Of a DNA stretch of 64,000 nt, positions 1 to 64,000 are shown piece after piece. The translations under genes and the position numbers were made by a program. This DNA comes from Chryseobacterium gleum (GTDB lineage: Bacteria; Bacteroidota; Bacteroidia; Flavobacteriales; Weeksellaceae). A model generated the notes under the pieces. It was not told the origin of the DNA and did no database searches. It saw nothing but the letters and a program-made list of their open reading frames with translations. How positions within the stretch are numbered: the stretch's first letter is position 1; the number at the start of each line of letters is the position of its first letter. The stretch is taken from positions 1,488,001 through 1,552,000 of the forward strand of contig NZ_LR134289.1 of assembly GCF_900636535.1 (NCBI RefSeq), given 5' to 3'.

Positions 1-1
1 A

Positions 2-487
2 ATAGATGCCACAGCAAAAAAAACTGAACAACAAGAAGTAAAAGAGGTATCGCAAAACTTCTCTATTGCACCTATTGTTAAGGATTATCTTGTTTTAAAA
101 AATGCACTCGTTGCAGATAATGACAGAGCAGCGGCTAATGCAGGAAAACAACTTTTTGCTAATTTAAACAAGGTGGATCTGAAAACCATACCTGCCAACA
201 AGCATAAGGAGTTTATGGATATTTTCGAAAATGCTAAGGAAAATGCGGAACACATTGGCGACAATGCTGGCAAAATAGACCATCAAAGAGAGCATTTAGC
301 ATCGTTAAGTAAAGATGTTTCCGACCTTATTGCATTATTTGGGACTACACAAAAACTATATCAGGACTATTGCCCAATGTACAATGATGGTAAAGGTGCG
401 GTTTGGATTAGCGAAGCCAAAGCAATAAAAAATCCATATTACGGTAATCAGATGCTTACCTGCGGTTCTGTAAAAAAAGAGTTCTAA
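2..487 (+). CDS. DUF3347 domain protein, C-terminal part (cut by window edge)
   Basis: The reading frame is open from base 2, so the start lies outside the window. About 161 residues are visible, with the helical DUF3347 pattern: an alternating Ala/Lys/Asn region, a His-containing helix, then a Tyr-x-x-Tyr-Cys-Pro-Met segment and a C-terminal Asn-Pro-Tyr-Tyr-Gly stretch. From family knowledge, DUF3347 proteins are periplasmic and are often found beside copper-handling proteins. The next gene starts directly after the stop codon (488) and a multicopper oxidase follows, so a copper-linked periplasmic role is inferred. Domain call fairly sure; exact function unknown. Confidence 0.75.
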   Translation: MDATAKKTEQQEVKEVSQNFSIAPIVKDYLVLKNALVADNDRAAANAGKQLFANLNKVDLKTIPANKHKEFMDIFENAKENAEHIGDNAGKIDHQREHLASLSKDVSDLIALFGTTQKLYQDYCPMYNDGKGAVWISEAKAIKNPYYGNQMLTCGSVKKEF

Positions 488-937
488 ATGAAGAAAGTAT
501 TAAAGATAATTTTAGCAATAGTGCTGTTTATTTTTATTGCAATTCAATTTTATCAGCCTGCCCTTAATGTAGATAAAGGGCAGGTTTACACCACCGATTT
601 TACGCAAGTCTATAAAATGCCTGTTGAAGTAAAAGCGATGCTCCAAACCTCTTGCTACGATTGTCATAGCAACAATACCAAATACGTTTGGTACGATTAT
701 ATACAGCCTGCGAGAGCCATAGTAGAAAATCATATTAACAACGCAAAAGAAGATTTGAATTTCAATGAATGGGGTACATACACAAACAGGAAACAAGAAA
801 GATTATTAAACTCAATCAAAGAACAAATAGAAACGAAGCAAATGCCCTTATCATCATATACAATGATGCATAAAAATACAAAACTGAATGATGAGCAAAT
901 CAAAATATTAACCAATTGGTTAAAAGAGCAGGAGTAA
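488..937 (+). CDS. Haem-binding domain protein (c-type CxxCH)
   Basis: 149 aa with an N-terminal membrane/signal segment (residues 3-22) and a single Cys56-Tyr-Asp-Cys59-His60 haem-attachment motif, followed by a Tyr/Trp-rich stretch and a C-terminal helix (LNDEQ..LTNWL) typical of the small haem-binding domain family (PF14376-like). It starts one base after the stop of the DUF3347 gene and lies 24 bases before the multicopper oxidase gene, so the three are probably co-transcribed. Inferred role: a periplasmic membrane-anchored cytochrome linked to copper detoxification or electron transfer. Confidence 0.8.
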   Translation: MKKVLKIILAIVLFIFIAIQFYQPALNVDKGQVYTTDFTQVYKMPVEVKAMLQTSCYDCHSNNTKYVWYDYIQPARAIVENHINNAKEDLNFNEWGTYTNRKQERLLNSIKEQIETKQMPLSSYTMMHKNTKLNDEQIKILTNWLKEQE

Positions 938-961
938 GTTTCATTAATAAAAAATATAAAA

Positions 962-3232
962 ATGAATATACCCAGAAATATTACCATAAGATTGCTACAG
1001 GGAGTTTTTATACTGCTATGTTCGCAATCCCTCTTCGCACAAAAAGTAGTGCGATACGAGCTGTATGTAAAAGATACGCTTGTGAACTATGCAGGAAAAG
1101 AAAAAAGGGCTATTGCAGTAAACGGTCAGATACCAATGCCAACGCTCACATTTACTGAGGGCGACACTGCCGAGATTGTGGTGCATAACCAATTAAAAGA
1201 AAGTACATCACTGCATTGGCACGGCGTGTTTTTGCCCAACAAAGAAGATGGTGTGCCTTGGCTTACACAAAAGCCTATTGAACCAGGAACAACATATACC
1301 TATCGTTTTCCGATTATCCAACACGGAACGCATTGGTATCATTCCCATTCAGGTTTGCAGGAGCAGATTGGAATGTATGGCAGTTTTGTGATGAAAAAGC
1401 GTGATGACGATAAAACCTTTAGAAAAGGAATTGATGATTTGCCGACCGTACCCATCATTTTAAGCGAATGGACAAACCTAAATCCCGATAACATTAACCG
1501 TATGTTGCACAACGCCAATGATTGGGCAGCGATAAAAAAGAATGCTACACAGTCCTATGCGGAAGCCATCAAAGACGGTCATTTCAAAACCAAATTGACC
1601 AACGAATGGAAACGTATGTTGGCAATGGACGTAAGCGATGTGTATTATGACAAAATATTAATCAACGGAAATCATACTACCGATTTAAAAACAGTTGATG
1701 GCAAAAAACTAAAAGCAGGAGATAAAGTAAGATTAAGAGTATCAAACGGCGGAGCATCATCCTATTTTTGGTTACGATATGCAGGCGGTAAAATTACAGT
1801 AGTAGCCAATGATGGTAATGATGTAGAGCCAGTAGAGGTAGATAGATTAATCATTGCGGTTTCCGAAACTTATGATATTGTGGTAACAATTCCTGACGAT
1901 GGAGTTGCCTACGAGTTTTTAGCCACAACCGAAGACAGAACACAATCGGCAAGCTATTTTGTAGGCAATGGTATCAAACAGTTAATATCGCCACTCCCAA
2001 GATTGAAATATTTTGAGGGGATGAAGATGATGAACGATATGATGAAGATGAATGGAGATTTGGACGATATGGGTATGAAAATGAGCCTGAACCAAATGGA
2101 TATGAATGTGGTAATGTATCCCGAAATTACTGGAGAGGCTAAACCTAAAGAAGACCATAGCGGGCACAATATGAATATGGATAATGACCCCAACCGTTAC
2201 AATGCAAATGCTTTGGGAGAAATCAAAACGCTGAATTATGCAATGTTGCAATCTCCTTACAATACGGAACTTCCTAAAGATGCTCCGGTCAAAGAATTGA
2301 AGTTTACCCTTACGGGAAATATGAACCGATATGTATGGAGTATGGATAATAAAATACTTTCTGAAACCGATAAAATACCCGTAAAAAAAGGAGAAATTTT
2401 ACGAATTACCATATATAACAACTCAATGATGCGCCACCCGATGCACCTGCACGGTTTCGATTTCAGGGTAATCAACGGTAAAGGCGAAAAATCACCACTG
2501 AAAAATGTGTTAGATATAATGCCAATGGAAACAGATACCATTGAATTTTTGGCAAACGAAGAAGGAGATTGGTTTTTCCATTGCCATATCCTATATCATA
2601 TGATGTCGGGGATGAACAGGGTTTTTGCTGTGGATGACTATAAAAATCCAAACTTACCCAACAAGAAACAAGCATACAATAAATTACAGAGAGAGAGCAA
2701 TATGCCACATTTTATGGCACAGAACGATTTTGCAACCAATGGTAATGATGGCGAGGCAATGTTTCAAAATGCAAGATGGAGTTTAGGCACAGAATGGCGT
2801 TTAGGTTACAATGATATGCACGGTTACGAAGTAGAAACACATTTAGGAAGATACATCGGAAAAATGCAGTGGTTTATGCCATTTATAGGCTTTGACTGGC
2901 GTTACCGTAAAATGGGAATAGATGAACACGAAACCAATTTATTCGGGCAGAAAAACGAAAAAGATACACGTAGAGCCTTTAGTTTAGGTTTTATGTACAC
3001 CTTGCCAATGTTAGTCAATTTTCAGGCAGAAGTATATCACGATGGTATCGTTCGCCTGTCTTTAATGCGAGAAGATATACCAATTTCAAAAAGATTAAGA
3101 GCTGGTTTTATGGTCAATACCGATATGGAATATATGGCAGACTTGAAGTATATCATCAATAAGAATATAGGTATTCGTACACACTATGATAGTGATATGG
3201 GCTTGGGTATAGGGCTGTCACTAAATTATTAA
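962..3232 (+). CDS. Multicopper oxidase (CopA-like) with extra C-terminal domain
   Basis: 756 aa with a signal peptide ending near Ala26. Copper-ligand motifs are visible in the usual order: His85-Trp-His87-Gly, His124-Trp-Tyr-His127-Ser-His129, a HPMHLHG block near residue 492, and a HCHILYHMMSGM block near residue 540. A Met/Asp/His-rich insert around residues 350-400 is typical of CopA-type cuprous oxidases. After the cupredoxin core, residues from about 590 to the end form an alternating aromatic pattern resembling an outer-membrane strand region (CopB-like), which is not part of a standard CopA. Inferred role: periplasmic Cu(I) oxidation and copper tolerance. Last gene of the copper operon; a strong terminator follows. 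Confidence 0.9.
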   Translation: MNIPRNITIRLLQGVFILLCSQSLFAQKVVRYELYVKDTLVNYAGKEKRAIAVNGQIPMPTLTFTEGDTAEIVVHNQLKESTSLHWHGVFLPNKEDGVPWLTQKPIEPGTTYTYRFPIIQHGTHWYHSHSGLQEQIGMYGSFVMKKRDDDKTFRKGIDDLPTVPIILSEWTNLNPDNINRMLHNANDWAAIKKNATQSYAEAIKDGHFKTKLTNEWKRMLAMDVSDVYYDKILINGNHTTDLKTVDGKKLKAGDKVRLRVSNGGASSYFWLRYAGGKITVVANDGNDVEPVEVDRLIIAVSETYDIVVTIPDDGVAYEFLATTEDRTQSASYFVGNGIKQLISPLPRLKYFEGMKMMNDMMKMNGDLDDMGMKMSLNQMDMNVVMYPEITGEAKPKEDHSGHNMNMDNDPNRYNANALGEIKTLNYAMLQSPYNTELPKDAPVKELKFTLTGNMNRYVWSMDNKILSETDKIPVKKGEILRITIYNNSMMRHPMHLHGFDFRVINGKGEKSPLKNVLDIMPMETDTIEFLANEEGDWFFHCHILYHMMSGMNRVFAVDDYKNPNLPNKKQAYNKLQRESNMPHFMAQNDFATNGNDGEAMFQNARWSLGTEWRLGYNDMHGYEVETHLGRYIGKMQWFMPFIGFDWRYRKMGIDEHETNLFGQKNEKDTRRAFSLGFMYTLPMLVNFQAEVYHDGIVRLSLMREDIPISKRLRAGFMVNTDMEYMADLKYIINKNIGIRTHYDSDMGLGIGLSLNY

Positions 3233-3246
3233 GGATTATGCACCAT

Positions 3247-3277
3247 TCCCCTCCGAAATATCGGAGGGGATTTTTTT
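3247..3277. terminator. Rho-independent terminator after multicopper oxidase
   Basis: A 10-bp GC-rich inverted repeat (3247-3256 with 3261-3270, 4-base loop) is followed by seven T on the plus strand. It sits between the convergent copper operon and the minus-strand ORF6N gene. Confidence 0.85.
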
Positions 3278-4154
3278 ACTTGTTTAAAATCTGCAAAACT
3301 CTACCAAGTTCAATATCCATTCTTGAAAAGGCAAACCAATTTTTGCCCAGGTCTTTGAGCGATGCCCCGATATGGTAGAGTTCTGAATGGTCAATAATCA
3401 AAAAACGGTCGTGGGCATCAGAAAACACTTCAATGTCTATCGGAGGATATTGGCTATTGTAGCGTTGTAAATCTAATCGTAGCTGATTACTGATGCTTTT
3501 GGTAAGGATTGTAGCGGTTACAGTAGTCTTACGCTTACCCAACAAAGTAAGCACCGTATCATCCACATAATTATCAAGCAAGATAATTGAGCTTTTGGCA
3601 CTTCGGATAATATCGGAAACAAAGGCGTAGGCATCAAATACCTGCCCATTGTAGAAAATACCTTTCTCGCTGTACAGCTTGTCGCTTTCCAAAGCCTTAA
3701 AAATCTCTTCAAATTTTTGGTCGGCTTCCAGTTGCTTTAATTCGATATTATCCAAACGATGGAACAAAGAAGCGTTGCTAATGAGCATTTTTCGCATTTC
3801 AACAAAAGCATTCATTATTTCCACACTCATTTTAACGGCTATATCAGAACGGAGTATGGCAGATGCCATTGCAACGCCCTGTTCGGTAAAAACATAGGGC
3901 AAATAACGTCTGCCGCCGTAGTTTAAACTTGAGGTTCCAATTTGGAACCTCAAGTTTTCAATTTCCTCTTCGGTCAGTTGAAAACAGAATGATACTGGAA
4001 AACGCTCAATATTTCTTTTTACGGCTTTGTTCAGGTTCTTTGTTTCTACCTGATATAAGGCAGCGAGGTCGCTATCCAACATTACCTGTTTGCCCCGGAT
4101 AGTATAAATCAGGTTTCTGATTTCTTTGGGTATGATTGACAGTTTATTTTCCAT
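3276..4154 (-). CDS. ORF6N domain protein (phage antirepressor-like)
   Basis: About 292 aa from the ATG at 4154. I prefer this start because the longer frame only adds residues read from inside topB. The N-terminal ~100 residues match the ORF6N domain: a hydrophobic strand ending in RGKQVMLDSDLAALY, then the NLNKAVKRN and RFP..FCFQLT motifs, then FTEQGVAMASAIL. ORF6N is a DNA-binding domain of phage and mobile-element antirepressors. The C-terminal ~170 residues (helical linker, then an Asp-rich alpha/beta part with SIILLDNYVDDTVLTLL and HDRFLIIDHSE) resemble a domain seen in Bacteroidota ORF6N proteins; its role is unknown. It overlaps the 3' end of topB by 11 bases, suggesting translational coupling in the ICE operon. 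Confidence 0.8.
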   Translation of the reverse strand: MENKLSIIPKEIRNLIYTIRGKQVMLDSDLAALYQVETKNLNKAVKRNIERFPVSFCFQLTEEEIENLRFQIGTSSLNYGGRRYLPYVFTEQGVAMASAILRSDIAVKMSVEIMNAFVEMRKMLISNASLFHRLDNIELKQLEADQKFEEIFKALESDKLYSEKGIFYNGQVFDAYAFVSDIIRSAKSSIILLDNYVDDTVLTLLGKRKTTVTATILTKSISNQLRLDLQRYNSQYPPIDIEVFSDAHDRFLIIDHSELYHIGASLKDLGKNWFAFSRMDIELGRVLQILNK

Positions 4155-6237
4155 TGCGTTTACTGCTTTTGTTTTTCTCAAACTCAAAAGAACTTTCCGC
4201 ATTCTCTTTCAGCACGATATAAGCATCGAATTTCTTTCCGGCTTTGCTTGTCATTCCTTTGATAAGAGAGGTTTTGCCTTTATTGACAAGGCTTGTTATG
4301 TTTTCGATACTGATTTGTACACCGCAGACGGTGCGGAACTGTACCCAGTTACAAGCCTCATCAGGGCATTTCACAATTTTGTCACGGATAATGAGTTGCT
4401 GACTTTTACATTTCGGGCAGGTCAGTTTCGGCTGATTGGTGCTTGCAATAGAGGTTTGCAGCAGTTCATCGGTAATGGATTTCGCATAGGTTTCCATTTC
4501 CTTTTGGAATGTTCCGGCATCCGCTTCGTTGTTCTCGATTTTCTGCAATGCCAGTTCCCATTCGGCGGTCATTGCCACATCCGCAATTTTCCGGTCTTTA
4601 ACAAGCCCGTACACCTGTAATCCTTTTTCAGTAGGGATTAAAGAACGTTTATCCCGTTGGATATAATTGCGGGTAAACAGGGTTTCGATAATGGCGGCTC
4701 TTGTTGCAGGAGTACCGATACCGATATTTTTGAGGGCTTTTCGTTCTTCCTCGTTCTCGATTTCTTTCCCTGCGGTTTCCATAGCCGACAAAAGCCCGGC
4801 TTCGCTGTAAAGCACTGGCGGTTTGGTCTGCTTTTCCAAAACGGCGGCTTCCTTTATGGCAAGTTCGTCGCCTTTATGCAGTTCAGGTAATTCCTGCACT
4901 GGTTCTTCGCCATCGTCTGTAAAACTCCCTTTGATGGAACGCCAACCTGCTTCCTGAATTTTACAGCCTTTTGCCATAAAGTCGTAATGCAATACCTGTA
5001 ATGATACATCGGTTATTTCTTTGACACAGGCTTGTGATATGGCTTCGAGCAATCGAAGCGCAATCATATTGTAAATCTTGTTTTCGTCTGCATTAAGTAC
5101 CGACGGCACTTTGTCCGTAATCAACAAACCGTGATGGTCCGTTACACGGAGGTCATTCACGATACGTTTGTTGAACCGTCCCCATTTGATTTTGGTTAGA
5201 GCTTGCTTGCAATCTTCCCGGTTCTGCAAAGCCCGCACAAGGTTTGGAATTTCTGCCCACATATCTTCAGGGATGTATTTGCTTCCGGTACGTGGGTAAG
5301 TGATAAACTTCTTTTCGTACAGGCTTTGTGCGATATTGAGCGTTGCTTCAGCAGATAATTTCAGCCTTTTATTGGCTTCCTTTTGTAAGCCTGTCAGGTC
5401 GAAAAGCAAGGGCGGTTGTTCTGTAACGCTTTTGGTTGCTGCTGATGTAACTGTTGCCTTTGTACCACGCTGAATAGCTTTAAGGGTATCATCGGCAAGC
5501 TGCTTTTCTTCCCATTTGGTTACGGAAATGCTTTTGAAATCAACCTGCGCTTTATTGTGCGATAATTGTATCTGCCAGTATTTCTTTACCGTGAAATTCT
5601 TATTGTCGAGGTAGCGTTTACATATCAAAGCCAGTGTGGGCGTTTGTACTCTTCCGAGCGAATAGATACCATTGCCTGCGGCTATGCTCAATGCCTGTGT
5701 AGCATTGATGCCCACAAGCCAATCGGCTCGGCTTCTGCCTTGTGCCGCCTGATGCAATCCGTCAAATGCTGCCCCGTCTTTTAGATTATCAAAGCCTTGT
5801 TTTATGGCTTTTTCGGTAAGCGAACTTATCCAAAGGCGTTCAAAGGGTTTGTTGCATTTAAGGTATTCGTAGATATAGCGAAATATCAATTCGCCCTCAC
5901 GTCCTGCATCGGTAGCAACAATAATGCTGTTGCTACGGCTAAAAAGCTGTTCGATAACTTTCAGTTGCTTTAATGCGCCAGTATCGGCAGTGTACTCTTT
6001 GTCTTTTTTGACCTTGCGGACGGTCAATAAAAAAGGGTTGGGCAATATCGGCAGGGATGCTTTATCAAATCCCGAAATGCCGTAGTCTTCGGGCATTCCC
6101 AGTCCTATTAAATGACCGAATGCCCACGTAACAAAATAGCCGTTACCTGTCAGGTAGCCGTCCTTTTTATCGGATGCTCCCAACAAGCCGGCTATTTCCC
6201 TTGCTACGCTTGGTTTTTCTGCAATAATTGTTTTCAT
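4144..6237 (-). CDS. topB: DNA topoisomerase III (type IA) of ICE type
   Basis: 697 aa. The N-terminal Toprim region begins IIAEKPSVAREIA and contains the acidic DAGREGELIFRYIY motif. The catalytic tyrosine is Tyr314 in the ITYPRTGSKYI motif. A C-terminal cysteine module (CPKC ... CPDEAC near residue 640) resembles the topoisomerase zinc ribbon. Type IA enzymes relax negative supercoils and decatenate single-stranded regions. In Bacteroidota ICEs a topB copy lies in the excision/mobilisation module, as here, next to the DUF3945 and HTH genes on the same strand. The stop overlaps the ORF6N start and only 6 bases separate the start from the upstream gene. Length is full. Confidence 0.93.
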   Translation of the reverse strand: MKTIIAEKPSVAREIAGLLGASDKKDGYLTGNGYFVTWAFGHLIGLGMPEDYGISGFDKASLPILPNPFLLTVRKVKKDKEYTADTGALKQLKVIEQLFSRSNSIIVATDAGREGELIFRYIYEYLKCNKPFERLWISSLTEKAIKQGFDNLKDGAAFDGLHQAAQGRSRADWLVGINATQALSIAAGNGIYSLGRVQTPTLALICKRYLDNKNFTVKKYWQIQLSHNKAQVDFKSISVTKWEEKQLADDTLKAIQRGTKATVTSAATKSVTEQPPLLFDLTGLQKEANKRLKLSAEATLNIAQSLYEKKFITYPRTGSKYIPEDMWAEIPNLVRALQNREDCKQALTKIKWGRFNKRIVNDLRVTDHHGLLITDKVPSVLNADENKIYNMIALRLLEAISQACVKEITDVSLQVLHYDFMAKGCKIQEAGWRSIKGSFTDDGEEPVQELPELHKGDELAIKEAAVLEKQTKPPVLYSEAGLLSAMETAGKEIENEEERKALKNIGIGTPATRAAIIETLFTRNYIQRDKRSLIPTEKGLQVYGLVKDRKIADVAMTAEWELALQKIENNEADAGTFQKEMETYAKSITDELLQTSIASTNQPKLTCPKCKSQQLIIRDKIVKCPDEACNWVQFRTVCGVQISIENITSLVNKGKTSLIKGMTSKAGKKFDAYIVLKENAESSFEFEKNKSSKRNGK

Positions 6238-6243
6238 ACTGTA

Positions 6244-7695
6244 TTACATTTTTCTGCCTTTGGATTTTGCAGGCTTATTGTCCTGTTGTTCCTGCTGCTT
6301 TTCATTTTTCGGTCTTTGCTGCCCGGACTTTAAAGGCTCTTGGACGTTCTTGGTTGCTTCGTTGGTTTTGCCCTCTGAATTGACAGCAGTCTGTGTTTTA
6401 TGGGCTTCGGTGGGTTTTACCCTTTCCTTATAGTGGTTAGGAAACTCAAAATTGGTCTTTCCTGTATCCTTATTGAAAGTGATATAGCCCTGATAAGGTT
6501 GCCCTTTTTTATCTTTTAATCCATCAATGTAGATAGTTTGACCTGCTTTGAAATCCTTATGTTGCTCATCGGTTAGTTCTTTACCACGGAATGTTTTCGG
6601 GGCTTCCTGTGGTTGGCTTTGTTGGGTGTTCTGTTGGTTCGTTTGCGCTTGCTGATTGTTATTGCTTCTGTCAAACAGGAACTCAACGTATCTTTTGTCA
6701 GCATTGAATTGTACCGTTGCCGAAAACTCCGTTCCCTTAGTGGAAGTCATACCCTCTAAATAGAGTGGTTTTCCCTCCATCAGCGTTTGCTTTTGTTCGT
6801 CATTCAGCTTTACGCCCTTAATTTCATCGGGAATTTTGATAAACTCCGTGCGCAATGCAATCACATCATTGGTCAGCCTGTCAATGCTGATAATGGACGG
6901 CATCAGTTCGCCCGTTTTGGAATTTACCAAATTGACGACACGCCCCATATTGCCCGTTTCGAGCAGGTTTTTCTTGTCTTCGTCCGTAAACTTGTGACCG
7001 AAAAACTCAAAATGCAGGTTAGGTTCTCTTTTGATACCGTGTATTGCCACGATAACATTGCCGTCTTCCGCTTGCTGCAAAGACAGGCGGGCATCCGTGC
7101 GGAGGATAGAACCACCGAGGTTAATTCCTATCGGTAAAAGTTCATTGGTTTTGTAACCACGTAACAAAGGGTCGAGCAGATTTCTTTTTTCAAGATACTC
7201 TTTGCTTAATCCGAGGTTTTTCATTGTGTCCCAATCAACCTGCTCCGGCTTGTAGCGGTATTCGCTTGTTTCCGTTGTTGTTTGTGCTGTTGCCATATTA
7301 TTTTGATTTTCTTGTTTTTTATCCGGCTGGGGTTCTGCTTTCACTTCGTGTTCTTTCAGTACTTTTTCGCCCTGTGGAGTGGGCTTATTTAAGTGCTTTT
7401 GCAATTCCTGTGCTTTTTCAGCAGCAACAGGGGCAGGCACTTTGAAGAAAGTAAAGTTTGTAGGGTTCTTTAACTGGCTGAAAAAATTGGAAAAGAAGTT
7501 GGAAAAGAAATCGCCGCCTTTGTCCACACGCATAAACTGGTTTTGGTTTTTCTTGGTGGGGTCAACGGTTTCCATTTTACCGTTTTCATCAATACTCTTT
7601 ACCGCCTGGATTTTCATTTTCTCTTTATCCAGTACGAGTAATATGTCCGAAAGCTGTTCGGGCATTTCCTGCTTATTTGCTGTTTCTTCGCTCAT
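6244..7695 (-). CDS. DUF4099/DUF3945 domain protein of ICE module
   Basis: 483 aa. A charged and Gln-rich N-terminal part (1-145) includes an FFSNFFSNFFSQ repeat. A DUF4099-like block follows (about 150-240; VDWDTMKNLGLSKEYLEKR), then two DUF3945 repeats (about 290-345 and 370-425), each with LT/ND-EQ...L..G..IYL.G and an F.A..QFN-like strand pattern. The last 50 residues are low-complexity Lys/Gln. Family knowledge places these proteins next to topB in Bacteroidota conjugative elements, with unknown biochemical role. It sits 6 bases upstream of topB. The shared 13-bp motif at 7770-7782 lies 75 bases upstream of its start. Confidence 0.82.
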   Translation of the reverse strand: MSEETANKQEMPEQLSDILLVLDKEKMKIQAVKSIDENGKMETVDPTKKNQNQFMRVDKGGDFFSNFFSNFFSQLKNPTNFTFFKVPAPVAAEKAQELQKHLNKPTPQGEKVLKEHEVKAEPQPDKKQENQNNMATAQTTTETSEYRYKPEQVDWDTMKNLGLSKEYLEKRNLLDPLLRGYKTNELLPIGINLGGSILRTDARLSLQQAEDGNVIVAIHGIKREPNLHFEFFGHKFTDEDKKNLLETGNMGRVVNLVNSKTGELMPSIISIDRLTNDVIALRTEFIKIPDEIKGVKLNDEQKQTLMEGKPLYLEGMTSTKGTEFSATVQFNADKRYVEFLFDRSNNNQQAQTNQQNTQQSQPQEAPKTFRGKELTDEQHKDFKAGQTIYIDGLKDKKGQPYQGYITFNKDTGKTNFEFPNHYKERVKPTEAHKTQTAVNSEGKTNEATKNVQEPLKSGQQRPKNEKQQEQQDNKPAKSKGRKM

Positions 7696-7769
7696 AGTCT
7701 GAAAATTTTAAAATTTCACGGTCGAATGTAAAGGAAGCCTTCACTGATTTGCTTTAAGTGGCACTCAAA

Positions 7770-7782
7770 GGCAGCATTTGTC
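7770..7782 (-). promoter_or_regulatory. Shared 13-bp motif GGCAGYRTTTGTC, copy 1
   Basis: Plus-strand sequence GGCAGCATTTGTC. Near-identical 13-mers occur at 8498-8510 and 59146-59158, each 44-84 bases upstream of a minus-strand ICE gene. Inferred promoter element or operator; the binding protein is unknown. Confidence 0.45.
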
Positions 7783-8089
7783 ACTTATTGGCATCCAATT
7801 TGGGCAAAGGCGGGTTAAAACTTTCCCTGATAAACTGATGCACATCGGACAGTTTGTAATACAGCTTTCCGCTGATGGTATAATAGGGTAGCTTGCCTAT
7901 TGAGCGATACCGTTGCAGGGAACGGTTACTAATTTTTAGCATTTGCAATAAATCCTGATTGTCCAGTAATTCTTCGCCGTCTATGCTGTTACGCTTCTTT
8001 TGTAAATCGTCTATGTGGTTGCCGAGAATGTCAAGCCTGTCCATTATGCGTTCCATCCACGCCACAAATTCCATTTTGTCGATATTCAT
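7781..8089 (-). CDS. Helix-turn-helix (excisionase-like) protein
   Basis: 102 aa. The N-terminal helical coiled region (about 1-40) is followed by a MerR/excisionase-type winged helix: LLDNQDLLQMLKISNRSLQRYRSIGKLPYY, then the wing TISGKLYYKLSDVHQFI. Such small HTH proteins in Bacteroidota ICEs (Xis2c/Xis2d-like in CTnDOT) act in excision and its regulation. It lies 12 bases after the second HTH gene on the same strand. It is paralogous in layout to the protein at 58471-58776. The exact role is inferred from context. Confidence 0.8.
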   Translation of the reverse strand: MNIDKMEFVAWMERIMDRLDILGNHIDDLQKKRNSIDGEELLDNQDLLQMLKISNRSLQRYRSIGKLPYYTISGKLYYKLSDVHQFIRESFNPPLPKLDANK

Positions 8090-8101
8090 ACGGGTACGCC
8101 T

Positions 8102-8455
8102 TTAATGGTTATCTGATTTCAGCTTTCTGCCTTTCTCGATATAGCTTTTGCCTTTCGCCATAAGCTGCTCCACATATTCATCGGTCGTCTGCACGGCGTT
8201 AGCGTTGAGCATTTCCTTGATAGCACCAATCGTATAGTAATACTGCCCGTACATTTTTGAAAAGGCTATCTGCCCATTGGTGCGCATACGCCACAATGTT
8301 TTTTCGCTGATGTGGAGATACTGGCAGACTTCGTGATTGTTGAGCCACAAACTATCGTAGCTTGTATCTTCCAGTTTGAGGATATATTCGCTAATGGCTT
8401 TCAACCGCTCATTGAGGTGCTTCCACACTTCTTCGTCAACTGTTATAATATTCAT
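8102..8455 (-). CDS. Helix-turn-helix (excisionase-like) protein, upstream partner
   Basis: 117 aa with an N-terminal helix pair and a winged-helix motif (LWLNNHEVCQYLHISEKTLWRMRTNGQIAFSK, then YYYTIGAIKEML). First gene of the minus-strand block HTH-HTH-DUF3945-topB-ORF6N. Its upstream region holds the second copy of the 13-bp motif and a cluster of TGCCAA hexamers, so autoregulation is plausible but not shown. It pairs with the 58751-59062 protein as the equivalent gene of the other ICE block. Confidence 0.8.
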   Translation of the reverse strand: MNIITVDEEVWKHLNERLKAISEYILKLEDTSYDSLWLNNHEVCQYLHISEKTLWRMRTNGQIAFSKMYGQYYYTIGAIKEMLNANAVQTTDEYVEQLMAKGKSYIEKGRKLKSDNH

Positions 8456-8497
8456 TGCACTGCTGTTTAATGTTCACAGGGCAAAATTCAGAAGTGT

Positions 8498-8642
8498 GGC
8501 AGTGTTTGTCTGCCAATGCTTACCCATTGGTTTGGCACTTTTTTGATTTTTTTTTGCAATGAGGAAAATCCTTGTTTAATAAGGGTTTTAGCGTGTTTCA
8601 GTTATTTTGTTGTAGCTTTTTGCCAACTTTTGCCAATTGGCA
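8498..8642. promoter_or_regulatory. 13-bp motif copy 2 and TGCCAA operator cluster
   Basis: The 13-mer GGCAGTGTTTGTC is at 8498-8510. Five TGCCAA/TTGGCA hexamers lie at 8511, 8532, 8621, 8631 and 8637; the last two form a perfect 12-bp palindrome TGCCAATTGGCA at 8631-8642. The block sits between rteC and the first HTH gene. Inferred operator region for an ICE regulator. Confidence 0.45.
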
Positions 8643-8650
8643 GATATGGA

Positions 8651-8680
8651 CAAAAAAAGCAGTACACAAAATGTACTGCT
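8651..8680 (-). terminator. Terminator downstream of rteC
   Basis: A perfect 9-bp inverted repeat (8658-8666 with 8672-8680, 5-base loop) is followed on the minus strand by seven T. It lies 24 bases past the rteC stop. Confidence 0.85.
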
Positions 8681-8703
8681 TTGAAACACTTTTGCTGTTA
8701 CGG

Positions 8704-9549
8704 CTAAAGGTCTTTATCCATATATTCTTCGAGGGAAATTTTGAGTTGGTCTAAAAACGCTGTCCGGGAGCCTGCCCTTGTTTTCATTCGGTGGAAAGAA
8801 TGATGTATATCGTTTAAGGGAGTTCGGAATAAGATTTGAAAAATCAATGCTAATTTTCTGATACCTATTTTACCGTATGCAATAGATTTGGAAGCATACA
8901 GGGCGTAAATCAATTCAATAAGCGCATTTTGTGAATTAGTCCACGAAATGTCTTTGTGTGTATCTCCGTTCATTAAAATGGTATCGGGATTTTTTTCGGG
9001 GTTAATTTTAGTAAGCATATAGGTGTAAAGTAATTCATTCGCTATAATGTGGGCTATTTTGTTATCAAAGTATGTGGAGAAACTTAGGTCGATTTCAAAC
9101 ACGCCACTCTTTAACCCATCGTGGTAATTGATTTGTCCGAGCCTGAAATAAATATGGTCACGGTCTGTTCTGTCAGCACGGTAGTATCTGTAAAAATCCT
9201 CATTGCAAATGCTTTCTTTATATTCTGATTTGAGGGCTTTTAATTGGTTCTCATAATAGCTTTGATGTATTCTCCCGGTACTTACAGGACAGGTGGTTTC
9301 AATACGGAATACTTTATTGTAATAAATTAGTTTTCCTAAAATCTGCGGTTTAATGTTCTTGAAAAAATTGATTTCCTGCTGTTCATCCTTAAATCCGGTT
9401 TGTAAGACTTTCATCTTTATGGTAAATAGCATTTCCTTCAGGAATAAGGTCATTTGGTAAGCCTCGTCTGCCGTTCGCATCATTTGAGAAGACAGCTTGT
9501 CTTCCTGATGATGAATTTGCGATAATATTTTGTTCAACACGATTTCCAT
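8704..9549 (-). CDS. rteC: RteC-family regulator
   Basis: 281 aa, all-helical in pattern, with RteC family signatures: an N-terminal MEIVLNKILSQIHHQEDKL segment, a central FFKNIKPQILGKLIYYNKVFRIE block, Asp/His-rich FYRYYRADRTDRDHIYFRLGQ, and a C-terminal region with FQILFRTPLNDIHHSFHRMKTR. In CTnDOT, RteC activates the excision genes and responds to RteA/RteB. Here no rteA/rteB two-component genes are seen nearby. It lies upstream of, and on the same strand as, the HTH/topB module it would be expected to control. It has its own terminator, so it is probably a single-gene transcript. Confidence 0.88.
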   Translation of the reverse strand: MEIVLNKILSQIHHQEDKLSSQMMRTADEAYQMTLFLKEMLFTIKMKVLQTGFKDEQQEINFFKNIKPQILGKLIYYNKVFRIETTCPVSTGRIHQSYYENQLKALKSEYKESICNEDFYRYYRADRTDRDHIYFRLGQINYHDGLKSGVFEIDLSFSTYFDNKIAHIIANELLYTYMLTKINPEKNPDTILMNGDTHKDISWTNSQNALIELIYALYASKSIAYGKIGIRKLALIFQILFRTPLNDIHHSFHRMKTRAGSRTAFLDQLKISLEEYMDKDL

Positions 9550-9708
9550 AGCTTAGACGTTTAGAAATTAGCACTACTTGTTTCGGAATTACATCTTTGT
9601 TGATTTGTCAAAACTTGGAAATAATCTTGGAACCAATATCACAGGTTGCCCCCATATTGGGAAAGATTTATTTTTAATTACTGTTTCTGAAAGAATTAGA
9701 AAAAACAG

Positions 9709-9746
9709 AAAAAGGGTTAAGTACGCTACGACTTAACCCTTTTTTT
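9709..9746. terminator. Strong bidirectional terminator hairpin
   Basis: A 14-bp perfect inverted repeat (9709-9722 with 9731-9744, 8-base loop), A-rich on the left and T-rich on the right, so it could stop transcription in either direction. It lies upstream of rteC and before the small ORF at 9782. No longer gene ends here, so what it terminates is unclear. Confidence 0.7.
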
Positions 9747-9781
9747 ATTAAATTTGCAGTAATGATTTACAAGGTAATCAG

Positions 9782-9889
9782 ATGAAAGCGAGTGCAGTAA
9801 GCACCATTACTAAATCGTTACCGATGGCACTTTCGGTTCTTGTAAACTACTCTTTATTAGCTACTTTAGGCTATATTAATCTTTTTTAA
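9782..9889 (+). CDS. Possible 35-aa hydrophobic small protein
   Basis: An ATG-to-TAA frame encodes 35 residues: a short basic/polar N-terminus (MKASAVSTITKSL) then a hydrophobic helix-like run (PMALSVLVNYSLLATLGYI). It follows a terminator hairpin and is preceded by TAAATTTG (9749-9756), which fits the Bacteroidota -7 consensus TAnnTTTG, though no clear -33 box was seen. A small membrane peptide, including a type I toxin, is possible; it may equally be chance. No family recognised. Confidence 0.35.
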   Translation: MKASAVSTITKSLPMALSVLVNYSLLATLGYINLF

Positions 9890-9931
9890 AAAAAAATAAG
9901 CAGTCACATAGTTGGCTCGCTTAACTGCTTT
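9887..9931 (-). terminator. Terminator of the receiver-domain gene
   Basis: A 7-bp arm (9898-9904, AAGCAGT) pairs with 9925-9931 (ACTGCTT) and is followed on the minus strand by a run of nine T. It overlaps the last codons of the receiver gene. Confidence 0.6.
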
Positions 9932-10304
9932 CTATTGATGAAAAAGTACTGTACATCAATATCTTTTGTTCAAACTCCTCAATATTAAACGGCTTAGAGA
10001 TAAAGTCGTCCCCTCCTACTCTGGTCGTTATCTCTGAAAGATCAAAGCTGGTTCCAAGTAAAATGACTGGTATATTGTTTAGGACATAATTCCGCTTGAG
10101 ACTATTACTTATTTTCATGGCATTATAACCCGAAATACAAGAATCAATTAAAATAATATCTGGAGTACATAGTGTAACTTCTTCAATAATGTCCTGCGAA
10201 GAATCTAATGAGACGATCTTAAAACCTGTCTCCTTGAGAATTTCATTCAGAAGTTCTACAAATAGAACATCGCTATCAAAAATGATTATAGTTTTATTCG
10301 ACAT
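9921..10304 (-). CDS. Orphan response-regulator receiver protein
   Basis: 127 aa, a single receiver (REC) domain and no output domain. Visible residues: the acidic pocket Asp10-Ser-Asp12 after strand 1, the phosphoacceptor Asp in DIILIDSCISGY (about residue 55), Thr in VILLGTS, and Lys in FISKPF. Such stand-alone receivers work in phosphorelays or sequester phosphate. No histidine kinase is visible nearby. The gene is alone on its strand, with a terminator at its end. A second orphan receiver occurs at 57809-58198. Confidence 0.85.
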   Translation of the reverse strand: MSNKTIIIFDSDVLFVELLNEILKETGFKIVSLDSSQDIIEEVTLCTPDIILIDSCISGYNAMKISNSLKRNYVLNNIPVILLGTSFDLSEITTRVGGDDFISKPFNIEEFEQKILMYSTFSSIESS

Positions 10305-10430
10305 AGGCTTTGATCTTAAGGGTTTGTGGGAGGATAGTTGAAATTTTAATAATCAACTGTATAATGCTTGAACGATAACCCGCTAAGAGGATGAATAATT
10401 AGTAGTAGGCTTACCGTAAATTTATATGAA

Positions 10431-10464
10431 CTAAATGGATAAAGATTGATCTTTATCCATTTAG
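10431..10464. repeat. Perfect 16-bp inverted repeat
   Basis: CTAAATGGATAAAGAT (10431-10446) is followed after 2 bases by its exact reverse complement (10449-10464). No T-run follows on either strand, so an operator or cruciform is as likely as a terminator. It lies between the receiver gene and the SDR gene, 127 bases upstream of the receiver start. Confidence 0.6.
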
Positions 10465-10594
10465 CAATCAATAATTATATTATATGTATTAAAATAAGCG
10501 CGCTTTACGTTGTAAAACGCACTTAGTATTGTTTTCAGTTCCTGTAAAGGGATGATTTTTCCGAAAAGAATCCTTTTTTATTTGTAGGCCAACA

Positions 10595-11599
10595 TTATGG
10601 TTGTCCTTTACCACCGGATGCTCCATATATCTGTCCTGTCGCAAAACTGGCATCATCAGCGGCTAACTGAACAAATATAGAAGCTAGTTCTGCAGGCTGT
10701 CCTGGTCTTCCGAGTGGTGTATCACCGCCAAATTTTTCCAGGTTTTCCTGTGTCTGGCCTCCGCTTACCTGAAGAGGTGTCCAGATAGGTCCGGGTGCAA
10801 CACCATTGACTCTTATGCCTTTCGGTCCCAACTGCTTGGCAAGAGATTTTACATAGTTGGTCGTTGCTGCTTTGGTTTGTGCATAATCATAAAGATCAGC
10901 AGAGGGATCATAGGCCTGAATGGAGGACAATCCTATAATAGAAGACCCAGGCTTCATATGAGGAAGAGCAGCCTTTGTGATCCAAAAAGGTGCATAGATA
11001 TTTGTTTTCATAGTCCAGTCGAAGTCATCGGAACTAAGATCGAGTATAGATTCATTGGCTTTCTGATGTCCTGCATTATTGATCAGAATATCCAGACCTC
11101 CGAGTTGCTGCACAGCCTGGCTAACCAATTGTTTGCAGAAGGCTTCGCTACGAATATCTCCTGGAATGGCTATACCTTTACGGCCTTCCTTTTTGATAAG
11201 TTCGATCACCTGCTTAGCATCTTCCTCTTCAGCAGGTAGGTAATTAATGGCTACATCTGCTCCTTCTCTTGCATAAGCAATGGCAGCAGCCCGACCAATA
11301 CCGGAATCACCGCCAGTAATCAATGCTTTTCTTCCTTGTAGTCTTCCTGAACCTACATAGCTCTTCTCTCCATGGTCCGGCACCGGTGTCATTTTGCCTG
11401 CCAAACCAGGAAAAGGTTGCGACTGCTTATTAAAAGGTGGTTTGGGATATTTGTTTCGCGGGTCAGTAAGCTCCTTTGCATTCGCTTTACCTGTATTGCT
11501 GTTCTGTGACTGCGCTAAAGCGCCCGGAGCAACCGCTGCTATGGCAACGGTTGCAGCTATCTTTCCGATAGCATCTCTCCTTGTTATTTTACTTTCCAT
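10595..11599 (-). CDS. SDR family oxidoreductase with Tat signal
   Basis: 334 aa. The N-terminus SKITRRDAIGKIAATVAIAAVAPGALAQ shape (twin Arg, hydrophobic run, Ala-x-Ala) indicates Tat export. The Rossmann part has the TGGDSGIG cofactor loop, an NNAG motif, catalytic Ser of LSSIQ, and Tyr-Ala-Gln-Thr-Lys (YxxxK). It resembles the YhdF/YhxD (glucose/ribitol dehydrogenase-like, general stress) group, including the extended region with KPPFNKQSQPFPG before the fold. Substrate unknown. A cytoplasmic homologue would lack the Tat leader, so a periplasmic location with NAD(P) already bound is inferred. Single gene. Confidence 0.88.
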   Translation of the reverse strand: MESKITRRDAIGKIAATVAIAAVAPGALAQSQNSNTGKANAKELTDPRNKYPKPPFNKQSQPFPGLAGKMTPVPDHGEKSYVGSGRLQGRKALITGGDSGIGRAAAIAYAREGADVAINYLPAEEEDAKQVIELIKKEGRKGIAIPGDIRSEAFCKQLVSQAVQQLGGLDILINNAGHQKANESILDLSSDDFDWTMKTNIYAPFWITKAALPHMKPGSSIIGLSSIQAYDPSADLYDYAQTKAATTNYVKSLAKQLGPKGIRVNGVAPGPIWTPLQVSGGQTQENLEKFGGDTPLGRPGQPAELASIFVQLAADDASFATGQIYGASGGKGQP

Positions 11600-12087
11600 A
11601 TCAATATGATTATTTGGTGTTTTAGAATTCTGTAATTTGTAAAATGGGTACTATATGTAAAATTAGTAGACTACTCAACAAAGGTTTTATGATACAAATC
11701 ATAATTCAATGACTCTCTTAAGGATTGAAGTTAAAATCTATCTGGCAACAGTTCAAACAAATCAGTGGTAATATATTTTAATTAGATGGAAAGCGCAAGT
11801 AACTTTTTCCTAGCAAAATGCTGCCGGTAAATCCTGAAATATATTTGTGATATAAATGATAATTGTTTTTAGGATGCTTTGCCTGGTAATATTAACAATG
11901 TTAAAGAGCACCGAAAAGTAAGAAAGAGTGTGATTGATTAGTAGCACTGTCACTTTAGTGATTAATTATGAATAGCTGCTCTGACCAGCGGCTATTTTCA
12001 CTCACAGGGGTATATCTTTTCTGATTGATTTACGGATCTATTGTTTTCGGAATCCCGATATTTTCATTTTTAGAAAATGGTCCAGGG
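11600..12087. other. Intergenic region with one hairpin
   Basis: No convincing gene seen. A near-palindrome (11971-11980 with 11987-11996, one mismatch) could be a weak terminator. The rest is AT-rich without recognisable signal; the relic nuclease begins at its right end. Confidence 0.4.
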
Positions 12088-12369
12088 CTAAGTTTTTGTT
12101 GCAATAACAAGAGCTTTCAGCGTTGGAGATAATGTTGTATTTTCAATCATTGTGCGCTCGAAAAAACCAGCTGAGATCTGCCTTTCAAGTTCGCGCATAG
12201 TATAATTTTCCTTGATGCTCATCTTTAATTAAAACTCATGTTCCTCATCAGTTTTGCAACGTGAGAAGATTGTGTGGTAATGTGTCCAGCTCAGTTGTGT
12301 TGAAATAGTGTTTCTTATATCTTGTATTTCGAATTGTGTCCCCAGCGAGGACACAATTTTATCAGATTA
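12088..12369 (-). pseudogene. Relic of DUF1016 (YhcG-like) PDDEXK nuclease
   Basis: Reading the minus strand in one frame gives a fragment with STQLSWTHYHTIFSRCK, EEHEF, an in-frame TAA where a Tyr codon would fit, then LKMSIKENYTMRELERQI and ERTMIENTTLSPTL, ending at TAG (12088). This is the middle of the DUF1016 N-terminal domain (compare WSIRELKRQI in the intact 22273-23292 protein). The catalytic C-terminal half is missing. Within it, 12332-12341 and 12349-12358 form a perfect 10-bp hairpin. Call: decayed fragment. Confidence 0.75.
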
Positions 12370-12413
12370 ATTATTAATCTATGTATACCGATGCAATGTT
12401 AGATGTTGATATT

Positions 12414-14171
12414 TCATCTGTCCTTTCTAAATGTCAAACCCGCAAAGTCAACCACTTTTTGATCATCTTTTTCAGAGAAGATAACAGTAAATCCTCCGAA
12501 ACCCGCATTTATGCCACACGTAACAGCATAGTTGGGTGTTATTACACGTAAAGGTATATGCCTTACACTACCAAATGTTGTAAGCTTCATCATCAAAACG
12601 TTGCCTTCCGATATATAAATTTCAACTTCTTTGAATTTTGTATCCCCAATCAGCATTTGATATCCGAAATGCCTGTATCTTCCTATTACTTTCTCCCACA
12701 CAGAGCGATCAATGTTTTTGAGTTTTAGTCCGGATTCGTACTCACGATTGCCAATTCTTTGAAATAAAAAATTTTCGTTATTAACTTTCTTAAAAACAAA
12801 TCTTTTGTTTCCTCTTTCCACTAGGCTATCATTTGGAAATATTTCAACAGGCAGAAATTCATCCCTGAATAAAGGAGTGAGAAAATATTGTTTTTCCCCA
12901 TCAATAAGTTTGAGGCGGTCTTTTTCCAAAATGACCTTTATATAACCTTCTTCTTGAGCATAATTACCTAAATATCTTTTCAGGCTGTGCCGGGATAATC
13001 TGACCGGAGTTGAAGAACTATGAATTTTTCCGGTTATTGGAGCAGGAAACAGGTCGCTAATACTCAATTGGTACTTGTTCAGGAAATTGAAACAAAATTC
13101 TTCTGCAATTGAACCACCTTCTGCTGAGTTTGTCATTACAATTACCGCAAATTTGCTCTTGGGAATTAATAAGAGTTTTGCGTGTGCAAATCCGGCACTT
13201 CCTGCGTGATAGACAGCAAAATTGGAATCATTTTTAAACATAAACCAGCCTAAGCCTTTTTTATTACTTTCAATAGGTACATTTTGGTTTTGCAGTGAAA
13301 ACATTTCACGAATAGTTGGGGAATCAATTATCGAAGAGCTTTCTCCATTATAGGCTTTCATCAGTCCAATCGTATATTTGGAAAAGTCATTGATGTTGGT
13401 ATAAATTCCGCCGGACGCAATATCCCGCAATTCATATTCTTCCACTTCATTTCCACCCAGATAGATCTTCGAACGATATTGCAAACGATCCATTGCAAAT
13501 CCGGATTGGCTCATGCCAAGTGGAGCAAGAATATTTTGATGAACATAGTCCGCATAATCTTGTTTGCTTATTGCTTTCACCAAACTTCCTAAAATATTAT
13601 AACCTGCATTTGAATATAGGCCTACCATACCTGGCGGATAGGTAATATAGGTATCATTGATGTAACCTAATACGTCGGTGTACTTTCCGGATCGCAGATC
13701 TGAATTCTTCCAGATGTCGGGTTGAATACCTGATGTGTGGGTAAGAATGGATTTTACTGTAATATCCTTTATGTCAATATTTTTTGTTTTAGGTCTGAAA
13801 TCCCTCAGATAGCTGTTTAATGGATCGTTTATATTTAATAATCCTTTTTGCTGAAGTTGCATCACACTTAACGAAGTAAATGTTTTGGTTATTGAGCCCA
13901 TATTGACAACCGTATTGGTTGTCATGGGTACTTTGTTCAATTTGTCTGCGTATCCAAATCCGTTGGACCAGATCACTGAATCATTGACGATAATGGCAGC
14001 ACTTATACCAACTATGTTTTTGTTTTGCTGTAGATTCTTATTAAAGAAATCTTCAGATGATTGCACGAGTTCCCTAGTACTGACGCTGCTATCTGTCTGT
14101 GCTTCAGTCTTTGAAAAAATAAAAAACACAAAAAGTATAATTGATGATCTACTTAATTTTTTGAATGGCAT
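12414..14171 (-). CDS. Serine hydrolase (class C beta-lactamase/DD-peptidase fold)
   Basis: 585 aa with a signal peptide ending near Ala24-Gln25. The active-site Ser93-Ile-Thr-Lys96 (SxxK), Tyr186-Ser-Asn188 (YxN) and a His-Ala-Gly in VYHAGSAGFAHA (about residue 325, replacing the KTG) mark the beta-lactamase-family serine hydrolases (PF00144). Residues from about 380 on form an extra C-terminal region of beta-strands, as often seen in Bacteroidota members. Probable periplasmic esterase/peptidase; substrate unknown. True beta-lactamase activity is unlikely to be certain from sequence. 49 bases separate it from the upstream lipoprotein gene on the same strand. Confidence 0.88.
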   Translation of the reverse strand: MPFKKLSRSSIILFVFFIFSKTEAQTDSSVSTRELVQSSEDFFNKNLQQNKNIVGISAAIIVNDSVIWSNGFGYADKLNKVPMTTNTVVNMGSITKTFTSLSVMQLQQKGLLNINDPLNSYLRDFRPKTKNIDIKDITVKSILTHTSGIQPDIWKNSDLRSGKYTDVLGYINDTYITYPPGMVGLYSNAGYNILGSLVKAISKQDYADYVHQNILAPLGMSQSGFAMDRLQYRSKIYLGGNEVEEYELRDIASGGIYTNINDFSKYTIGLMKAYNGESSSIIDSPTIREMFSLQNQNVPIESNKKGLGWFMFKNDSNFAVYHAGSAGFAHAKLLLIPKSKFAVIVMTNSAEGGSIAEEFCFNFLNKYQLSISDLFPAPITGKIHSSSTPVRLSRHSLKRYLGNYAQEEGYIKVILEKDRLKLIDGEKQYFLTPLFRDEFLPVEIFPNDSLVERGNKRFVFKKVNNENFLFQRIGNREYESGLKLKNIDRSVWEKVIGRYRHFGYQMLIGDTKFKEVEIYISEGNVLMMKLTTFGSVRHIPLRVITPNYAVTCGINAGFGGFTVIFSEKDDQKVVDFAGLTFRKDR

Positions 14172-14220
14172 CTTTATTCAGGTTTCGGCGGTTTTACAAT
14201 AACCTTGTTAGCTACAGGCT

Positions 14221-15009
14221 TTATTTATTTTCAATTTTTTCCAAGCTGATTATAATTTTTTCATCTTTAGGAAGTAAATATTGTAAACGAACAAATCCCA
14301 ATTGTTCATTGAAATACGATATTAAAAAACTTTTTCCAATTTTTGAGGAACAACTCGATTTTGTCTCAATTGTATTTATGGTACCTAATGGTAATATGAT
14401 CTTTTTATCTTTTAACGTGTTTTCATAAACACATTTCAGGTTCAATTCACCTTTCCAGGTAATGTCTTTTAATTCTTTCCAATGTTCACCAATTTCTAAA
14501 TTCCACTTGTATTTTTTAGATTCATTAGGTTTTACGTAAGGAAATGGTGCAAATTGTAATATTTGGAAAGCATTCATTCGGAACGGATGCAACCAGACAT
14601 TTGTACTATTTTCTATAACACCGGTAAGCTCACTAGTTATTGTTTTTTTATCAGAATTTAAATGAGATAAAATAATTTCCGTTTGGCTATAATCCGGATG
14701 GTCTTGGAATATCGGACCTTTTGTTTTCAGTGCTTTGATACTCAATAGATCAATTGCTTTATCATCTTTTGAATTATATTTTATTAATGAAAAAATACTG
14801 TCATTGTCAATTTTATATTTCAATGTGTCATTTCCTTTAACTATGTGATAAGTATAAAAGTATTCTCTATTGGATAAATATATTTTATTATCATAATTAT
14901 AAGGATTTTCATTTTTATTATTTTGTGGATTCTCAACGAAAATACCTTTAGATAAAATGCAGGAATTCAGTAACAGTATTAGACTCAAAAAGCTGATCGA
15001 TCTTATCAT
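14221..15009 (-). CDS. Hypothetical lipoprotein
   Basis: 262 aa with a lipoprotein-type signal (hydrophobic run then LLLNSC, lipid-attachment Cys17). The rest alternates beta-strands and Lys/Asn-rich loops with no recognised domain. A WNLEIGEHWKELKDITWKGELNLKC block and a C-terminal EQLGFVRLQYLLP segment look like a beta-sandwich. It lies directly upstream of the serine hydrolase on the same strand and may be co-transcribed with it. Function unknown. Confidence 0.7.
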   Translation of the reverse strand: MIRSISFLSLILLLNSCILSKGIFVENPQNNKNENPYNYDNKIYLSNREYFYTYHIVKGNDTLKYKIDNDSIFSLIKYNSKDDKAIDLLSIKALKTKGPIFQDHPDYSQTEIILSHLNSDKKTITSELTGVIENSTNVWLHPFRMNAFQILQFAPFPYVKPNESKKYKWNLEIGEHWKELKDITWKGELNLKCVYENTLKDKKIILPLGTINTIETKSSCSSKIGKSFLISYFNEQLGFVRLQYLLPKDEKIIISLEKIENK

Positions 15010-15384
15010 TTCAGATGTGTATAGTTTGTATTAGCTTGCAGATAATAATGGAAAAGAAATTGGCGAAGTGCCTGAAGGATACTTCAGATGATCAGTCAAA
15101 TCAAAATTATTATTATTCTCATAACTATTTGTTTTTAAAGGTTTCAAATTCAAATATAGTTATTTAAAAAAGCCGAATATGGAAAAAATGCACTAACAGG
15201 TACGAAATTACCCATCGTCAATTTTTTGCTTAGTTAACTATCTTTAGCGTAATGCTTGTTACAAGAAAAATGCAGACCATTTCTGTGCAGAACCATTCGA
15301 GCAAAACATTTTCAATACTTTGTCCGTCCGACAGCGAGTCGAAATTTAAGAATACTAGGAGTCGAATGCTAATTCATACGATTG
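15010..15384. other. Intergenic region, no gene seen
   Basis: 375 bases between two minus-strand genes. Stop codons in all frames and no recognisable hairpin, repeat or promoter pair; it should contain the promoter of the lipoprotein/serine hydrolase pair. Confidence 0.4.
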
Positions 15385-16465
15385 TTATCTTATAGCTGTT
15401 GTTGAATCTGTTTGTATTTTATCCAGATTCTTTTCGAAATAATCTTTTACTTTTTTGTTAGTAGTGCTTTTACCAAGTTCTTGCAGTGCAAAAATTTGTG
15501 TTTGCAGTAATACATCCTTTTCTAAAATTTCGATATCAGGTGTTACGCCCGTTCCTTCCCAATTTGTTTTTGTTACAGGATTAATAGGCCTGCAGTTAGG
15601 AATAAAAGCAACAAATGGTCCTTTAATTTTAACCTCATCGCTAGGATTCGCGCCACCTGCCGAAATTTTGCCGAATACGGTTGCTCTTTTTAATACCCGC
15701 AGATCATAGGTAAATTCCTCACCAGCTGAAAATGTTTTATCATCAATGATGATGTATAATGGTTTGTTTAAATACCGTTTTGCCGGCACATATGGCAAGG
15801 TCCAATATTGTACACTTTTATTACCTTCTCTCCAATACAAATCGTTTAAATGTACAGGATTAGAATCGAAAAAATGACTTGCCAGGAACTGTACCATTTC
15901 CGGTTCGCCGCCGTGATTTGCCCTAAGGTCGATGATTAATGCATCAGTGTTTGCTAAATAATTAATTGCGGCAGTTGCTATAGGGGCAGCATCATCAACA
16001 GGAAAAAATGCATCTATTTTCATATCCGATATTTCCCTCCAGTATATCAATTTTCGTAAATCCAAAATTTTTCTGAATTCTAAATCGTCGGACCTTTTCT
16101 ACCTTCTCTTTTTCAGCCTCCATCAATGTTTGTGACCGATTGTAATCCTCTTCATGGTAAGATACTCTCAAATATTTATCGTGAGTAATCGAAAGAAGTT
16201 GATTGGTTAAAGTTTCTGCAAAGGTTTTAGCATCGTTAATTTTTAAATAGTAGCCTTTCTTTTTGCATGCTTGAGTGTATTTTCAACTTTGACGGCGACC
16301 TCAGGAAAAACATAATAATCATTTAGCTTTTGAAAAAGCGAACCCAGAACTTCACTTTTTGCCTGTTCGCTAATCAATATTTTTGCCTGCTCATCCGATT
16401 GTTGAGCTTGTATATTTTGAGCAAATAATAAAAATATCAAAAAAAACAAGATAGTTATATTTCAT
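15385..16465 (-). pseudogene. S41 family peptidase, broken by three frameshifts
   Basis: Joining three frames on the minus strand gives a full S41 (C-terminal-processing-like) peptidase. The signal peptide starts at ATG 16465 (MKYNYLVFF then LIFLLFAQNIQAQ after a shift in an 8-T run at 16439-16446). The middle part reads KKGYYLKINDAKTFAETL after a missing base near 16265. The catalytic part from about 16022 contains ALIIDLRANHGGE and FSAGEEFTYDL (Ser nucleophile), then GTGVTPDIE. Two shifts lie in homopolymers, so sequencing error cannot be excluded, but three in one gene favour decay. The family degrades periplasmic proteins or peptides. Confidence 0.8.
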
Positions 16466-16863
16466 ATTAAAAGTGTCGTTTTGTTTTTTAGATCTATATA
16501 CATTTACATAAAGTGTTGAGTATAAAATAAAACTTGACATTAAAGATTCATTTCTTATCAGCCTCAATATCGGTGTAGGTAAAAATGCTAGGTTTTTGTT
16601 GAAGCTTAACCTTCGTTTCGTTATCTTTTTCAAAGACACTACGATTTTAAGAATCATGAAACTAACAGTAAGTGTGACCTGTCATCAATTCATTTACAGC
16701 TTCTGTAGAAAAGAAATAATAGAAAGTAATTACAACCAATATGTCGGTTTATTTATATTTGAGTCATATAACCTTCAGAAAAAAAAATTTTTAGCCCAAC
16801 GGGATTATACAAAGGTAACCGTAAAAATAGTAGTAATCGTAAAAACCATTAATATAGAAAAAT
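16466..16863. other. Intergenic region, no gene seen
   Basis: About 400 bases upstream of the S41 pseudogene. AT-rich; the frames present are not protein-like in composition. No repeat noticed. Confidence 0.4.
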
Positions 16864-16888
16864 AAAAGGCACTTTTACAGTGCCTTTT
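16864..16888 (-). terminator. Terminator of the GLPGLI gene
   Basis: A perfect 10-bp inverted repeat (16864-16873 with 16879-16888, 5-base loop), A-rich on the left, ending in T on the minus strand, 14 bases past the stop of the gene at 16902. Confidence 0.75.
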
Positions 16889-16901
16889 TACAATTATACT
16901 A

Positions 16902-17675
16902 CTAATGAGAGTACAGTAGCTCCCATTCAAATGATTTTTCCAAACCAAGTCTCTTTTTTGATATTCCGTTATCCAGTCTTGTACCCTGTGGCATCTTACT
17001 TAAAATGTCTGACATTTCTTTATTTTGTGATCCTTCTTTCATATCTATAAATTCCTTCATAGTCATTTTGGGATAACTGCTTAGCTTAGGGGTAAAATTA
17101 ATGGTTGGATCGACTGATAATTCCACTTTTTCAGCCTTCCATATATTGAAATTTTTATTGTCCTCTCTGATATCTAATATTACTCCTGGCAAGCCAAAGA
17201 ATTTAAAAGGCCCTGCCGAATATGGTAATTCTTTGGTAAAATACGCTGTGACCTCCGATCCTCTAAAATTGGCGGTTGCCTTTATGCAATCATATCCAAG
17301 AATCTTTTTTGTTTTTGTTTCGTCGATCTTCCATACTGGTTTAGCAACATTATCATGAATAAAATACTTTGTATCTCTGTCTAAGCCTGTAAAAAAGAAA
17401 TCTTTTGTTTTGCCGTTGTCTTTAAGTTTTGAAATAAAATAGTTTTTACTTACCGGCTTTCCTGTCTGCTTAACTGCCGAAGTAGTACCTCCCGAATTAA
17501 AATTAATAATAGAATCCTGAATGGATATAACATCATTATCTTTCACATAGAGGTCTTCGTACAAAGTCGCAATAGGTGATCTGACATGATGATATTTTAC
17601 ATGGACTTGCTGTGCAAGTCCATGTAAAAAAAACATTACGAAAAAAATCGTAAAAGCTATTTTTTTTAAATTCAT
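16902..17675 (-). CDS. GLPGLI family protein
   Basis: 257 aa with a signal peptide cleaved near residue 21-22 (HGLAQ). The family motif appears as FFGLPGVILDIRE (about residues 158-170), preceded by an ILGYDCIKA segment and TAYFTKELPYSAGP. GLPGLI proteins (TIGR01200) are common in Flavobacteriia, secreted, and of unknown function; they are often found with small secreted or peptide-related genes. Here the upstream gene, 2 bases away on the same strand, codes a 93-aa secreted small protein, so the two are probably one transcript and may work together. Confidence 0.88.
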   Translation of the reverse strand: MNLKKIAFTIFFVMFFLHGLAQQVHVKYHHVRSPIATLYEDLYVKDNDVISIQDSIINFNSGGTTSAVKQTGKPVSKNYFISKLKDNGKTKDFFFTGLDRDTKYFIHDNVAKPVWKIDETKTKKILGYDCIKATANFRGSEVTAYFTKELPYSAGPFKFFGLPGVILDIREDNKNFNIWKAEKVELSVDPTINFTPKLSSYPKMTMKEFIDMKEGSQNKEMSDILSKMPQGTRLDNGISKKRLGLEKSFEWELLYSH

Positions 17676-17677
17676 AA

Positions 17678-17959
17678 CTATTCAGCCGTAACAGTATAGC
17701 CTGCCTGCGATAAATTCCATTTGACAATAGTTTGAAATACTTGACAAGATGAAAGCGTTGGAGCATCAGTTACGAACCATTGAGAGCCTGTCCAGTTCCC
17801 TTCACTATCATAAAAATTAACGTTGACTCCGCAAAGCTGAAAAGAAGTTTTAGTTTTTTCAATTTTTTCAACTTGTTTCTCTGAAATTTTTAAGTCAGCT
17901 GTTTTGGCACTTACTAACCCAGCTACTCCGAAGGCAGCTAATAAAATTGCTTTTTTCAT
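17678..17959 (-). CDS. Small secreted Cys-containing protein
   Basis: 93 aa with an N-terminal signal peptide (MKKAILLAAFGVAGLVSAK) and a mature part of about 74 residues with two Cys (FQLCGVN and LSSCQVF) and several aromatic residues. I do not recognise a named family, but short secreted proteins with this leader type are common in Chryseobacterium-like genomes. Downstream by 2 bases is a GLPGLI gene. A TACTTTTG box (minus strand, 17990-17983) 24 bases upstream fits the Bacteroidota -7 element. Role unknown; a peptide substrate or signal is possible. Confidence 0.65.
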   Translation of the reverse strand: MKKAILLAAFGVAGLVSAKTADLKISEKQVEKIEKTKTSFQLCGVNVNFYDSEGNWTGSQWFVTDAPTLSSCQVFQTIVKWNLSQAGYTVTAE

Positions 17960-18434
17960 AATTATTTATTTTTTTGATCGATCAAAAGTATTGATGAAAA
18001 AGGCTTGAAAATTTATATTTTAATATTTTGAATTTATATAATTTTAAGATTTCTAGATATGGTTGAGTTCATGTAACATTTAAAGTTCAATTTTATCTGC
18101 GTTGTTTTAGTACTGGAGATAAGATAGATTTAGGATTATAGTTGCTATTAGAAAACCTATTGATAGGCTTTTAAGTAATTGTGGTATTACTATGACATTG
18201 AACCTTGTATCACTTATCTTAAAATATGTTTGTTCTTTTTTTCCTTATTATTAAACATTGATATAATAAATTCTCAAAAACAACACTAAAAAGTGAAGTG
18301 TTAAAAAATTTTTATAACTAATATAATTTTTCGTAAATTTCTTGCTATAAAAGATAAATATTCATTATAAACTTTGCTTTTTTGCAATATTTGATGAACA
18401 TGAATTCATTATCAATAGATAATATAAAACACAA
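17960..18434. other. Divergent intergenic region
   Basis: 475 very AT-rich bases between the minus-strand small secreted protein gene and the plus-strand DUF4253 gene. Apart from the TAnnTTTG-like box at 17983-17990 no signal was recognised. Confidence 0.4.
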
Positions 18435-19115
18435 ATGAAAAGTATCATTATTAACTTATTATGTCTTTTAGTATTTGTTTCTTGTGAGAAGACCAAGAAT
18501 CTTAATGCTAATGAGATAAAGCTCACCCAAGAAATCAATTTAGACCAAGGAACTGCGGAAAAAATTAAAGGATTGTCAATGGGTGTTTTTGAAGTGGCAA
18601 AAGGGAATAAAGACAGGGAGATTCTTTTTGAGTATTTTCGAAATCTCAAAAATTACTCAAAAAATTTACCGGCGGCAATAATAATTAGGGCAAAAGCTGA
18701 AAATGCAGATCTAATTGTCAAAAAATTCGCACGGGAACTGAAAGATAAGAAATTGATTGTTTACAAATCCGCAGAAAATTACGGTAATGAAGATGATATA
18801 ATTACTATTCTCCAATCTAATAATAAGTTGGAACCATTGCTCTTTGAAGCAACAAATGGCGTAAACTATGATATTGACACCCAAATGATAATCAATAAAT
18901 TAAAAGATTGGGATTCCAAATACGGGATTGAGCTGGAGGCAGTCGGCCCTGATTTTGTTTCTGGGAAGTTTAAAAATAAACCCGCAAACATTCCGAAATT
19001 TGCAAAAGAAGTCTATGATTTTTGTCCCGACATCGTAGACCAAGGTGTTGGAAGTATAGAGGAATTGGAGAAATCACTTGCAGATTCTAATGAATTTTTC
19101 CTTTGGTGGGACTAG
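18435..19115 (+). CDS. DUF4253 lipoprotein
   Basis: 226 aa with a lipoprotein signal (LLVFVSC, Cys17). The C-terminal ~110 residues match DUF4253: INKLKDWDSKYGIELEAVG (positions about 157-175), then YDFCPDIVDQG, ending in the diagnostic aromatic/acidic tail EFFLWWD. DUF4253 function is unknown; the domain usually occurs in cytoplasmic or immunity-like proteins, so the lipoprotein leader is notable. First of four same-strand genes (18435-21515), each with a secretion signal. Confidence 0.78.
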   Translation: MKSIIINLLCLLVFVSCEKTKNLNANEIKLTQEINLDQGTAEKIKGLSMGVFEVAKGNKDREILFEYFRNLKNYSKNLPAAIIIRAKAENADLIVKKFARELKDKKLIVYKSAENYGNEDDIITILQSNNKLEPLLFEATNGVNYDIDTQMIINKLKDWDSKYGIELEAVGPDFVSGKFKNKPANIPKFAKEVYDFCPDIVDQGVGSIEELEKSLADSNEFFLWWD

Positions 19116-19260
19116 TGTGTATCATTTCAAAGCAACAATTAAAAGAATCCTCATATTTTATTCAAATCCGCAATTTTTAGTGTCGATAAGTATTATCTAT
19201 TTTGAAATTAAGATTTAAAGTTCTAATTCTTTCCCTATAAATTCTCAAGTAATAAACAAA

Positions 19261-19965
19261 ATGAAAAAAATTCATTACCTAATTTTCAGCTTTTTTGCAC
19301 TTGGATGCAATTCAAAATTAGAAAACAGTAATTCCATCGCCGTAAAACCTACTATAAATATAAAAAAAAGAAAATCCAACGGGACAGAAATCGTTAATAA
19401 ACTGGAAAAACTCAATTTCTTTAATCTGACAGAAAAGTCTGACCTTAATGATGAAAAAGAGGAATTAGCCCGAGCTTATAATGAGAATAATTTTTTTGAA
19501 GGTGCACTCCGAGGAGAGACACTGGAATTTCTGGATAACCGTTTTTATTTTATTGATAGTGAAGAACTCTTTAAAGTTGGAGGCTTGATAAATTACTTGA
19601 AAACTGTAAAACCTGTCTTTGAGAAACTGGGCTTGAAATTAAATTATTCCAATGAAAAAAGCTTTCAAAATGAAAAGCATTGGAGACATACAATAGAATT
19701 GAACAGCAGAGAATATATTGCTTTTGACAATAATTTTAGTAAGCAGGATTGGAACATTGCTTACGTCATGTTTATCGAGATGTTGAACGAAGAATTAGAA
19801 ATACAGAATAGTGAAGAAAGATTTTACCCTATATCATCCCAAAATGATGGAAGAATGGTATTGCTCACCAAAAAGCAATTCGAGTTCATAAAAGAAAATT
19901 ATCCCAATGACAAGGAGCACCCTAAAGAATTGGCAGTTTGGAAAAAAGAAAATAATCTTTATTGA
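19261..19965 (+). CDS. Hypothetical lipoprotein
   Basis: 234 aa. The leader ends FFALGC, giving a lipid-attachment Cys16. The mature part is charged and mixed alpha/beta, with FYFIDSEELFKVGGLINYLKT and YIAFDNNFSKQDWNIAY segments. No domain recognised. It lies between DUF4253 and DUF4240 lipoprotein genes, with intergenic gaps of about 145 and 68 bases, so it may share transcription or be separately promoted. Confidence 0.6.
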   Translation: MKKIHYLIFSFFALGCNSKLENSNSIAVKPTINIKKRKSNGTEIVNKLEKLNFFNLTEKSDLNDEKEELARAYNENNFFEGALRGETLEFLDNRFYFIDSEELFKVGGLINYLKTVKPVFEKLGLKLNYSNEKSFQNEKHWRHTIELNSREYIAFDNNFSKQDWNIAYVMFIEMLNEELEIQNSEERFYPISSQNDGRMVLLTKKQFEFIKENYPNDKEHPKELAVWKKENNLY

Positions 19966-20032
19966 TAAATCTCAGCTTAACACACATTTTAATTGTAAAA
20001 AAACTATGAATTTAATTTAAACTAATAATTAC

Positions 20033-20740
20033 ATGATCAAGTCTGCATTTACATTACTAATACTATTTGTATTAAATATATCTTGTACTAATTCAAATAA
20101 TAATGATATGAAATTTTTGAAGAATTTATTCGGAAAAAACGAAAAGTCTGAGCCTGTAATAACGCCAAATGCTTATAGTTTAAGACTTGAAAAAACAGCG
20201 GAAATGCTTGATGAAAATTTATTTTGGAAGATTGTAGATTCATCCGTTAAAAATTCATCGAATCAAAATGAACAAGAAAAATATCTGGTTTCGGAGATAT
20301 CAAAACTTACTCCAAAACAAATGGTAGGTTTCAGATTAAGAACCGATAAACTTCTTTATGATACCTATACCTCGGAAATGTGGTGTGCAGCTTACATTAT
20401 GAACGATGGATGTTCCGATGATGGTTTTGAGTACTTTAGGAATTGGGTAATTTCACGTGGTAGAGACGTCTATTACAAAGCAAAAGAAAATCCGGACACT
20501 TTGATTTCCCAAAAAGATCATGGTGATGAAGGTATGTTCGAATTTGAACTTTTCTGGTATGTAGCTCTTAAAGCGTTTAAGAATACAACAGGCAAAGAAC
20601 TGTACGATTATATAGACGAAAATAATTTCCGGACAAAGGAAGGAAATTATCCTCAATTTGAGTTCAATTGGCAAGAAGGAAATCTGGAAAGCAGGAAAAA
20701 ACTATGCCCGAATCTATACGCTGAATTTGAAAATAGATAA
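20033..20740 (+). CDS. DUF4240 lipoprotein
   Basis: 235 aa with a signal ending LNISC (Cys18). From about residue 60 the DUF4240 signature is clear: MLDENLFWKIVD, YTSEMWCAAYIMNDGCSDDGFEYFRNWVISRG, YYKAKENPDTL, then EFELFWYVALKAF. DUF4240 is of unknown function and usually occurs in small soluble proteins near polymorphic-toxin or immunity loci, so an immunity-like role is only inference. Next gene starts 2 bases after the stop. Confidence 0.8.
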   Translation: MIKSAFTLLILFVLNISCTNSNNNDMKFLKNLFGKNEKSEPVITPNAYSLRLEKTAEMLDENLFWKIVDSSVKNSSNQNEQEKYLVSEISKLTPKQMVGFRLRTDKLLYDTYTSEMWCAAYIMNDGCSDDGFEYFRNWVISRGRDVYYKAKENPDTLISQKDHGDEGMFEFELFWYVALKAFKNTTGKELYDYIDENNFRTKEGNYPQFEFNWQEGNLESRKKLCPNLYAEFENR

Positions 20741-20741
20741 C

Positions 20742-21515
20742 ATGAAGGGATTATCATTTAAATTAATATACACAATTATTTTAAGCTTTTGCTTTTTCAT
20801 TTTAAAATCTCAAACAAAAGAAAATACTATGAAACAAGATTGGATACTGTTTACCAGAGATTTTGATTTTTCAGAATCCTTTAAGTCTGAGTTATCGATC
20901 CAGCTTGAAGAGAAATTATACAAGTTAAATAATTTGGATAAAAATCTGAAAAATCCAATCAAGCTTATAATCGGAATGGAAGATTTAAATCAAAGTATAT
21001 CAGACGGATATATTTATATTCCTGCACATGTCTACATTCATGATGCTGATAAAATATATCCGATTACAATTTGCTGGAAATCCTCAGATTTCAATGATTT
21101 GAAAGCGATTCAAAAAAGTAATCTTGAGGGTAAAAAAGTAGACTTCGAATGGTGTAAAGATTTTCCCTTCGATGAGTTAAAAAAAACACTAAGCCAAGAA
21201 AAAAAATATGAAAAAATAAACAATCTGAGTTACATCATTATCCCTAAGTATTATCCTGATTTAGTTATCAATTTTAATATTAAGAGACCATTATTTCAAA
21301 ACGAAAAAGAAATCATTGAAAATATCTTTAAGAAAAATAAGAATGTTTACGTTTCTAACCTTATTGATGATTCAATCATGCTCGATTTTCAAGTTGATTC
21401 AATGAATTTTAAAGAAGAGGATTTTTATAAAGATATGGAATATCTCAAAACTTCAATCAAAGAGATATCAGAACAAGAGTTCTCGAATCAGATAGAAAAC
21501 GTTGAAATAAGATAG
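20742..21515 (+). CDS. Hypothetical secreted protein
   Basis: 257 aa from the ATG at 20742, two bases after the DUF4240 stop. This start is preferred because it places a hydrophobic signal segment (LIYTIILSFCFFILKSQ) at the N-terminus. The mature part is Lys/Asp/Phe-rich, mixed alpha/beta, with SDGYIYIPAHVYIHDADKIYPI and KYYPDLVINFNIK segments. No family recognised. Close spacing suggests translation coupling with the DUF4240 gene. Confidence 0.6.
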   Translation: MKGLSFKLIYTIILSFCFFILKSQTKENTMKQDWILFTRDFDFSESFKSELSIQLEEKLYKLNNLDKNLKNPIKLIIGMEDLNQSISDGYIYIPAHVYIHDADKIYPITICWKSSDFNDLKAIQKSNLEGKKVDFEWCKDFPFDELKKTLSQEKKYEKINNLSYIIIPKYYPDLVINFNIKRPLFQNEKEIIENIFKKNKNVYVSNLIDDSIMLDFQVDSMNFKEEDFYKDMEYLKTSIKEISEQEFSNQIENVEIR

Positions 21516-21591
21516 TTATTTACATACAATAATATTATGGCTCTGTGGATACTTCTAATCGAAATTGGTCAGAAAGCCGGCCTATAAAAAT

Positions 21592-22014
21592 TCAATTTTT
21601 GTCTTCCAAGATTTCAATACAAATCAACACTCCTTCCGTATAACTATATCCATATCCGAACCCATAGCTTCCACCCCCACTTACTTTTTCTGTATCAGAT
21701 AAAAGCCGAGGTGAACTCGAAATACCTTGTGAACTATATTGATAATTGTAGCGACCTGATGTAATTGGAGAAATTGAGATAATTCTGACATTTTTAGAAG
21801 ACCACTTTTCCACTTCGCTGTTTATATCATTAGACAATCGCTCTCCATCAATTTCCGAATCTGACCAACCAACAACTTTTTCTGATACGATTCTTTTTGT
21901 GATTGGCTTTTCAGCTCCTAACCAATTTCGTTTTGTTTCTCCGGTGGGAATATTTTCACTGACATTTTGCAGAATAGGCTTAAAATATGCTGGAATAAAA
22001 ATGGTCTTTATCAT
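21592..22014 (-). CDS. Hypothetical protein
   Basis: 140 aa without a signal peptide. The middle part has charged repeats (RIVSEKVVGWSDSEIDGE) and a beta-rich SSPRLLSDTEKVSGGGSYGFGYGYSY stretch with a Gly/Tyr-rich turn, ending VLICIEILEDKN. No domain recognised. The gene faces the lipoprotein cluster (convergent). Probably real because the frame is compact and well composed. Confidence 0.5.
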   Translation of the reverse strand: MIKTIFIPAYFKPILQNVSENIPTGETKRNWLGAEKPITKRIVSEKVVGWSDSEIDGERLSNDINSEVEKWSSKNVRIISISPITSGRYNYQYSSQGISSSPRLLSDTEKVSGGGSYGFGYGYSYTEGVLICIEILEDKN

Positions 22015-22096
22015 TAGTTTTTTTAAATTATAGTTACTAACATAAAAATACGTAATAATGATTAAAAATCAAAGAAGTAAAGCTCTTTACCTTCAT

Positions 22097-22125
22097 AAAA
22101 AAAGTCCCCAACTCATCCGGGGACT
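22097..22125 (-). terminator. Terminator on the minus strand
   Basis: AGTCCCC (22103-22109) and GGGGACT (22119-22125) pair around a 9-base loop, followed on the minus strand by seven T. It lies about 150 bases past the DUF1016 nuclease stop. Confidence 0.75.
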
Positions 22126-22272
22126 AAAAACTAATAACCATGAAAACTCAATTATAGATGAGATTCAATACAAATATATATATCTTGTTTTATAACGGAA
22201 AATATTTAAGAAAATTTAAGATTAATATTACGGATCATGTTTTCGCGCCGAAAATATGCATTATAAAACTAC

Positions 22273-23292
22273 TTATTCTTTCAATGCATTTTCAACTTCC
22301 TCTATAAGCTCTTGCTTATCAGGTAAAATTGTTACATATTTTGAAGCAAATACATTATTTTCAAATCCTCCTAAGATATACTCTGCTGTGATATCGTCTT
22401 TTTCAGCGCACAGAATTATTCCTATTGGTGGATTATCATTATCATCGTTAATTTCTGTTTTGTAATAGTTTAAGTATGTATTTAATTGACCTCCGTCAGC
22501 AATGTTAAGTTTAGTTGTTTTAAGCTCGATGAGGATATACGATCGTAGAATCTTGTTGTAAAACACCATATCGACGTAATAATGGTTATTATTGATAGTT
22601 ATTCTTTGCTGGGAACCGACAAACATAAATCCACGCCCTAATTCCAACAAAAAATCTTCGATATGCCTGATTAGTTTTGCTTCCAAATCTTTTTCTAAAA
22701 TTGGCTTATTCTCAGGAATTCCAAGAAATTCAAAAACATAAGGATTTTTTAAAATATCACCCGCATTTGCTATTTCCTGTCCTTTTCGAGCTAATTCTAG
22801 AACTTTTTCTTTATTCTTAGACCCTTGTGAAAGCAAAAGTCTTTCATATAAGGAACTATCAATTTGTCTTTTCAATTCCCGAATAGACCAGTTTGAATTT
22901 ACGGTTTCTTTCTCATAGAAACTACGTTTTGCTTTATCTTCTATAATTAAAAGCTCACAAAAATGTGTCCAGGTTAAGTGTCCAGTCAGCGACTGGACAT
23001 CCGGATATTCGGTATAAAGCTTTCTCATATTAAAAAGGTTGGAACGAGAAAATCCTTTTCCAATTTCCTTTGTAAGAAGTTTTGATAAATTCAAAATTAT
23101 CTGCCTTGATGACTGATTATCTAAATTATTCTTCTGTTCTGTATCGACAATCTCTTTACCGATTCTCCAATAAGTAAAAATCAATTCCTGATTGACACGT
23201 TGAGATAAACTTTTTCTTGACGATAAGATTATAGATTTAATATTTTCAACTAAATCTCTATCAATAACCGTTAATTTATCTATATCACTCAT
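22273..23292 (-). CDS. DUF1016 (YhcG-like) PDDEXK nuclease domain protein
   Basis: 339 aa. The N-terminal DUF1016 domain (residues 15-160) contains IFTYWRIGKEIV, FSRSNLFNMRKLY, LTWTHFCELL and WSIRELKRQID. The C-terminal nuclease part has the PD-(D/E)XK set: Glu204, Asp241 (YYVDMVFYN), Glu256-Leu-Lys258 and Gln269. Such proteins are frequent in mobile and defence islands and were named PDDEXK nuclease domain proteins; the biological role is not settled. It sits 80 bases downstream of another nuclease-like gene on the same strand, so it may belong to a defence cluster. A relic of the same family lies at 12088. Confidence 0.9.
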   Translation of the reverse strand: MSDIDKLTVIDRDLVENIKSIILSSRKSLSQRVNQELIFTYWRIGKEIVDTEQKNNLDNQSSRQIILNLSKLLTKEIGKGFSRSNLFNMRKLYTEYPDVQSLTGHLTWTHFCELLIIEDKAKRSFYEKETVNSNWSIRELKRQIDSSLYERLLLSQGSKNKEKVLELARKGQEIANAGDILKNPYVFEFLGIPENKPILEKDLEAKLIRHIEDFLLELGRGFMFVGSQQRITINNNHYYVDMVFYNKILRSYILIELKTTKLNIADGGQLNTYLNYYKTEINDDNDNPPIGIILCAEKDDITAEYILGGFENNVFASKYVTILPDKQELIEEVENALKE

Positions 23293-23372
23293 ACTACAAA
23301 AATAGCAAAATATTAAATCCTTCTAAATATAAAATTGTACGCCACTCAATCCTTTGGCCCATAAGTGCACAT

Positions 23373-25112
23373 TTAATTCTCAATCCAATCAAACTTCTTG
23401 TTGGCTACTAAATTTGATTTTATTAATTTGTTTATTGAATGCTCAACCGTTAACAAGCCTCTAGTTGTTTCTCCGGTTCTTTGAATAGCTTCATACCCTG
23501 AACAAGAATGATAATGCCTAAATATATTGAAAATACTTTGCTTTCTTAATTGAAGTGACATTTTTATATTTTGCAGATCAGCAACATTTATGATGGTCAG
23601 CGGGTGAATTTTATGCAATTCATTTTCTATTTCAATATTTTCGGAGAGAAGCAAACTCTCAAATTTGCGCTTAAATGCCATTGAAGTATAACCGGAACTG
23701 AAAATAAAATCATTTACAATCAAAGTGGGATATAGATGAACTTTTCTACTAAAATCAAATAAAGGATCTTTTATATAATGTTTGTAGTTATGGAATTCTT
23801 TAATAGTCTTTTTCGCAAGCTGTATTAAGCCATAATCTTTGTAAAATTTTTCAAAGTCAATTTTGTCAAAATCCTCAAGCGTTTTAACGGTTTTATACCC
23901 ATTAACTAAGGGAAGGTAATTACTTTTTGCTTCTGCCAGTATAATCTTGTTTTTTTCACGAATATAGTAATCGGCATATTCAATTTCATTTCTTCCATCC
24001 AGTTTAAATTTTAAGTCATTAGTATGTCTGAAAACTACTCTTGGGTTATCTCTGAAGGCTTCTGAAAAAATATTTTCAATAAAGGGTTCAAAAAATTTAT
24101 CCCCGATGAAATTTCCCCAATCATTTCTATTACAAATATTAAAAGGTTTTAAATAATCAAACCAGAAATCATTGATGAATAAAGAGTATGTTTTTTCAAG
24201 CAATAATTTATTGTCAAGAATTAAATAAGTTATTAAATTTCTATTATATTCATCACTTGCTCTAAATAAAGGATTCTTCTTGATTTCCATAAAATCGAAA
24301 ATTTTTAAATCTGTTTTCTCAATTTTTCCAGTTACATTTCGTTTACTAAAAGCATCAAGGATATCTACATATTCCCTATTGTCTGCTAAAATATTAATGT
24401 AACTAACATCCAACTTATTGTCGAAGCTTTTAAAGTAGGTATAAGCTAAAAATTTGAAGAACTCTATCAAGGATTCAATCTTGAAAGTCTTTTTCAGATA
24501 ATCAGAAAAATGTTTACCAAAAAATTCATCTTTCTCAATTGTTGTAAGTAATGAAAATGACTTATAAAGGAAATTGACGGGGTTAAGGCTATGATAATAT
24601 TGATTTTGGGGTAATTCTTTAAACATAAAAAACTCGAAAAATCTTTCACCGAGTTTTTCATAACCACTTGACCTGTATTCTTGGTCAAATACCAAAACAT
24701 TGCTGTTTACACATAGCAGATATCGAAGAATTTGCTCCCTATTCTGAATTGTATACCGAGGTGTCTTCTCTGTAAAATTGTTAGAATTTAAAATTTCCTG
24801 CAAAGCATAGAGACAGGTTACCCGCGAAAATAGAACATAATTTTGCGGTGTTTTTAAATATTCATTTATAAAATCTAAACAATTTGAATCCTCTAGGTTA
24901 TTATGATTATCCAAAAATAAAAATCTTAAGCAAGCTACTTGCGTTTCGCGCGAATCATCTATGTATGAGCTATAGACAGGATTTATTTTTGAATTTATAG
25001 CTACAACCGTAGCAATGAGTTCTTCTTTTGGAATTTCTGCGATTAAATCCAAAGGTTTACTAGGAAAGGGCTCCTCGTAAGCTTCTGAAAATTTTATTAG
25101 ATGTCCGAACAT
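23373..25112 (-). CDS. Unknown protein with PD-(D/E)XK nuclease-like C-terminal part
   Basis: 579 aa. The first ~330 residues are helical and unrecognised. A nuclease-like core follows: Glu342/Glu346 in FFEPFIENIF, Asp381 in IEYADYYI, Glu394-Ala-Lys396 in ILAEAKSN, and Gln431 in GLIQLAKK, the spacing and order of a restriction-type PD-(D/E)XK fold. The C-terminal ~80 residues look like a helical domain. It is followed by the DUF1016 nuclease gene and preceded by the 352-aa gene on the same strand. No named family; a defence role is inferred from the fold and neighbours. Confidence 0.6.
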   Translation of the reverse strand: MFGHLIKFSEAYEEPFPSKPLDLIAEIPKEELIATVVAINSKINPVYSSYIDDSRETQVACLRFLFLDNHNNLEDSNCLDFINEYLKTPQNYVLFSRVTCLYALQEILNSNNFTEKTPRYTIQNREQILRYLLCVNSNVLVFDQEYRSSGYEKLGERFFEFFMFKELPQNQYYHSLNPVNFLYKSFSLLTTIEKDEFFGKHFSDYLKKTFKIESLIEFFKFLAYTYFKSFDNKLDVSYINILADNREYVDILDAFSKRNVTGKIEKTDLKIFDFMEIKKNPLFRASDEYNRNLITYLILDNKLLLEKTYSLFINDFWFDYLKPFNICNRNDWGNFIGDKFFEPFIENIFSEAFRDNPRVVFRHTNDLKFKLDGRNEIEYADYYIREKNKIILAEAKSNYLPLVNGYKTVKTLEDFDKIDFEKFYKDYGLIQLAKKTIKEFHNYKHYIKDPLFDFSRKVHLYPTLIVNDFIFSSGYTSMAFKRKFESLLLSENIEIENELHKIHPLTIINVADLQNIKMSLQLRKQSIFNIFRHYHSCSGYEAIQRTGETTRGLLTVEHSINKLIKSNLVANKKFDWIEN

Positions 25113-25173
25113 GGTTATTATTTAGTAGTTTAGCTTTATAGTGATGTTGTGAAAATTTCTCTCCAGGAAATAT

Positions 25174-26232
25174 CTATTCTATTTCGATATTTATATAATC
25201 AAATTCCAGTTTCAAATTCTGTTTTAAAAATTCAATGTACTTTTTATCACTATCGTTTGCCGGATATTGTCCAACCACAATATGTTTTTTTGGCCTTTCA
25301 TCGCAGTCATTAAATGAATATAGTAAAACCTGTCCCAGAGCTTCTTTTATACATTCAGAAGCATAAGATGATGATTTTACTTCATAAAAAGTAATGTAGT
25401 CCTTTTGAATAAGTTTTATATCAACAAAATTTTCTTCAGGAAACACGTTTTTTTCACCATATTGAGCACATAGTAACTTATACAGTGCTTGCTGAATCTT
25501 ACCATGTTTCTTTTGAGCAATAAAAGAACGGGCTACAGTAGTCCTAATATGTTCTTCCGTATTTATTTTGCTTGCGGCTTTCCTTGACCGTAATTTTTTT
25601 CTTAGATGATGTATCGCAACCGCAACATCGACGGCATTTTCAGTATTTCCGAACTGGTCATAAAGTTGCCTCATAAAAGAATATACATCCAGATTTACAG
25701 GCTTATTTTGCATCATCACATTTTGTATTTGTGAAATTGTTGTACGCCGATTTGTTTTCAGACCAAAATGTTCAGCTATTTTAATTAAAACATCATTCTT
25801 GAAAATTGGGATAAGCCTCTCATTAGAATATAAAAACGCAACCTTCCACTTAAACAGATCAGGCAAAACTAAATCATCAATTTGCTCAAATTTTCCAAGT
25901 TCAGACAGCTGAATAATTTTTATGATTTCATCTTGTACTTTTTTAAATGCTGCTCCCCTCTCCTCTCCGTAAGCTGCCAACCAAGAATATTCATCATCAT
26001 TTTCGTAATTTTTAGGTCTTTTGGCCTGATCCTGTCTTTGATAAATACCAAATTTTATAGAAGTCATCCCCTTTATACTTCCTAGCATTCGTGTTTTAGT
26101 TTCTACCCACTGGCAGAAAGTGTCTTTATTTTTTAATCCAACATATTCTTGTAAAGACATACTTTTAATGTTTTCAATAGGCCACCGATTTAGAAATTGG
26201 TCAAGTAGCTCTCTTAATTCATCGATATTCAT
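25174..26232 (-). CDS. McrB-N-like domain fused to PD-(D/E)XK-like domain
   Basis: 352 aa. Residues 1-70 (WPIENIKSMSLQEYVGL, DTFCQWVETKT, GSIKGMTSIKFGIYQR) resemble the N-terminal domain of Bacteroidota McrB-like restriction proteins, from memory. A helical middle follows. The C-terminal ~90 residues have Asp271 (FVDIKL), Glu284-Val-Lys286 (FYEVKS) and Gln301 in EALGQVLLYSF, a restriction-fold arrangement. The usual McrB GTPase domain is absent, so it would be a nuclease-type rather than a motor-type protein. 61 bases upstream of the 579-aa gene on the same strand. Role in DNA restriction inferred. Confidence 0.6.
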   Translation of the reverse strand: MNIDELRELLDQFLNRWPIENIKSMSLQEYVGLKNKDTFCQWVETKTRMLGSIKGMTSIKFGIYQRQDQAKRPKNYENDDEYSWLAAYGEERGAAFKKVQDEIIKIIQLSELGKFEQIDDLVLPDLFKWKVAFLYSNERLIPIFKNDVLIKIAEHFGLKTNRRTTISQIQNVMMQNKPVNLDVYSFMRQLYDQFGNTENAVDVAVAIHHLRKKLRSRKAASKINTEEHIRTTVARSFIAQKKHGKIQQALYKLLCAQYGEKNVFPEENFVDIKLIQKDYITFYEVKSSSYASECIKEALGQVLLYSFNDCDERPKKHIVVGQYPANDSDKKYIEFLKQNLKLEFDYINIEIE

Positions 26233-26420
26233 TTATCAGCTTTTATCTTCAATATACAAAAACATATTGATACAAAATTTTTCATTTTTTTAAAACTGCA
26301 TTAGCCCTACTAATTTACTATTTGTTGTCCCAAACGTCCTGAGGGGCTATTGTGTTTTCATTTCCACGACAATATGAATGCTATTTCGAAAAAGTTTGTT
26401 ATCTTTATGAAAATACAAAT

Positions 26421-26573
26421 ATGAAAACAATGAAAATCTACAGCATCTTGGCTACAATATGTATTATTTTACTATCCATCTGGATTGTTATTCTACACAA
26501 AAATCTGAAAGAGACCGAAGAAGTTCTACAACAATGTTCCGAAAGATATTATAAAGAAATCAGTGAAAAATAA
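26421..26573 (+). CDS. Small single-membrane-span protein
   Basis: 50 aa from the ATG at 26421. A hydrophobic helix (IYSILATICIILLSIWIVIL) is followed by a charged coiled tail (KNLKETEEVLQQCSERYYKEIS). The stop codon abuts the ATG of the next small gene, suggesting coupling. A longer upstream start adds an unlikely N-terminus. No family known. Confidence 0.5.
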   Translation: MKTMKIYSILATICIILLSIWIVILHKNLKETEEVLQQCSERYYKEISEK

Positions 26574-26786
26574 ATGGAAAAGGAATTATCTTTTTACGAA
26601 TTTACTCAGCTCCCAAAGGAAGAACAATACAACTTGGCATTCACCCTCGGCGAGTTCATCAATACGTCAGAGAAAGGCAATGTTAGATTTGCATTGTATA
26701 AACTTTTCAATTTCTATGTCGAAGCAGTTTATGATTCCAAGGAAAACAAAATTATTACCCTAACTAGCTTTTTGAAGTCTGACTAA
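26574..26786 (+). CDS. Small hypothetical protein
   Basis: 70 aa, soluble and acidic, with FYEFTQLPKEEQYNLAFTLG and FALYKLFNFYVEAVYDSKEN. It starts directly after the stop of the membrane peptide at 26571-26573. Similar short proteins with a FYVE.x.YD/N pattern occur in Chryseobacterium-like genomes (from memory). Together they form a two-gene unit of unknown function. Confidence 0.5.
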   Translation: MEKELSFYEFTQLPKEEQYNLAFTLGEFINTSEKGNVRFALYKLFNFYVEAVYDSKENKIITLTSFLKSD

Positions 26787-26873
26787 AGAAAATAAAAAAT
26801 ATTACACCTATCGATGCAATGCCTTACGTAGCTATCACTTCTCTTAGAATAAATATTTTATTTCTTAGCTATT

Positions 26874-27188
26874 TCATGATTCTTTATAGGCTTTCTTGAC
26901 TAATACTCCTTTTCGATCTTTTTTAAATTTTAGCATCTTATTTTTGTCTTCAACTCTACTGAAAAATTCTGACAATGAAATCTCAAAATAATCGCAGATT
27001 GCAAATAATTTACTACAAGTAATATTATGGTCAGTAGAAGTATACCGCTCCAAAGCAAGATTTTTTCCATATTCAGTAAAATATTCATTGTTAACATCTA
27101 ACAATGCCTTGCCACTTTGTTTATAAAGGTCTTTAATTACTTCTGAAATTGCATCAGTTAATTCTGGAATTTTAGTTTGCTTTCTCAT
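26874..27188 (-). CDS. HTH (XRE-like) DNA-binding protein
   Basis: 104 aa from the ATG at 27188. The central part (KALLDVNNEYFTEYGKNLALERYTSTDHNITCSKLFAICDYFEISLSEFF) has an XRE-type helix-turn-helix arrangement ending in the usual FEISLSEFF. The Lys-rich C-terminus (KFKKDRKGVLVKKA) is likely for DNA or RNA contact. It is divergent from the structured element at 27334, and so could regulate its expression; that is only inference. Confidence 0.65.
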   Translation of the reverse strand: MRKQTKIPELTDAISEVIKDLYKQSGKALLDVNNEYFTEYGKNLALERYTSTDHNITCSKLFAICDYFEISLSEFFSRVEDKNKMLKFKKDRKGVLVKKAYKES

Positions 27189-27333
27189 ACTAACAAATGG
27201 AGTAATAAAAAACAACCTTAACAATTACACATATGTAAATTATTTTTATTATATTCGCATATTGAAACATCAAAATATTGATGTATTTTTGCGAAACTTT
27301 AAAAAAATATTAAAAGCATTCGCTTAGAATCTC

Positions 27334-27461
27334 GGATAGAAAAACTGGCACTTTTTAGCAACGAGACGATAAGCAGATTGCTCACGACCGCGCGGCGTGG
27401 GCTCTCTTATCTGTTGCAAGGTATGCCAGTACCCCTATCCAGTAAGTAGAGTTCCACGCCG
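27334..27461 (+). ncRNA. Conserved structured RNA-like element, copy 1
   Basis: A nested set of helices: 27334-27339 with 27435-27440; 27344-27350 with 27424-27430; 27358-27362 with 27413-27417; 27368-27373 with 27406-27411; and hairpin 27380-27386 with 27396-27402. The second copy (58251-58376, minus) keeps the loops (TTTTTAG, GACGATAAG, GCTCA, GGCGTGGGC, GTAAGT) while helices show compensatory changes, and the outer helix has wholly different sequence. Optional pairing of 27393-27400 with 27454-27461 could form a pseudoknot, but it is not clearly kept in copy 2. Role unknown: sRNA, leader, or single-stranded-DNA structure (oriT-like). The 491 bases from 27189 to 27679 hold no other gene. 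Confidence 0.7.
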
Positions 27462-27679
27462 TTTTTATTCTAATGCTGTCCGCCTACTCCACTATTTCTA
27501 AGCTGCTTTTACTATAAAGATTAGGCAGGTTACAATGGCAGCGCATCCATTGGGGCATTTTAGCTCACACCAATTTTCATTCATATTAAATTTCGACCTG
27601 TAGAGGCAGGGAGTTTTCTGCACTGGTAAGGCTTCCTCCAATACGGTCTTTAAAATCAAAAACTACTAAAAGACAGCTA

Positions 27680-28210
27680 TTGAAAAACAAAAAAATAGAT
27701 TTTGAGTCACGGTTCTGGTCTGGCAGTAAAACGAATTCAAGGATAAAACTTATTGAAAAATTCTTTCAATTCAACGACCTTGTTACTGCCAAAGAACTAT
27801 TGAACCAAATTATGATTTATTCGGGCAAAAAGAAGTCTGTAATACCGGAAGATTCTTCGGCGATATTTCATTTTCATCAAGCTTTACGGTCTTTAGTTCG
27901 TGCTTGCTTTCTCCTATTGCAGAAAGAAAAAAGATGGAAAGTCAACGACCCAGCGGAGAATTATTCGCCATTAGCACAGGGTTCACTTTCAGATGGTGAA
28001 TTTATAAACCCAATGCTGGTATTTCAAAAGGCTTTTGGAGAATACTCCATCAAAGATTTCGAGTACTACATTTCGGTGGCTGTCTATTTTTCGTTGGGTA
28101 CCTATTCTCACACCGCTGAAAGTAAAATCTTTGTTCCATACCTGCATTTATGCAAAATGCTTGATGCATCATACCTCATCTTAGAAAGAGGAATCCAAAA
28201 GAAAAAATAA
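27680..28210 (+). CDS. Hypothetical helical protein downstream of the structured element
   Basis: 176 aa, predicted all-helical, no signal peptide. Segments: RIKLIEKFFQFNDLVTAKELL, IFHFHQALRSLVRACFLLLQKEKR, FEYYISVAVYFSLGTYSH. No domain recognised. It starts 219 bases after the end of the RNA-like element and ends 132 bases before the SusC gene. Whether it is regulated by the element is untested. Confidence 0.55.
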   Translation: MKNKKIDFESRFWSGSKTNSRIKLIEKFFQFNDLVTAKELLNQIMIYSGKKKSVIPEDSSAIFHFHQALRSLVRACFLLLQKEKRWKVNDPAENYSPLAQGSLSDGEFINPMLVFQKAFGEYSIKDFEYYISVAVYFSLGTYSHTAESKIFVPYLHLCKMLDASYLILERGIQKKK

Positions 28211-28342
28211 CCATTAATCAAATAAGCAAAGAATGAATAACACTACTTAAGAATCCCCTAAAACATAATAAAAAAGCCCTTTCCGCAAAGTTGACGCTGG
28301 TTGGAAAGAGCAAAGTCTAATAAATTAAACTATATCAAAAGT

Positions 28343-31339
28343 ATGAAAAAAAACTTTTGCAGGCTAGGCTGTATTCAACTTTCAGCCACTTTAACCCTGC
28401 TAGTCTCGGGAATGGCAATAGGACAAGTAAGAACCATCTCGGGAACGGTCACACAAAATGGGCAGCCAGTCAGTAATGTCTCGGTATTTCAGGAAGGCAG
28501 TACAGAAGTTACAATTACTAATTCTTCCGGGAAATATCAGATCCAAGTTGCCGGAAACAATCCCGTTCTTATTTTCAAACATCCAGATTATGCAGAACAA
28601 CGGCTAGACATCGGAACAATATCCACTGCCAATATTGCTTTAAGCAATAGGGAAAGGCAAATTGAAGAAGTTGTGCTTAACGCAGGTTATTACAAAGTAA
28701 AAGAAAAAGAAAGTACGGGAAATATCGCGAAGGTTACAGCAAAAGAAATTGCAAACCAGCCTGTCACTAATGTTCTTTCTTCTATACAGGGGCGGGTTTC
28801 CGGAGTGAATATCACGCAAAGTACGGGAGTTCCCGGTGCTGGCTTTGATATTCAGATTCGTGGCAAAAACAGTCTGAGAAGTGCTGGAAACGAACCTTTA
28901 TATATCATCGATGGTGTTCCATACGGAGGGCGTGTCAATGCACAAAACTCTGCCGCCATCCTTCCTTCCGGCAATATTAGCCCTCTAAACTCCATTAACC
29001 CCAACGATATCGAAAGCATTGAAATCCTTAAAGATGCTGATGCGACAGCCATCTACGGTACACGTGGTGCGAATGGCGTTGTTCTCGTCACGACTAAACG
29101 CGGCACAAAAGGACGGTTAGAAGTTTCCCTGAATACCAACTATGGACTAAGTAAGGTGGCAAACCATATGGAAATGATGAATACCGAGCAGTATATTTCA
29201 ATGAGAAGGCAGGCTTATGCGAATTCTGGAATCGCTACCTATCCTTCCAATGCCTACGATATCAATGGAAAATGGGATCAATCGCGATATACAGATTGGC
29301 AAAAAGTCTTAATAGGCAATTGGGCAGAGTTACAGTCAACTATGATTTCGTTAAGTGGCGGAGGAGCCAACAGTAGCTTTTTAATTAGCGGAGGGCATAC
29401 TGAGCAAACCACAGTTTTTCCGGGCAATTTTCGCTATAAGGTAAATACTTTGATGTCAAGCTACAATTATAAATCTCCTAATAAAAAGTTGACCCTCTCA
29501 TTTACAAACAATTTCAGCACTTCTGATAATAATGTAATTAACACGGATCTCACCAACCGATCCCTGTTTTTAAGCCCCAATGCACCTGCTCTTTATAAGC
29601 CAGATGGAACATTAAATTGGGAAGATGGGACATTCGCCAATCCAATTGCTTCGCTGGAAGGCGTGTATAACAATACGATGAAACAGTTTAATCAAAGCCT
29701 TAATGTGGACTATTTAATAGGGCTTGGCTTAAATTTCAAAATAAATGGTGGTATGAACTTTCAGGACTTTGAAGAATTTGCCGTCAAACCAAACACAATG
29801 TACAACCCGGCTTCAACGTCAGGTTCCAGTCCACAATATTCAACTTCCTCAAAGGGTCTTAATAAAATATTCTCATTCATAGTAGAACCGCAATTATCGT
29901 GGAACAAAAAAATCAACAGACATGAACTGCAGGTCTTGGTAGGAAGTTCATTGCAAACGACAAGGAATCAGCAATCAGGCATAACAGGGACAGGATTTTC
30001 AAGCAACGCTTTACTGTACAATATTGCAGCGGCAACAACAAAGACATTCAGAGACGAAATCGATATTGATTATCGCTATGTTTCTCTATATGGAAGAGTA
30101 AATTATCAATTTGCAAACCGATATATACTTAATCTAACCGCAAGGCGGGACGGTTCCAGCCGCTTTGGTTCAGCTAACAGATTTGCAAACTTTGGAGCAC
30201 TTGGCGCAGCATGGTTGTTCTCAGAAGAGAGCTTTTTAAAAAACAGCAGATGGCTCAGTACAGGAAAATTAAGAGGAAGCTTCGGTCTGACCGGAAGCGA
30301 TGCTATCGGTGACTACCAGTTTCTTGATACATATACCTTATCAACAAGTTCCTACAATGATGTCGTAGGATTTTATCCATCAAGGCTTTACAATCCTTAT
30401 TTCAGCTGGGAAAAAACAAAAAAACTGGAGGTTGCGATTCAGCTCGGCTTCTTGAAAGATAGGCTGATGCTCCAATCCGCATATTACCAAAACCGTTCAT
30501 CCAATCAGTTGGTTGGAATCCCATTACCCGCTACAACAGGTTTTTCATCGGTGCAATCCAACCTGGATGCAACCGTTGAGAATACCGGATGGGAAGTAGA
30601 GCTGTCAGCACATCCTATCAGAGGTAATAAATGGAATTGGAGCTCTTCCTTCAATATCACGATTCCCAAAAGCAAACTGTTATCTTTTCCAGGACTGGAG
30701 GGTTCATCATACGCTAATACGTATGTAATAGGCTACCCCACTTCTATCGTCAAGCTATACCAATATGAAGGTATTGACCCCAGCACTGGATCATATCTCT
30801 TTAAAGACTACAATGGGGATGGCAAAATAAGCAGTCCCGATGACAATAAAGCCATTGAAAATATCGGAACGAAATTCTTTGGCGGATGGCAGAATGAAAT
30901 TAGCTACAAAAACTTGAGCCTGTCATTCCTATTCCAGTTCGTAAAACAGACCAACTACAACTACATAAGTACTATGCCCTACCCCGGCAATATGAACAAT
31001 CAGCCAGCTGCGTTTACAAATGTATGGTCTCAAAACAATCAAGGCGGTTTTATTATGCCTTACTCAGCCGGAACCAATGCACAGATTAATGCGCTTACAG
31101 CGAACTACATCGCAAGTACAGCAGCGATCGGCGATGCATCATTTATAAGGCTAAAAAATATCCAGTTAAACTACAAAATACCTGTTAGGTCTTCATGGAT
31201 AAAGCAGGCTTTAGTATATGTTCAGGGACAAAATCTGGCGACATGGACGAACTATTTCGGTCTCGATCCCGAGTTTACGTCAACCGGATATCTTCCCCCT
31301 TTGAAAACTTATTCTTTAGGATGTCAAATAACTTTTTAA
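28343..31339 (+). CDS. SusC/RagA-type TonB-linked outer-membrane protein
   Basis: 998 aa from the ATG at 28343 (the upstream frame extension lacks a signal peptide). A signal peptide is followed by a carboxypeptidase-regulatory-like domain (TISGTVTQNGQPVSNVSVFQEG), an IEEVVLNAGYYK segment, a plug domain with NVLSSIQGRVSGVNI and IEILKDADATAIYGTRGANGVVLVTTKRG, and a C-terminal beta-barrel ending LGCQITF. With SusD it imports large substrates under TonB energy. An imperfect hairpin (28276-28284 with 28303-28311) lies in the leader. Downstream are a SusD and an S9 peptidase rather than glycosidases, so a peptide substrate is inferred. Confidence 0.95.
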   Translation: MKKNFCRLGCIQLSATLTLLVSGMAIGQVRTISGTVTQNGQPVSNVSVFQEGSTEVTITNSSGKYQIQVAGNNPVLIFKHPDYAEQRLDIGTISTANIALSNRERQIEEVVLNAGYYKVKEKESTGNIAKVTAKEIANQPVTNVLSSIQGRVSGVNITQSTGVPGAGFDIQIRGKNSLRSAGNEPLYIIDGVPYGGRVNAQNSAAILPSGNISPLNSINPNDIESIEILKDADATAIYGTRGANGVVLVTTKRGTKGRLEVSLNTNYGLSKVANHMEMMNTEQYISMRRQAYANSGIATYPSNAYDINGKWDQSRYTDWQKVLIGNWAELQSTMISLSGGGANSSFLISGGHTEQTTVFPGNFRYKVNTLMSSYNYKSPNKKLTLSFTNNFSTSDNNVINTDLTNRSLFLSPNAPALYKPDGTLNWEDGTFANPIASLEGVYNNTMKQFNQSLNVDYLIGLGLNFKINGGMNFQDFEEFAVKPNTMYNPASTSGSSPQYSTSSKGLNKIFSFIVEPQLSWNKKINRHELQVLVGSSLQTTRNQQSGITGTGFSSNALLYNIAAATTKTFRDEIDIDYRYVSLYGRVNYQFANRYILNLTARRDGSSRFGSANRFANFGALGAAWLFSEESFLKNSRWLSTGKLRGSFGLTGSDAIGDYQFLDTYTLSTSSYNDVVGFYPSRLYNPYFSWEKTKKLEVAIQLGFLKDRLMLQSAYYQNRSSNQLVGIPLPATTGFSSVQSNLDATVENTGWEVELSAHPIRGNKWNWSSSFNITIPKSKLLSFPGLEGSSYANTYVIGYPTSIVKLYQYEGIDPSTGSYLFKDYNGDGKISSPDDNKAIENIGTKFFGGWQNEISYKNLSLSFLFQFVKQTNYNYISTMPYPGNMNNQPAAFTNVWSQNNQGGFIMPYSAGTNAQINALTANYIASTAAIGDASFIRLKNIQLNYKIPVRSSWIKQALVYVQGQNLATWTNYFGLDPEFTSTGYLPPLKTYSLGCQITF

Positions 31340-31343
31340 AATT

Positions 31344-32717
31344 ATGAGAAATAAATATAACATACTTTTTCTTTTTGGGATCACAGCATTTAACTTTATC
31401 TCCTGCGACAATTTGATAGAGCCCGACCAGCCGACAAACCAAATTAGCAGTACAGATGTATATAGTAACGTCGGCAATGCCGATGCTGTATTAAGTAATT
31501 TATACGCGGAATTACAGTATAATTCCGTATTGTCTGGCGGGACAAGAGGCTTGGGAGCACTCTTGGGAAGTTACGCTGACGATCTCGATAATTATATGGC
31601 GGCGTCTCAAACGGCTTACCTGGACATATATAATACTCAGGTATTACCAACCAATACGGTTCTAAAAACATTGTGGACAAATGCATACAAAGAAATCTAC
31701 ATCTGTAACAGTATCATCGAAGGAGTATCAAAATCATCCTCTATAAAAGATGAGGATAAAAATAGAATTATCGGAGAGGCGGTTCTAATAAGATCAATAA
31801 TTCATCTTCGGCTTACCCAGATCTTTGGGGACATCCCATATGTTACTTCTAGCGACTATACGATCAATCAAAGCATTGGAAAATCTGCTTCTGGACAGGT
31901 ATTGATGAATATAATAAATGATCTTGAAACCGTAAAAGATTACCTTAAAAATGATTACCGAAATGCTGAAAGGATTTATCCCAATCGTTATATCGCTGTC
32001 ATGCTGCTTTGTCAGTCTAATATGTTATTGGAACAATGGGAAAAAGCAAGAATGTATGCAGAGGAAATTATTGCCAGCCCTTTATATCAATTAAATACAG
32101 ATCTCAATCTGACTTTTAAAAAAGATGGTAAGCATATCATGTGGCAATTGAAGCCGCTAAAAGCAGGTGATGCCACGGAAGAGGCAAAATTGTACTTAAT
32201 TTCAAGTGTGCCGCAGAACTATGCATTATCTAACAACCTTGTAAGTACATTCACATCCACGGACCTGCGGAAATCGTTATGGATTAAAACAATAACCTCA
32301 GGGTCAAATACGTATTATGGTAGCATAAAATATAAAAATTCATCTTCAAATACAAACGAATATTCAATCGTATTCAGAATTGAAGAGGTGTATTGTATGA
32401 TGGCTGAAATTTTGGCACGGCAAAATAACGTGAGCGATGCGCTTACTTATATTAACAAAATACGAAACAGAGCAGGTTTGGCCAACATAAGCAATACAAT
32501 TTCAAAAGACCAATTGTTAAATGAAATATTAGCAGAAAAAAGAAGGGAATTTTTTACTGATGGTGGACTGAGATTTTTTGACCTAAAACGATTCGACAGA
32601 TTGGGTGATCTTTCTCCCAATAAACCCAATTGGCAAAATTTCAGAAGCTTGTGGCCAATCCCACAGTCTGAACTCATCCTGAACCCAAATCTGAACCCGC
32701 AAAATCCTGGCTATTAA
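31344..32717 (+). CDS. RagB/SusD-family nutrient-binding lipoprotein
   Basis: 457 aa. The signal ends FNFISC (lipid-attachment Cys19). Tetratricopeptide-like helices and SusD signatures are visible: YKEIYICNSIIEGV, AVLIRSIIHLRLTQIFGDIPYV, then EKRREFFTDGGLRFFDLKRF and LWPIPQSELILNPNL...NPGY at the C-terminus. It starts 4 bases after the SusC stop. Binds substrate at the cell surface for SusC. The stop TAA overlaps the ATG of the S9 peptidase by one base. Confidence 0.93.
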   Translation: MRNKYNILFLFGITAFNFISCDNLIEPDQPTNQISSTDVYSNVGNADAVLSNLYAELQYNSVLSGGTRGLGALLGSYADDLDNYMAASQTAYLDIYNTQVLPTNTVLKTLWTNAYKEIYICNSIIEGVSKSSSIKDEDKNRIIGEAVLIRSIIHLRLTQIFGDIPYVTSSDYTINQSIGKSASGQVLMNIINDLETVKDYLKNDYRNAERIYPNRYIAVMLLCQSNMLLEQWEKARMYAEEIIASPLYQLNTDLNLTFKKDGKHIMWQLKPLKAGDATEEAKLYLISSVPQNYALSNNLVSTFTSTDLRKSLWIKTITSGSNTYYGSIKYKNSSSNTNEYSIVFRIEEVYCMMAEILARQNNVSDALTYINKIRNRAGLANISNTISKDQLLNEILAEKRREFFTDGGLRFFDLKRFDRLGDLSPNKPNWQNFRSLWPIPQSELILNPNLNPQNPGY

Positions 32718-35215
32718 TGAAAGTTTTGCTGAAAATATATTCGGGAATGGTGATGCTAATCTGCGTACAAATCCTGGGACAAATGTCAATAGACCTTCCC
32801 AAGAGATTTAGGAATACTGTGTATGATGTAAAATTCCTGAAGATATCACATAATGATAGATGGATTTGTTTTCAGAAGTCATACGATTCAAATAGTGATA
32901 CCCTTGTAGTTGTCGACCGTCAAAAACCTAATAAGGAATTTTATCAAAAATCTGATGTTATTCCTCTATATACAACCTTTACGCCCAATGGATACCTGTT
33001 CTTGCGAGGACAAAAATCGTCTGAGCTGTTAAAACTTCCCTCTACTGCTAAAGTATCGTGGAACAATGTTAAAGATGCAGTTTACGACAGTGTTTTTAAT
33101 GTTATCCTGCTGATACAAGATGATGATCTCCTAATTGCTGATCAGGAAGGAAAAACCATTAATATGGTAAAAAATGTAAGGTCTATTCTTATCTCAAAAC
33201 AGCGGAAGTTTGCAGTTGTTTCAGAAGGAACCAAAGAATCTTTATATATGATTTCAGGAAAAGACATCTTTAAGATATACGAAGGGGAAGAAAAGATAAA
33301 GTTTGTACTTGACTCAAACCTGGAGAACACAATCATCCTGACAGAAAATAGCGCAAAAAAGAAAAACCAGATTGTTAGCCTAAGCAATACAGGTCAGGAA
33401 TTACCAAAGCCATTTAGTGTCAGCCAGGAGGTTGACCTAAATATCAGATCAGCTAAAGTTTTCCCCGTTACTCAACACCAGTATTTCGTGACATTGACCG
33501 TGAACAAGAAACGAAATGATAAAAACGCTCCGGACATATGGTATTCTAATGACAGTAAGCTGGAAACAAAGTTCTATGATGATACTGTTGAGTGCAGTTA
33601 TCTGTGGAGAACTGATTCAAATACAGGAGAGCTGCTCGGCTACGGTGATGAAGATAAAGCCGCTTACTTTGGTAATCCCGACTATTATTTTAAATACAAT
33701 CCTTATAAAGGTCAGGACTATTCGACGAACGTTTTGACCTATGAAGCTGAATTGGTTGGAATTTCAACGAAAAAGCCTGCTCTTACAATAAAAAGCAATA
33801 TTATTATTGCCTCAAAAACCGGAGAATTTATAATAACATTAGAAAATCAATACTGGAAATTATACAATCTTTCTGAACTATCACAAAAGCAACTGCCGGT
33901 GGAATATACGCGCTATCATAAATATGGCTTTCCACGATGCTATTTTGCAGATAATGGGGAAAAAATTTTGTTCGAATCCAAAGGATTATTATATGAATAT
34001 GATATAAAAAAGGGTATCACGAAGAAGGTGCCACTGATTGATGGTTACGAAACTCAAATATTGAACGGTGAACGTTCCACTTTTATTAAGGAATTTTCAA
34101 CTAATACATACGATGCTTCAAAACCAGTTATTATTCGGTTCTATAATCGTGAGGAAAACCGATCTGCGCTCGCACTATACAATGGAAAGTCCGTTCATAT
34201 TGTTTTAAAGCCCACGGCTGAAAATATTAGCACTATTAATCTTGCCAGTGGCTCACAAGCAGTAACCTATACCAAAAATACAATGAAGGACGTTCCCACG
34301 ATCTTTTACAACAATAGAAAAGAGCAAGAACTTTATATAACAAATAAGCATGACCTGTCAGCTTTACAGAATCTGAGATCGAAGACAGTACAATATTACG
34401 GTCCTGACGGAGAAAAGCTATATGGTATTCTTATCTATCCGCTGGATTACCATCAAGGGGTAAAGTACCCGATGCTCGTTAGTATCTATGAAAAACAAAG
34501 GTACTTTGAAAATAAGTATCTTAAAGATGGCTTTGAAGGGCCTTCCGATGGCATCAATATCAGAAATCTTATCCAAAAAGGCTATTTTGTGTATTTGCCG
34601 GACATTAGTCTTGGAAATAGAGGGACCGGTGAAGCGGCTTTGGCTTGTGTTCATAGCAGCCTTGATACGATAAAAGATATAAGTGAAATTGATTTTCGGA
34701 AAGTCGGCCTGATCGGATTCTCCCATGGAGGCTACGAGACCAACTATATTGCAACACAATCCGACCGCTTTGCCGCATATATTTCCGGAGCCGGAAACAG
34801 CGATTTGGTACGGTCTTACTTTTCATATAATTATCAATTTAATGGCCCGTTTTACTGGCAGTTCGAAAACGGTCAATATGAAATGCCCAAACCCTTTTTT
34901 TCAGACAAAGAGCTGTACATTAAAAATAGTCCGGTCTACAATGCCGATTCTGTAAGAGCTCCAATCCTTTTATGGACTGGTTCTAATGATCAGAATATTG
35001 ATTGGCAACAGACTATAGAATATTTTCTCAGTCTAAAAAGAAGTGGTAGAACTGCATTTGCTATCGTTTATCCTAATGAAGGACACGGGCTTGCCAACAC
35101 AAAAAATTTGCTGGATATAGCCGTTAGGATTGAAGACTGGTTTGATTTTTATCTGAAGGGAGACAACAGTGTTGACTGGATAGAAAAAGGATTATCAAAG
35201 AAGGATGCTGATTAG
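32717..35215 (+). CDS. S9 family (prolyl-oligopeptidase-like) serine peptidase
   Basis: 832 aa with an N-terminal signal segment, a long beta-propeller-like region (about 30-560) and a C-terminal alpha/beta-hydrolase. Catalytic residues: Ser669 in IGFSHGGYE, Asp758 in GSNDQNID, His790 in NEGHGLAN. It cleaves short peptides, typically after Pro. The ATG overlaps the SusD stop, so translation is coupled. Together they suggest import and degradation of a particular peptide. The facing operon codes a small secreted Cys-rich protein (DUF6520) and a redox-type membrane protein. Confidence 0.93.
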   Translation: MKVLLKIYSGMVMLICVQILGQMSIDLPKRFRNTVYDVKFLKISHNDRWICFQKSYDSNSDTLVVVDRQKPNKEFYQKSDVIPLYTTFTPNGYLFLRGQKSSELLKLPSTAKVSWNNVKDAVYDSVFNVILLIQDDDLLIADQEGKTINMVKNVRSILISKQRKFAVVSEGTKESLYMISGKDIFKIYEGEEKIKFVLDSNLENTIILTENSAKKKNQIVSLSNTGQELPKPFSVSQEVDLNIRSAKVFPVTQHQYFVTLTVNKKRNDKNAPDIWYSNDSKLETKFYDDTVECSYLWRTDSNTGELLGYGDEDKAAYFGNPDYYFKYNPYKGQDYSTNVLTYEAELVGISTKKPALTIKSNIIIASKTGEFIITLENQYWKLYNLSELSQKQLPVEYTRYHKYGFPRCYFADNGEKILFESKGLLYEYDIKKGITKKVPLIDGYETQILNGERSTFIKEFSTNTYDASKPVIIRFYNREENRSALALYNGKSVHIVLKPTAENISTINLASGSQAVTYTKNTMKDVPTIFYNNRKEQELYITNKHDLSALQNLRSKTVQYYGPDGEKLYGILIYPLDYHQGVKYPMLVSIYEKQRYFENKYLKDGFEGPSDGINIRNLIQKGYFVYLPDISLGNRGTGEAALACVHSSLDTIKDISEIDFRKVGLIGFSHGGYETNYIATQSDRFAAYISGAGNSDLVRSYFSYNYQFNGPFYWQFENGQYEMPKPFFSDKELYIKNSPVYNADSVRAPILLWTGSNDQNIDWQQTIEYFLSLKRSGRTAFAIVYPNEGHGLANTKNLLDIAVRIEDWFDFYLKGDNSVDWIEKGLSKKDAD

Positions 35216-35222
35216 CATCCTT
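35201..35222. terminator. Terminator hairpin between convergent operons
   Basis: A perfect 9-bp repeat (35201-35209 with 35214-35222, 4-base loop) includes the S9 stop codon at 35213-35215. T-richness is weak on either side. Confidence 0.55.
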
Positions 35223-35237
35223 CAATTTTGATGTTAA

Positions 35238-35516
35238 TTAATTTTGTGGAATCTCAAACAGATTGTTTGGGCAGCTGGTACCGCTAAGATCACGTAAATT
35301 CTCTGTACCCATTCCCACATTTGCCGTACAAATGACACTACCAGTATCACTGCATGAAATGTGGGTATTCTGGCATTCCTCCAGTTCACCTGGTCTGAAT
35401 ACATAACCGTCTTTTACAGCTTTGTGAGCATTTTTGTTCACATTGGTGGCAAAGGCGCTTCCTGCGCCAAAAATTACAACTACTGCCGGTAAGATGAATT
35501 TTCTAAGTGTTTTCAT
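35238..35516 (-). CDS. DUF6520 family small secreted protein
   Basis: 92 aa from the ATG at 35516. Signal peptide MKTLRKFILPAVVVIFGAGSAFA; the mature ~69 residues hold four Cys (EEC, ISC, VIC, TSC), likely two disulfides. The longer frame would read through the previous gene. From family knowledge, such small secreted proteins are common in Chryseobacterium-type genomes and often lie beside a MauE/DoxX-like gene, as here (8 bases). Function unknown; a peptide precursor or redox-dependent effector is possible. Confidence 0.75.
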   Translation of the reverse strand: MKTLRKFILPAVVVIFGAGSAFATNVNKNAHKAVKDGYVFRPGELEECQNTHISCSDTGSVICTANVGMGTENLRDLSGTSCPNNLFEIPQN

Positions 35517-35523
35517 AATACAA

Positions 35524-37056
35524 TTATTGTTTGTTATGCCTACTCTGATCGGGTTTTCGGCTTTCCCCATGTTTAAAATTACGGGCTAAAGTTTGCGCAA
35601 TACGATAGCTGGTAATCTGTTTTCCTGCCAATACAAAAAGATACTGGTCAGTAACAAGCAGCTGAGACATCTTTTTACTTCCGCGGCGTTGTACATAAAA
35701 GCTGCCCCAATATTTTGAAGATTCGGTATCATAGACATCTACAATATCATTTTTATTCCATAGGTCCCTGGATTCATAGCGCCCCATTGTTCCTGATTGA
35801 ATAAACAGCAGCCCTCTATGAGCAAAAGAATTAGGGTTTAGGACGACAGGTGGTGCTGACATCTTTTTCCTTCCGTCTTTTAACTGCACTACTCTGATTT
35901 TAGAAATGCTTACGGTATCTATGGTTTTGATCTTATCAATGTTTTCAAGATTCCTGCTGGTACCTAATGCCTGATTTCGGTAACTGTAAACATACCAGAT
36001 CTTACCACCATATTCATCGTAATGTAGCTTACCATCCACATCAAAAATACCATCCACCTGTTTTTCAAGTATATTTGGATAGAGCTTCACTTTCTCTTTC
36101 GATTTAAGATTAAGGCTTCCCAAGATAAGCCCTCCTGTAGTATTGCTTTGGGTTCTTAACACAAAACTATCAGGTCCAATGGCGGCAAGTTGATCAAAAT
36201 AAACATCTTGAAAACTTATCTGATTAATTTTACCACTGAAATCATTTGGTTCTGATCGATAAATCGCCGGAACAATTCCATCGTACATATACAGATACTT
36301 ATCAGTCACTAAAGATCTTACTGCATGAAAAGTGTGAAGCTGATCTGGAACTAAACGTATAGTATCAACTTTTGCTAAATCCCTGTCAATAGCCAGAAGG
36401 ACAAAAGGCGAAGTGGGATTACCCAAATAAATTCTACCATTTGTTGCGCCAGCAAAATAATACGAATTATATTTCAGGTCATAAGATTTTTCCTCTATGA
36501 TAGGATGTTGTGGGAACCTTCGGATGAAGTTGTTTTTTTCTTTTATGATATGTTCTGATGAATAAAAAAGATAGGTTACAATCGAAGAAAATATCGCAAT
36601 AATACAAAGTATTGATAAACTAGGTCCAACCAAAACATTCTGTCTATATTTTGCAATAATCAGTATTGCCAGAATCGCAGCCATAACACAAACAATATTG
36701 AAGATCAAATGTTCTGTCCAGCCCATTTTCTCCAATATACCGCCACACGAACAGGGTACAAAATCACTATAATGAAGAATAAGGTAAATATATACAGTAA
36801 ATGAAGACATTATACCTAAAGAAGCATAAAGACCAATCGTCCTTAATTTCGGTATCACCAGTAGCAAAACGATAACCACTTCAGATATAATGGTAGCGTA
36901 CGAAATAAAACCCGCATAAGCACTAAGCAAGGGAGATTGGGCAATCTGAACCTGGAAATTTTCAAAATCCCTCATTTTACTGACGCCTGCATAGCAAAAT
37001 AAAAATATAAAAAAATAAGCAACAACTGCCGGAAAATAGTTAATTAGCTTTTTCAT
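35524..37056 (-). CDS. MauE/DoxX-like membrane protein with C-terminal beta-rich domain
   Basis: 510 aa. The first ~190 residues have five to six membrane spans and a FCYAGVSKMRDFENFQVQIAQSP motif, matching MauE/DoxX-type redox membrane proteins, with a CSCGGI pair (about 101-105) that could be redox active. The remaining ~310 residues are beta-rich with repeated YLGNPTSPFVLL-, YDTESSKYWGSFYVQ-type strands, suggesting a propeller on the outer face. It lies just upstream of the DUF6520 gene on the same strand. Role in oxidative folding of that small protein is inferred. Confidence 0.75.
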   Translation of the reverse strand: MKKLINYFPAVVAYFFIFLFCYAGVSKMRDFENFQVQIAQSPLLSAYAGFISYATIISEVVIVLLLVIPKLRTIGLYASLGIMSSFTVYIYLILHYSDFVPCSCGGILEKMGWTEHLIFNIVCVMAAILAILIIAKYRQNVLVGPSLSILCIIAIFSSIVTYLFYSSEHIIKEKNNFIRRFPQHPIIEEKSYDLKYNSYYFAGATNGRIYLGNPTSPFVLLAIDRDLAKVDTIRLVPDQLHTFHAVRSLVTDKYLYMYDGIVPAIYRSEPNDFSGKINQISFQDVYFDQLAAIGPDSFVLRTQSNTTGGLILGSLNLKSKEKVKLYPNILEKQVDGIFDVDGKLHYDEYGGKIWYVYSYRNQALGTSRNLENIDKIKTIDTVSISKIRVVQLKDGRKKMSAPPVVLNPNSFAHRGLLFIQSGTMGRYESRDLWNKNDIVDVYDTESSKYWGSFYVQRRGSKKMSQLLVTDQYLFVLAGKQITSYRIAQTLARNFKHGESRKPDQSRHNKQ

Positions 37057-37133
37057 AGTATATCAAATTAGCGGATGGTTTCTATACGATGTAACAAAAT
37101 CCTGAAGTGGTTTTAGTTTCCTATTATAAAAGA

Positions 37134-37343
37134 CTATTGTTGTGGACTCATTCTCCAATTGTCGCGATCTTTTGGCGGGTCTTTTTCCTTAAATTCGCGC
37201 GCCGTCAAACTGTCACCCTTCTTCAGTAAAGAATTTTGTTCAAATGCAGCTTCATTGTTTTCTGTTAATGTTTCATTTTCCCGACAAGAATTTAATGCTA
37301 ATAAGGTAGCTCCTGTCAAAATAATTGTTAAAAGTTGTTTCAT
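37134..37343 (-). CDS. Small lipoprotein
   Basis: 69 aa with a lipoprotein leader ending LALNSC (Cys20). The mature part is charged (GDSLTAREFKEKDPPKDRD) with no domain. First gene of the minus-strand set lipoprotein-MauE-DUF6520, 77 bases upstream of MauE. Composition and position suggest it is real. Confidence 0.6.
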   Translation of the reverse strand: MKQLLTIILTGATLLALNSCRENETLTENNEAAFEQNSLLKKGDSLTAREFKEKDPPKDRDNWRMSPQQ

Positions 37344-37953
37344 GATCTAGGATTAAATAGTGAATAATCCCGGCCGGTTTTTTTTTAGAATTCTGCCAAC
37401 GAATTTAGAGAAGCACGCATCATCGAGAAAGCGAGCATGGACCCAATTTATAAATTGTACCGGGTACAATTTATAAATCGTACCCCCCTTATCATTTTAC
37501 AAAATACTAAAAATCAACAATTTACAACGCTTTTAAACATTATTTTAGCCTGCACTTAATTTTCACTTGTAAATTATATTTCTCTCAAAAAGAGAACATG
37601 AACAACGAGAACTCTCGTGGGCAATAATCTCAAAAATTGAAAGGAAAAAATTAGAAGATTTAACGATTTAGCATTAAATGCAGGACGAGAAAATGTCAAT
37701 ATTAGATGACGCAAATAGTCAGATAGCGGATATTATCTTTTTTATTGTAAAAAATACATTTTTACAGTCGATATTCTTGCAATTAAGCAAACACTTGTTT
37801 AAATTTATACTCAAATTATAAGAAACTATTAATTAACCTTGAACTCAGTAAAAAGTTGGGATGAAACTGGTAAATGAATTCTAATGCATTTATTAAAACA
37901 TTTCAATTACATATCTAATTTCTTATATTAGAATTCTAAACATCGTAGATAAT
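37344..37953. other. Divergent regulatory region with an 18-bp direct repeat
   Basis: About 610 bases between the small lipoprotein and the truncated regulator. CAATTTATAAATTGTACC (37444-37461) is repeated with one change at 37467-37484 (23-base period); each unit is also a near-palindrome (GTACAATTTATAAATNGTAC type). No gene seen elsewhere in the region. Confidence 0.5.
37444..37484. promoter_or_regulatory. Direct repeat, candidate operator
   Basis: Two copies of an 18-mer, one mismatch, period 23 bases (about two helical turns), about 100 bases upstream of the lipoprotein start. Both contain the AATTTATAAAT core. A dimeric regulator binding two sites is inferred. Confidence 0.45.
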
Positions 37954-38301
37954 TTGAAAAAAATTTTATTTTTATTAACTTTTACCTGTAAAATATTATG
38001 TGGTCAGGATTTTTCTGATTACAGGATTCAGTACGATAATTATGAAGAAAATGACGTGCGAGCATTTACCTTTATAAACCAATACATAAAAAAAGCAAAG
38101 GAAGAGAAAAACTATACCGAATTAGCACAGGCTTACAAAGATGCTACAAGCTTTTCGCCTGACAAGAAATTACAATATGCTGACAGTATGATCTGGGCTG
38201 CTAGTAGAACAAGAAGCAAGGATTTAATTGGAAGCTCCTATCTAACTAAGGGTACTATTTACTATTTTAATTTAAAAAAGATTAGTAAAAAGCAAAGTTA
38301 A
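37954..38301 (+). pseudogene. Truncated TPR/HTH regulator gene (host gene cut by ICE)
   Basis: Starts at TTG (37954) with a signal-like LFLLTFTCKILCGQ, then DFSDYRIQYDNYEENDVRAFTFINQYIKKAKEEKNY and ADSMIWAASRTRSKDLIGSSYLTKGTIYYFNLKK, the opening TPR repeats of large Bacteroidota TPR plus AraC-type HTH regulators (from memory). Similarity stops at about base 38278, after which the frame ends in unrelated residues. The integrase lies 233 bases on, so this is read as the target gene split by an ICE. Confidence 0.65.
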
Positions 38302-38534
38302 GCAAAACGATTAAATCCGTTGCTATACAATGTTTTATAAAGAAGTAGTCTTTATTTGGAACTCGGTGTCTGATAGGTTTTGGGCTTGAAATGACAAAGT
38401 TAAGTTACTAATTCGTTACCGATTAATAGAGGTTCCTTATTAGTTTAAACGGTTATATTTCAGTGTTTTGCACTTATTTTTATATTTCCTTGTAACTCAA
38501 TGTAAATTAATTTTAAACATTAAACATTTGAGTT

Positions 38535-39785
38535 ATGACGCAGACAAAAAAATCAACGTTCAAACTGCTTTTCTACTTGAAAAAGAACGAACTGAAAAAA
38601 AATGGTAATGCTCCGATTATGGCACGTATTACCATTGACGGAACACCTAAAACTTTCGGGACAAAGTTAGAAATTGACCCTAGCAATTGGGATCTAAAAT
38701 ATGGAAGAGTTGAGGGCAAAAGCGCAACAGCTTTAAATATTAATAAAAAGTTGGATAACATACGTGGGCGTATTGACAAAATTTATGAAGATATGCTGAA
38801 ACACGAGGGGTTTGCTACTTCCCAAAAAGTAAAGCTTTCATTCTTGGGTGTTGGTGTAATGGATGATGCAATTCTAAAAGTCTTCAATGATAAAAATGAG
38901 GATTTTAAAAAATTGGTTGACAAGGAAGAACGTTCACAAAGCACCTACAACAAGTACATCACGGTTTATAATCATCTTACCGCTTTTATTAAAGAACGCT
39001 ATCATCGTGATGATATGGCTTTTCGGGAATTGACTGGAGATTTTATTAGGGAATTCGATTTTTATCTTCGGTACGATTTACAATCTACACATAATACGGT
39101 TTGGGTTTACACGATGCCCGTACTAAGTCTGGTAGAATTGGCTATAAAAAAAGGTTTGATACGTGATAATCCGTTTCAAGATTATGAAATTAATATGGAA
39201 GAAACCGACAGGGGTTATATTCTTAAAGAAGATGTAGAAAAACTGATGATGTGTGCACCGCCCCACCCACGGTATGAGCTTGTAAAAGATCTTTTTATTT
39301 TCAGTTGTTTTACCGGACTTGCTTATGCGGATATTAAAAAACTAACAAGGAACAATATTCAGTCTTTCTTCGATGGCCATCAATGGATCATCAGCAGAAG
39401 AAAAAAATCAGATATTGCTTCTAATGTTCGATTAATGGAAATTCCAAAACGTATCATAGAAAAATACCTCGGTAGCACTCGTAATGAGTTTATCTTTCCA
39501 GTTCCAACTAATGTAACCTGCAATACTCACATTGGCAAATTAATTGAAAAAGCTGAAATTATAACAGAACAAAAAGTAACTTTTCACACCGCAAGACACA
39601 CATTTGGAACGATGTTTTTGACCGAAGGCGTACCTCTTGAAAGCCTTAGCAAAATGATGGGACATAAAAACATTTTAACCACACAGATTTATGCTAAAAT
39701 TACCAGCCAAAAGATTAGTAAGGATATGGATTTGGTAGCTCCTAAATTTAAGGAGATTGAAGAAGCGTTTTTACAGGTTATATAG
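38535..39785 (+). CDS. Tyrosine-type site-specific integrase
   Basis: 416 aa. N-terminal arm-binding region (1-110), SAM-like core-binding part (about 115-215), and catalytic domain. Catalytic residues: His351-Thr-Ala-Arg354, His377, Tyr386 in IYAKI, with Lys in RRKKSD (about 290). The first Arg of the box is replaced: FTGLAYADI (259-267) has Ala, as in the IntDOT type that lacks the canonical Arg I. 220 bases of non-coding DNA precede it after the truncated host gene; a strong terminator follows. Confidence 0.95.
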   Translation: MTQTKKSTFKLLFYLKKNELKKNGNAPIMARITIDGTPKTFGTKLEIDPSNWDLKYGRVEGKSATALNINKKLDNIRGRIDKIYEDMLKHEGFATSQKVKLSFLGVGVMDDAILKVFNDKNEDFKKLVDKEERSQSTYNKYITVYNHLTAFIKERYHRDDMAFRELTGDFIREFDFYLRYDLQSTHNTVWVYTMPVLSLVELAIKKGLIRDNPFQDYEINMEETDRGYILKEDVEKLMMCAPPHPRYELVKDLFIFSCFTGLAYADIKKLTRNNIQSFFDGHQWIISRRKKSDIASNVRLMEIPKRIIEKYLGSTRNEFIFPVPTNVTCNTHIGKLIEKAEIITEQKVTFHTARHTFGTMFLTEGVPLESLSKMMGHKNILTTQIYAKITSQKISKDMDLVAPKFKEIEEAFLQVI

Positions 39786-39807
39786 TTAATCACAATTTGA
39801 TAATTAC

Positions 39808-39836
39808 TAGCAGAACTTAACGGTTCTGCTTTTTTT
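39808..39836 (+). terminator. Terminator of the integrase gene
   Basis: An 8-bp repeat (39808-39815 with 39822-39829, 6-base loop) is followed by T. It lies about 25 bases past the stop. Confidence 0.8.
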
Positions 39837-40434
39837 ATGCCCATATTTTATAGTCAAAGCACATTTACTTCGCTCTGCTATTCCCTTTCTGTAAAAGAGC
39901 TTTTCGGCTACTTCTGGAACAGAAGATTAAAAAATGTTGCCATCTACTCCTCCCACACAAATACATTTTTCTAATCCTCTGTTAATGTGTCTTTGATAGC
40001 CCCACCGCTTTAAAAAAGTGTTTTAAAAATTCAGCGAATTGGAAGTGTTATTTCAATTCACTGTAAACCATTTCTCAATGCCATCTTCTTGGCTTCCACA
40101 TTCATTTTATCCAAAGACCCGTATGCTTTTTTGTCCCATTTCAAGAGCAAAGGTATTTCCGTGTTCTTAACGCGTCACAAAGGTCAAGCAAGTTTGGAAA
40201 ATAATCTCCACCCGTTGGGTAGTATTTTTTTCCAAAACCTTGGTGATGCTAAACACGAACCTTTTATGCTCGTGAAACGAAACATAGCATACTCCGGCTC
40301 TTTAAACGAATAAAAAAAAATGTCAGATACGAAAATTAAAAACATTGGAAATGGTAATGAAACGAAACAGCACCTCCTCTCATTGCCGAATAAATCTAAA
40401 AAAAATCAAAATCAATAACTAAAAATTAAAGAAT
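39837..40434. other. Intergenic region, no supported gene
   Basis: Nearly 600 bases between the integrase and ssb. A 74-codon plus-strand frame (40089-40313) and a ~36-residue minus-strand frame have unusual composition and no family; I do not call them genes. Confidence 0.4.
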
Positions 40435-40812
40435 ATGAACATCACAGGAAGACTGACAAGGGATGCGGAAGTACGCACAACGTCACAGGACAAACAAGTA
40501 GTAAACTTTTCAGTAGCGACCAACGACAGCTACCGTAACAAGCAGGGCGAACGCATAGAGCAAACCACCTATTTCGACTGCTCCTATTGGATAAGCCCGA
40601 ATGTAGCCAAGCTACTTACAAAAGGCACTTTGGTAGAACTATCGGGACGAGTAAGTACAAGAGCGTGGACAGGTAATGATGGAGAGCCAAGAGCAGGATT
40701 GAATTTCCATACCTCACAAATCAAATTGCACGGCGGTGGCAAAAAATCGGAAACGGCACAAGCTACCACAAGCACAAACAATAACAAGGCAGAAGACGAC
40801 CTCCCATTTTAA
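40435..40812 (+). CDS. ssb: Single-stranded DNA-binding protein
   Basis: 125 aa with the OB-fold start MNITGRLTRDAEVRTT, conserved VVNFSVATNDSYRNKQGER, YFDCSYWI, LVELSGRVSTRAW. The acidic tail ends EDDLPF, the C-terminal protein-interaction peptide. ICE-borne SSB coats transferred strands during conjugation. First gene of a plus-strand run leading to the PRTRC set. Confidence 0.92.
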   Translation: MNITGRLTRDAEVRTTSQDKQVVNFSVATNDSYRNKQGERIEQTTYFDCSYWISPNVAKLLTKGTLVELSGRVSTRAWTGNDGEPRAGLNFHTSQIKLHGGGKKSETAQATTSTNNNKAEDDLPF

Positions 40813-40856
40813 TCAAGAACATTCAATCCATTTTTTATATCAAAATTTTAAACATT

Positions 40857-41930
40857 ATGGCACATAATATCAATTTCAACGAGAGAACAGGACGTTATTC
40901 ATTTTTCAGCGTTCAGCAAAAAGCGTGGCACGGTTTAGGGCAAATCGTAGAGCAATATCCAACAAGTGAGGAAGCTATCAAACATGCAGGATTAGATTAC
41001 GAAGTCGTAAAATCCCCACTATTTACCAAAGGTTCCGGCATTATCGAAACCACCAATGGTATAGAGATAGGCAGTAGCGAATTAGAAGTGCCTAATTATT
41101 TCGCCAACATTCGCACCGATAACAATGCCGTATTGGGCGTAGTCGGTAAGGATTACCACATCGTACAAAACCGTGAAGCCTTTAATTTCTTTGATGCTAT
41201 TGTAGGCGGTGGCGAGGGCATTCTGTATGAAACCGCAGGAGCATTAGGCAACGGTGAACGCATTTTTATCACAGCCAAACTGCCTGACTATATTCGTGTG
41301 GGTAATGGCGATGATGTTACGGAAAAGTACATTTTCCTTACCACTTCGCACGATGGTAGCGGAAGTATCACAGCCGCATTCACGCCTATCAGAATTGTTT
41401 GTCAAAATACCTTAAACGCTTCATTACGCAGTATGACTAATGTTGTCCGTATCAAACACACTTCGGGAGCAAAAGGACGTATCGAGAACGCTCACAAGAT
41501 TATGGGACTTGCCAACACATTGAGCAACCAATTAGAGGGCATTTTTAATGAATGGGCAAAAGTAAAGGTATCAGACCGTGAAGTTAAAAAGCTAATCCAA
41601 TTGGCACTTTGCCCGAATAAGGAAACGCTTGACCTTATCAAAAAAGGTGCAGAAGATGAAATTTCCACCGTGTTCAAAAACACCGTTGAAGATGCTTTTG
41701 CATACGCAATGATAAGCGACACCCAACAAATGGATACGACAAAAGGAACATTGTTCGGAGCTTATAATGCGGTTACAGGTTACTATCAGAACGTAAGAAA
41801 TTACAAGAATGATGAAGCCAAGTTGCAGAGCATTGTATTGGGTGGCACTGCTCAACTCAAATCACAGAAAGCATTTGAATTGTGTAATGGTTTTGCTTTA
41901 GACGGTGCAGAAATCCTAAACCTTAATTAA
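40857..41930 (+). CDS. DUF932 domain protein (phage/plasmid-like)
   Basis: 357 aa matching DUF932/TIGR03299: AWHGLGQIVEQYPTSEEA near the N-terminus, then a block with GSGSITAAFTPIRIVCQNTLNAS (about 165-190). These proteins are found on plasmids and ICEs and are of unknown role. Starts 44 bases after ssb. Confidence 0.85.
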   Translation: MAHNINFNERTGRYSFFSVQQKAWHGLGQIVEQYPTSEEAIKHAGLDYEVVKSPLFTKGSGIIETTNGIEIGSSELEVPNYFANIRTDNNAVLGVVGKDYHIVQNREAFNFFDAIVGGGEGILYETAGALGNGERIFITAKLPDYIRVGNGDDVTEKYIFLTTSHDGSGSITAAFTPIRIVCQNTLNASLRSMTNVVRIKHTSGAKGRIENAHKIMGLANTLSNQLEGIFNEWAKVKVSDREVKKLIQLALCPNKETLDLIKKGAEDEISTVFKNTVEDAFAYAMISDTQQMDTTKGTLFGAYNAVTGYYQNVRNYKNDEAKLQSIVLGGTAQLKSQKAFELCNGFALDGAEILNLN

Positions 41931-41938
41931 ATAACAAC

Positions 41939-41966
41939 AGGCTACCGCTTTAATCGGTGGTAGCCT
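41939..41966 (+). terminator. Hairpin after the DUF932 gene
   Basis: AGGCTACC (41939-41946) pairs with GGTAGCCT (41959-41966). The hairpin is 9 bases past the stop; an attenuating terminator is possible. Confidence 0.5.
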
Positions 41967-41982
41967 ACTAAAAACAAAAGTT

Positions 41983-42465
41983 ATGGCAAATTGGTGCAGT
42001 AATACAGTTGTATTCGAGGGGAAACCCGTAACAATCACAGCAATACAGGAACTTTTTCAATCAATGAAGGAAAAGGAAGAAAAAACCGAAGAAGGGCAAC
42101 TACCCGAATTTATTTCTAAAAATAATGGTGGTTATTTCTTCAATATCTATTGGAATGAAGGCGATGAAGGGCAATTTCAGTATGAAACAAAATGGTCGCC
42201 CAATATAGAAGTAATTCAAAAGATAGCGGAACATTACGAAGTGAACTTTACACAGGATTATGAAGAAATGGGCAATCTTATATATGGTAGGGCAACATTT
42301 TATGACAAGCTACTCACAGATATTTATTTGGAAGACGAAGATTTTGAACAATACGGGTTTGATGAAGAAACGGACACCTACCATTTCGAAGGAGAAATTT
42401 ACGAAAGTGATTACGAGATATTGGAAACCTTGTTGGAACGAAAAATCAAAAATCAGCAACCTTAA
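41983..42465 (+). CDS. Api92-like ferredoxin-fold protein
   Basis: 160 aa with the Api92/DUF1281-like opening MANWCSNTVVFEG, then FFNIYWNEGDEGQFQYETKWSP and an acidic C-terminus. Members occur on phages and mobile elements and share a ferredoxin-like fold; function unknown. Confidence 0.7.
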   Translation: MANWCSNTVVFEGKPVTITAIQELFQSMKEKEEKTEEGQLPEFISKNNGGYFFNIYWNEGDEGQFQYETKWSPNIEVIQKIAEHYEVNFTQDYEEMGNLIYGRATFYDKLLTDIYLEDEDFEQYGFDEETDTYHFEGEIYESDYEILETLLERKIKNQQP

Positions 42466-42476
42466 AATCTACCGCA

Positions 42477-42818
42477 ATGGAAATAGTAACAATAATAGCC
42501 ACAAAGTTTGTACGCCACGATGTACCCGAATTGGCAACCCTGCAAAATGCAAAGGTTTACTTATTAAGGGAAAAACTGAACAAAGGCGAAAAATTGAACC
42601 GAGCCGAAAAAAATTGGCTTGCAGAAGCAGTAAACCGAAACGCCTATTTCAAAAGAGCTGTACCGCTTATGGGTTATCGCTTTGGATTTGAGGATGTTTT
42701 AAAATCCTATATCGTAAAGCAGTACGGCAGTTGGGCAGAATACAACGCTCCCGACAAAAAAAGTCTTCGAAGTATCATCTATGGTAGGATTGACCAAATA
42801 GCGGAAATCAGTAAATAA
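42477..42818 (+). CDS. Hypothetical ICE protein
   Basis: 113 aa, helical with a Lys/Asn-rich middle (LREKLNKGEKLNRAEKNWLAEAVN) and a YRFGFEDVLKSYIVKQYG segment. Conserved within Bacteroidota ICE runs (from memory), no known role. 11 bases after the Api92-like gene. Confidence 0.65.
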   Translation: MEIVTIIATKFVRHDVPELATLQNAKVYLLREKLNKGEKLNRAEKNWLAEAVNRNAYFKRAVPLMGYRFGFEDVLKSYIVKQYGSWAEYNAPDKKSLRSIIYGRIDQIAEISK

Positions 42819-42836
42819 CACTTAAAGCCAAGTACG

Positions 42837-43019
42837 ATGAAAATCATAGATAAAAAAGGGAATTGGATTGAAGTTACCGACCTCATAAAAGCTATTCAAC
42901 AAACAGGTTGGTATAAAGAATATCTGCACGACCCACCAACAGAAACAGACAAGGAAAGACAGGAATATTGGGCAGATATGCACAAGAAACTTAAAAAAGA
43001 AAAAAGTAATAACAATTAA
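42837..43019 (+). CDS. Small hypothetical ICE protein
   Basis: 60 aa: KIIDKKGNWIEVTDLIKAI then a polar ETDKERQEYWADMHKKLKKEK tail. Closely spaced (18 bases before, 12 after) in the PRTRC run. Not recognised. Confidence 0.6.
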   Translation: MKIIDKKGNWIEVTDLIKAIQQTGWYKEYLHDPPTETDKERQEYWADMHKKLKKEKSNNN

Positions 43020-43031
43020 AATTTAAGAACG

Positions 43032-43649
43032 ATGAATACAAATTTTTTCAATCAGATACAGCAGTTGGACTTTACAGGAGTATTGCAACTGAACATTTCA
43101 AAAGGAATAGAAAGCAACCTAATTGTAACGGTATTGCTCAACAACGAAGCGTGTGGAGATAGTGCAAAAAATCTAATTCCCCCATTGACATTTAACGCCA
43201 CGCCCCAAGAGTTTGATGAGGGATTTTTTGAGCAGATAACCACACCTATACAAAAGGTATCGGGCTTAATGGTGGATATGGAGAAATTTCAAAAGCAACT
43301 TGATGAAGCCAAAGCACAATCGGCAATCGAGAAAGCAAAAACCGAAAAAGAGAAAAAAGAAAAAGAAGCCAAAGACAAGAAGTTTAAAGATGCAATGGCA
43401 AAGGCGGACGAGTTGGAAAAAGAGGGTAAGTTCCGTGAAGCGTGGATAAAAGTACCCGATTTAACGGAGTTTCCCGAAAAAGCAGACGAGATACGCAAAC
43501 GCAAAACAGCATTATCCGACAAATTCGCAACACCGAGCCTTTTCGGAGCAATGGACGAAGCAAAACCCGAACCACCAATAGAACAAGAAATTACTGCCGA
43601 TTATCCTATTGATGAAACAGACGAAGATGAAAAGAATAGTAATCATTAA
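43032..43649 (+). CDS. PRTRC system protein E
   Basis: 205 aa. N-terminal 90 residues (beta-rich, FFNQIQQLDFTGVLQLN, PLTFNATPQEFDEGFF) and an Ala/Lys/Glu coiled region (about 95-150), with an acidic Pro-rich tail, fit PRTRC E. Starts the E-C-F-B-ThiF cluster. PRTRC systems are plasmid/ICE-borne and undefined in role. Confidence 0.78.
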   Translation: MNTNFFNQIQQLDFTGVLQLNISKGIESNLIVTVLLNNEACGDSAKNLIPPLTFNATPQEFDEGFFEQITTPIQKVSGLMVDMEKFQKQLDEAKAQSAIEKAKTEKEKKEKEAKDKKFKDAMAKADELEKEGKFREAWIKVPDLTEFPEKADEIRKRKTALSDKFATPSLFGAMDEAKPEPPIEQEITADYPIDETDEDEKNSNH

Positions 43650-43660
43650 AACAGAACATT

Positions 43661-43879
43661 ATGTTATTAGCAACGCAATTAGAAAGAGTTTTTATACTCA
43701 AAGATAAAGGACAGGACATCAGACTGACCGACCCAGAACCACGTTGGAGCGTGGAAGCCGTGATGAATTTTTATGCCAATATGTACCCCATTCTGACAAC
43801 TGCAAAAGCATCTGCACCGCAAATTAAAGATGATGCAGTCGAGTACAAATTTGAAAGCGTAATGGGTACGAAAGGTTAA
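43661..43879 (+). CDS. PRTRC system protein C (ubiquitin-like)
   Basis: 72 aa: a beta-grasp-sized protein (LLATQLERVFILKDKG, LTDPEPRWSVEAVMNFYANMYPILTTAKA) ending VMGTKG. PRTRC C falls in the prokaryotic ubiquitin-like group (Prok_Ub) from family knowledge; a C-terminal Gly fits a conjugation tail. Followed 15 bases on by PRTRC F. Confidence 0.78.
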   Translation: MLLATQLERVFILKDKGQDIRLTDPEPRWSVEAVMNFYANMYPILTTAKASAPQIKDDAVEYKFESVMGTKG

Positions 43880-43894
43880 CCAAATATTAAAGCG

Positions 43895-45061
43895 ATGAAT
43901 TATGCAACGCAACATCATATCGGGAACTATCAGCATACCCGAACAAAAACGACAACGGCAATTGCGCCGACAGTTGGGCGAGTTCGCCAGTTGGATGCAA
44001 AGACCAAAGGACGCAAACCAAGTGCAGAAAGACAAGCAGAAATCCGTACCGATAGCAATGCTCCCAATGGTATTCTAAAGTGTACGTTTCTGCCCAAACT
44101 GAAAACAGCACAATCCGTAGAGGCTTGTCAGAAAACGGAGAGGGATTTTTACAAGTCCCTTTCCAAGCTTTCCAATCATTACAGCATTGAACCAATGCAA
44201 ACCAAAGATTTTGAATTTCCCTACAAGATGGCATTGGCTATGTGGGATATGGAAACCAAAGTGAAGCGTACCAATATCAATTGGGATGGTTTCAAATTGA
44301 TACAGGATAGCGGTAAAACCTATTTTTTGAGCGAGGAACGATACCGCACAGGAACAACTTTGTATTATATTCCTATTGCACCACTCTTTAAAATGCTCAA
44401 AGACCCGAAGCATAAAATGACTGCACAGCTTCTACTATCGGTGTATAGTTATCTGTACCACATTGCCCAAATTCCATATTACAGACAGGAAGAAAGCTAT
44501 TTGTATTGGCTCTACGAAATGATGAACGATTGGGTGGAACAGGACGAGGAAACGGAAGAAACTGAAAGCTATAAAAGTGAATTGAGAAATGCCGAATACA
44601 TTGGCGATAGAATAGAACAAAAGCTATTTAATCGAACTAATCTAAAGGTATTTGAACAGCGTTTGAACCGATTTAAAAGTGTTGATATGTTCGACAAGGA
44701 ATGTTGGCAAATAGCTTGTAATGCGTTCGCCCTTTTTACGGAATATCCGAATGAAACCATTTTCAGAAATGCCTCCTTGCCCGAAAAGGACCCTTATAAT
44801 GATGATGACGAAAATGAAGTAATCGGAATGGAAAAGTACATTTCATTTATTGCAGATACCAAAGGTTGGTTGTACGAAAGCCTTTCAGATACCATCAACA
44901 ATGAATTTAACGAGTATGGAGCAATGGAAGAACCAACTATTTCCAAACGGTTTGATGGAAGCGATATACCAATATCCAACCTCGATTTTGAGAACCGTTT
45001 GTTTGATTTATTGAATGATTTGAGTGGATTATTATACGAATACAAAACAACAGAAAAATGA
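43895..45061 (+). CDS. PRTRC system protein F
   Basis: 388 aa, helical after a basic N-terminus. A polar start (IAPTVGRVRQLDAKTKGRK) and acidic middle (EEETEETESYKSELRN) with YLYHIAQIPYYRQEESYLYWLYEMM are as in PRTRC F. The stop codon overlaps the ATG of PRTRC B by four bases (ATGA). Confidence 0.75.
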   Translation: MNYATQHHIGNYQHTRTKTTTAIAPTVGRVRQLDAKTKGRKPSAERQAEIRTDSNAPNGILKCTFLPKLKTAQSVEACQKTERDFYKSLSKLSNHYSIEPMQTKDFEFPYKMALAMWDMETKVKRTNINWDGFKLIQDSGKTYFLSEERYRTGTTLYYIPIAPLFKMLKDPKHKMTAQLLLSVYSYLYHIAQIPYYRQEESYLYWLYEMMNDWVEQDEETEETESYKSELRNAEYIGDRIEQKLFNRTNLKVFEQRLNRFKSVDMFDKECWQIACNAFALFTEYPNETIFRNASLPEKDPYNDDDENEVIGMEKYISFIADTKGWLYESLSDTINNEFNEYGAMEEPTISKRFDGSDIPISNLDFENRLFDLLNDLSGLLYEYKTTEK

Positions 45062-45780
45062 ACACAACAACAGATATAACAGACCATTTTGGAACATTGT
45101 ACTATCCGAAATCCGCTTTGGTTTTCTATGAAACCAAAGGAACTGAAACCGATATGTACGTGGAGCATTTCGATATGGACAGCAACGGAACGCCAATCAA
45201 TGCCCACCCATTGACGGTAAAGGAAGCAAACGTATTGGTAAAGTCTTTACAGACTGATGAAGAAAAGAACACAGCCTTTTTAAAACCAAAGGGAATATTG
45301 CCTACAAATATTCTGCATATCAACCCAAGTGCTGAAAAAGGTACGGTACTTTGGTACACCAAAACACAACAACGGAAACTGTATTTTGTGGATAGTTTGG
45401 GCATACCCAACGGAATGTCACAAGTACCGCCAATGCTATGGTTAGCGAGCAAAAGCAGTCTTACCGTATTTGCTTTGGCATATGACAGAAGACCCACCGA
45501 GAAAACGCCATTGCATTATGCACCTTTCTTCAATATCTACGAAAAGGGCAATGTATGTATGGGTACGGTAAGCATAGACATTAAAAATTCGGCTTCGGTT
45601 GAGGAATTTATCCGAGCGTGGGAGCATTATTTTTTCAATTCCTATTTCAGCCATTCTTTATGCGAGAACTTGACGAAAACAAATATTGTAAATCTTTGGA
45701 AAGACCTTATTGGTACTGATAAACCCTTTCCGAAAGAAGTATTAAAAAAGAACAATAAAACCATTAAAAATCTATTGTGA
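45058..45780 (+). CDS. PRTRC system protein B (E2-like)
   Basis: 240 aa. KSALVFYETKGTETDMYVEHF, then LPTNILHINPSAEKGTVLWYTK and a NIYEKGNVCMGTVSI motif whose Cys fits the E2-like (Prok-E2_D) active-site position. Translation is coupled to PRTRC F (overlap) and to the ThiF gene (stop TGA at 45778-45780 overlapping ATG at 45780). Confidence 0.78.
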   Translation: MNTTTDITDHFGTLYYPKSALVFYETKGTETDMYVEHFDMDSNGTPINAHPLTVKEANVLVKSLQTDEEKNTAFLKPKGILPTNILHINPSAEKGTVLWYTKTQQRKLYFVDSLGIPNGMSQVPPMLWLASKSSLTVFALAYDRRPTEKTPLHYAPFFNIYEKGNVCMGTVSIDIKNSASVEEFIRAWEHYFFNSYFSHSLCENLTKTNIVNLWKDLIGTDKPFPKEVLKKNNKTIKNLL

Positions 45781-46586
45781 TGAATACAGAAAAAACCGCA
45801 GTTCATTTTACAGATAATTACCTGCTCAATCCTACCAATCCGATTTCGATAAACCTTATCGGAGCAGGTGGTACAGGCTCAAAAGTATTGACTGCTTTAA
45901 TGGAAATAAACGAAAGTTTGATTGCGTTGGGACACGCAGGGTTACAAGTCCGCCTTTGGGACGATGATGTTATCACGAGTGCCAATTTGGGCAGACAACG
46001 ATTTGCAGAAAGTGAAACAGGATTATATAAATCCGTTGCTTTAATCAATCGTTGCAACCGTTGGGCAGGTACGAATTGGAAAGCCGAAACGGTAAAATTT
46101 GAAAAGGACAATTTTGGCAGACCACCCGAAAAAGCAAGGGCAATCATTACCATTACTTGTATGGACAATGTACAGGCGAGGTTTGGCGTTGCTGAAATTC
46201 TTAAAGAAATAAGTTACCGCAGACACTACCAAGATGAGCCAAAATATTGGTTGGATTTTGGGAACAGCCAAGATACAGGACAAGTGATATTATCCACTAT
46301 CGGAGAGATAAAGCAACCCAATTCAGAAAAATACCAAACGGTGGCAAGCCTGCCATTTGTTACCGATGAATTTGGCGAATTGCTGAAGCAATCCGAACAA
46401 GAGGACAGCACGCCAAGTTGCTCACTTGCCGAAGCATTGGAACACCAGGATTTGTTTATCAATTCCTCATTAACCCAAATGGGTTGTTCTTTGCTATGGA
46501 ACTTGTTTCGCAGGGGAATGACTGAATACAAAGGATTTTTTCACAATCTGAAAGATTTCCGCACCCACCCGATAAAAGTTGCCTAA
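45780..46586 (+). CDS. PRTRC system ThiF/E1-like protein
   Basis: 268 aa with a nucleotide loop LIGAGGTGSKV (about residues 26-36), a Asp pair LWDDDVI, and PSCSLAEAL as a likely catalytic Cys. E1-like enzymes adenylate a ubiquitin-like protein; partner is presumably PRTRC C. A JAB/Mov34 peptidase (PRTRC A) and ParB are not seen downstream; the system looks incomplete or simplified. A GTG start at 45777 is possible. Confidence 0.85.
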   Translation: MNTEKTAVHFTDNYLLNPTNPISINLIGAGGTGSKVLTALMEINESLIALGHAGLQVRLWDDDVITSANLGRQRFAESETGLYKSVALINRCNRWAGTNWKAETVKFEKDNFGRPPEKARAIITITCMDNVQARFGVAEILKEISYRRHYQDEPKYWLDFGNSQDTGQVILSTIGEIKQPNSEKYQTVASLPFVTDEFGELLKQSEQEDSTPSCSLAEALEHQDLFINSSLTQMGCSLLWNLFRRGMTEYKGFFHNLKDFRTHPIKVA

Positions 46587-46588
46587 AA

Positions 46589-46680
46589 GCCGAAATCGGC
46601 GGGCAAAAATGCAATTCCTTCCTACGGTCGGAAACGCATTTTTGCGGTTTAAAGCGGATGCAATCACTTTGCAAAAATGC
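46589..46680. repeat. Cluster of inverted repeats with GCAAAAATGC 10-mer x3
   Basis: GCCGAAATCGGC at 46589-46600, then GCAAAAATGC at 46603-46612, its reverse complement at 46636-46645, and GCAAAAATGC again at 46671-46680. The second pair makes a long hairpin. It follows directly after the PRTRC operon; it could be oriT-like, an operator, or a terminator zone. The rest of 46681-46855 shows nothing. Confidence 0.6.
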
Positions 46681-46855
46681 ACCGGCCCACAATTCCCTTT
46701 CCTTACATTTTACCAAACAGGTTGCGAGTTTTTTGCGTGGGATATTCAGTATCCCATTTTTTGTATTTGGTAATGACTTCTTTTCTTTTCACACAGCGAC
46801 CAAAGAAAAGATTCTGTGTTGTAAAACAATTTTTTTTAGTTTTTTTGGTGTTAAA

Positions 46856-46886
46856 TTGTGTACAATAACTATAAATTGTACTTTTG
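46856..46886 (+). promoter_or_regulatory. Bacteroidota-type promoter (TTG-N20-TAnnTTTG)
   Basis: TTG at 46856-46858 and TACTTTTG at 46879-46886, spaced 20 bases, match the consensus. It is about 177 bases upstream of the SulP start, and 10 bases upstream of a short aborted ORF (MKRTVQISSQVTPP). Confidence 0.6.
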
Positions 46887-47062
46887 CACCACTCAATGAA
46901 AAGAACAGTACAAATATCATCCCAAGTTACTCCGCCTTGATCTTAGGCTAACTGTTATATTTCCCAATTTTAATTTATTGGCTTTTTTATCGTACCCAAA
47001 GGTTTTTTCTTTTGGTGCATCTCTTTTTTATTTACATTTTTAATATTTAAACATACTTTTTT

Positions 47063-48598
47063 ATGCAGAAAGTTATTAATCTGTTTGATTTCAAACAGAA
47101 AATTAATTACAAAAACGAAATTCTTGCGGGTCTTGCGGTGGCTATGACCATGATACCTGAGTCTTTATCCTTTGCTATTCTGGCAGGGCTTTCGCCTTTG
47201 ACAGGGCTTTATGCAGCTTTTTTAATGGGTATTGTTACTGCAATTTTGGGAGGCAGACCCGGAATGGTTTCTGGGGGAGCCGGAGCAACGGTAGTAGTAC
47301 TTATCGCATTGGCAGCATCACACGGTGTGGAATATCTTTTTGCTGCGGTTATATTAGCAGGTGTACTGCAATTTTCAGTAGGAATTTTTAAACTGGGTAA
47401 ATTTGTCCGCCTGATCCCACAACCAGTAATGTATGGTTTTTTAAACGGCCTTGCAGTAATCATTTTCATGGCACAGGTAGCTCAATTTAAAGTTGTAGAA
47501 AACGGGATAGAAGGTTGGATGCAGGGGCCGGCGCTTTATCTAATGGCTGGATTGACATTATTAACTATAGCCATCGTATTTATATTGCCAAAATTTACAA
47601 AAGCGGTTCCTGCATCTTTAGTAGCAATAATAGTTGTCTTTGGTATTGTATATTTTTTCGGCATCGATACTAAAAAAGTTATTGATATCGCCTCTGTAGG
47701 AGGCTCTTTACCTTCATTTCACATCCCTGCTATTCCTTTTACTCTGGAAACATTGAAAATTATTTTCCCTTATGCCTTGGTAATGGCAGGGGTTGGATTG
47801 ATTGAAAGTCTGTTAACGCTTAATATGGTTGATGAAATAACCGGCACAAAAGGACAATCTAACCGTGAGGCTGCCGCACAAGGTATAGCCAATATCACCA
47901 ACGGTTTCTTCGGAGGAATGGGTGGATGTGCAATGGTTGCCCAGACTTTAGTGAATGTAGGAGCTGGAGGAAGAGCCAGACTTTCTTCAATAGTTGCAGC
48001 CATAGCAATCTTATTGATCATTCTTGTTGCTGGTCCTGTAATCGAGCAAATTCCAATGGCGGCATTAGTCGGGGTGATGATGATGGTAGCTATAGGTACA
48101 TTTGAGTGGGTCAGCTTTCGAATTATTAATAAAATGCCTCGACACGATATTTTTATTGGCATGTTGGTAGCAGTTATAACCATAGTATTGCACAACTTAG
48201 CTTTAGCGGTTTTGATTGGTGTAGTCATTTCGGCTCTAGTATTTGCCTGGGAGAGTGCTAAAAGAATACGTGCAAGAAAATATGTAGATGAAGATGGTGT
48301 AAAGCATTACGAAATTTTTGGGCCGCTCTTCTTTGGTTCTACTGCCGCATTTATTGAAAAATTTGACGTACTAAATGACCCGAATGAAGTTGTAATTGAT
48401 TTTAAGGAAAGTAAAGTAGTTGATATGTCTGCTATTGAAGCTTTAAATAAAATTACGGAGAAGTATCACAAGGAAGGTAAAAAACTACATTTACGTCATT
48501 TAAGCCAAGATTGCAGGCAATTACTTAAAAATGCAGAAACAGTTATTGATGTGAATATTATTGAAGATCCTACCTACAAAGTAATGACTAATAAATAG
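47063..48598 (+). CDS. SulP family anion transporter
   Basis: 511 aa with about 10-12 membrane spans, SulP signatures (AGLAVAMTMIPESLSFAILAG; GFFGGMGGCAMVAQTLVNVGAG) and a C-terminal STAS domain (about 415-505). Transports sulfate-like anions; arsenate or sulfate exchange is a guess from the arsenic context. A hairpin terminator follows. Confidence 0.93.
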   Translation: MQKVINLFDFKQKINYKNEILAGLAVAMTMIPESLSFAILAGLSPLTGLYAAFLMGIVTAILGGRPGMVSGGAGATVVVLIALAASHGVEYLFAAVILAGVLQFSVGIFKLGKFVRLIPQPVMYGFLNGLAVIIFMAQVAQFKVVENGIEGWMQGPALYLMAGLTLLTIAIVFILPKFTKAVPASLVAIIVVFGIVYFFGIDTKKVIDIASVGGSLPSFHIPAIPFTLETLKIIFPYALVMAGVGLIESLLTLNMVDEITGTKGQSNREAAAQGIANITNGFFGGMGGCAMVAQTLVNVGAGGRARLSSIVAAIAILLIILVAGPVIEQIPMAALVGVMMMVAIGTFEWVSFRIINKMPRHDIFIGMLVAVITIVLHNLALAVLIGVVISALVFAWESAKRIRARKYVDEDGVKHYEIFGPLFFGSTAAFIEKFDVLNDPNEVVIDFKESKVVDMSAIEALNKITEKYHKEGKKLHLRHLSQDCRQLLKNAETVIDVNIIEDPTYKVMTNK

Positions 48599-48630
48599 CA
48601 TCGGAATACCCAAGTTTAATATTACAACTA

Positions 48631-48660
48631 CAGCAATAATTTTAAAAAAAATTATTGCTG
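48631..48660 (+). terminator. Terminator of the SulP gene
   Basis: A perfect 12-bp inverted repeat (48631-48642 with 48649-48660) around a 6-base A loop, 33 bases past the stop; a short TTTAAATTTA follows. Confidence 0.65.
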
Positions 48661-48671
48661 TTTAAATTTAT

Positions 48672-48689
48672 TATCGTAATATTGCGATA
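48672..48689 (+). promoter_or_regulatory. ArsR operator, site 1 (dyad)
   Basis: TATCGTAATATTGCGATA, an 18-bp dyad with one central mismatch, 21 bases before the arsR start. Related sites at 49060-49077 and 54605-54622. Confidence 0.6.
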
Positions 48690-48709
48690 TATTTATTTTT
48701 ATAAAACTG

Positions 48710-49039
48710 ATGGGTGTCACAAAAACCGAAATTTTTACAGAACAGCAGAACCATTTAGCTAGTATTTTAAAGGCACTGGCTCATCCTGCTCGTATAGCTA
48801 TACTGCAACATATCATTAAACAAAATGCCTGCATCTGTAATGATCTTGTAGAAGAATTGGGATTGGCACAAGCGACAATTTCACAACACTTGAAAGAGCT
48901 GAAAAATATTGGTATCATTAAAGGAAATATAGAAGGAACTAGTGTATGTTACTGTATTAATGAAACAGTCTGGAATGAGATTAAGAAGGAACTCAATAGC
49001 TTTTTTGTCGAGAATGTAAATAGTAAAGAATGCTGTTAA
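48710..49039 (+). CDS. arsR: ArsR/SmtB-family metalloregulator
   Basis: 109 aa winged helix. Metal-sensing Cys41-x-Cys43 in NACICNDLVEEL, HTH LAQATISQHLKEL (about 54-66), and a C-terminal ECC pair. Represses arsenic genes until As(III) binds. It heads the arsenic operon; upstream dyad is probably its own operator. Confidence 0.9.
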   Translation: MGVTKTEIFTEQQNHLASILKALAHPARIAILQHIIKQNACICNDLVEELGLAQATISQHLKELKNIGIIKGNIEGTSVCYCINETVWNEIKKELNSFFVENVNSKECC

Positions 49040-49059
49040 GCTTTTTTTTAACACCAAAT

Positions 49060-49077
49060 CATCGTAACATTGCAATA
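49060..49077 (+). promoter_or_regulatory. ArsR operator-like, site 2
   Basis: CATCGTAACATTGCAATA, 15 of 18 match to site 1, 28 bases before the DUF6428 start. Suggests an internal ArsR-controlled promoter. Confidence 0.5.
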
Positions 49078-49105
49078 TAACATTTATTGAGTTAATATCA
49101 GAAAT

Positions 49106-49579
49106 ATGAAGCTATCAAAAATTAAAGAAATCCTGCCAACATTAGTAAATGTTGGATTTCAATTAGAAAACGGAACCTTAGTTCCAGAACATTTCCACGT
49201 TACCGAAGTGGGACAAATTACTAAAAACTTTATAGACTGTGGTGGCGTAATCCGTTCGGAAAAAGTTGTAAACTTCCAATTATGGAATGCAGACGATTTC
49301 GAGCACAAATTAAAGCCAGCTAAGCTATTAAACATCATCAAGCTATCCGAAGAAAAATTGGGCATAGAAGATGCGGAAATTGAAGTGGAATACCAAAGCG
49401 AAACGATTGGTAAGTATGATTTGGATTTCAACGGAGATACATTTGTACTGAAAAATAAAACAACAGCTTGTTTGGCTCAAGATGCCTGCGGTATTCCTTC
49501 CGAAAAAGTAAAGAAAAATTTGGCAGAACTGCCTGTAAATAATGCTAATGCTTGTACTCCAGGTGGCGGATGTTGTTAA
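49106..49579 (+). CDS. DUF6428 family protein
   Basis: 157 aa: KLSKIKEILPTLVNVGFQLE, GTLVPEHFHVTEVGQITKNFID, DDFEHKLKPAKLLNIIKLSE, with a Cys-rich end (ACLAQDACGIP...CTPGGGCC). DUF6428 proteins lie in arsenic loci in Bacteroidota; the terminal Cys could bind As(III). Exact role unknown. Confidence 0.82.
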   Translation: MKLSKIKEILPTLVNVGFQLENGTLVPEHFHVTEVGQITKNFIDCGGVIRSEKVVNFQLWNADDFEHKLKPAKLLNIIKLSEEKLGIEDAEIEVEYQSETIGKYDLDFNGDTFVLKNKTTACLAQDACGIPSEKVKKNLAELPVNNANACTPGGGCC

Positions 49580-49591
49580 AATTGAATTTTT

Positions 49592-50023
49592 ATGTTTTCA
49601 AAAATCATTCATACAGATAATTCAAAGACAACAATCATAATCCGACTGATTGTTGGAGGTGTTTTTTTATCGGAGGGCATTCAAAAATTGCTGTTTCCTG
49701 CCATTCGTGGAGCGGGACGGTTTGAAAAAATTGGCTTGCCATCGCCTGAATTTTTTGGAAGTTTTGTAGGCATATTTGAAATCCTTTGCGGAGCGTTTAT
49801 TTTGCTGGGGTTGCTTACAAGGTTAGCAAGTATTCCGCTCATCATCATTATGCTGGTTGCCATTGCCACGACCAAAACATCTATTTTGGCTAGCGAGGGT
49901 ATTTGGGAATTGCTGCACGGCAGCCGTACGGATTGGGCGATGCTTTTGGGAAGTATGTTTTTGTTAATCAAAGGCGGAGGTAATTGGTCTATTGATAAAA
50001 TCGTAATGAGAAATGGAGCGTGA
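49592..50023 (+). CDS. DoxX family membrane protein
   Basis: 143 aa, four membrane spans, with LIVGGVFLSEGIQKLLFP and RFEKIGLPSPEFFGSFVGIFEILCG motifs of DoxX. It overlaps ChrA by 11 bases. Role in oxidative stress response or anion export; substrate unknown. Confidence 0.85.
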   Translation: MFSKIIHTDNSKTTIIIRLIVGGVFLSEGIQKLLFPAIRGAGRFEKIGLPSPEFFGSFVGIFEILCGAFILLGLLTRLASIPLIIIMLVAIATTKTSILASEGIWELLHGSRTDWAMLLGSMFLLIKGGGNWSIDKIVMRNGA

Positions 50024-51140
50024 TATTCAAATAAAGGAAATTGCCAAACTCTTTCTAAAGCTCGGTTTTATTGGTTTTGGAGGTCCCGCGGCTCATATTG
50101 CTATGATGCAGCAGGAGGTAGTAGTGAAAAGAAAATGGATGAGCGAACAGCATTTTTTGGATTTGTTGGGAGCTACTAATCTCATTCCTGGCCCCAACAG
50201 TACAGAAATGGCGATACACATCGGCTATGACAAAGGCGGTTGGAAAGGATTAATCTTTGCAGGGTTATGCTTTATTTTACCTGCGGTTTTCATTACCGGG
50301 ATATTTGCATGGTTGTATCAGCAATACGGACAATTGCCCGAAGTACAGCCCTTTATTTACGGTATCAAACCTGCAATCATCGCTATTATCATAGGAGCTG
50401 TTTTTCCATTAGCAAAGAAATCAGTAAAGTCCACATTCTTGGCGGTTGTAGGTATTCTTGTTTTGGTACTGTCATTATTCGGCATTAGTGAAATCTATTT
50501 GATGTTTGGAGCGGGATTGCTGGCAATGGCCTTGTATTACCTTCAGGATACAAAAAATACGCTCCAAAGTTTTATCCCGCTCGCATTCTTACAAATCGCA
50601 CAAAGCCCCTTACTGTCTGAAACAAATACCAAATTATTTTGGATATTCCTGAAAATTGGTGCTATCCTCTACGGAAGCGGTTATGTTCTTTTCGCCTTTT
50701 TAGATACGGAATTAGTTGCAACGGGCTTACTCACCCGGCAGCAATTAATGGATGCTATTGCTGTTGGACAGTTTACCCCAGGTCCTGTTTTTTCTTCAGT
50801 TACGTTTATTGGCTATCAAATCAACGGACTATCCGGAGCAGTTATTTCTACGATTGCTATTTTTCTGCCGTCGTTTATTTTAGTAGCATTGCTAAATCCC
50901 TTGATGAAAAAAATGCGCCAATCTAAAGGACTGTCCATTTTTCTCGATGCGGTCAATGTGGCATCTGTTGCAATCATAGCCGCTATTTGTCTTACAATGG
51001 GCAAAGAAACTATTACTGATTGGCGGACGATATTAATTGCAATGATAAGTGCGATCGTAGTTTTCAAATTCAAAAAAATAAATAGTGCCTTTGTGGTTAT
51101 TGGAGGAGCATTATTAGGGTATTTATTTAATCTTATCTAA
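50013..51140 (+). CDS. chrA: Chromate transporter (CHR family)
   Basis: 375 aa, two repeat halves each with LGFIGFGGPAAHIAMM-type and GQFTPGPVFSSVTFIGY motifs. Exports chromate (or related oxyanions) across the inner membrane. Start overlaps the DoxX end by 11 bases, so translation is coupled. Confidence 0.9.
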   Translation: MERDIQIKEIAKLFLKLGFIGFGGPAAHIAMMQQEVVVKRKWMSEQHFLDLLGATNLIPGPNSTEMAIHIGYDKGGWKGLIFAGLCFILPAVFITGIFAWLYQQYGQLPEVQPFIYGIKPAIIAIIIGAVFPLAKKSVKSTFLAVVGILVLVLSLFGISEIYLMFGAGLLAMALYYLQDTKNTLQSFIPLAFLQIAQSPLLSETNTKLFWIFLKIGAILYGSGYVLFAFLDTELVATGLLTRQQLMDAIAVGQFTPGPVFSSVTFIGYQINGLSGAVISTIAIFLPSFILVALLNPLMKKMRQSKGLSIFLDAVNVASVAIIAAICLTMGKETITDWRTILIAMISAIVVFKFKKINSAFVVIGGALLGYLFNLI

Positions 51141-51183
51141 AGTTATCTTAAACAAAATATTTAAACAATAAAAATTAGACAAA

Positions 51184-51957
51184 ATGAAAATAGCATTATT
51201 CAGTGATATTCACGCCAATTTACCTGCATTAGAAGCATTTTTTGAAGATGTTGAAAAAAGAAAACCAGACAGTATTTATTGTTTGGGCGATTTGGTGGGC
51301 TATAATATTTGGCCAAACGAAGTGGTAAACGAAATCCGTAAAAGGAGAATACCAACCATTGCCGGAAATTACGATTTTGGCATTGGCAGAATGAGCAACG
51401 AATGCGGTTGTGCCTACAAAACAGACAGTGAAAAAGATAACGGAAATATTTCTATTTCATTCACAAATTCTTTGATGAAAGATGAAGAAAGAGCGTATTT
51501 GCGTACACTTCCAGCCCATATCAAAGTAGAATTTCAACTGAATGAAGATAAATTGAATTTGCTTTTGGTACACGGAAGTCCGAGAAAAATAAACGAATAT
51601 CTTTTTGAAGACCGTGAGGAAAAAAGTATGCTTCGCATTATGGAGCAAGCCGATGCAGACATTATGTGCTTCGGACACACACACAAACCTTATCACAGAG
51701 TTTTAAATTCGGGTATTGACGGTCAAAATCATTTCAGACACGCCATTAATATCGGTTCGGTTGGTAAACCGAAGGACAGCGATGTAAGAGGCGGTTATGT
51801 AATGTTTACGATTAATGAAAACAGTTCTGTGTTGGACAAAGATAGTATCAGTGTAGAATTTATACGCTTTGATTATGATATTGAAAGGGCTGCAAAAGCA
51901 GTTGAAGAAAGCATTTTACCAAACGAATACGCAGAAAATTTAAGAAGAGGTTACTAA
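51184..51957 (+). CDS. Calcineurin-like metallophosphoesterase
   Basis: 257 aa with the five metal motifs: SDIHANLPALEAF (Asp8-x-His10), GDLVGYNIWP, GNYDFG (Tyr replaces the usual His), VHGSPR, FGHTHKPY. Members with the GNHD to GNYD change can still be active. 44 bases after ChrA and 16 before GcvH. Substrate unknown. Confidence 0.85.
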   Translation: MKIALFSDIHANLPALEAFFEDVEKRKPDSIYCLGDLVGYNIWPNEVVNEIRKRRIPTIAGNYDFGIGRMSNECGCAYKTDSEKDNGNISISFTNSLMKDEERAYLRTLPAHIKVEFQLNEDKLNLLLVHGSPRKINEYLFEDREEKSMLRIMEQADADIMCFGHTHKPYHRVLNSGIDGQNHFRHAINIGSVGKPKDSDVRGGYVMFTINENSSVLDKDSISVEFIRFDYDIERAAKAVEESILPNEYAENLRRGY

Positions 51958-51973
51958 TCTAAAATTTATAAAA

Positions 51974-52351
51974 ATGGAATTTCCAACCGAAAGAAAGTAT
52001 TCAAAAGAACATACCTGGATAAGCATACAGGACAACACAGGTACAATAGGCATTACAGAATTTGCGCAAAGTGAATTGGGCGAAATCGTATATGCGGATT
52101 TACCAAACGTTGGATATAGTTTTCAGCAGGACGAAGTATTCGGCTCTGTTGAAGCAGTTAAAACGGTCAGTGATTTATTTATGCCTGTATCGGGTAAAAT
52201 CACTGAAACGAACGAACTACTTTTGAAAGCACCAACACTCATAAACGACCATCCTTATAAAGACGGTTGGTTGATTAAAATTGAAATAAAAGACATTACA
52301 GAATTAGAAGACTTATTGACATCAAACCAATATAAAGAACTTACAAATTAG
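51974..52351 (+). CDS. gcvH: Glycine-cleavage H-like (lipoyl carrier) protein
   Basis: 125 aa, a lipoyl-binding barrel with the lipoylation Lys63 in [13 protein letters not shown] and the GcvH start [11 protein letters not shown]. It lies inside an arsenic operon without other gcv genes, so it may be a stand-alone lipoyl carrier rather than part of glycine cleavage. Confidence 0.85.
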
Positions 52352-52353
52352 CA

Positions 52354-53393
52354 ATGCAACCAAAATTAAAATTCTTAGACAGATACCTTACTTTATGGAT
52401 ATTCCTTGCAATGGCAATTGGCGTGGGTTTGGGTCATTTCTTTCCCAATATTTCTAATGTTACCAACAGCTTATCTGTTGGCACTACCAATATTCCATTG
52501 GCAATAGGATTGATATTAATGATGTACCCCCCTTGGCAAAGGTTGATTATTCCTTATTGCCCAAAGCATTTAGAGATAAAAAAGTAATTGGCATATCCTT
52601 ATTGCTCAATTGGGTAATCGGCACGCTATTGATGTTTGGATTAGCGGTTTTGTTTTTACGTAACGAACCCGATTATATGACAGGCTTAATTCTTATCGGT
52701 TTGGCAAGATGTATTGCCATGGTCATCGTCTGGAGTGACTTAGCTAAAGCAAACAGAGAATATACAGCTATGTTAGTTGCATTAAACAGCATCTTCCAGA
52801 TATTTACTTACAGCTTTTTAGTTTGGTTATTCATCAACGTATTACCTGCAAAATTAGGATTAGCCAATTTCAATGTAAGCGTATCCATGAAAGATGTTAC
52901 CGAAAGCGTATTGATATATTTAGGTATTCCATTCCTAGCAGGTTTTTTAAGCCGTTACTTCCTTATAAAATCAAAAGGTATAGAATGGTATAACCGAAAA
53001 TTCGTCCCCGCAATATCGCCAATTACCTTGTACGCTTTACTGTTTACGATAGTATTAATGTTCAGCTTGAAAGGCGATAAAATATTGGAATTACCAATGG
53101 ATGTAGTAAAAGTAGCCATACCGCTAATCATCTATTTTGTGTTGATGTTTTTCGTGAGCTTCTTTATCAATAAATCTCTTAAAGTTCCTTACGACAAAAA
53201 CGCATCCATCGCATTTACAGCCACAGGAAACAATTTTGAATTAGCAATAGCCGTAGCAATATCGATTTTCGGCATTCATTCGCCACAGGCATTTGTGGGT
53301 GTTATCGGCCCACTGGTAGAAGTTCCGGTACTGATATTATTGGTAAAGGCAAGTTTATGGCTAAAGGAGAAATATTATAGTAAAAAAGACTGA
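52354..53393 (+). pseudogene. ACR3-type arsenite efflux pump, frameshifted
   Basis: The two frames, 52354-52587 and 52533-53393, join into one ACR3 protein ([70 protein letters not shown]). One base is missing in the 6-C run at 52527-52532: with seven C the protein would read through [17 protein letters not shown]. The Cys in LARCIAMV is the conserved arsenite-binding residue. May be sequencing error; if real, arsenite export is lost here. Confidence 0.85.
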
Positions 53394-53410
53394 ATTTAAA
53401 TTTCAGTCTT
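53386..53410. terminator. Hairpin between convergent ACR3 and NhaA genes
   Basis: AAGACTGAA (53386-53394) pairs with TTCAGTCTT (53402-53410), containing both stop codons. Probable bidirectional terminator. Confidence 0.65.
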
Positions 53411-54583
53411 CTTACTCTTTCTTCTACTTGATAAATTCAAAATCACATATCCTATTATACCCGCAATGAGTGATGTTATTAAAACAGATAGCTTGGCCTC
53501 TTCAATGAAAACCTGATTGTCAAATGAAAGCATAGATATAAATATGGACATTGTAAAACCTATTCCAGCTAATAATCCTAAGCCAATAATGTGAATAAAG
53601 TTACTGTTTGCAGGAAGTTGACCTATCCCTAATTTAGAGCATATCAAAGAGGTTACAACAATGCCAATGGGCTTACCAAAAATCAATCCCAGTGAAATAC
53701 CTAAACCTAAAGGGGAAGTCAGTCCTTCTATCATTTCCTGATGAATTGTAATATTTGTATTGGCGAATGCAAAAATGGGAATAATTAGAAAGTTAACAGG
53801 TTTTACAAGTGCATGTTCTAGTTTCTCTAACGGAGATTCAACTTCTGTATCATTGGTTGGCAAGGTCATCGCTACCAGTACACCTGCTATAGTGGCATGA
53901 ATGCCAGAATGATGCACAAAATACCATATAAACACTCCTGGTATTAGATATAGATAGGGATTCTTAATATTGAATCGGTTCATCAAAATCAGTACTAGTA
54001 TTCCAATTCCGGCATAGCCTAGATAGCCTAACTCAATTCCGGATGAATAGAAAATGGCAATTACTAAAATAGCTATGAGGTCATCCACTATCGCCAAAGC
54101 CGCTAAAAATATTTTTAAACTGGTTGGTACTCTTTTGTCTAACAGCGAAATTACGGCCAATGCAAAAGCAATATCGGTAGCCATGGGAATACCCCAGCCG
54201 GAAGCTGTCGGGGTTCCTGAATTAAAATATAAATAAATCAATGCGGGGACAACTGCTCCACCGATAGCAGCAAGGATAGGCAAGATTGCTTTTTTAGGAG
54301 AAGAGAGTTCTCCTTCAACAATTTCTCTCTTAATTTCCAGACCTACCAACAGAAAAAAGATTGCCATCAATCCGTCGTTGATCCACATACTTACGGAATA
54401 ATTGAGGTGTATGGCTTCATTTTCATACCCCAGCTTTGTGTCCAATAAATTTTGTAGCGGAACGGCCATTGATGTATTTGCCACTATCATTGAAATCACT
54501 ACGCATAAAAAAAGGAGGAAACCTCCAAAATTACTTGATTGAACAAAGTCTTTGAAAATATTTAGATTGATCTTATCCTTCAT
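53396..54583 (-). CDS. nhaA: Na+/H+ antiporter NhaA
   Basis: 395 aa with twelve spans. NhaA motifs include FFLLVGLEIKREIVEGEL, SGWGIPMATDIAFALAVI and LAALAIVDDLIAILVIA (the conserved Asp pair). Exchanges sodium for protons. It opposes the arsenic operon; an ArsR-like site upstream suggests co-regulation. Confidence 0.93.
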   Translation of the reverse strand: MKDKINLNIFKDFVQSSNFGGFLLFLCVVISMIVANTSMAVPLQNLLDTKLGYENEAIHLNYSVSMWINDGLMAIFFLLVGLEIKREIVEGELSSPKKAILPILAAIGGAVVPALIYLYFNSGTPTASGWGIPMATDIAFALAVISLLDKRVPTSLKIFLAALAIVDDLIAILVIAIFYSSGIELGYLGYAGIGILVLILMNRFNIKNPYLYLIPGVFIWYFVHHSGIHATIAGVLVAMTLPTNDTEVESPLEKLEHALVKPVNFLIIPIFAFANTNITIHQEMIEGLTSPLGLGISLGLIFGKPIGIVVTSLICSKLGIGQLPANSNFIHIIGLGLLAGIGFTMSIFISMLSFDNQVFIEEAKLSVLITSLIAGIIGYVILNLSSRRKSKKTEI

Positions 54584-54604
54584 GTTTTAAATGTAAAAGT
54601 TAAA

Positions 54605-54622
54605 TATCGCAATTTACCAATA
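54605..54622 (-). promoter_or_regulatory. ArsR operator-like, site 3
   Basis: TATCGCAATTTACCAATA; 13 of 18 match to the reverse of site 1. It is 22 bases before the NhaA start. Confidence 0.45.
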
Positions 54623-54804
54623 TTAACTTACTCTGCCTCATAGATGGGTTCTAAATCTATGAAATAAGCTTAATTTGGGTAATAAATCCGTGTCACTTTG
54701 TAGTGAAGATCTATTAAAATTATGCATGTAAAATCCTGACATAATAGCTAGTAAGCTAATACACTTTAAAATTGTAAGGAACTGTGTTGGGGCTATTTCC
54801 TTAA

Positions 54805-55884
54805 TTATGGTAATGTTATAACTTCTGATGAGATTATTTTGCGTTCATATTCTGAATCATAATAGGCATTACTTTTCCATAATATGTATGTCAATTCCAA
54901 TAATTTCCTTTGGATGGCAACTATAGCCTTCATTTTAATCCCATGCCTTGAAACTATTCTTAAGAAAATATCTCTGAATCTTTCATCAGTCCTGATTGCA
55001 GCCAGTGCCGGAAAGTGCATTACTTTCCTTAAATTCCGATTACCCCGCTTGGATATTCGGGGTTTGGATTTCACTGAGGTTCCAGATGTTTTTTCTCTTA
55101 CATCTAATCCTGCATAACTGACCAATTGTCTTTTATTCTTTATTAACTCGAATCCGTTAGTTTCGGCTATAATGGTTACAGCGGTTAAGTTTCCAATTCC
55201 AGGAATAGAAGATACCATATTCATCTTTTCTAGTAGAACTTCGTCTCCTTTGATAAGTATAGCAATTTCTTCTCTTATCTCTTTTTCCTGCGAATCAATA
55301 AGAGCTATTCTTTTTTTTGTTCGTTTCACTGAGCTTTCACTTGATGTTTCAGAAGTACGTTCTGCATGCAGTTGATTTTTTAACATTGTACGCTCATGTA
55401 CCAACTGCTCTCGTTCCCGACAAAGCTGTCTCAAATCATTGAATATTTTTAAAGGAGGTTGCCAAACTTCCAATTGCCTTTCCAAACCGAATCTCGAAAT
55501 GGCTTGTGAAGCGCTCTTGTCAGTTATGGTTTTTATGTCAAGTGTTCTCGCATAATTACTAATCTTGTTTGGCAGAACGATACTGACTTGTTTTTTAATA
55601 CTGCATAGGTAATAGGCTAAGGATTCATGATAAACGCCTGTTGCTTCCATTACGTACCGTACTTCTGTTGTAATTGATGTCTGCTTATTTACCCATGACA
55701 CAAGGCTTGAAAAACCCTTTCGAGTATTGGGAAATACTTTGTATGCATAAACTTCTATGCTGATTTGTTCATCCATTCGACCAAGCGATACAACTAATTC
55801 ATTTTGTGCTACATCAATTCCTACTGTCTGCTTTAATAATACCTTCATCTTATCTGGTTTAGGTAAGTGATAACCTTTCTTCAT
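54805..55884 (-). CDS. IS110-family transposase
   Basis: 359 aa. N-terminal RuvC-like DEDD domain (TVGIDVAQNELVVSLG; Asp/Glu pairs) and the C-terminal IS116/IS110/IS902 domain with VSSIPGIGNLTAVTIIAE and the conserved Ser in KPRISKRGNRNLRKVMH. IS110 enzymes use a bridge RNA from the element. No inverted repeats were found, as usual; element ends uncertain. The gene is intact. Confidence 0.93.
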   Translation of the reverse strand: MKKGYHLPKPDKMKVLLKQTVGIDVAQNELVVSLGRMDEQISIEVYAYKVFPNTRKGFSSLVSWVNKQTSITTEVRYVMEATGVYHESLAYYLCSIKKQVSIVLPNKISNYARTLDIKTITDKSASQAISRFGLERQLEVWQPPLKIFNDLRQLCREREQLVHERTMLKNQLHAERTSETSSESSVKRTKKRIALIDSQEKEIREEIAILIKGDEVLLEKMNMVSSIPGIGNLTAVTIIAETNGFELIKNKRQLVSYAGLDVREKTSGTSVKSKPRISKRGNRNLRKVMHFPALAAIRTDERFRDIFLRIVSRHGIKMKAIVAIQRKLLELTYILWKSNAYYDSEYERKIISSEVITLP

Positions 55885-56246
55885 CTTTTCTCCTGACTGG
55901 ATATACTGGCTATAAGACTCATCATAATGAGCAAATTCCTTACATTCTGTTCAGATTCTAAAAGGTTAAAGAAGAGGAGGCAGTTTCTTTTCTTGAATAT
56001 ACCATATAGGCTATTTAAAGCAAAATCTGCTCTCGCCCTTCTTCACTTAGATTATATTATACAAACATAGGAGAAGCAAAAGAACGTCGCCTGATTAATG
56101 ATGGTTTATAATAGAATATTTGCCATAACCCTAGCATCTAATTCATTAAATTTGTCCTTAAAACAAATAGACTAATTCCTATACAAAATACCCAAATTTT
56201 CTAAATTATGGGGTTAGCGGTAAAGCTATAATACAGGTCATAAAAG
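55885..56246. other. IS110 upstream non-coding DNA (bridge-RNA candidate)
   Basis: 362 bases without a gene. Near the transposase start are small hairpins (CTCAT/ATGAG at 55918-55931). By family knowledge, IS110 bridge RNA is encoded in such flanking non-coding sequence. The right end of the element is not defined. Confidence 0.35.
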
Positions 56247-56714
56247 ATGAAATACTTAGTAAAGGACGAGGAACTCGAATTGAAATATGAAGCAGGTAAA
56301 GGTGCTTGGACATATCACATCCAAGTACCTAACACTAAACATATCGTAGGAAAATGGGGTTCATTGAAAGTATCTGGTACAATTGACAACTACACAATTG
56401 ACAGTATTAATTTGTTTACGATTGGAGGACAAGACAAGCTAATTTCAATTAATGACAAAATCAGGAAAGCAATCAGCAAAAGTGGTGGCGACACTGTAAC
56501 TGTGACACTTTACTTATTGATTTCAAAGGAGCCGATTACAGAAAAAGAAATATTAGATACTTTTAGAAATTCGGGTGTTTTAAAATCGTTCAATAAATTA
56601 CCAAAAGAAGATAGGATCAAAATTATTGAAAAAATATCCTCTACAAAATCCGAGGACAAACAAGTAAATCTAATTTTGAAATACATTGACCAATTGGGTG
56701 ACGACAATGATTAA
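56247..56714 (+). CDS. DUF1905 domain protein
   Basis: 155 aa. The N-terminal ~95 residues fit DUF1905: VPNTKHIVGKWGSLKVSGTIDN, and the C-terminal ~55 residues are a YdeI/OmpD-associated type helix set (KLPKEDRIKIIEKISSTK). Cytoplasmic; function unknown. Right after the IS110 element. Confidence 0.7.
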   Translation: MKYLVKDEELELKYEAGKGAWTYHIQVPNTKHIVGKWGSLKVSGTIDNYTIDSINLFTIGGQDKLISINDKIRKAISKSGGDTVTVTLYLLISKEPITEKEILDTFRNSGVLKSFNKLPKEDRIKIIEKISSTKSEDKQVNLILKYIDQLGDDND

Positions 56715-56810
56715 GCAGTCTTCACTTGATTTCCTTTCTACTCTCAAGCACAATGGTTTGAACAAAAAAATGGCATTACTTTAAAACTGTCAGTAAAAAT
56801 AAATTTCAAA

Positions 56811-57797
56811 ATGATTGAAACTGAAATCTCAATAACCGTAAACAGAAAATCCGATATTACCTTATTAGAGCAAACAATCGTCGGGAACAAGTTCCAATTT
56901 CCGGTTTACATTCGGGAATATGAATTTAGCTATCAAATAAATTTTACAAGTGATTATGAGGAATGGGAATTAGACACGGCTATTCTCAATTCTTTTCCTG
57001 GATATGAATTTACCACCGACCTCGAAAAAGGACGGAAGGAAATACGGATACAAATATCCCGATACCAATCAGAATTATCGACTGATGGCTGGGGAAGACG
57101 GATTGAAAATCCTTTGGATGAAACGAAATATCTTGTAAAAGCATCGGTAAATAAGCCTGAAAAGTTCAACCCTAAAATCAAAGTTTTGTTCGAAGATAAA
57201 GAGCAGTACTACTTTGTAAATATTGCAGATGGTGTTAACAGTGCTACTGAAGAAAAAGGTTTTTTGCTTCTGGATCATTTTAAAACCAATAACCCTGATG
57301 AAGCAACATTTTTTGATAGATTATACAAATCTCCCTTAGAAGCTTTTCATTCAGGATACTACAAGTTGTCCAAAGTAGTGGATCAGGATTTTGGCACTTA
57401 CCTTGAAAACAAAAAGAAAGAAATCAGAGAAATTCAAAAACAACCACGAAAAATCATCAGAGATTTTATAAACGCCTGTAACAGTTCCGATGAAAGTAGT
57501 ATCCTGAAAAATCTTGACGAAAATATCATTTTTGAAGTTCGTAAAAACTGGAAAACATTATTTGAAATCGAAGGGCTTTCAAAATTCAAAGAGTATCTGA
57601 ACTCATCCGATCAACAATTGTGTGGTAAGAATTTTAAAATCAGGTCATCTTGGAGTTTTAGTTTACCCAACGTGACTATTGGAATAAAATATTTTCCGCC
57701 AGCTACAGAACAGGATATGCACCCTATTCAAAAATATGAGCAGATAAGGTTTGTACTAAATGATAAAAAAATCGCTAGTATTTTGTATGAGAATTAG
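56811..57797 (+). CDS. Hypothetical protein with SnoaL-like C-terminus
   Basis: 328 aa. N-terminal beta-rich part (1-110), a middle block, and a C-terminal ~110 residues (IIRDFINACNSSDESSILKNLDENIIFEV) with the SnoaL-like cone fold. No family named. 97 bases after the DUF1905 gene. Confidence 0.5.
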   Translation: MIETEISITVNRKSDITLLEQTIVGNKFQFPVYIREYEFSYQINFTSDYEEWELDTAILNSFPGYEFTTDLEKGRKEIRIQISRYQSELSTDGWGRRIENPLDETKYLVKASVNKPEKFNPKIKVLFEDKEQYYFVNIADGVNSATEEKGFLLLDHFKTNNPDEATFFDRLYKSPLEAFHSGYYKLSKVVDQDFGTYLENKKKEIREIQKQPRKIIRDFINACNSSDESSILKNLDENIIFEVRKNWKTLFEIEGLSKFKEYLNSSDQQLCGKNFKIRSSWSFSLPNVTIGIKYFPPATEQDMHPIQKYEQIRFVLNDKKIASILYEN

Positions 57798-57808
57798 TGA
57801 ATTTTATC

Positions 57809-58198
57809 CTAATTGATAACGGCTTCTATTACTTTTCTAAAATATTCCGCATCATTACCAATCAGCAAGTAACTTGAAAAACCAATATCTAAAAGATATT
57901 TACCCACTTTCGCATCATCAATATCACTATGTGCAATAAGTTTTATTGTTGGATATTTTGTTCTTAATTCTTGAAGTTCAACCAAAACATTCTTGTTGTA
58001 AAAATCAAGGTCGATAATACAAATTTTAGGGAGTTCATTTAATGAAGATAATTTTGATAGTCCATCTTCAATGCTTTCTGAACGAAATAAGACTTCAGTT
58101 CCTGAAGCAATGAGGTCTTTGCAAATTAAATCTAAAATTGGGCTTTTATCATTGATAAAGGCGAGTGTAATTTTTTGTTGGGATGTACCAGTTTTCAT
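57809..58198 (-). CDS. Orphan receiver-like protein
   Basis: 129 aa from the ATG at 58198. REC-like pattern: KITLAFINDKSP, phosphoacceptor Asp in ICIIDLDFYN (about residue 58), KLIAHSD and LLIGND. The early acidic pair is reduced (Asn-Asp) and the final Lys is not clear, so it may be a degenerate receiver. It lies 53 bases downstream (minus) of the second structured element. Confidence 0.6.
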   Translation of the reverse strand: MKTGTSQQKITLAFINDKSPILDLICKDLIASGTEVLFRSESIEDGLSKLSSLNELPKICIIDLDFYNKNVLVELQELRTKYPTIKLIAHSDIDDAKVGKYLLDIGFSSYLLIGNDAEYFRKVIEAVIN

Positions 58199-58250
58199 AT
58201 CATCATACTTTTTTAAAGTTGATGTAGCCCTGCACAAAAAGAAAGCGCAG

Positions 58251-58376
58251 GCCACTACACTTACCGCACATTGAGGCACTGGTATACCCGACAACGAATA
58301 AGCGAGCGCCCACGCCTATGGCATGAGCGTTCTTCCTTATCGTCCCGTTGTCTAAAAATTACCAGTTTTCAATGTG
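58251..58376 (-). ncRNA. Conserved structured RNA-like element, copy 2
   Basis: Helices in plus coordinates: outer 58369-58376 with 58267-58274; 58360-58366 with 58278-58284; 58347-58352 with 58290-58295; 58336-58341 with 58297-58302; 10-bp hairpin 58320-58329 with 58307-58316. Same order as copy 1, with compensatory changes. Lies between the HTH gene at 58471 and the receiver gene at 57809, 53 bases upstream of the latter, so a leader RNA is possible. Confidence 0.7.
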
Positions 58377-58470
58377 GGACTTAAAGCAAAAACACTTTAA
58401 GTATTTCTATATTTTACATAGCAAAGATACTAAACTCTTGCTATTAGATGTATTAATGCAATAAAAAAGC

Positions 58471-58776
58471 TTAGTCTGAATTAGTTTTGTGATTGATATA
58501 ATTCTGCTCCAATATTGTCATCAAATCTGTTTCCTTATAAATAATTTTGCCACCAATCTGAATATACGGCAGGATATTATCATCACGATATTGCTGTAAA
58601 GTGCGTTTGCTAATGTGTAACAGTTTGCATACATCTTCGCCCGACAAATAAATTTCTCCATTCATTACGGGACGATAGTTTTTTAATATGCTTTCAATAC
58701 GGTCTCTCAATATCAAAATCATTTCTTGATGGGAAATGATTTCTTCATTATCATTCGTCAGTAAATCCATTATCAT
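58471..58776 (-). CDS. Helix-turn-helix (excisionase-like) protein
   Basis: 101 aa (an alternative ATG at 58770 gives 99). Winged-helix core: YLSGEDVCKLLHISKRTLQQYRDDNILPYI then GGKIIYKETDLMTIL. It overlaps the next HTH gene's 3' end by 26 bases. Equivalent of the 7781-8089 gene. Confidence 0.8.
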   Translation of the reverse strand: MIMDLLTNDNEEIISHQEMILILRDRIESILKNYRPVMNGEIYLSGEDVCKLLHISKRTLQQYRDDNILPYIQIGGKIIYKETDLMTILEQNYINHKTNSD

Positions 58777-59062
58777 TGGTATTGTACGGCTGTCCAGCTT
58801 CGAGCAAAGCCCGTACGTCCGAGAGTTTATAATAATTCTTGCGGTTCAGTTTGGAATAAGGCAATAGTCCTTTATCCTTGTAGGTCTGCAAAGTCCGTTT
58901 GGTAATGTTCATCATCAAACACACTTCCTGGTTATCGAGCCATTTTTCTTCTTTGAAAATTGAAGTGTATTTCATTGTGGCATTTTCGGTCAATTCCAAA
59001 AGTGCTTTCAGTTCATTTGTCATTCCATCCAATGCGGATTTTTGTATTGCGATAACTTCCAT
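58751..59062 (-). CDS. Helix-turn-helix (excisionase-like) protein, upstream partner
   Basis: 103 aa. Helical N-terminus and a MerR-like HTH: WLDNQEVCLMMNITKRTLQTYKDKGLLPYS, KNYYKLSDVRALL. Same type as the 8102-8455 gene. The 13-bp motif copy 3 is 84 bases upstream. Confidence 0.8.
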   Translation of the reverse strand: MEVIAIQKSALDGMTNELKALLELTENATMKYTSIFKEEKWLDNQEVCLMMNITKRTLQTYKDKGLLPYSKLNRKNYYKLSDVRALLEAGQPYNTNDNGFTDE

Positions 59063-59145
59063 TATTTGCTCAATTTTGCTGTGGAAGTCGAATTTATCAA
59101 GGATTTGTAAAGGCTTGGAAAATGTGGTATTGATTGTCGTTGAAA

Positions 59146-59158
59146 GGCAGTATTTGTC
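59146..59158 (-). promoter_or_regulatory. Shared 13-bp motif, copy 3
   Basis: GGCAGTATTTGTC on the plus strand; cf. 7770 and 8498. Lies in the divergent region between the HTH pair and the 533-aa gene. Confidence 0.45.
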
Positions 59159-59231
59159 GCCACGATATAAATTTCAAGATAGTTTATTTTGTAAATTTGA
59201 AGAATATAGGTTACTGATAAATTAATTTTAA

Positions 59232-60833
59232 ATGGCAGTATTACAAAAAGGCAATTCAAATTATCCGTTTTGGGGAGCATCAATAAATCTAATCACTGGA
59301 CTTGACCCGTTAGGCCTTCAAACAACCTCAGAAGCGACTTACGCCACTATGTTGCCTGGAATTTCCAATTTGACTAATCGTCTCCGTTATTATGGGTTTT
59401 ATTGTTGGCTTTTAGACTTCTATTTCAAGACCGAGAAGAAAGGCAACTCAAAAGAACAATATCGTTTTATCCGCAGAGCTGAATTGATGATTGCCATAAT
59501 TATGCAAAGCGAGCGTAAAGGAGTTCAACAGATAACAGGAAGTAACTTTGCTTCAAACCTAATAAATACAGCTGAGGAAACTTATTTTGACTTAGCCGAA
59601 GGAGCAGACAAGGACAATACCGATAAAAATGTTTATTGGAAATATCCATCCGGTGCATTCGGACAATATTATTACGGAGCAATGCAGGCACTTTCCTTAA
59701 TTATTACAGCAATAAATGATGATGGAGATGTTATTTACAACATTAGTAAACCACACCCAAGACAAAAAGTTTCTGGGGAACAATTAGCCGAGGCTTTTGA
59801 AGGATCATTGTCACCACAAATAAAAGAGTTATTTTATATTAATATCAAAAAAGGAAAACTCTACCAAGATGATATTTCAGAACTGATAAAGTATTTTGCG
59901 ATTGATACGATACAAACAGAAAATGCCGAATGGCAACTATATGTAGAAATGCTTTTGGACAAAGACGATCCAAGTCAAGAAATGGAAGAACGTTTTACTT
60001 TTCACAGAAGGGAAACAATTTTGTCGCTCTTAAATACAGCTGTTAAAAATGAAAATAATTACGACTGGTATAGATTTCTATTGGAAAGTTACCGAAAGAA
60101 ATTGGGAACAAATGGTTATCCTGAAACGGAAACTAATATTGGTTGGTACTGCTATCAATTAAATGAGTATTGGCAGTACAGTTGCGGAACAATATTTTGG
60201 GCTGTATTACAACATCTTTACGATTTCCAACAAGACCAATATCTACCATTGTTTGTAAAGAAATTTTCAAGCAGTATTACAAATGAAATATGCAAAGAGC
60301 TAAAGCAAGCTACAGAGCCAACAAGTTCACTTGCAGAAATTTTGGAGTTAATCCCTGACACAGAAGATGAGGAAAACATCAAAAAGGAAATTGATGGAAC
60401 AAACGACCCTGTTATAGTAGCAAAATATGGCTTTATTCTTTTGCTTCAAATATTCAAAAATAATAGAGAGCAACTTCATCCATTGAAAGAATTTATGAGC
60501 AGAAAAAAGATAGAAAGGGATGGGAATATGGTTGATGGTATCTTGACAGTTCACACAGCAGAAAACGATACACTTCAAGATTTTGTTGAACAATTTATTT
60601 TACGCAAAATTATTTACAGGCACTCAATGGTTGCACTCAGAAAAATGGGCAACGGCTCACAGGCTACTCACAAATTTTTTATTGAGGAACAATACATCCG
60701 TTTCATAGATACATTTCCTCCAAGAAACACATCGCCAAGAATGAACGCCTTGCAAAACATAATGTTTGATTTGCAGGTAATCAACGACCAAAGGATTTTA
60801 TCGCAATTACATAAGAAACTTTTGGTTGACTGA
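59232..60833 (+). CDS. Unknown 533-aa partner of the PLD-like protein
   Basis: 533 aa. Opens KGNSNYPFWGASINLITGLDPLGLQTTSEATYA, followed by long helical stretches; no domain recognised. It begins 73 bases after the 13-bp motif and its stop TGA overlaps the ATG of the PLD gene. The pairing suggests a two-component system, inferred to be defence related. Confidence 0.65.
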   Translation: MAVLQKGNSNYPFWGASINLITGLDPLGLQTTSEATYATMLPGISNLTNRLRYYGFYCWLLDFYFKTEKKGNSKEQYRFIRRAELMIAIIMQSERKGVQQITGSNFASNLINTAEETYFDLAEGADKDNTDKNVYWKYPSGAFGQYYYGAMQALSLIITAINDDGDVIYNISKPHPRQKVSGEQLAEAFEGSLSPQIKELFYINIKKGKLYQDDISELIKYFAIDTIQTENAEWQLYVEMLLDKDDPSQEMEERFTFHRRETILSLLNTAVKNENNYDWYRFLLESYRKKLGTNGYPETETNIGWYCYQLNEYWQYSCGTIFWAVLQHLYDFQQDQYLPLFVKKFSSSITNEICKELKQATEPTSSLAEILELIPDTEDEENIKKEIDGTNDPVIVAKYGFILLLQIFKNNREQLHPLKEFMSRKKIERDGNMVDGILTVHTAENDTLQDFVEQFILRKIIYRHSMVALRKMGNGSQATHKFFIEEQYIRFIDTFPPRNTSPRMNALQNIMFDLQVINDQRILSQLHKKLLVD

Positions 60834-63484
60834 TGATACTAGAAAGAGAAAACATACTAACATTGATAGGAAGCAGAAGATATCATTCTGCAATTCTTAC
60901 TACCTTCAGCTTTGACTTTTATTTTTTTGAAATGAAAGCAATGAAATGGTTGCGTTCTTGTGGCGTGAGAAACATCAACGTTTTTATTGATGGACATTAT
61001 TATTCAGAGTTAATGCAACAAGTGACAGGAGAAGAAATGCAACTTTCTGCCGGTTATTCACTTTATCCTGTTTTTCAAAAGTCAGTATTCCATCCAAAAA
61101 TTTGGATGTTGTTTGGTGAAAAAGAAGGATTGCTTATTGTTGGTTCTGGAAACCTTACAAATTCTGGAAATGGCAACAATGATGAGATTTGGGGAGCATT
61201 TCATTTTGATATTCGTTCAACCGAAAATTCATCAGTCTTTTCGTCAGCTTGGGATTATCTATCAACTCTTTCATCGTCAGTTAAAGGACAGATGAATGAA
61301 AAAACTACAAAATGGATACTTGAACATTCTAAATGGCTGAATGAATTGCCAAAGACAAAACCATTTCAATTTTTCGAAACGTCGCAAAAAGAGAAGGTTG
61401 CTTTCCTGTTTAATACTGAAACAACTTCTATTTGGAACGAACTTTTAAAACATCTTAGCAATGAGAAAGTAGTAGAAATAACTACCATTTCTCCATATTA
61501 TGACAAAAATGGGAAAGTATTGCAAGAACTTAATTCTCTTTTTCCTTCAGCCATAGTAAAAGTCATATTGGATGAAAGTGGTTTAATCCCTTCTGCAATG
61601 CAAGTGAGCAAAGCGTTTACATTTTACGATTGGTGTGATGCAGGCGTAAGCAAAATCCAATATGCAAAATCTGGAAACTCAAAATCAAAACTTCACGGGA
61701 AGATTATTCATTTCAAGACAAAAAATGGAAAAGAGTTTTGCTTGTTCGGTAGTGCCAATATTACACCTGCAGGATTGGGATTATTGGGCAAAAATTCAAA
61801 TGCAGAAGTTTCACTTCTTATTCAGTCAGAAAAAGGTGGACTGTTAAATCAATTAGGCATAAAACTGAAAACAAGCAATAGTAAAACCCTTGATGAATTT
61901 ACAACGACTACAAGTAAATCAATTTATGAAACTATAATCGAGAATAATCAATTTAAACTACAACTGCTATCGGCAGAGTTGATTTATGATGAATTTATAC
62001 TTCATTCCAATGGCACCTATACCGATGAATTTAAGGTTGTTTTCTTCGATAAACAAAACCGATTTTTGTATTCCAAAACATTCTCAAATTATGAGAAAGA
62101 ACTAAAAACAAAACTCAATTTAGAATTAGGCACTTTCCAATATGTGCAATTGACAAATATTAGTGAAGAGATTATCTCTAATAAACTTTTGATTTCAGAT
62201 TATTTCCTCTTGGCAAAAACGCATCCTAATCCAAAGACAGAGGAAATTGAAAAAATTTATAGCGAAATCCAAAATGGAGAGCTGAGCAAAGTTCTCGACT
62301 TGTTGCATTATGCAATCTTTGATGAAACAGAAAATGAAACAGGAGCCAGCTTTTTAGATAGTAGGAGAAGCACGTTTACAAAGCTGAATGATGACAAAGA
62401 ACCTGAAAAACTTTACGATCTCTCTTCCTATAAAGCAATAGAAAATTCTGGATTTGAAAAAAACCTTCTACTCTCTTCTCTTTCCCTACGTGTTTTAGAT
62501 GTTTTGAAGTTCATCAATTTAAATGGAATTTCAACAAATAAACAAGCTGATATAAGTATTGATGAGCAAGAAGACGATTTAGGCAACATAAATGGAAATG
62601 AGGAAGGAGAAGTGGCAACGGTTCGTAACCTCTCTTTTGTCATTCTTAAATCTGAAAAAAGAAAGTTGATGAACTACTTTGATAACCTTTACAATTACCA
62701 ACAAGAAATTCTCTATGGAAATAGTCGACCAAAAACATATAGGCCTACACTTACAGATTTGACTAAATATTTAATCGCTCTTGAGTTGATAAGTGAATAC
62801 GGAGGGAAATCTGCAAAGTATGACGAACAAGACACGCACCATTTTTTCAGTTATTTACCATTTGTAGACGATTATGACAATAACAATGTAAAGGGTTGTT
62901 GTTTAAACTTAATTGGCGACTTTTTGATGCTGGCAAGAAGCGGATTTAAAGCGTATGAATTTGACTATACAAAAAAGAAAATCGAGGAACTAAAAAAAGA
63001 GGCACTCATAAATACAATTGTTTGCTTAATTAACAATCGATGGAAAGATGATGAATTACATTACTTTTTTACTATGGCTTTAAATGCACTTCATTATTTA
63101 GGTTGTAGGAATGTAGATGATTTCAATAGCAATTTTGTAGAATTAAAATCCAAAATTAATATTAGAATTTCCGAGCTGAAAAACAGAACAAAGGGATTTG
63201 AAAAAAACTTAGAGATATTTTACGAAAGACTATGTCCTTCGTTTATAAAAGTGATTGAACAGATTGAAGATAAGAACTTTGATGCATCAGCAGTTAACGG
63301 GCAAATTATTTACAAATCGCCTTGGGGTTATAGCTACGTTCAGTACGTAAATAAAACAAACGATTTTACTTTAATCAGACCTGGCTTTATGTGGGACTAT
63401 GATAAAGAAGATTACATAAAACACAGTCCAGACGAAATTTATTTACCTCTAAAACTCTCATCTTTTATATGCACCGATTTGTAA
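60833..63484 (+). CDS. Phospholipase-D-like nuclease domain protein
   Basis: 883 aa. Two PLD half-motifs: His87-Pro-Lys89 with GSGN (104-107), and His288-Gly-Lys290 with GSAN (306-309), so a PLD-type nuclease (about 1-350). The C-terminal 530 residues have no known domain, rich in helices with LEKLYDLSSYKAIENSG-type segments. PLD nucleases occur in several phage-defence systems (e.g. DrmC of DISARM). This one is coupled to the upstream gene by overlapping stop/start. Followed by a bidirectional terminator. Confidence 0.75.
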   Translation: MILERENILTLIGSRRYHSAILTTFSFDFYFFEMKAMKWLRSCGVRNINVFIDGHYYSELMQQVTGEEMQLSAGYSLYPVFQKSVFHPKIWMLFGEKEGLLIVGSGNLTNSGNGNNDEIWGAFHFDIRSTENSSVFSSAWDYLSTLSSSVKGQMNEKTTKWILEHSKWLNELPKTKPFQFFETSQKEKVAFLFNTETTSIWNELLKHLSNEKVVEITTISPYYDKNGKVLQELNSLFPSAIVKVILDESGLIPSAMQVSKAFTFYDWCDAGVSKIQYAKSGNSKSKLHGKIIHFKTKNGKEFCLFGSANITPAGLGLLGKNSNAEVSLLIQSEKGGLLNQLGIKLKTSNSKTLDEFTTTTSKSIYETIIENNQFKLQLLSAELIYDEFILHSNGTYTDEFKVVFFDKQNRFLYSKTFSNYEKELKTKLNLELGTFQYVQLTNISEEIISNKLLISDYFLLAKTHPNPKTEEIEKIYSEIQNGELSKVLDLLHYAIFDETENETGASFLDSRRSTFTKLNDDKEPEKLYDLSSYKAIENSGFEKNLLLSSLSLRVLDVLKFINLNGISTNKQADISIDEQEDDLGNINGNEEGEVATVRNLSFVILKSEKRKLMNYFDNLYNYQQEILYGNSRPKTYRPTLTDLTKYLIALELISEYGGKSAKYDEQDTHHFFSYLPFVDDYDNNNVKGCCLNLIGDFLMLARSGFKAYEFDYTKKKIEELKKEALINTIVCLINNRWKDDELHYFFTMALNALHYLGCRNVDDFNSNFVELKSKINIRISELKNRTKGFEKNLEIFYERLCPSFIKVIEQIEDKNFDASAVNGQIIYKSPWGYSYVQYVNKTNDFTLIRPGFMWDYDKEDYIKHSPDEIYLPLKLSSFICTDL

Positions 63485-63490
63485 GTTAAA

Positions 63491-63519
63491 AAATCGGATA
63501 ACTTTTGGGTTATCCGATT
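63491..63519. terminator. Bidirectional terminator between convergent genes
   Basis: AATCGGATAAC (63492-63502) pairs with GTTATCCGATT (63509-63519), with T on both outer sides. Confidence 0.8.
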
Positions 63520-63523
63520 TGCG

Positions 63524-64000
63524 CTATTTAAGTCCTGTTTTGTAAGTGTTATCAAGTTTGTTATGAATAATTGTAGCTACAACCAATACTTCAGTCATTT
63601 CTGAAAGTTGAGTGTCTTCTAATATTTCGGGTTATGCGCTTTTGGATTTCGGTACATAGAAAAAAATCCTTTACAGAAGTTGCCGAAACCCTTATGCTCA
63701 CTTTCTTCGCTTGGATTATTCAGCATATTAAAAGCAAGCATAGGTCTTTTGTCTTTTCCTAAAGCAAAACAATCATCAACCAGATCTGCTCCATCTGAAG
63801 TATAGCCACTTTTCTGCCTAAGTCTTTCCGCAACACTTTTTGTGATTTCTAGTATAGAGTGAAAATAATTTTCTTTCAGCCATTCGGCTTCGCAGTATGG
63901 TAAAATTTCTGAATGAACTCCGATACCGTGTACTTTTTCTTTGATTTTAAGTGACCTGCTTTTAGCTTCTGAAATGGTTTTAGCCTTTTCAACTAGTCGG
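63524..64000 (-). pseudogene. TIGR02391 family protein, frameshifted and cut by window edge
   Basis: The minus strand has ITKSVAERLRQKSGYTSDGADLVDDCFAL and GFGNFCKGFFSMYRNPKAHNPK, typical of TIGR02391, but hits a stop at 63619. With one more base near 63626 it continues as ILEDTQLSEMTEVLVVATIIHNKLD and ends at 63524. Either a real frameshift or a homopolymer (AAA) error. TIGR02391 proteins are common in defence islands; function unknown. Confidence 0.7.

Follow-up and report, generated by a model that had tools for sequence, protein, structure and literature searches.

An apparently undescribed structured RNA element of the Bacteroidota that seems able to form either a pseudoknotted hairpin or an intrinsic terminator

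Two stretches of the Chryseobacterium gleum DNA analysed here (64,000 nt, contig NZ_LR134289.1, positions 1,488,001 to 1,552,000; hereafter the window), located at 27334-27461 (+) and 58251-58376 (-), were found to be copies of one apparently undescribed RNA family of the Bacteroidota. Judged from its sequence, the RNA seems able to fold either into a large pseudoknotted hairpin or into an intrinsic terminator, the one excluding the other. It probably acts in cis, as a riboswitch-like transcription attenuator leader choosing between these two exclusive folds.

Results and discussion

The two window copies

Both copies lie where the original prediction, made from the letters of the window, had placed them, and they displayed the same nested helices. 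Copy 1 folded at -47.6 kcal/mol (z -4.4) and copy 2 at -49.7 kcal/mol (z -5.2), each being better than all of its 200 shuffles. The opposite strands also folded well (z -3.8 for copy 1 and -6.8 for copy 2), so that the strand is not given by folding alone. The helix differences noted earlier were all confirmed: the outer helix reads GGATAG/CTATCC in copy 1 and CACATTGA/TCAATGTG in copy 2, the second helix CTGGCA/TGCCAG and CTGGTA/TACCAG, respectively (hence GGCA/TGCC versus GGTA/TACC), and the third one is longer in copy 2. The window contains the joint pattern GACGATAAG..GGCGTGGGC twice (0.00 expected from shuffles) and the whole genome contains it four times, the reversed pattern being absent from the genome.

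Some details had to be revised. Segments GACGATAAG and GGCGTGGGC are indeed common to both copies, but the shared segments previously taken for loops are mostly helix strands (P4 and P5), and GTAAGT, also described as a loop, is the start of a 3' strand able to displace P4/P5. As for the extent, copy 1 was correctly located, but its conserved unit begins 5' of 27334, with the promoter box, a hairpin and a pseudoknot strand, and runs through the T-run (Table 1). The 5' hairpin is nearly invariant and hence offers no covariation.

Table 1. Coordinates of the element, of its putative signals and of neighbouring genes in the window
Feature	Coordinates	Strand	Basis or remark
Copy 1, promoter -7 box TATTTTTG (Bacteroidota TAnnTTTG)	27284..27291	+	motif; start site putative
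Copy 1, 5' hairpin AAGC/GCTT	27314..27325	+	alignment A2, nearly invariant
Copy 1, pseudoknot 5' strand TCTC	27330..27333	+	partner GAGA 27363-27366; double-sided change at 3/4 pairs
Copy 1, P1 5' strand GGATAG	27334..27339; 3' strand 27435-27440	+	A4: 97.4% cells paired, double-sided change 7/7 pairs
Copy 1, P2 5' strand ACTGGCA	27344..27350; 3' strand 27424-27430	+	98.0% cells paired
Copy 1, P3 5' strand GCAAC	27358..27362; 3' strand 27413-27417	+	covariation, all-pairs ranking
Copy 1, pseudoknot 3' strand GAGA	27363..27366	+	covariation, all-pairs ranking
Copy 1, segment A (P4 5' GATAAG 27368-27373 and P5 5' GCTCACG 27380-27386)	27368..27386	+	
Copy 1, segment B (GGCGTGGGCTCTCTTAT and end of P4 3')	27394..27411	+	partner A or C
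Copy 1, parts of segment B	P5 3' 27396-27402; P4 3' 27406-27411	+	partners in segment A
Copy 1, segment C GTAAGTAGAGTTCCACGCCG, complement of B	27442..27461	+	B:C duplex -30.9 kcal/mol
Copy 1, T-run after C	27462..27466	+	sequence; completes intrinsic-terminator shape
Divergent ORF, 116 aa, XRE/Cro-like, upstream of copy 1	26874..27224	-	best blastp match (L160) in XRE cluster formed by divergent ORFs of other loci
Conserved ORF u176, 176 aa, first gene after copy 1	27680..28210	+	no Pfam or NCBIfam match
SusC/RagA TonB-linked outer membrane protein	28301..31339	+	TIGR04056 692.3 bits; Plug, TonB_dep_Rec
SusD-like lipoprotein	31344..32717	+	PF07980, PF14322
Tyrosine integrase on probable island	38535-39785		
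Receiver-like ORF after copy 2, ATG at 58198	57809..58198	-	weak Response_reg E=0.13
Copy 2, P1 to P1'	58267..58376	-	R1 match 118.7 bits
Copy 2, P1	58369-58376/58267-58274	-	
Copy 2, P3	58346-58352/58290-58296	-	
Copy 2, P4	58336-58341/58297-58302	-	
Copy 2, P5	58322-58328/58308-58314	-	
Copy 2, H1	58354-58370	-	
Copy 2, H2	58275-58288	-	
Copy 2, pseudoknot GTCCC with GGGAC	58376-58380; 58342-58346	-	
Copy 2, segment C; T-rich tail	58245-58267; 58236-58244	-	B:C duplex -28.0 kcal/mol
Copy 2, promoter -7 box TATCTTTG	58422..58429	-	motif
HTH_17/excisionase-like ORF upstream of copy 2	58471..58776	-	PF12728; TIGR01764 below cut-off

Distribution and family membership

The original prediction had named a covariance-model search as its check, and this search, carried out with model R1 (151 positions, 30 sequences), brought both further copies and covarying helices. 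Eight copies were recognised in the genome (worst E=9.3e-17, 150 of 2405 first-look candidates scored), with no further match up to E=1. Among 395 sampled Bacteroidota genomes, 57 matched R1 at E<=0.001, in 28 of 170 genera; within the host order, matches at E<=1e-4 occurred in 71 of 296 genomes and 16 of 90 genera, with up to nine copies per genome. A pattern scan of genome contigs, without taxonomic restriction, yielded at least 120 stretches. R1 recognised 119 of the 120 listed, a set from which 27 of its 30 training sequences come. Among the named records are Chryseobacterium, Flavobacterium, Maribacter, Mucilaginibacter, Niabella, Echinicola, Dyadobacter, Chitinophaga, Alistipes and Paludibacteraceae. 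Flavobacterium johnsoniae strain CI04 has a copy (L155). Region 27250-27700 was identical letter for letter in Chryseobacterium indologenes J31 (L123).

A member at 4706-4862 (-) of L076 is carried by a metagenome-assembled genome labelled Fibrobacter succinogenes, the contig being assigned by label only; it precedes an ORF of 1527 aa that looks by eye like a helicase or restriction enzyme. Pattern matches L157 and L158, from viral contigs, were not recognised by the covariance model. Likewise L144, from a Prevotella metagenome-assembled genome, was a non-member by R1; it is still included in the first-ORF tallies below (109, 116 and 120 loci), which were not made non-redundant.

Several samples were used. 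Alignments A2 (62 of 116 rows kept at 85% identity) and A3 (30 kept at 80%) do not include L076, L126, L144, rows with too little flank or near-identical rows. A4 comprises 57 matches (56 distinct), among them the genome's own eight and 20 loci that are hand-picked weak matches. The non-redundant set was obtained from 181 aligned rows, reduced to 172 by dropping the window's two rows, a weak second L155 match and those rows whose flanks were too short, and then to 75 copies below 85% identity. Ranking and folding tests concerned 68 of these 75, the rows of A6 being left out.

Nested helices, pseudoknot and P2 junction

Selection on structure, as originally argued from two copies, was supported by strong covariation over the family. 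In A4, which was fitted to the nested helices and not to the pseudoknot, 96.1% of the cells of the five helices and the pseudoknot were paired, against 32-42% in slid-partner controls. Double-sided change was observed for 36 of 37 pairs (415 cells), and the covariation score reached 0.584, against 0.05-0.07 in the slid controls. When about 10,700 column pairs were ranked, the best one of the pseudoknot came 42nd, behind the best unexplained pair. G-U cells far outnumbered A-C cells (127 versus 23), which fits an RNA of the element's strand rather than DNA.

An additional hairpin, H2 (GG(U/C)A..U(A/G)CC), was found around the 3' strand of P2. Its cells were paired in 98.2% of cases and its third pair was UA in 33, CG in 14 and UG in 8. 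A control slid by +2 gave 95.7% of fewer cells, with a covariation score of 0.126 versus 0.313 for H2. The 5' strand of P2 has A-rich and U-rich flanks, and the corresponding hairpin H1 (AAA/UUU around P2) is nearly invariant and thus weakly tested. Together, the pairing of H2 and these flanks suggest that hairpins H1 (27339-27356) and H2 (27420-27433) make a kissing contact through P2, the 5' hairpin being only suggested. Few unpaired bases were invariant over the family, in which the element would differ from most metabolite aptamers, which have such invariant bases. GAAAACTGGTA, which forms the 5' strand of P2, recurs at the start of the receiver-like ORF after copy 2 (58181-58198, -), where it could pair with the loop of H2; near an ORF start in L164 the similar AAAACTGGTA was seen.

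A second fold ending at the T-run

Segment C, 3' of P1, is complementary to segment B, which consists of the 3' strands of P5 and P4 with the bases between them. Since A:B and B:C both need this same segment, they are mutually exclusive. The B:C duplex amounted to -22.7 to -35.1 kcal/mol in all of 15 hand-chosen copies (8 own and 7 diverse), and over the 75 non-redundant copies its median was -30.4 kcal/mol, versus -18.4 with shuffled C. It reached -20 kcal/mol in 71 of the 75, whereas a 42-nt stretch further downstream did so in 24. The four failing copies were L112, L208, L211 and L214; long insertions of L208 and L214 fall outside the fixed span of the B:C test, and L211 appears decayed by eye.

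In A4, an alignment that was not fitted to B:C, 86.4% of its cells were paired, against 34-49% when slid, with double-sided change at 13 of 16 pairs and a covariation score reached by none of 500 shuffles. Shuffling C between sequences still left 79.5% of the cells paired, because B and C are both conserved, and the outermost pairs held in only 70-80%. When all column pairs were ranked without using B:C, its best pairs came at ranks 21, 36 and 43. The first of these, alone among the B:C pairs, and an H2 pair at rank 22 outscored every pair outside the named helices; ranks 36 and 43 lay below the best unexplained pair, and most B:C pairs ranked low. The most telling cases are members far from Flavobacteriales, in other classes of the phylum, where the letters of A, B and C are very different and both predicted pairings are kept. 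Relatives L196-L199, L203, L204 and L215 have A=GCGTCC, B=GGACGC and C=GCGTCC-TTTTT, with all three segments kept.

The 10 nt after C include at least six T in 68 of 75 copies, a T content seen in 9% of background windows. Together with this T-run, the predicted B:C helix has the shape of a long-loop intrinsic terminator. A scan for short-loop terminators reported two such sites in the region, B:C not being among them. The element therefore has the two exclusive conserved helices, one abutting a T-run, that are looked for in an attenuator. Plain folding gave A:B as the minimum for 55 of 68 copies and B:C for 5; when A was blocked, only 41 of 68 formed B:C. A switch to the terminator would thus need help.

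Promoter and upstream genes

A leader had been among the readings originally offered, and it agrees with a promoter box upstream and a co-directional gene downstream. Within 120 nt upstream, TAnnTTTG occurred in 66 of the 75 non-redundant copies, and in 47 of these 66 it lay 22-29 nt before the model start; a downstream control gave it for 3 of 75. No short reading frame, as looked for in a leader-peptide attenuator, was seen by eye in the 5' parts of the genome's own copies.

An inverted repeat, ACATCAA/TTGATGT (27267-27284), adjoins the -7 box of copy 1, and other Chryseobacterium copies display GTTAC/GTAAC, GCTAC/GTAGC or ATTAC/GTAAT at the same place. It is perhaps the operator of the divergent XRE protein. 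Such a palindrome is clear by eye in Chryseobacterium. Over 64 copies the signal was modest (arms of at least 5 in 26, mean arm 3.92 versus 3.08 when shuffled), and a family-wide operator is therefore not claimed. The divergent ORF of copy 1 itself displayed only a weak Pfam match (HTH_26, E=0.067) and none in NCBIfam. Among the matches listed, a divergent ORF of the XRE cluster was found upstream in 73 of the 116 loci with an upstream ORF, and a same-strand HTH_17 ORF in 13 of these 116.

Downstream genes and genomic setting

The next ORF (at least 120 aa, within 1200 nt) was co-directional in 67 of the 72 assessable copies among the 75, at distances from 7 to 1015 nt. Copy 2 is one of the five exceptions, because its short receiver-like ORF falls outside this rule. 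As expected of an attenuator, the element lies between a putative promoter and a co-directional gene, both recognised by their sequence. Among the matches listed, the first downstream ORF of 109 pattern loci was SusC in 54, u176 in 12, sigma in 9, receiver in 6, u110 in 5, another on the + strand in 18 and another on the - strand in 5; SusC was within the first three ORFs in 62 of these 109. No common pathway was evident among the genes behind the element. Conserved hairpins further downstream received slight support, with only seven loci comparable.

Copy 1 is followed by u176, SusC, SusD and an S9 peptidase. Copy 2 belongs to an HTH_17/receiver subclass, and the ORF at the corresponding place in L072 matched PF00072 at 1.2e-25. 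Region 38535-56000 is a probable integrated island with a sulfate permease, a chromate transporter, a Na+/H+ antiporter and an IS110 transposase besides the integrase, and copy 2 is probably carried by it. The predicted carriage by mobile elements thus suits copy 2, with its excisionase-like HTH gene and this probable island; it does not extend to copy 1, nor to most loci examined, which lead SusC, sigma-factor or other genes.

The absence of a named family was upheld: no Rfam 15 family reached its gathering score on the element, either in the window or in the 34 loci with relatives, and at a relaxed threshold the best matches of the two copies (E=0.2 and 0.44) were taken as chance. The only gathering-level match of the window was a DUF805b RNA (RF02914, 39.1 bits) at 35537-35570 (-), where ORF 35524-37056 (-) ends and ORF 35238-35570 (-) starts. 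Another DUF805b match, at 5538-5573 in L126, lies just behind an element copy, and in L206 an rteR sRNA (RF04181, 2692-2772, -), perhaps in a CTnDOT-like element, lies about 600 nt behind one. In these two loci the Rfam RNA adjoins the element copy without overlapping it.

Proposed mechanism and alternatives

As an attenuator, the element would owe its transcription to a TAnnTTTG promoter of its own. The ON fold would consist of the nested P1-P5 hairpin and the TCTC/GAGA pseudoknot, perhaps with the kissing-loop P2, B being held by A, and polymerase would then read into the SusC/SusD, sigma/anti-sigma, receiver or secreted-protein genes. In the OFF fold, B would be paired with the distal C directly before the T-run. 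Which fold forms would be decided by a metabolite, a protein or an RNA serving as trigger at the 5' domain. Since A:B can form first during transcription and is the usual minimum, read-through would be the expected default, and termination would therefore need a trigger that weakens A:B or a slow polymerase favouring C.

The main alternative is an independent small RNA of about 170 nt, for which B:C would be its own terminator and which would then refold to P1-P5 and act in trans with a free U-rich 3' tail. A promoter box at a mostly fixed distance and a terminal T-run indeed delimit a compact unit, and the variable distance to the next ORF suits this reading. However, the next ORF is nearly always co-directional and often belongs to few gene families, and A:B would form first and hinder the RNA's own terminator, which makes the small RNA unlikely. 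Less likely still is a processive antiterminator, in which P1-P5 would bind either a NusG-like factor or RNA polymerase and thereby allow transcription to reach the end of long SusCD operons. The long SusC/SusD runs behind the element and a structure more conserved than its loop letters would agree with it, but it leaves unexplained why C tracks the complement of B at the element's end. A DNA feature folded as a single strand (oriT, att or transposon end), the other reading originally offered, is very improbable despite the integrase and IS110 genes near copy 2 and the good folding of the opposite strands, given the G-U bias, the promoter box, the T-run, the gene contexts elsewhere (among the 120 loci listed, the first ORFs to the left and right mostly belong to other families) and the database searches, in which the copy-2 region had no phage match and one weak plasmid match and copy 1 had no plasmid match.

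A broader form of the attenuator reading, put forward tentatively as possible rather than probable, is that of a phylum-wide class of switching RNAs with a pseudoknot and kissing-loop junction, responding to a metabolite or protein signal, serving SusCD importers as a second level of control below the XRE repressors, and copied to mobile islands.

Relation to known systems

Terminator-antiterminator exchange occurs in T-box, SAM-I and purine leaders. The element resembles them by a structured 5' domain, an alternative helix, a T-run and a gene behind. It differs in that the exchanged strand is in the innermost hairpins and not in the outer P1, and it displays neither a recognised aptamer sequence nor an Rfam match. 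The purine riboswitch has kissing hairpin loops, and the element may likewise pair two hairpin loops at a junction; yet its kissing would involve about 7 bp and a four-helix junction with an extra pseudoknot, the 5' hairpin being only suggested. Cis-encoded sRNAs of Bacteroides polysaccharide loci are reportedly antisense to their locus. They share with the element an RNA control beside SusCD genes, whereas the element is sense, upstream and structured.

Other structured flavobacterial leaders are Flavo-1, Rfp18 and the structured 5' regions of Flavobacterium psychrophilum, 64 in number, some conserved across genera and outside Rfam, according to the available passages of PMC9723704. These passages do not describe the element, and a single species' instance of it may be listed in the tables of that paper. 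Among the matches listed in a search of open journal papers (main texts), we found neither a description of the element nor a sense leader RNA of its kind before SusC/SusD. The nearest case in the available passages was the cobalamin riboswitch before another TonB-dependent transporter, in F. psychrophilum (PMC9723704). Candidate lists behind PMC8040213 or PMC6429828 could include the element.

Conclusion

An attenuator leader is of a known kind; the fold, the mode of strand exchange and the family appear to be new. In many Bacteroidota, nutrients are imported mainly by SusC/SusD pairs. Should the switch operate as proposed, nutrient uptake, ECF-sigma circuits and mobile islands would be connected throughout the phylum by a single class of RNA. 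The element would also represent a large family of orphan riboswitch-like RNAs, clearly predicting which changes turn genes on or off.
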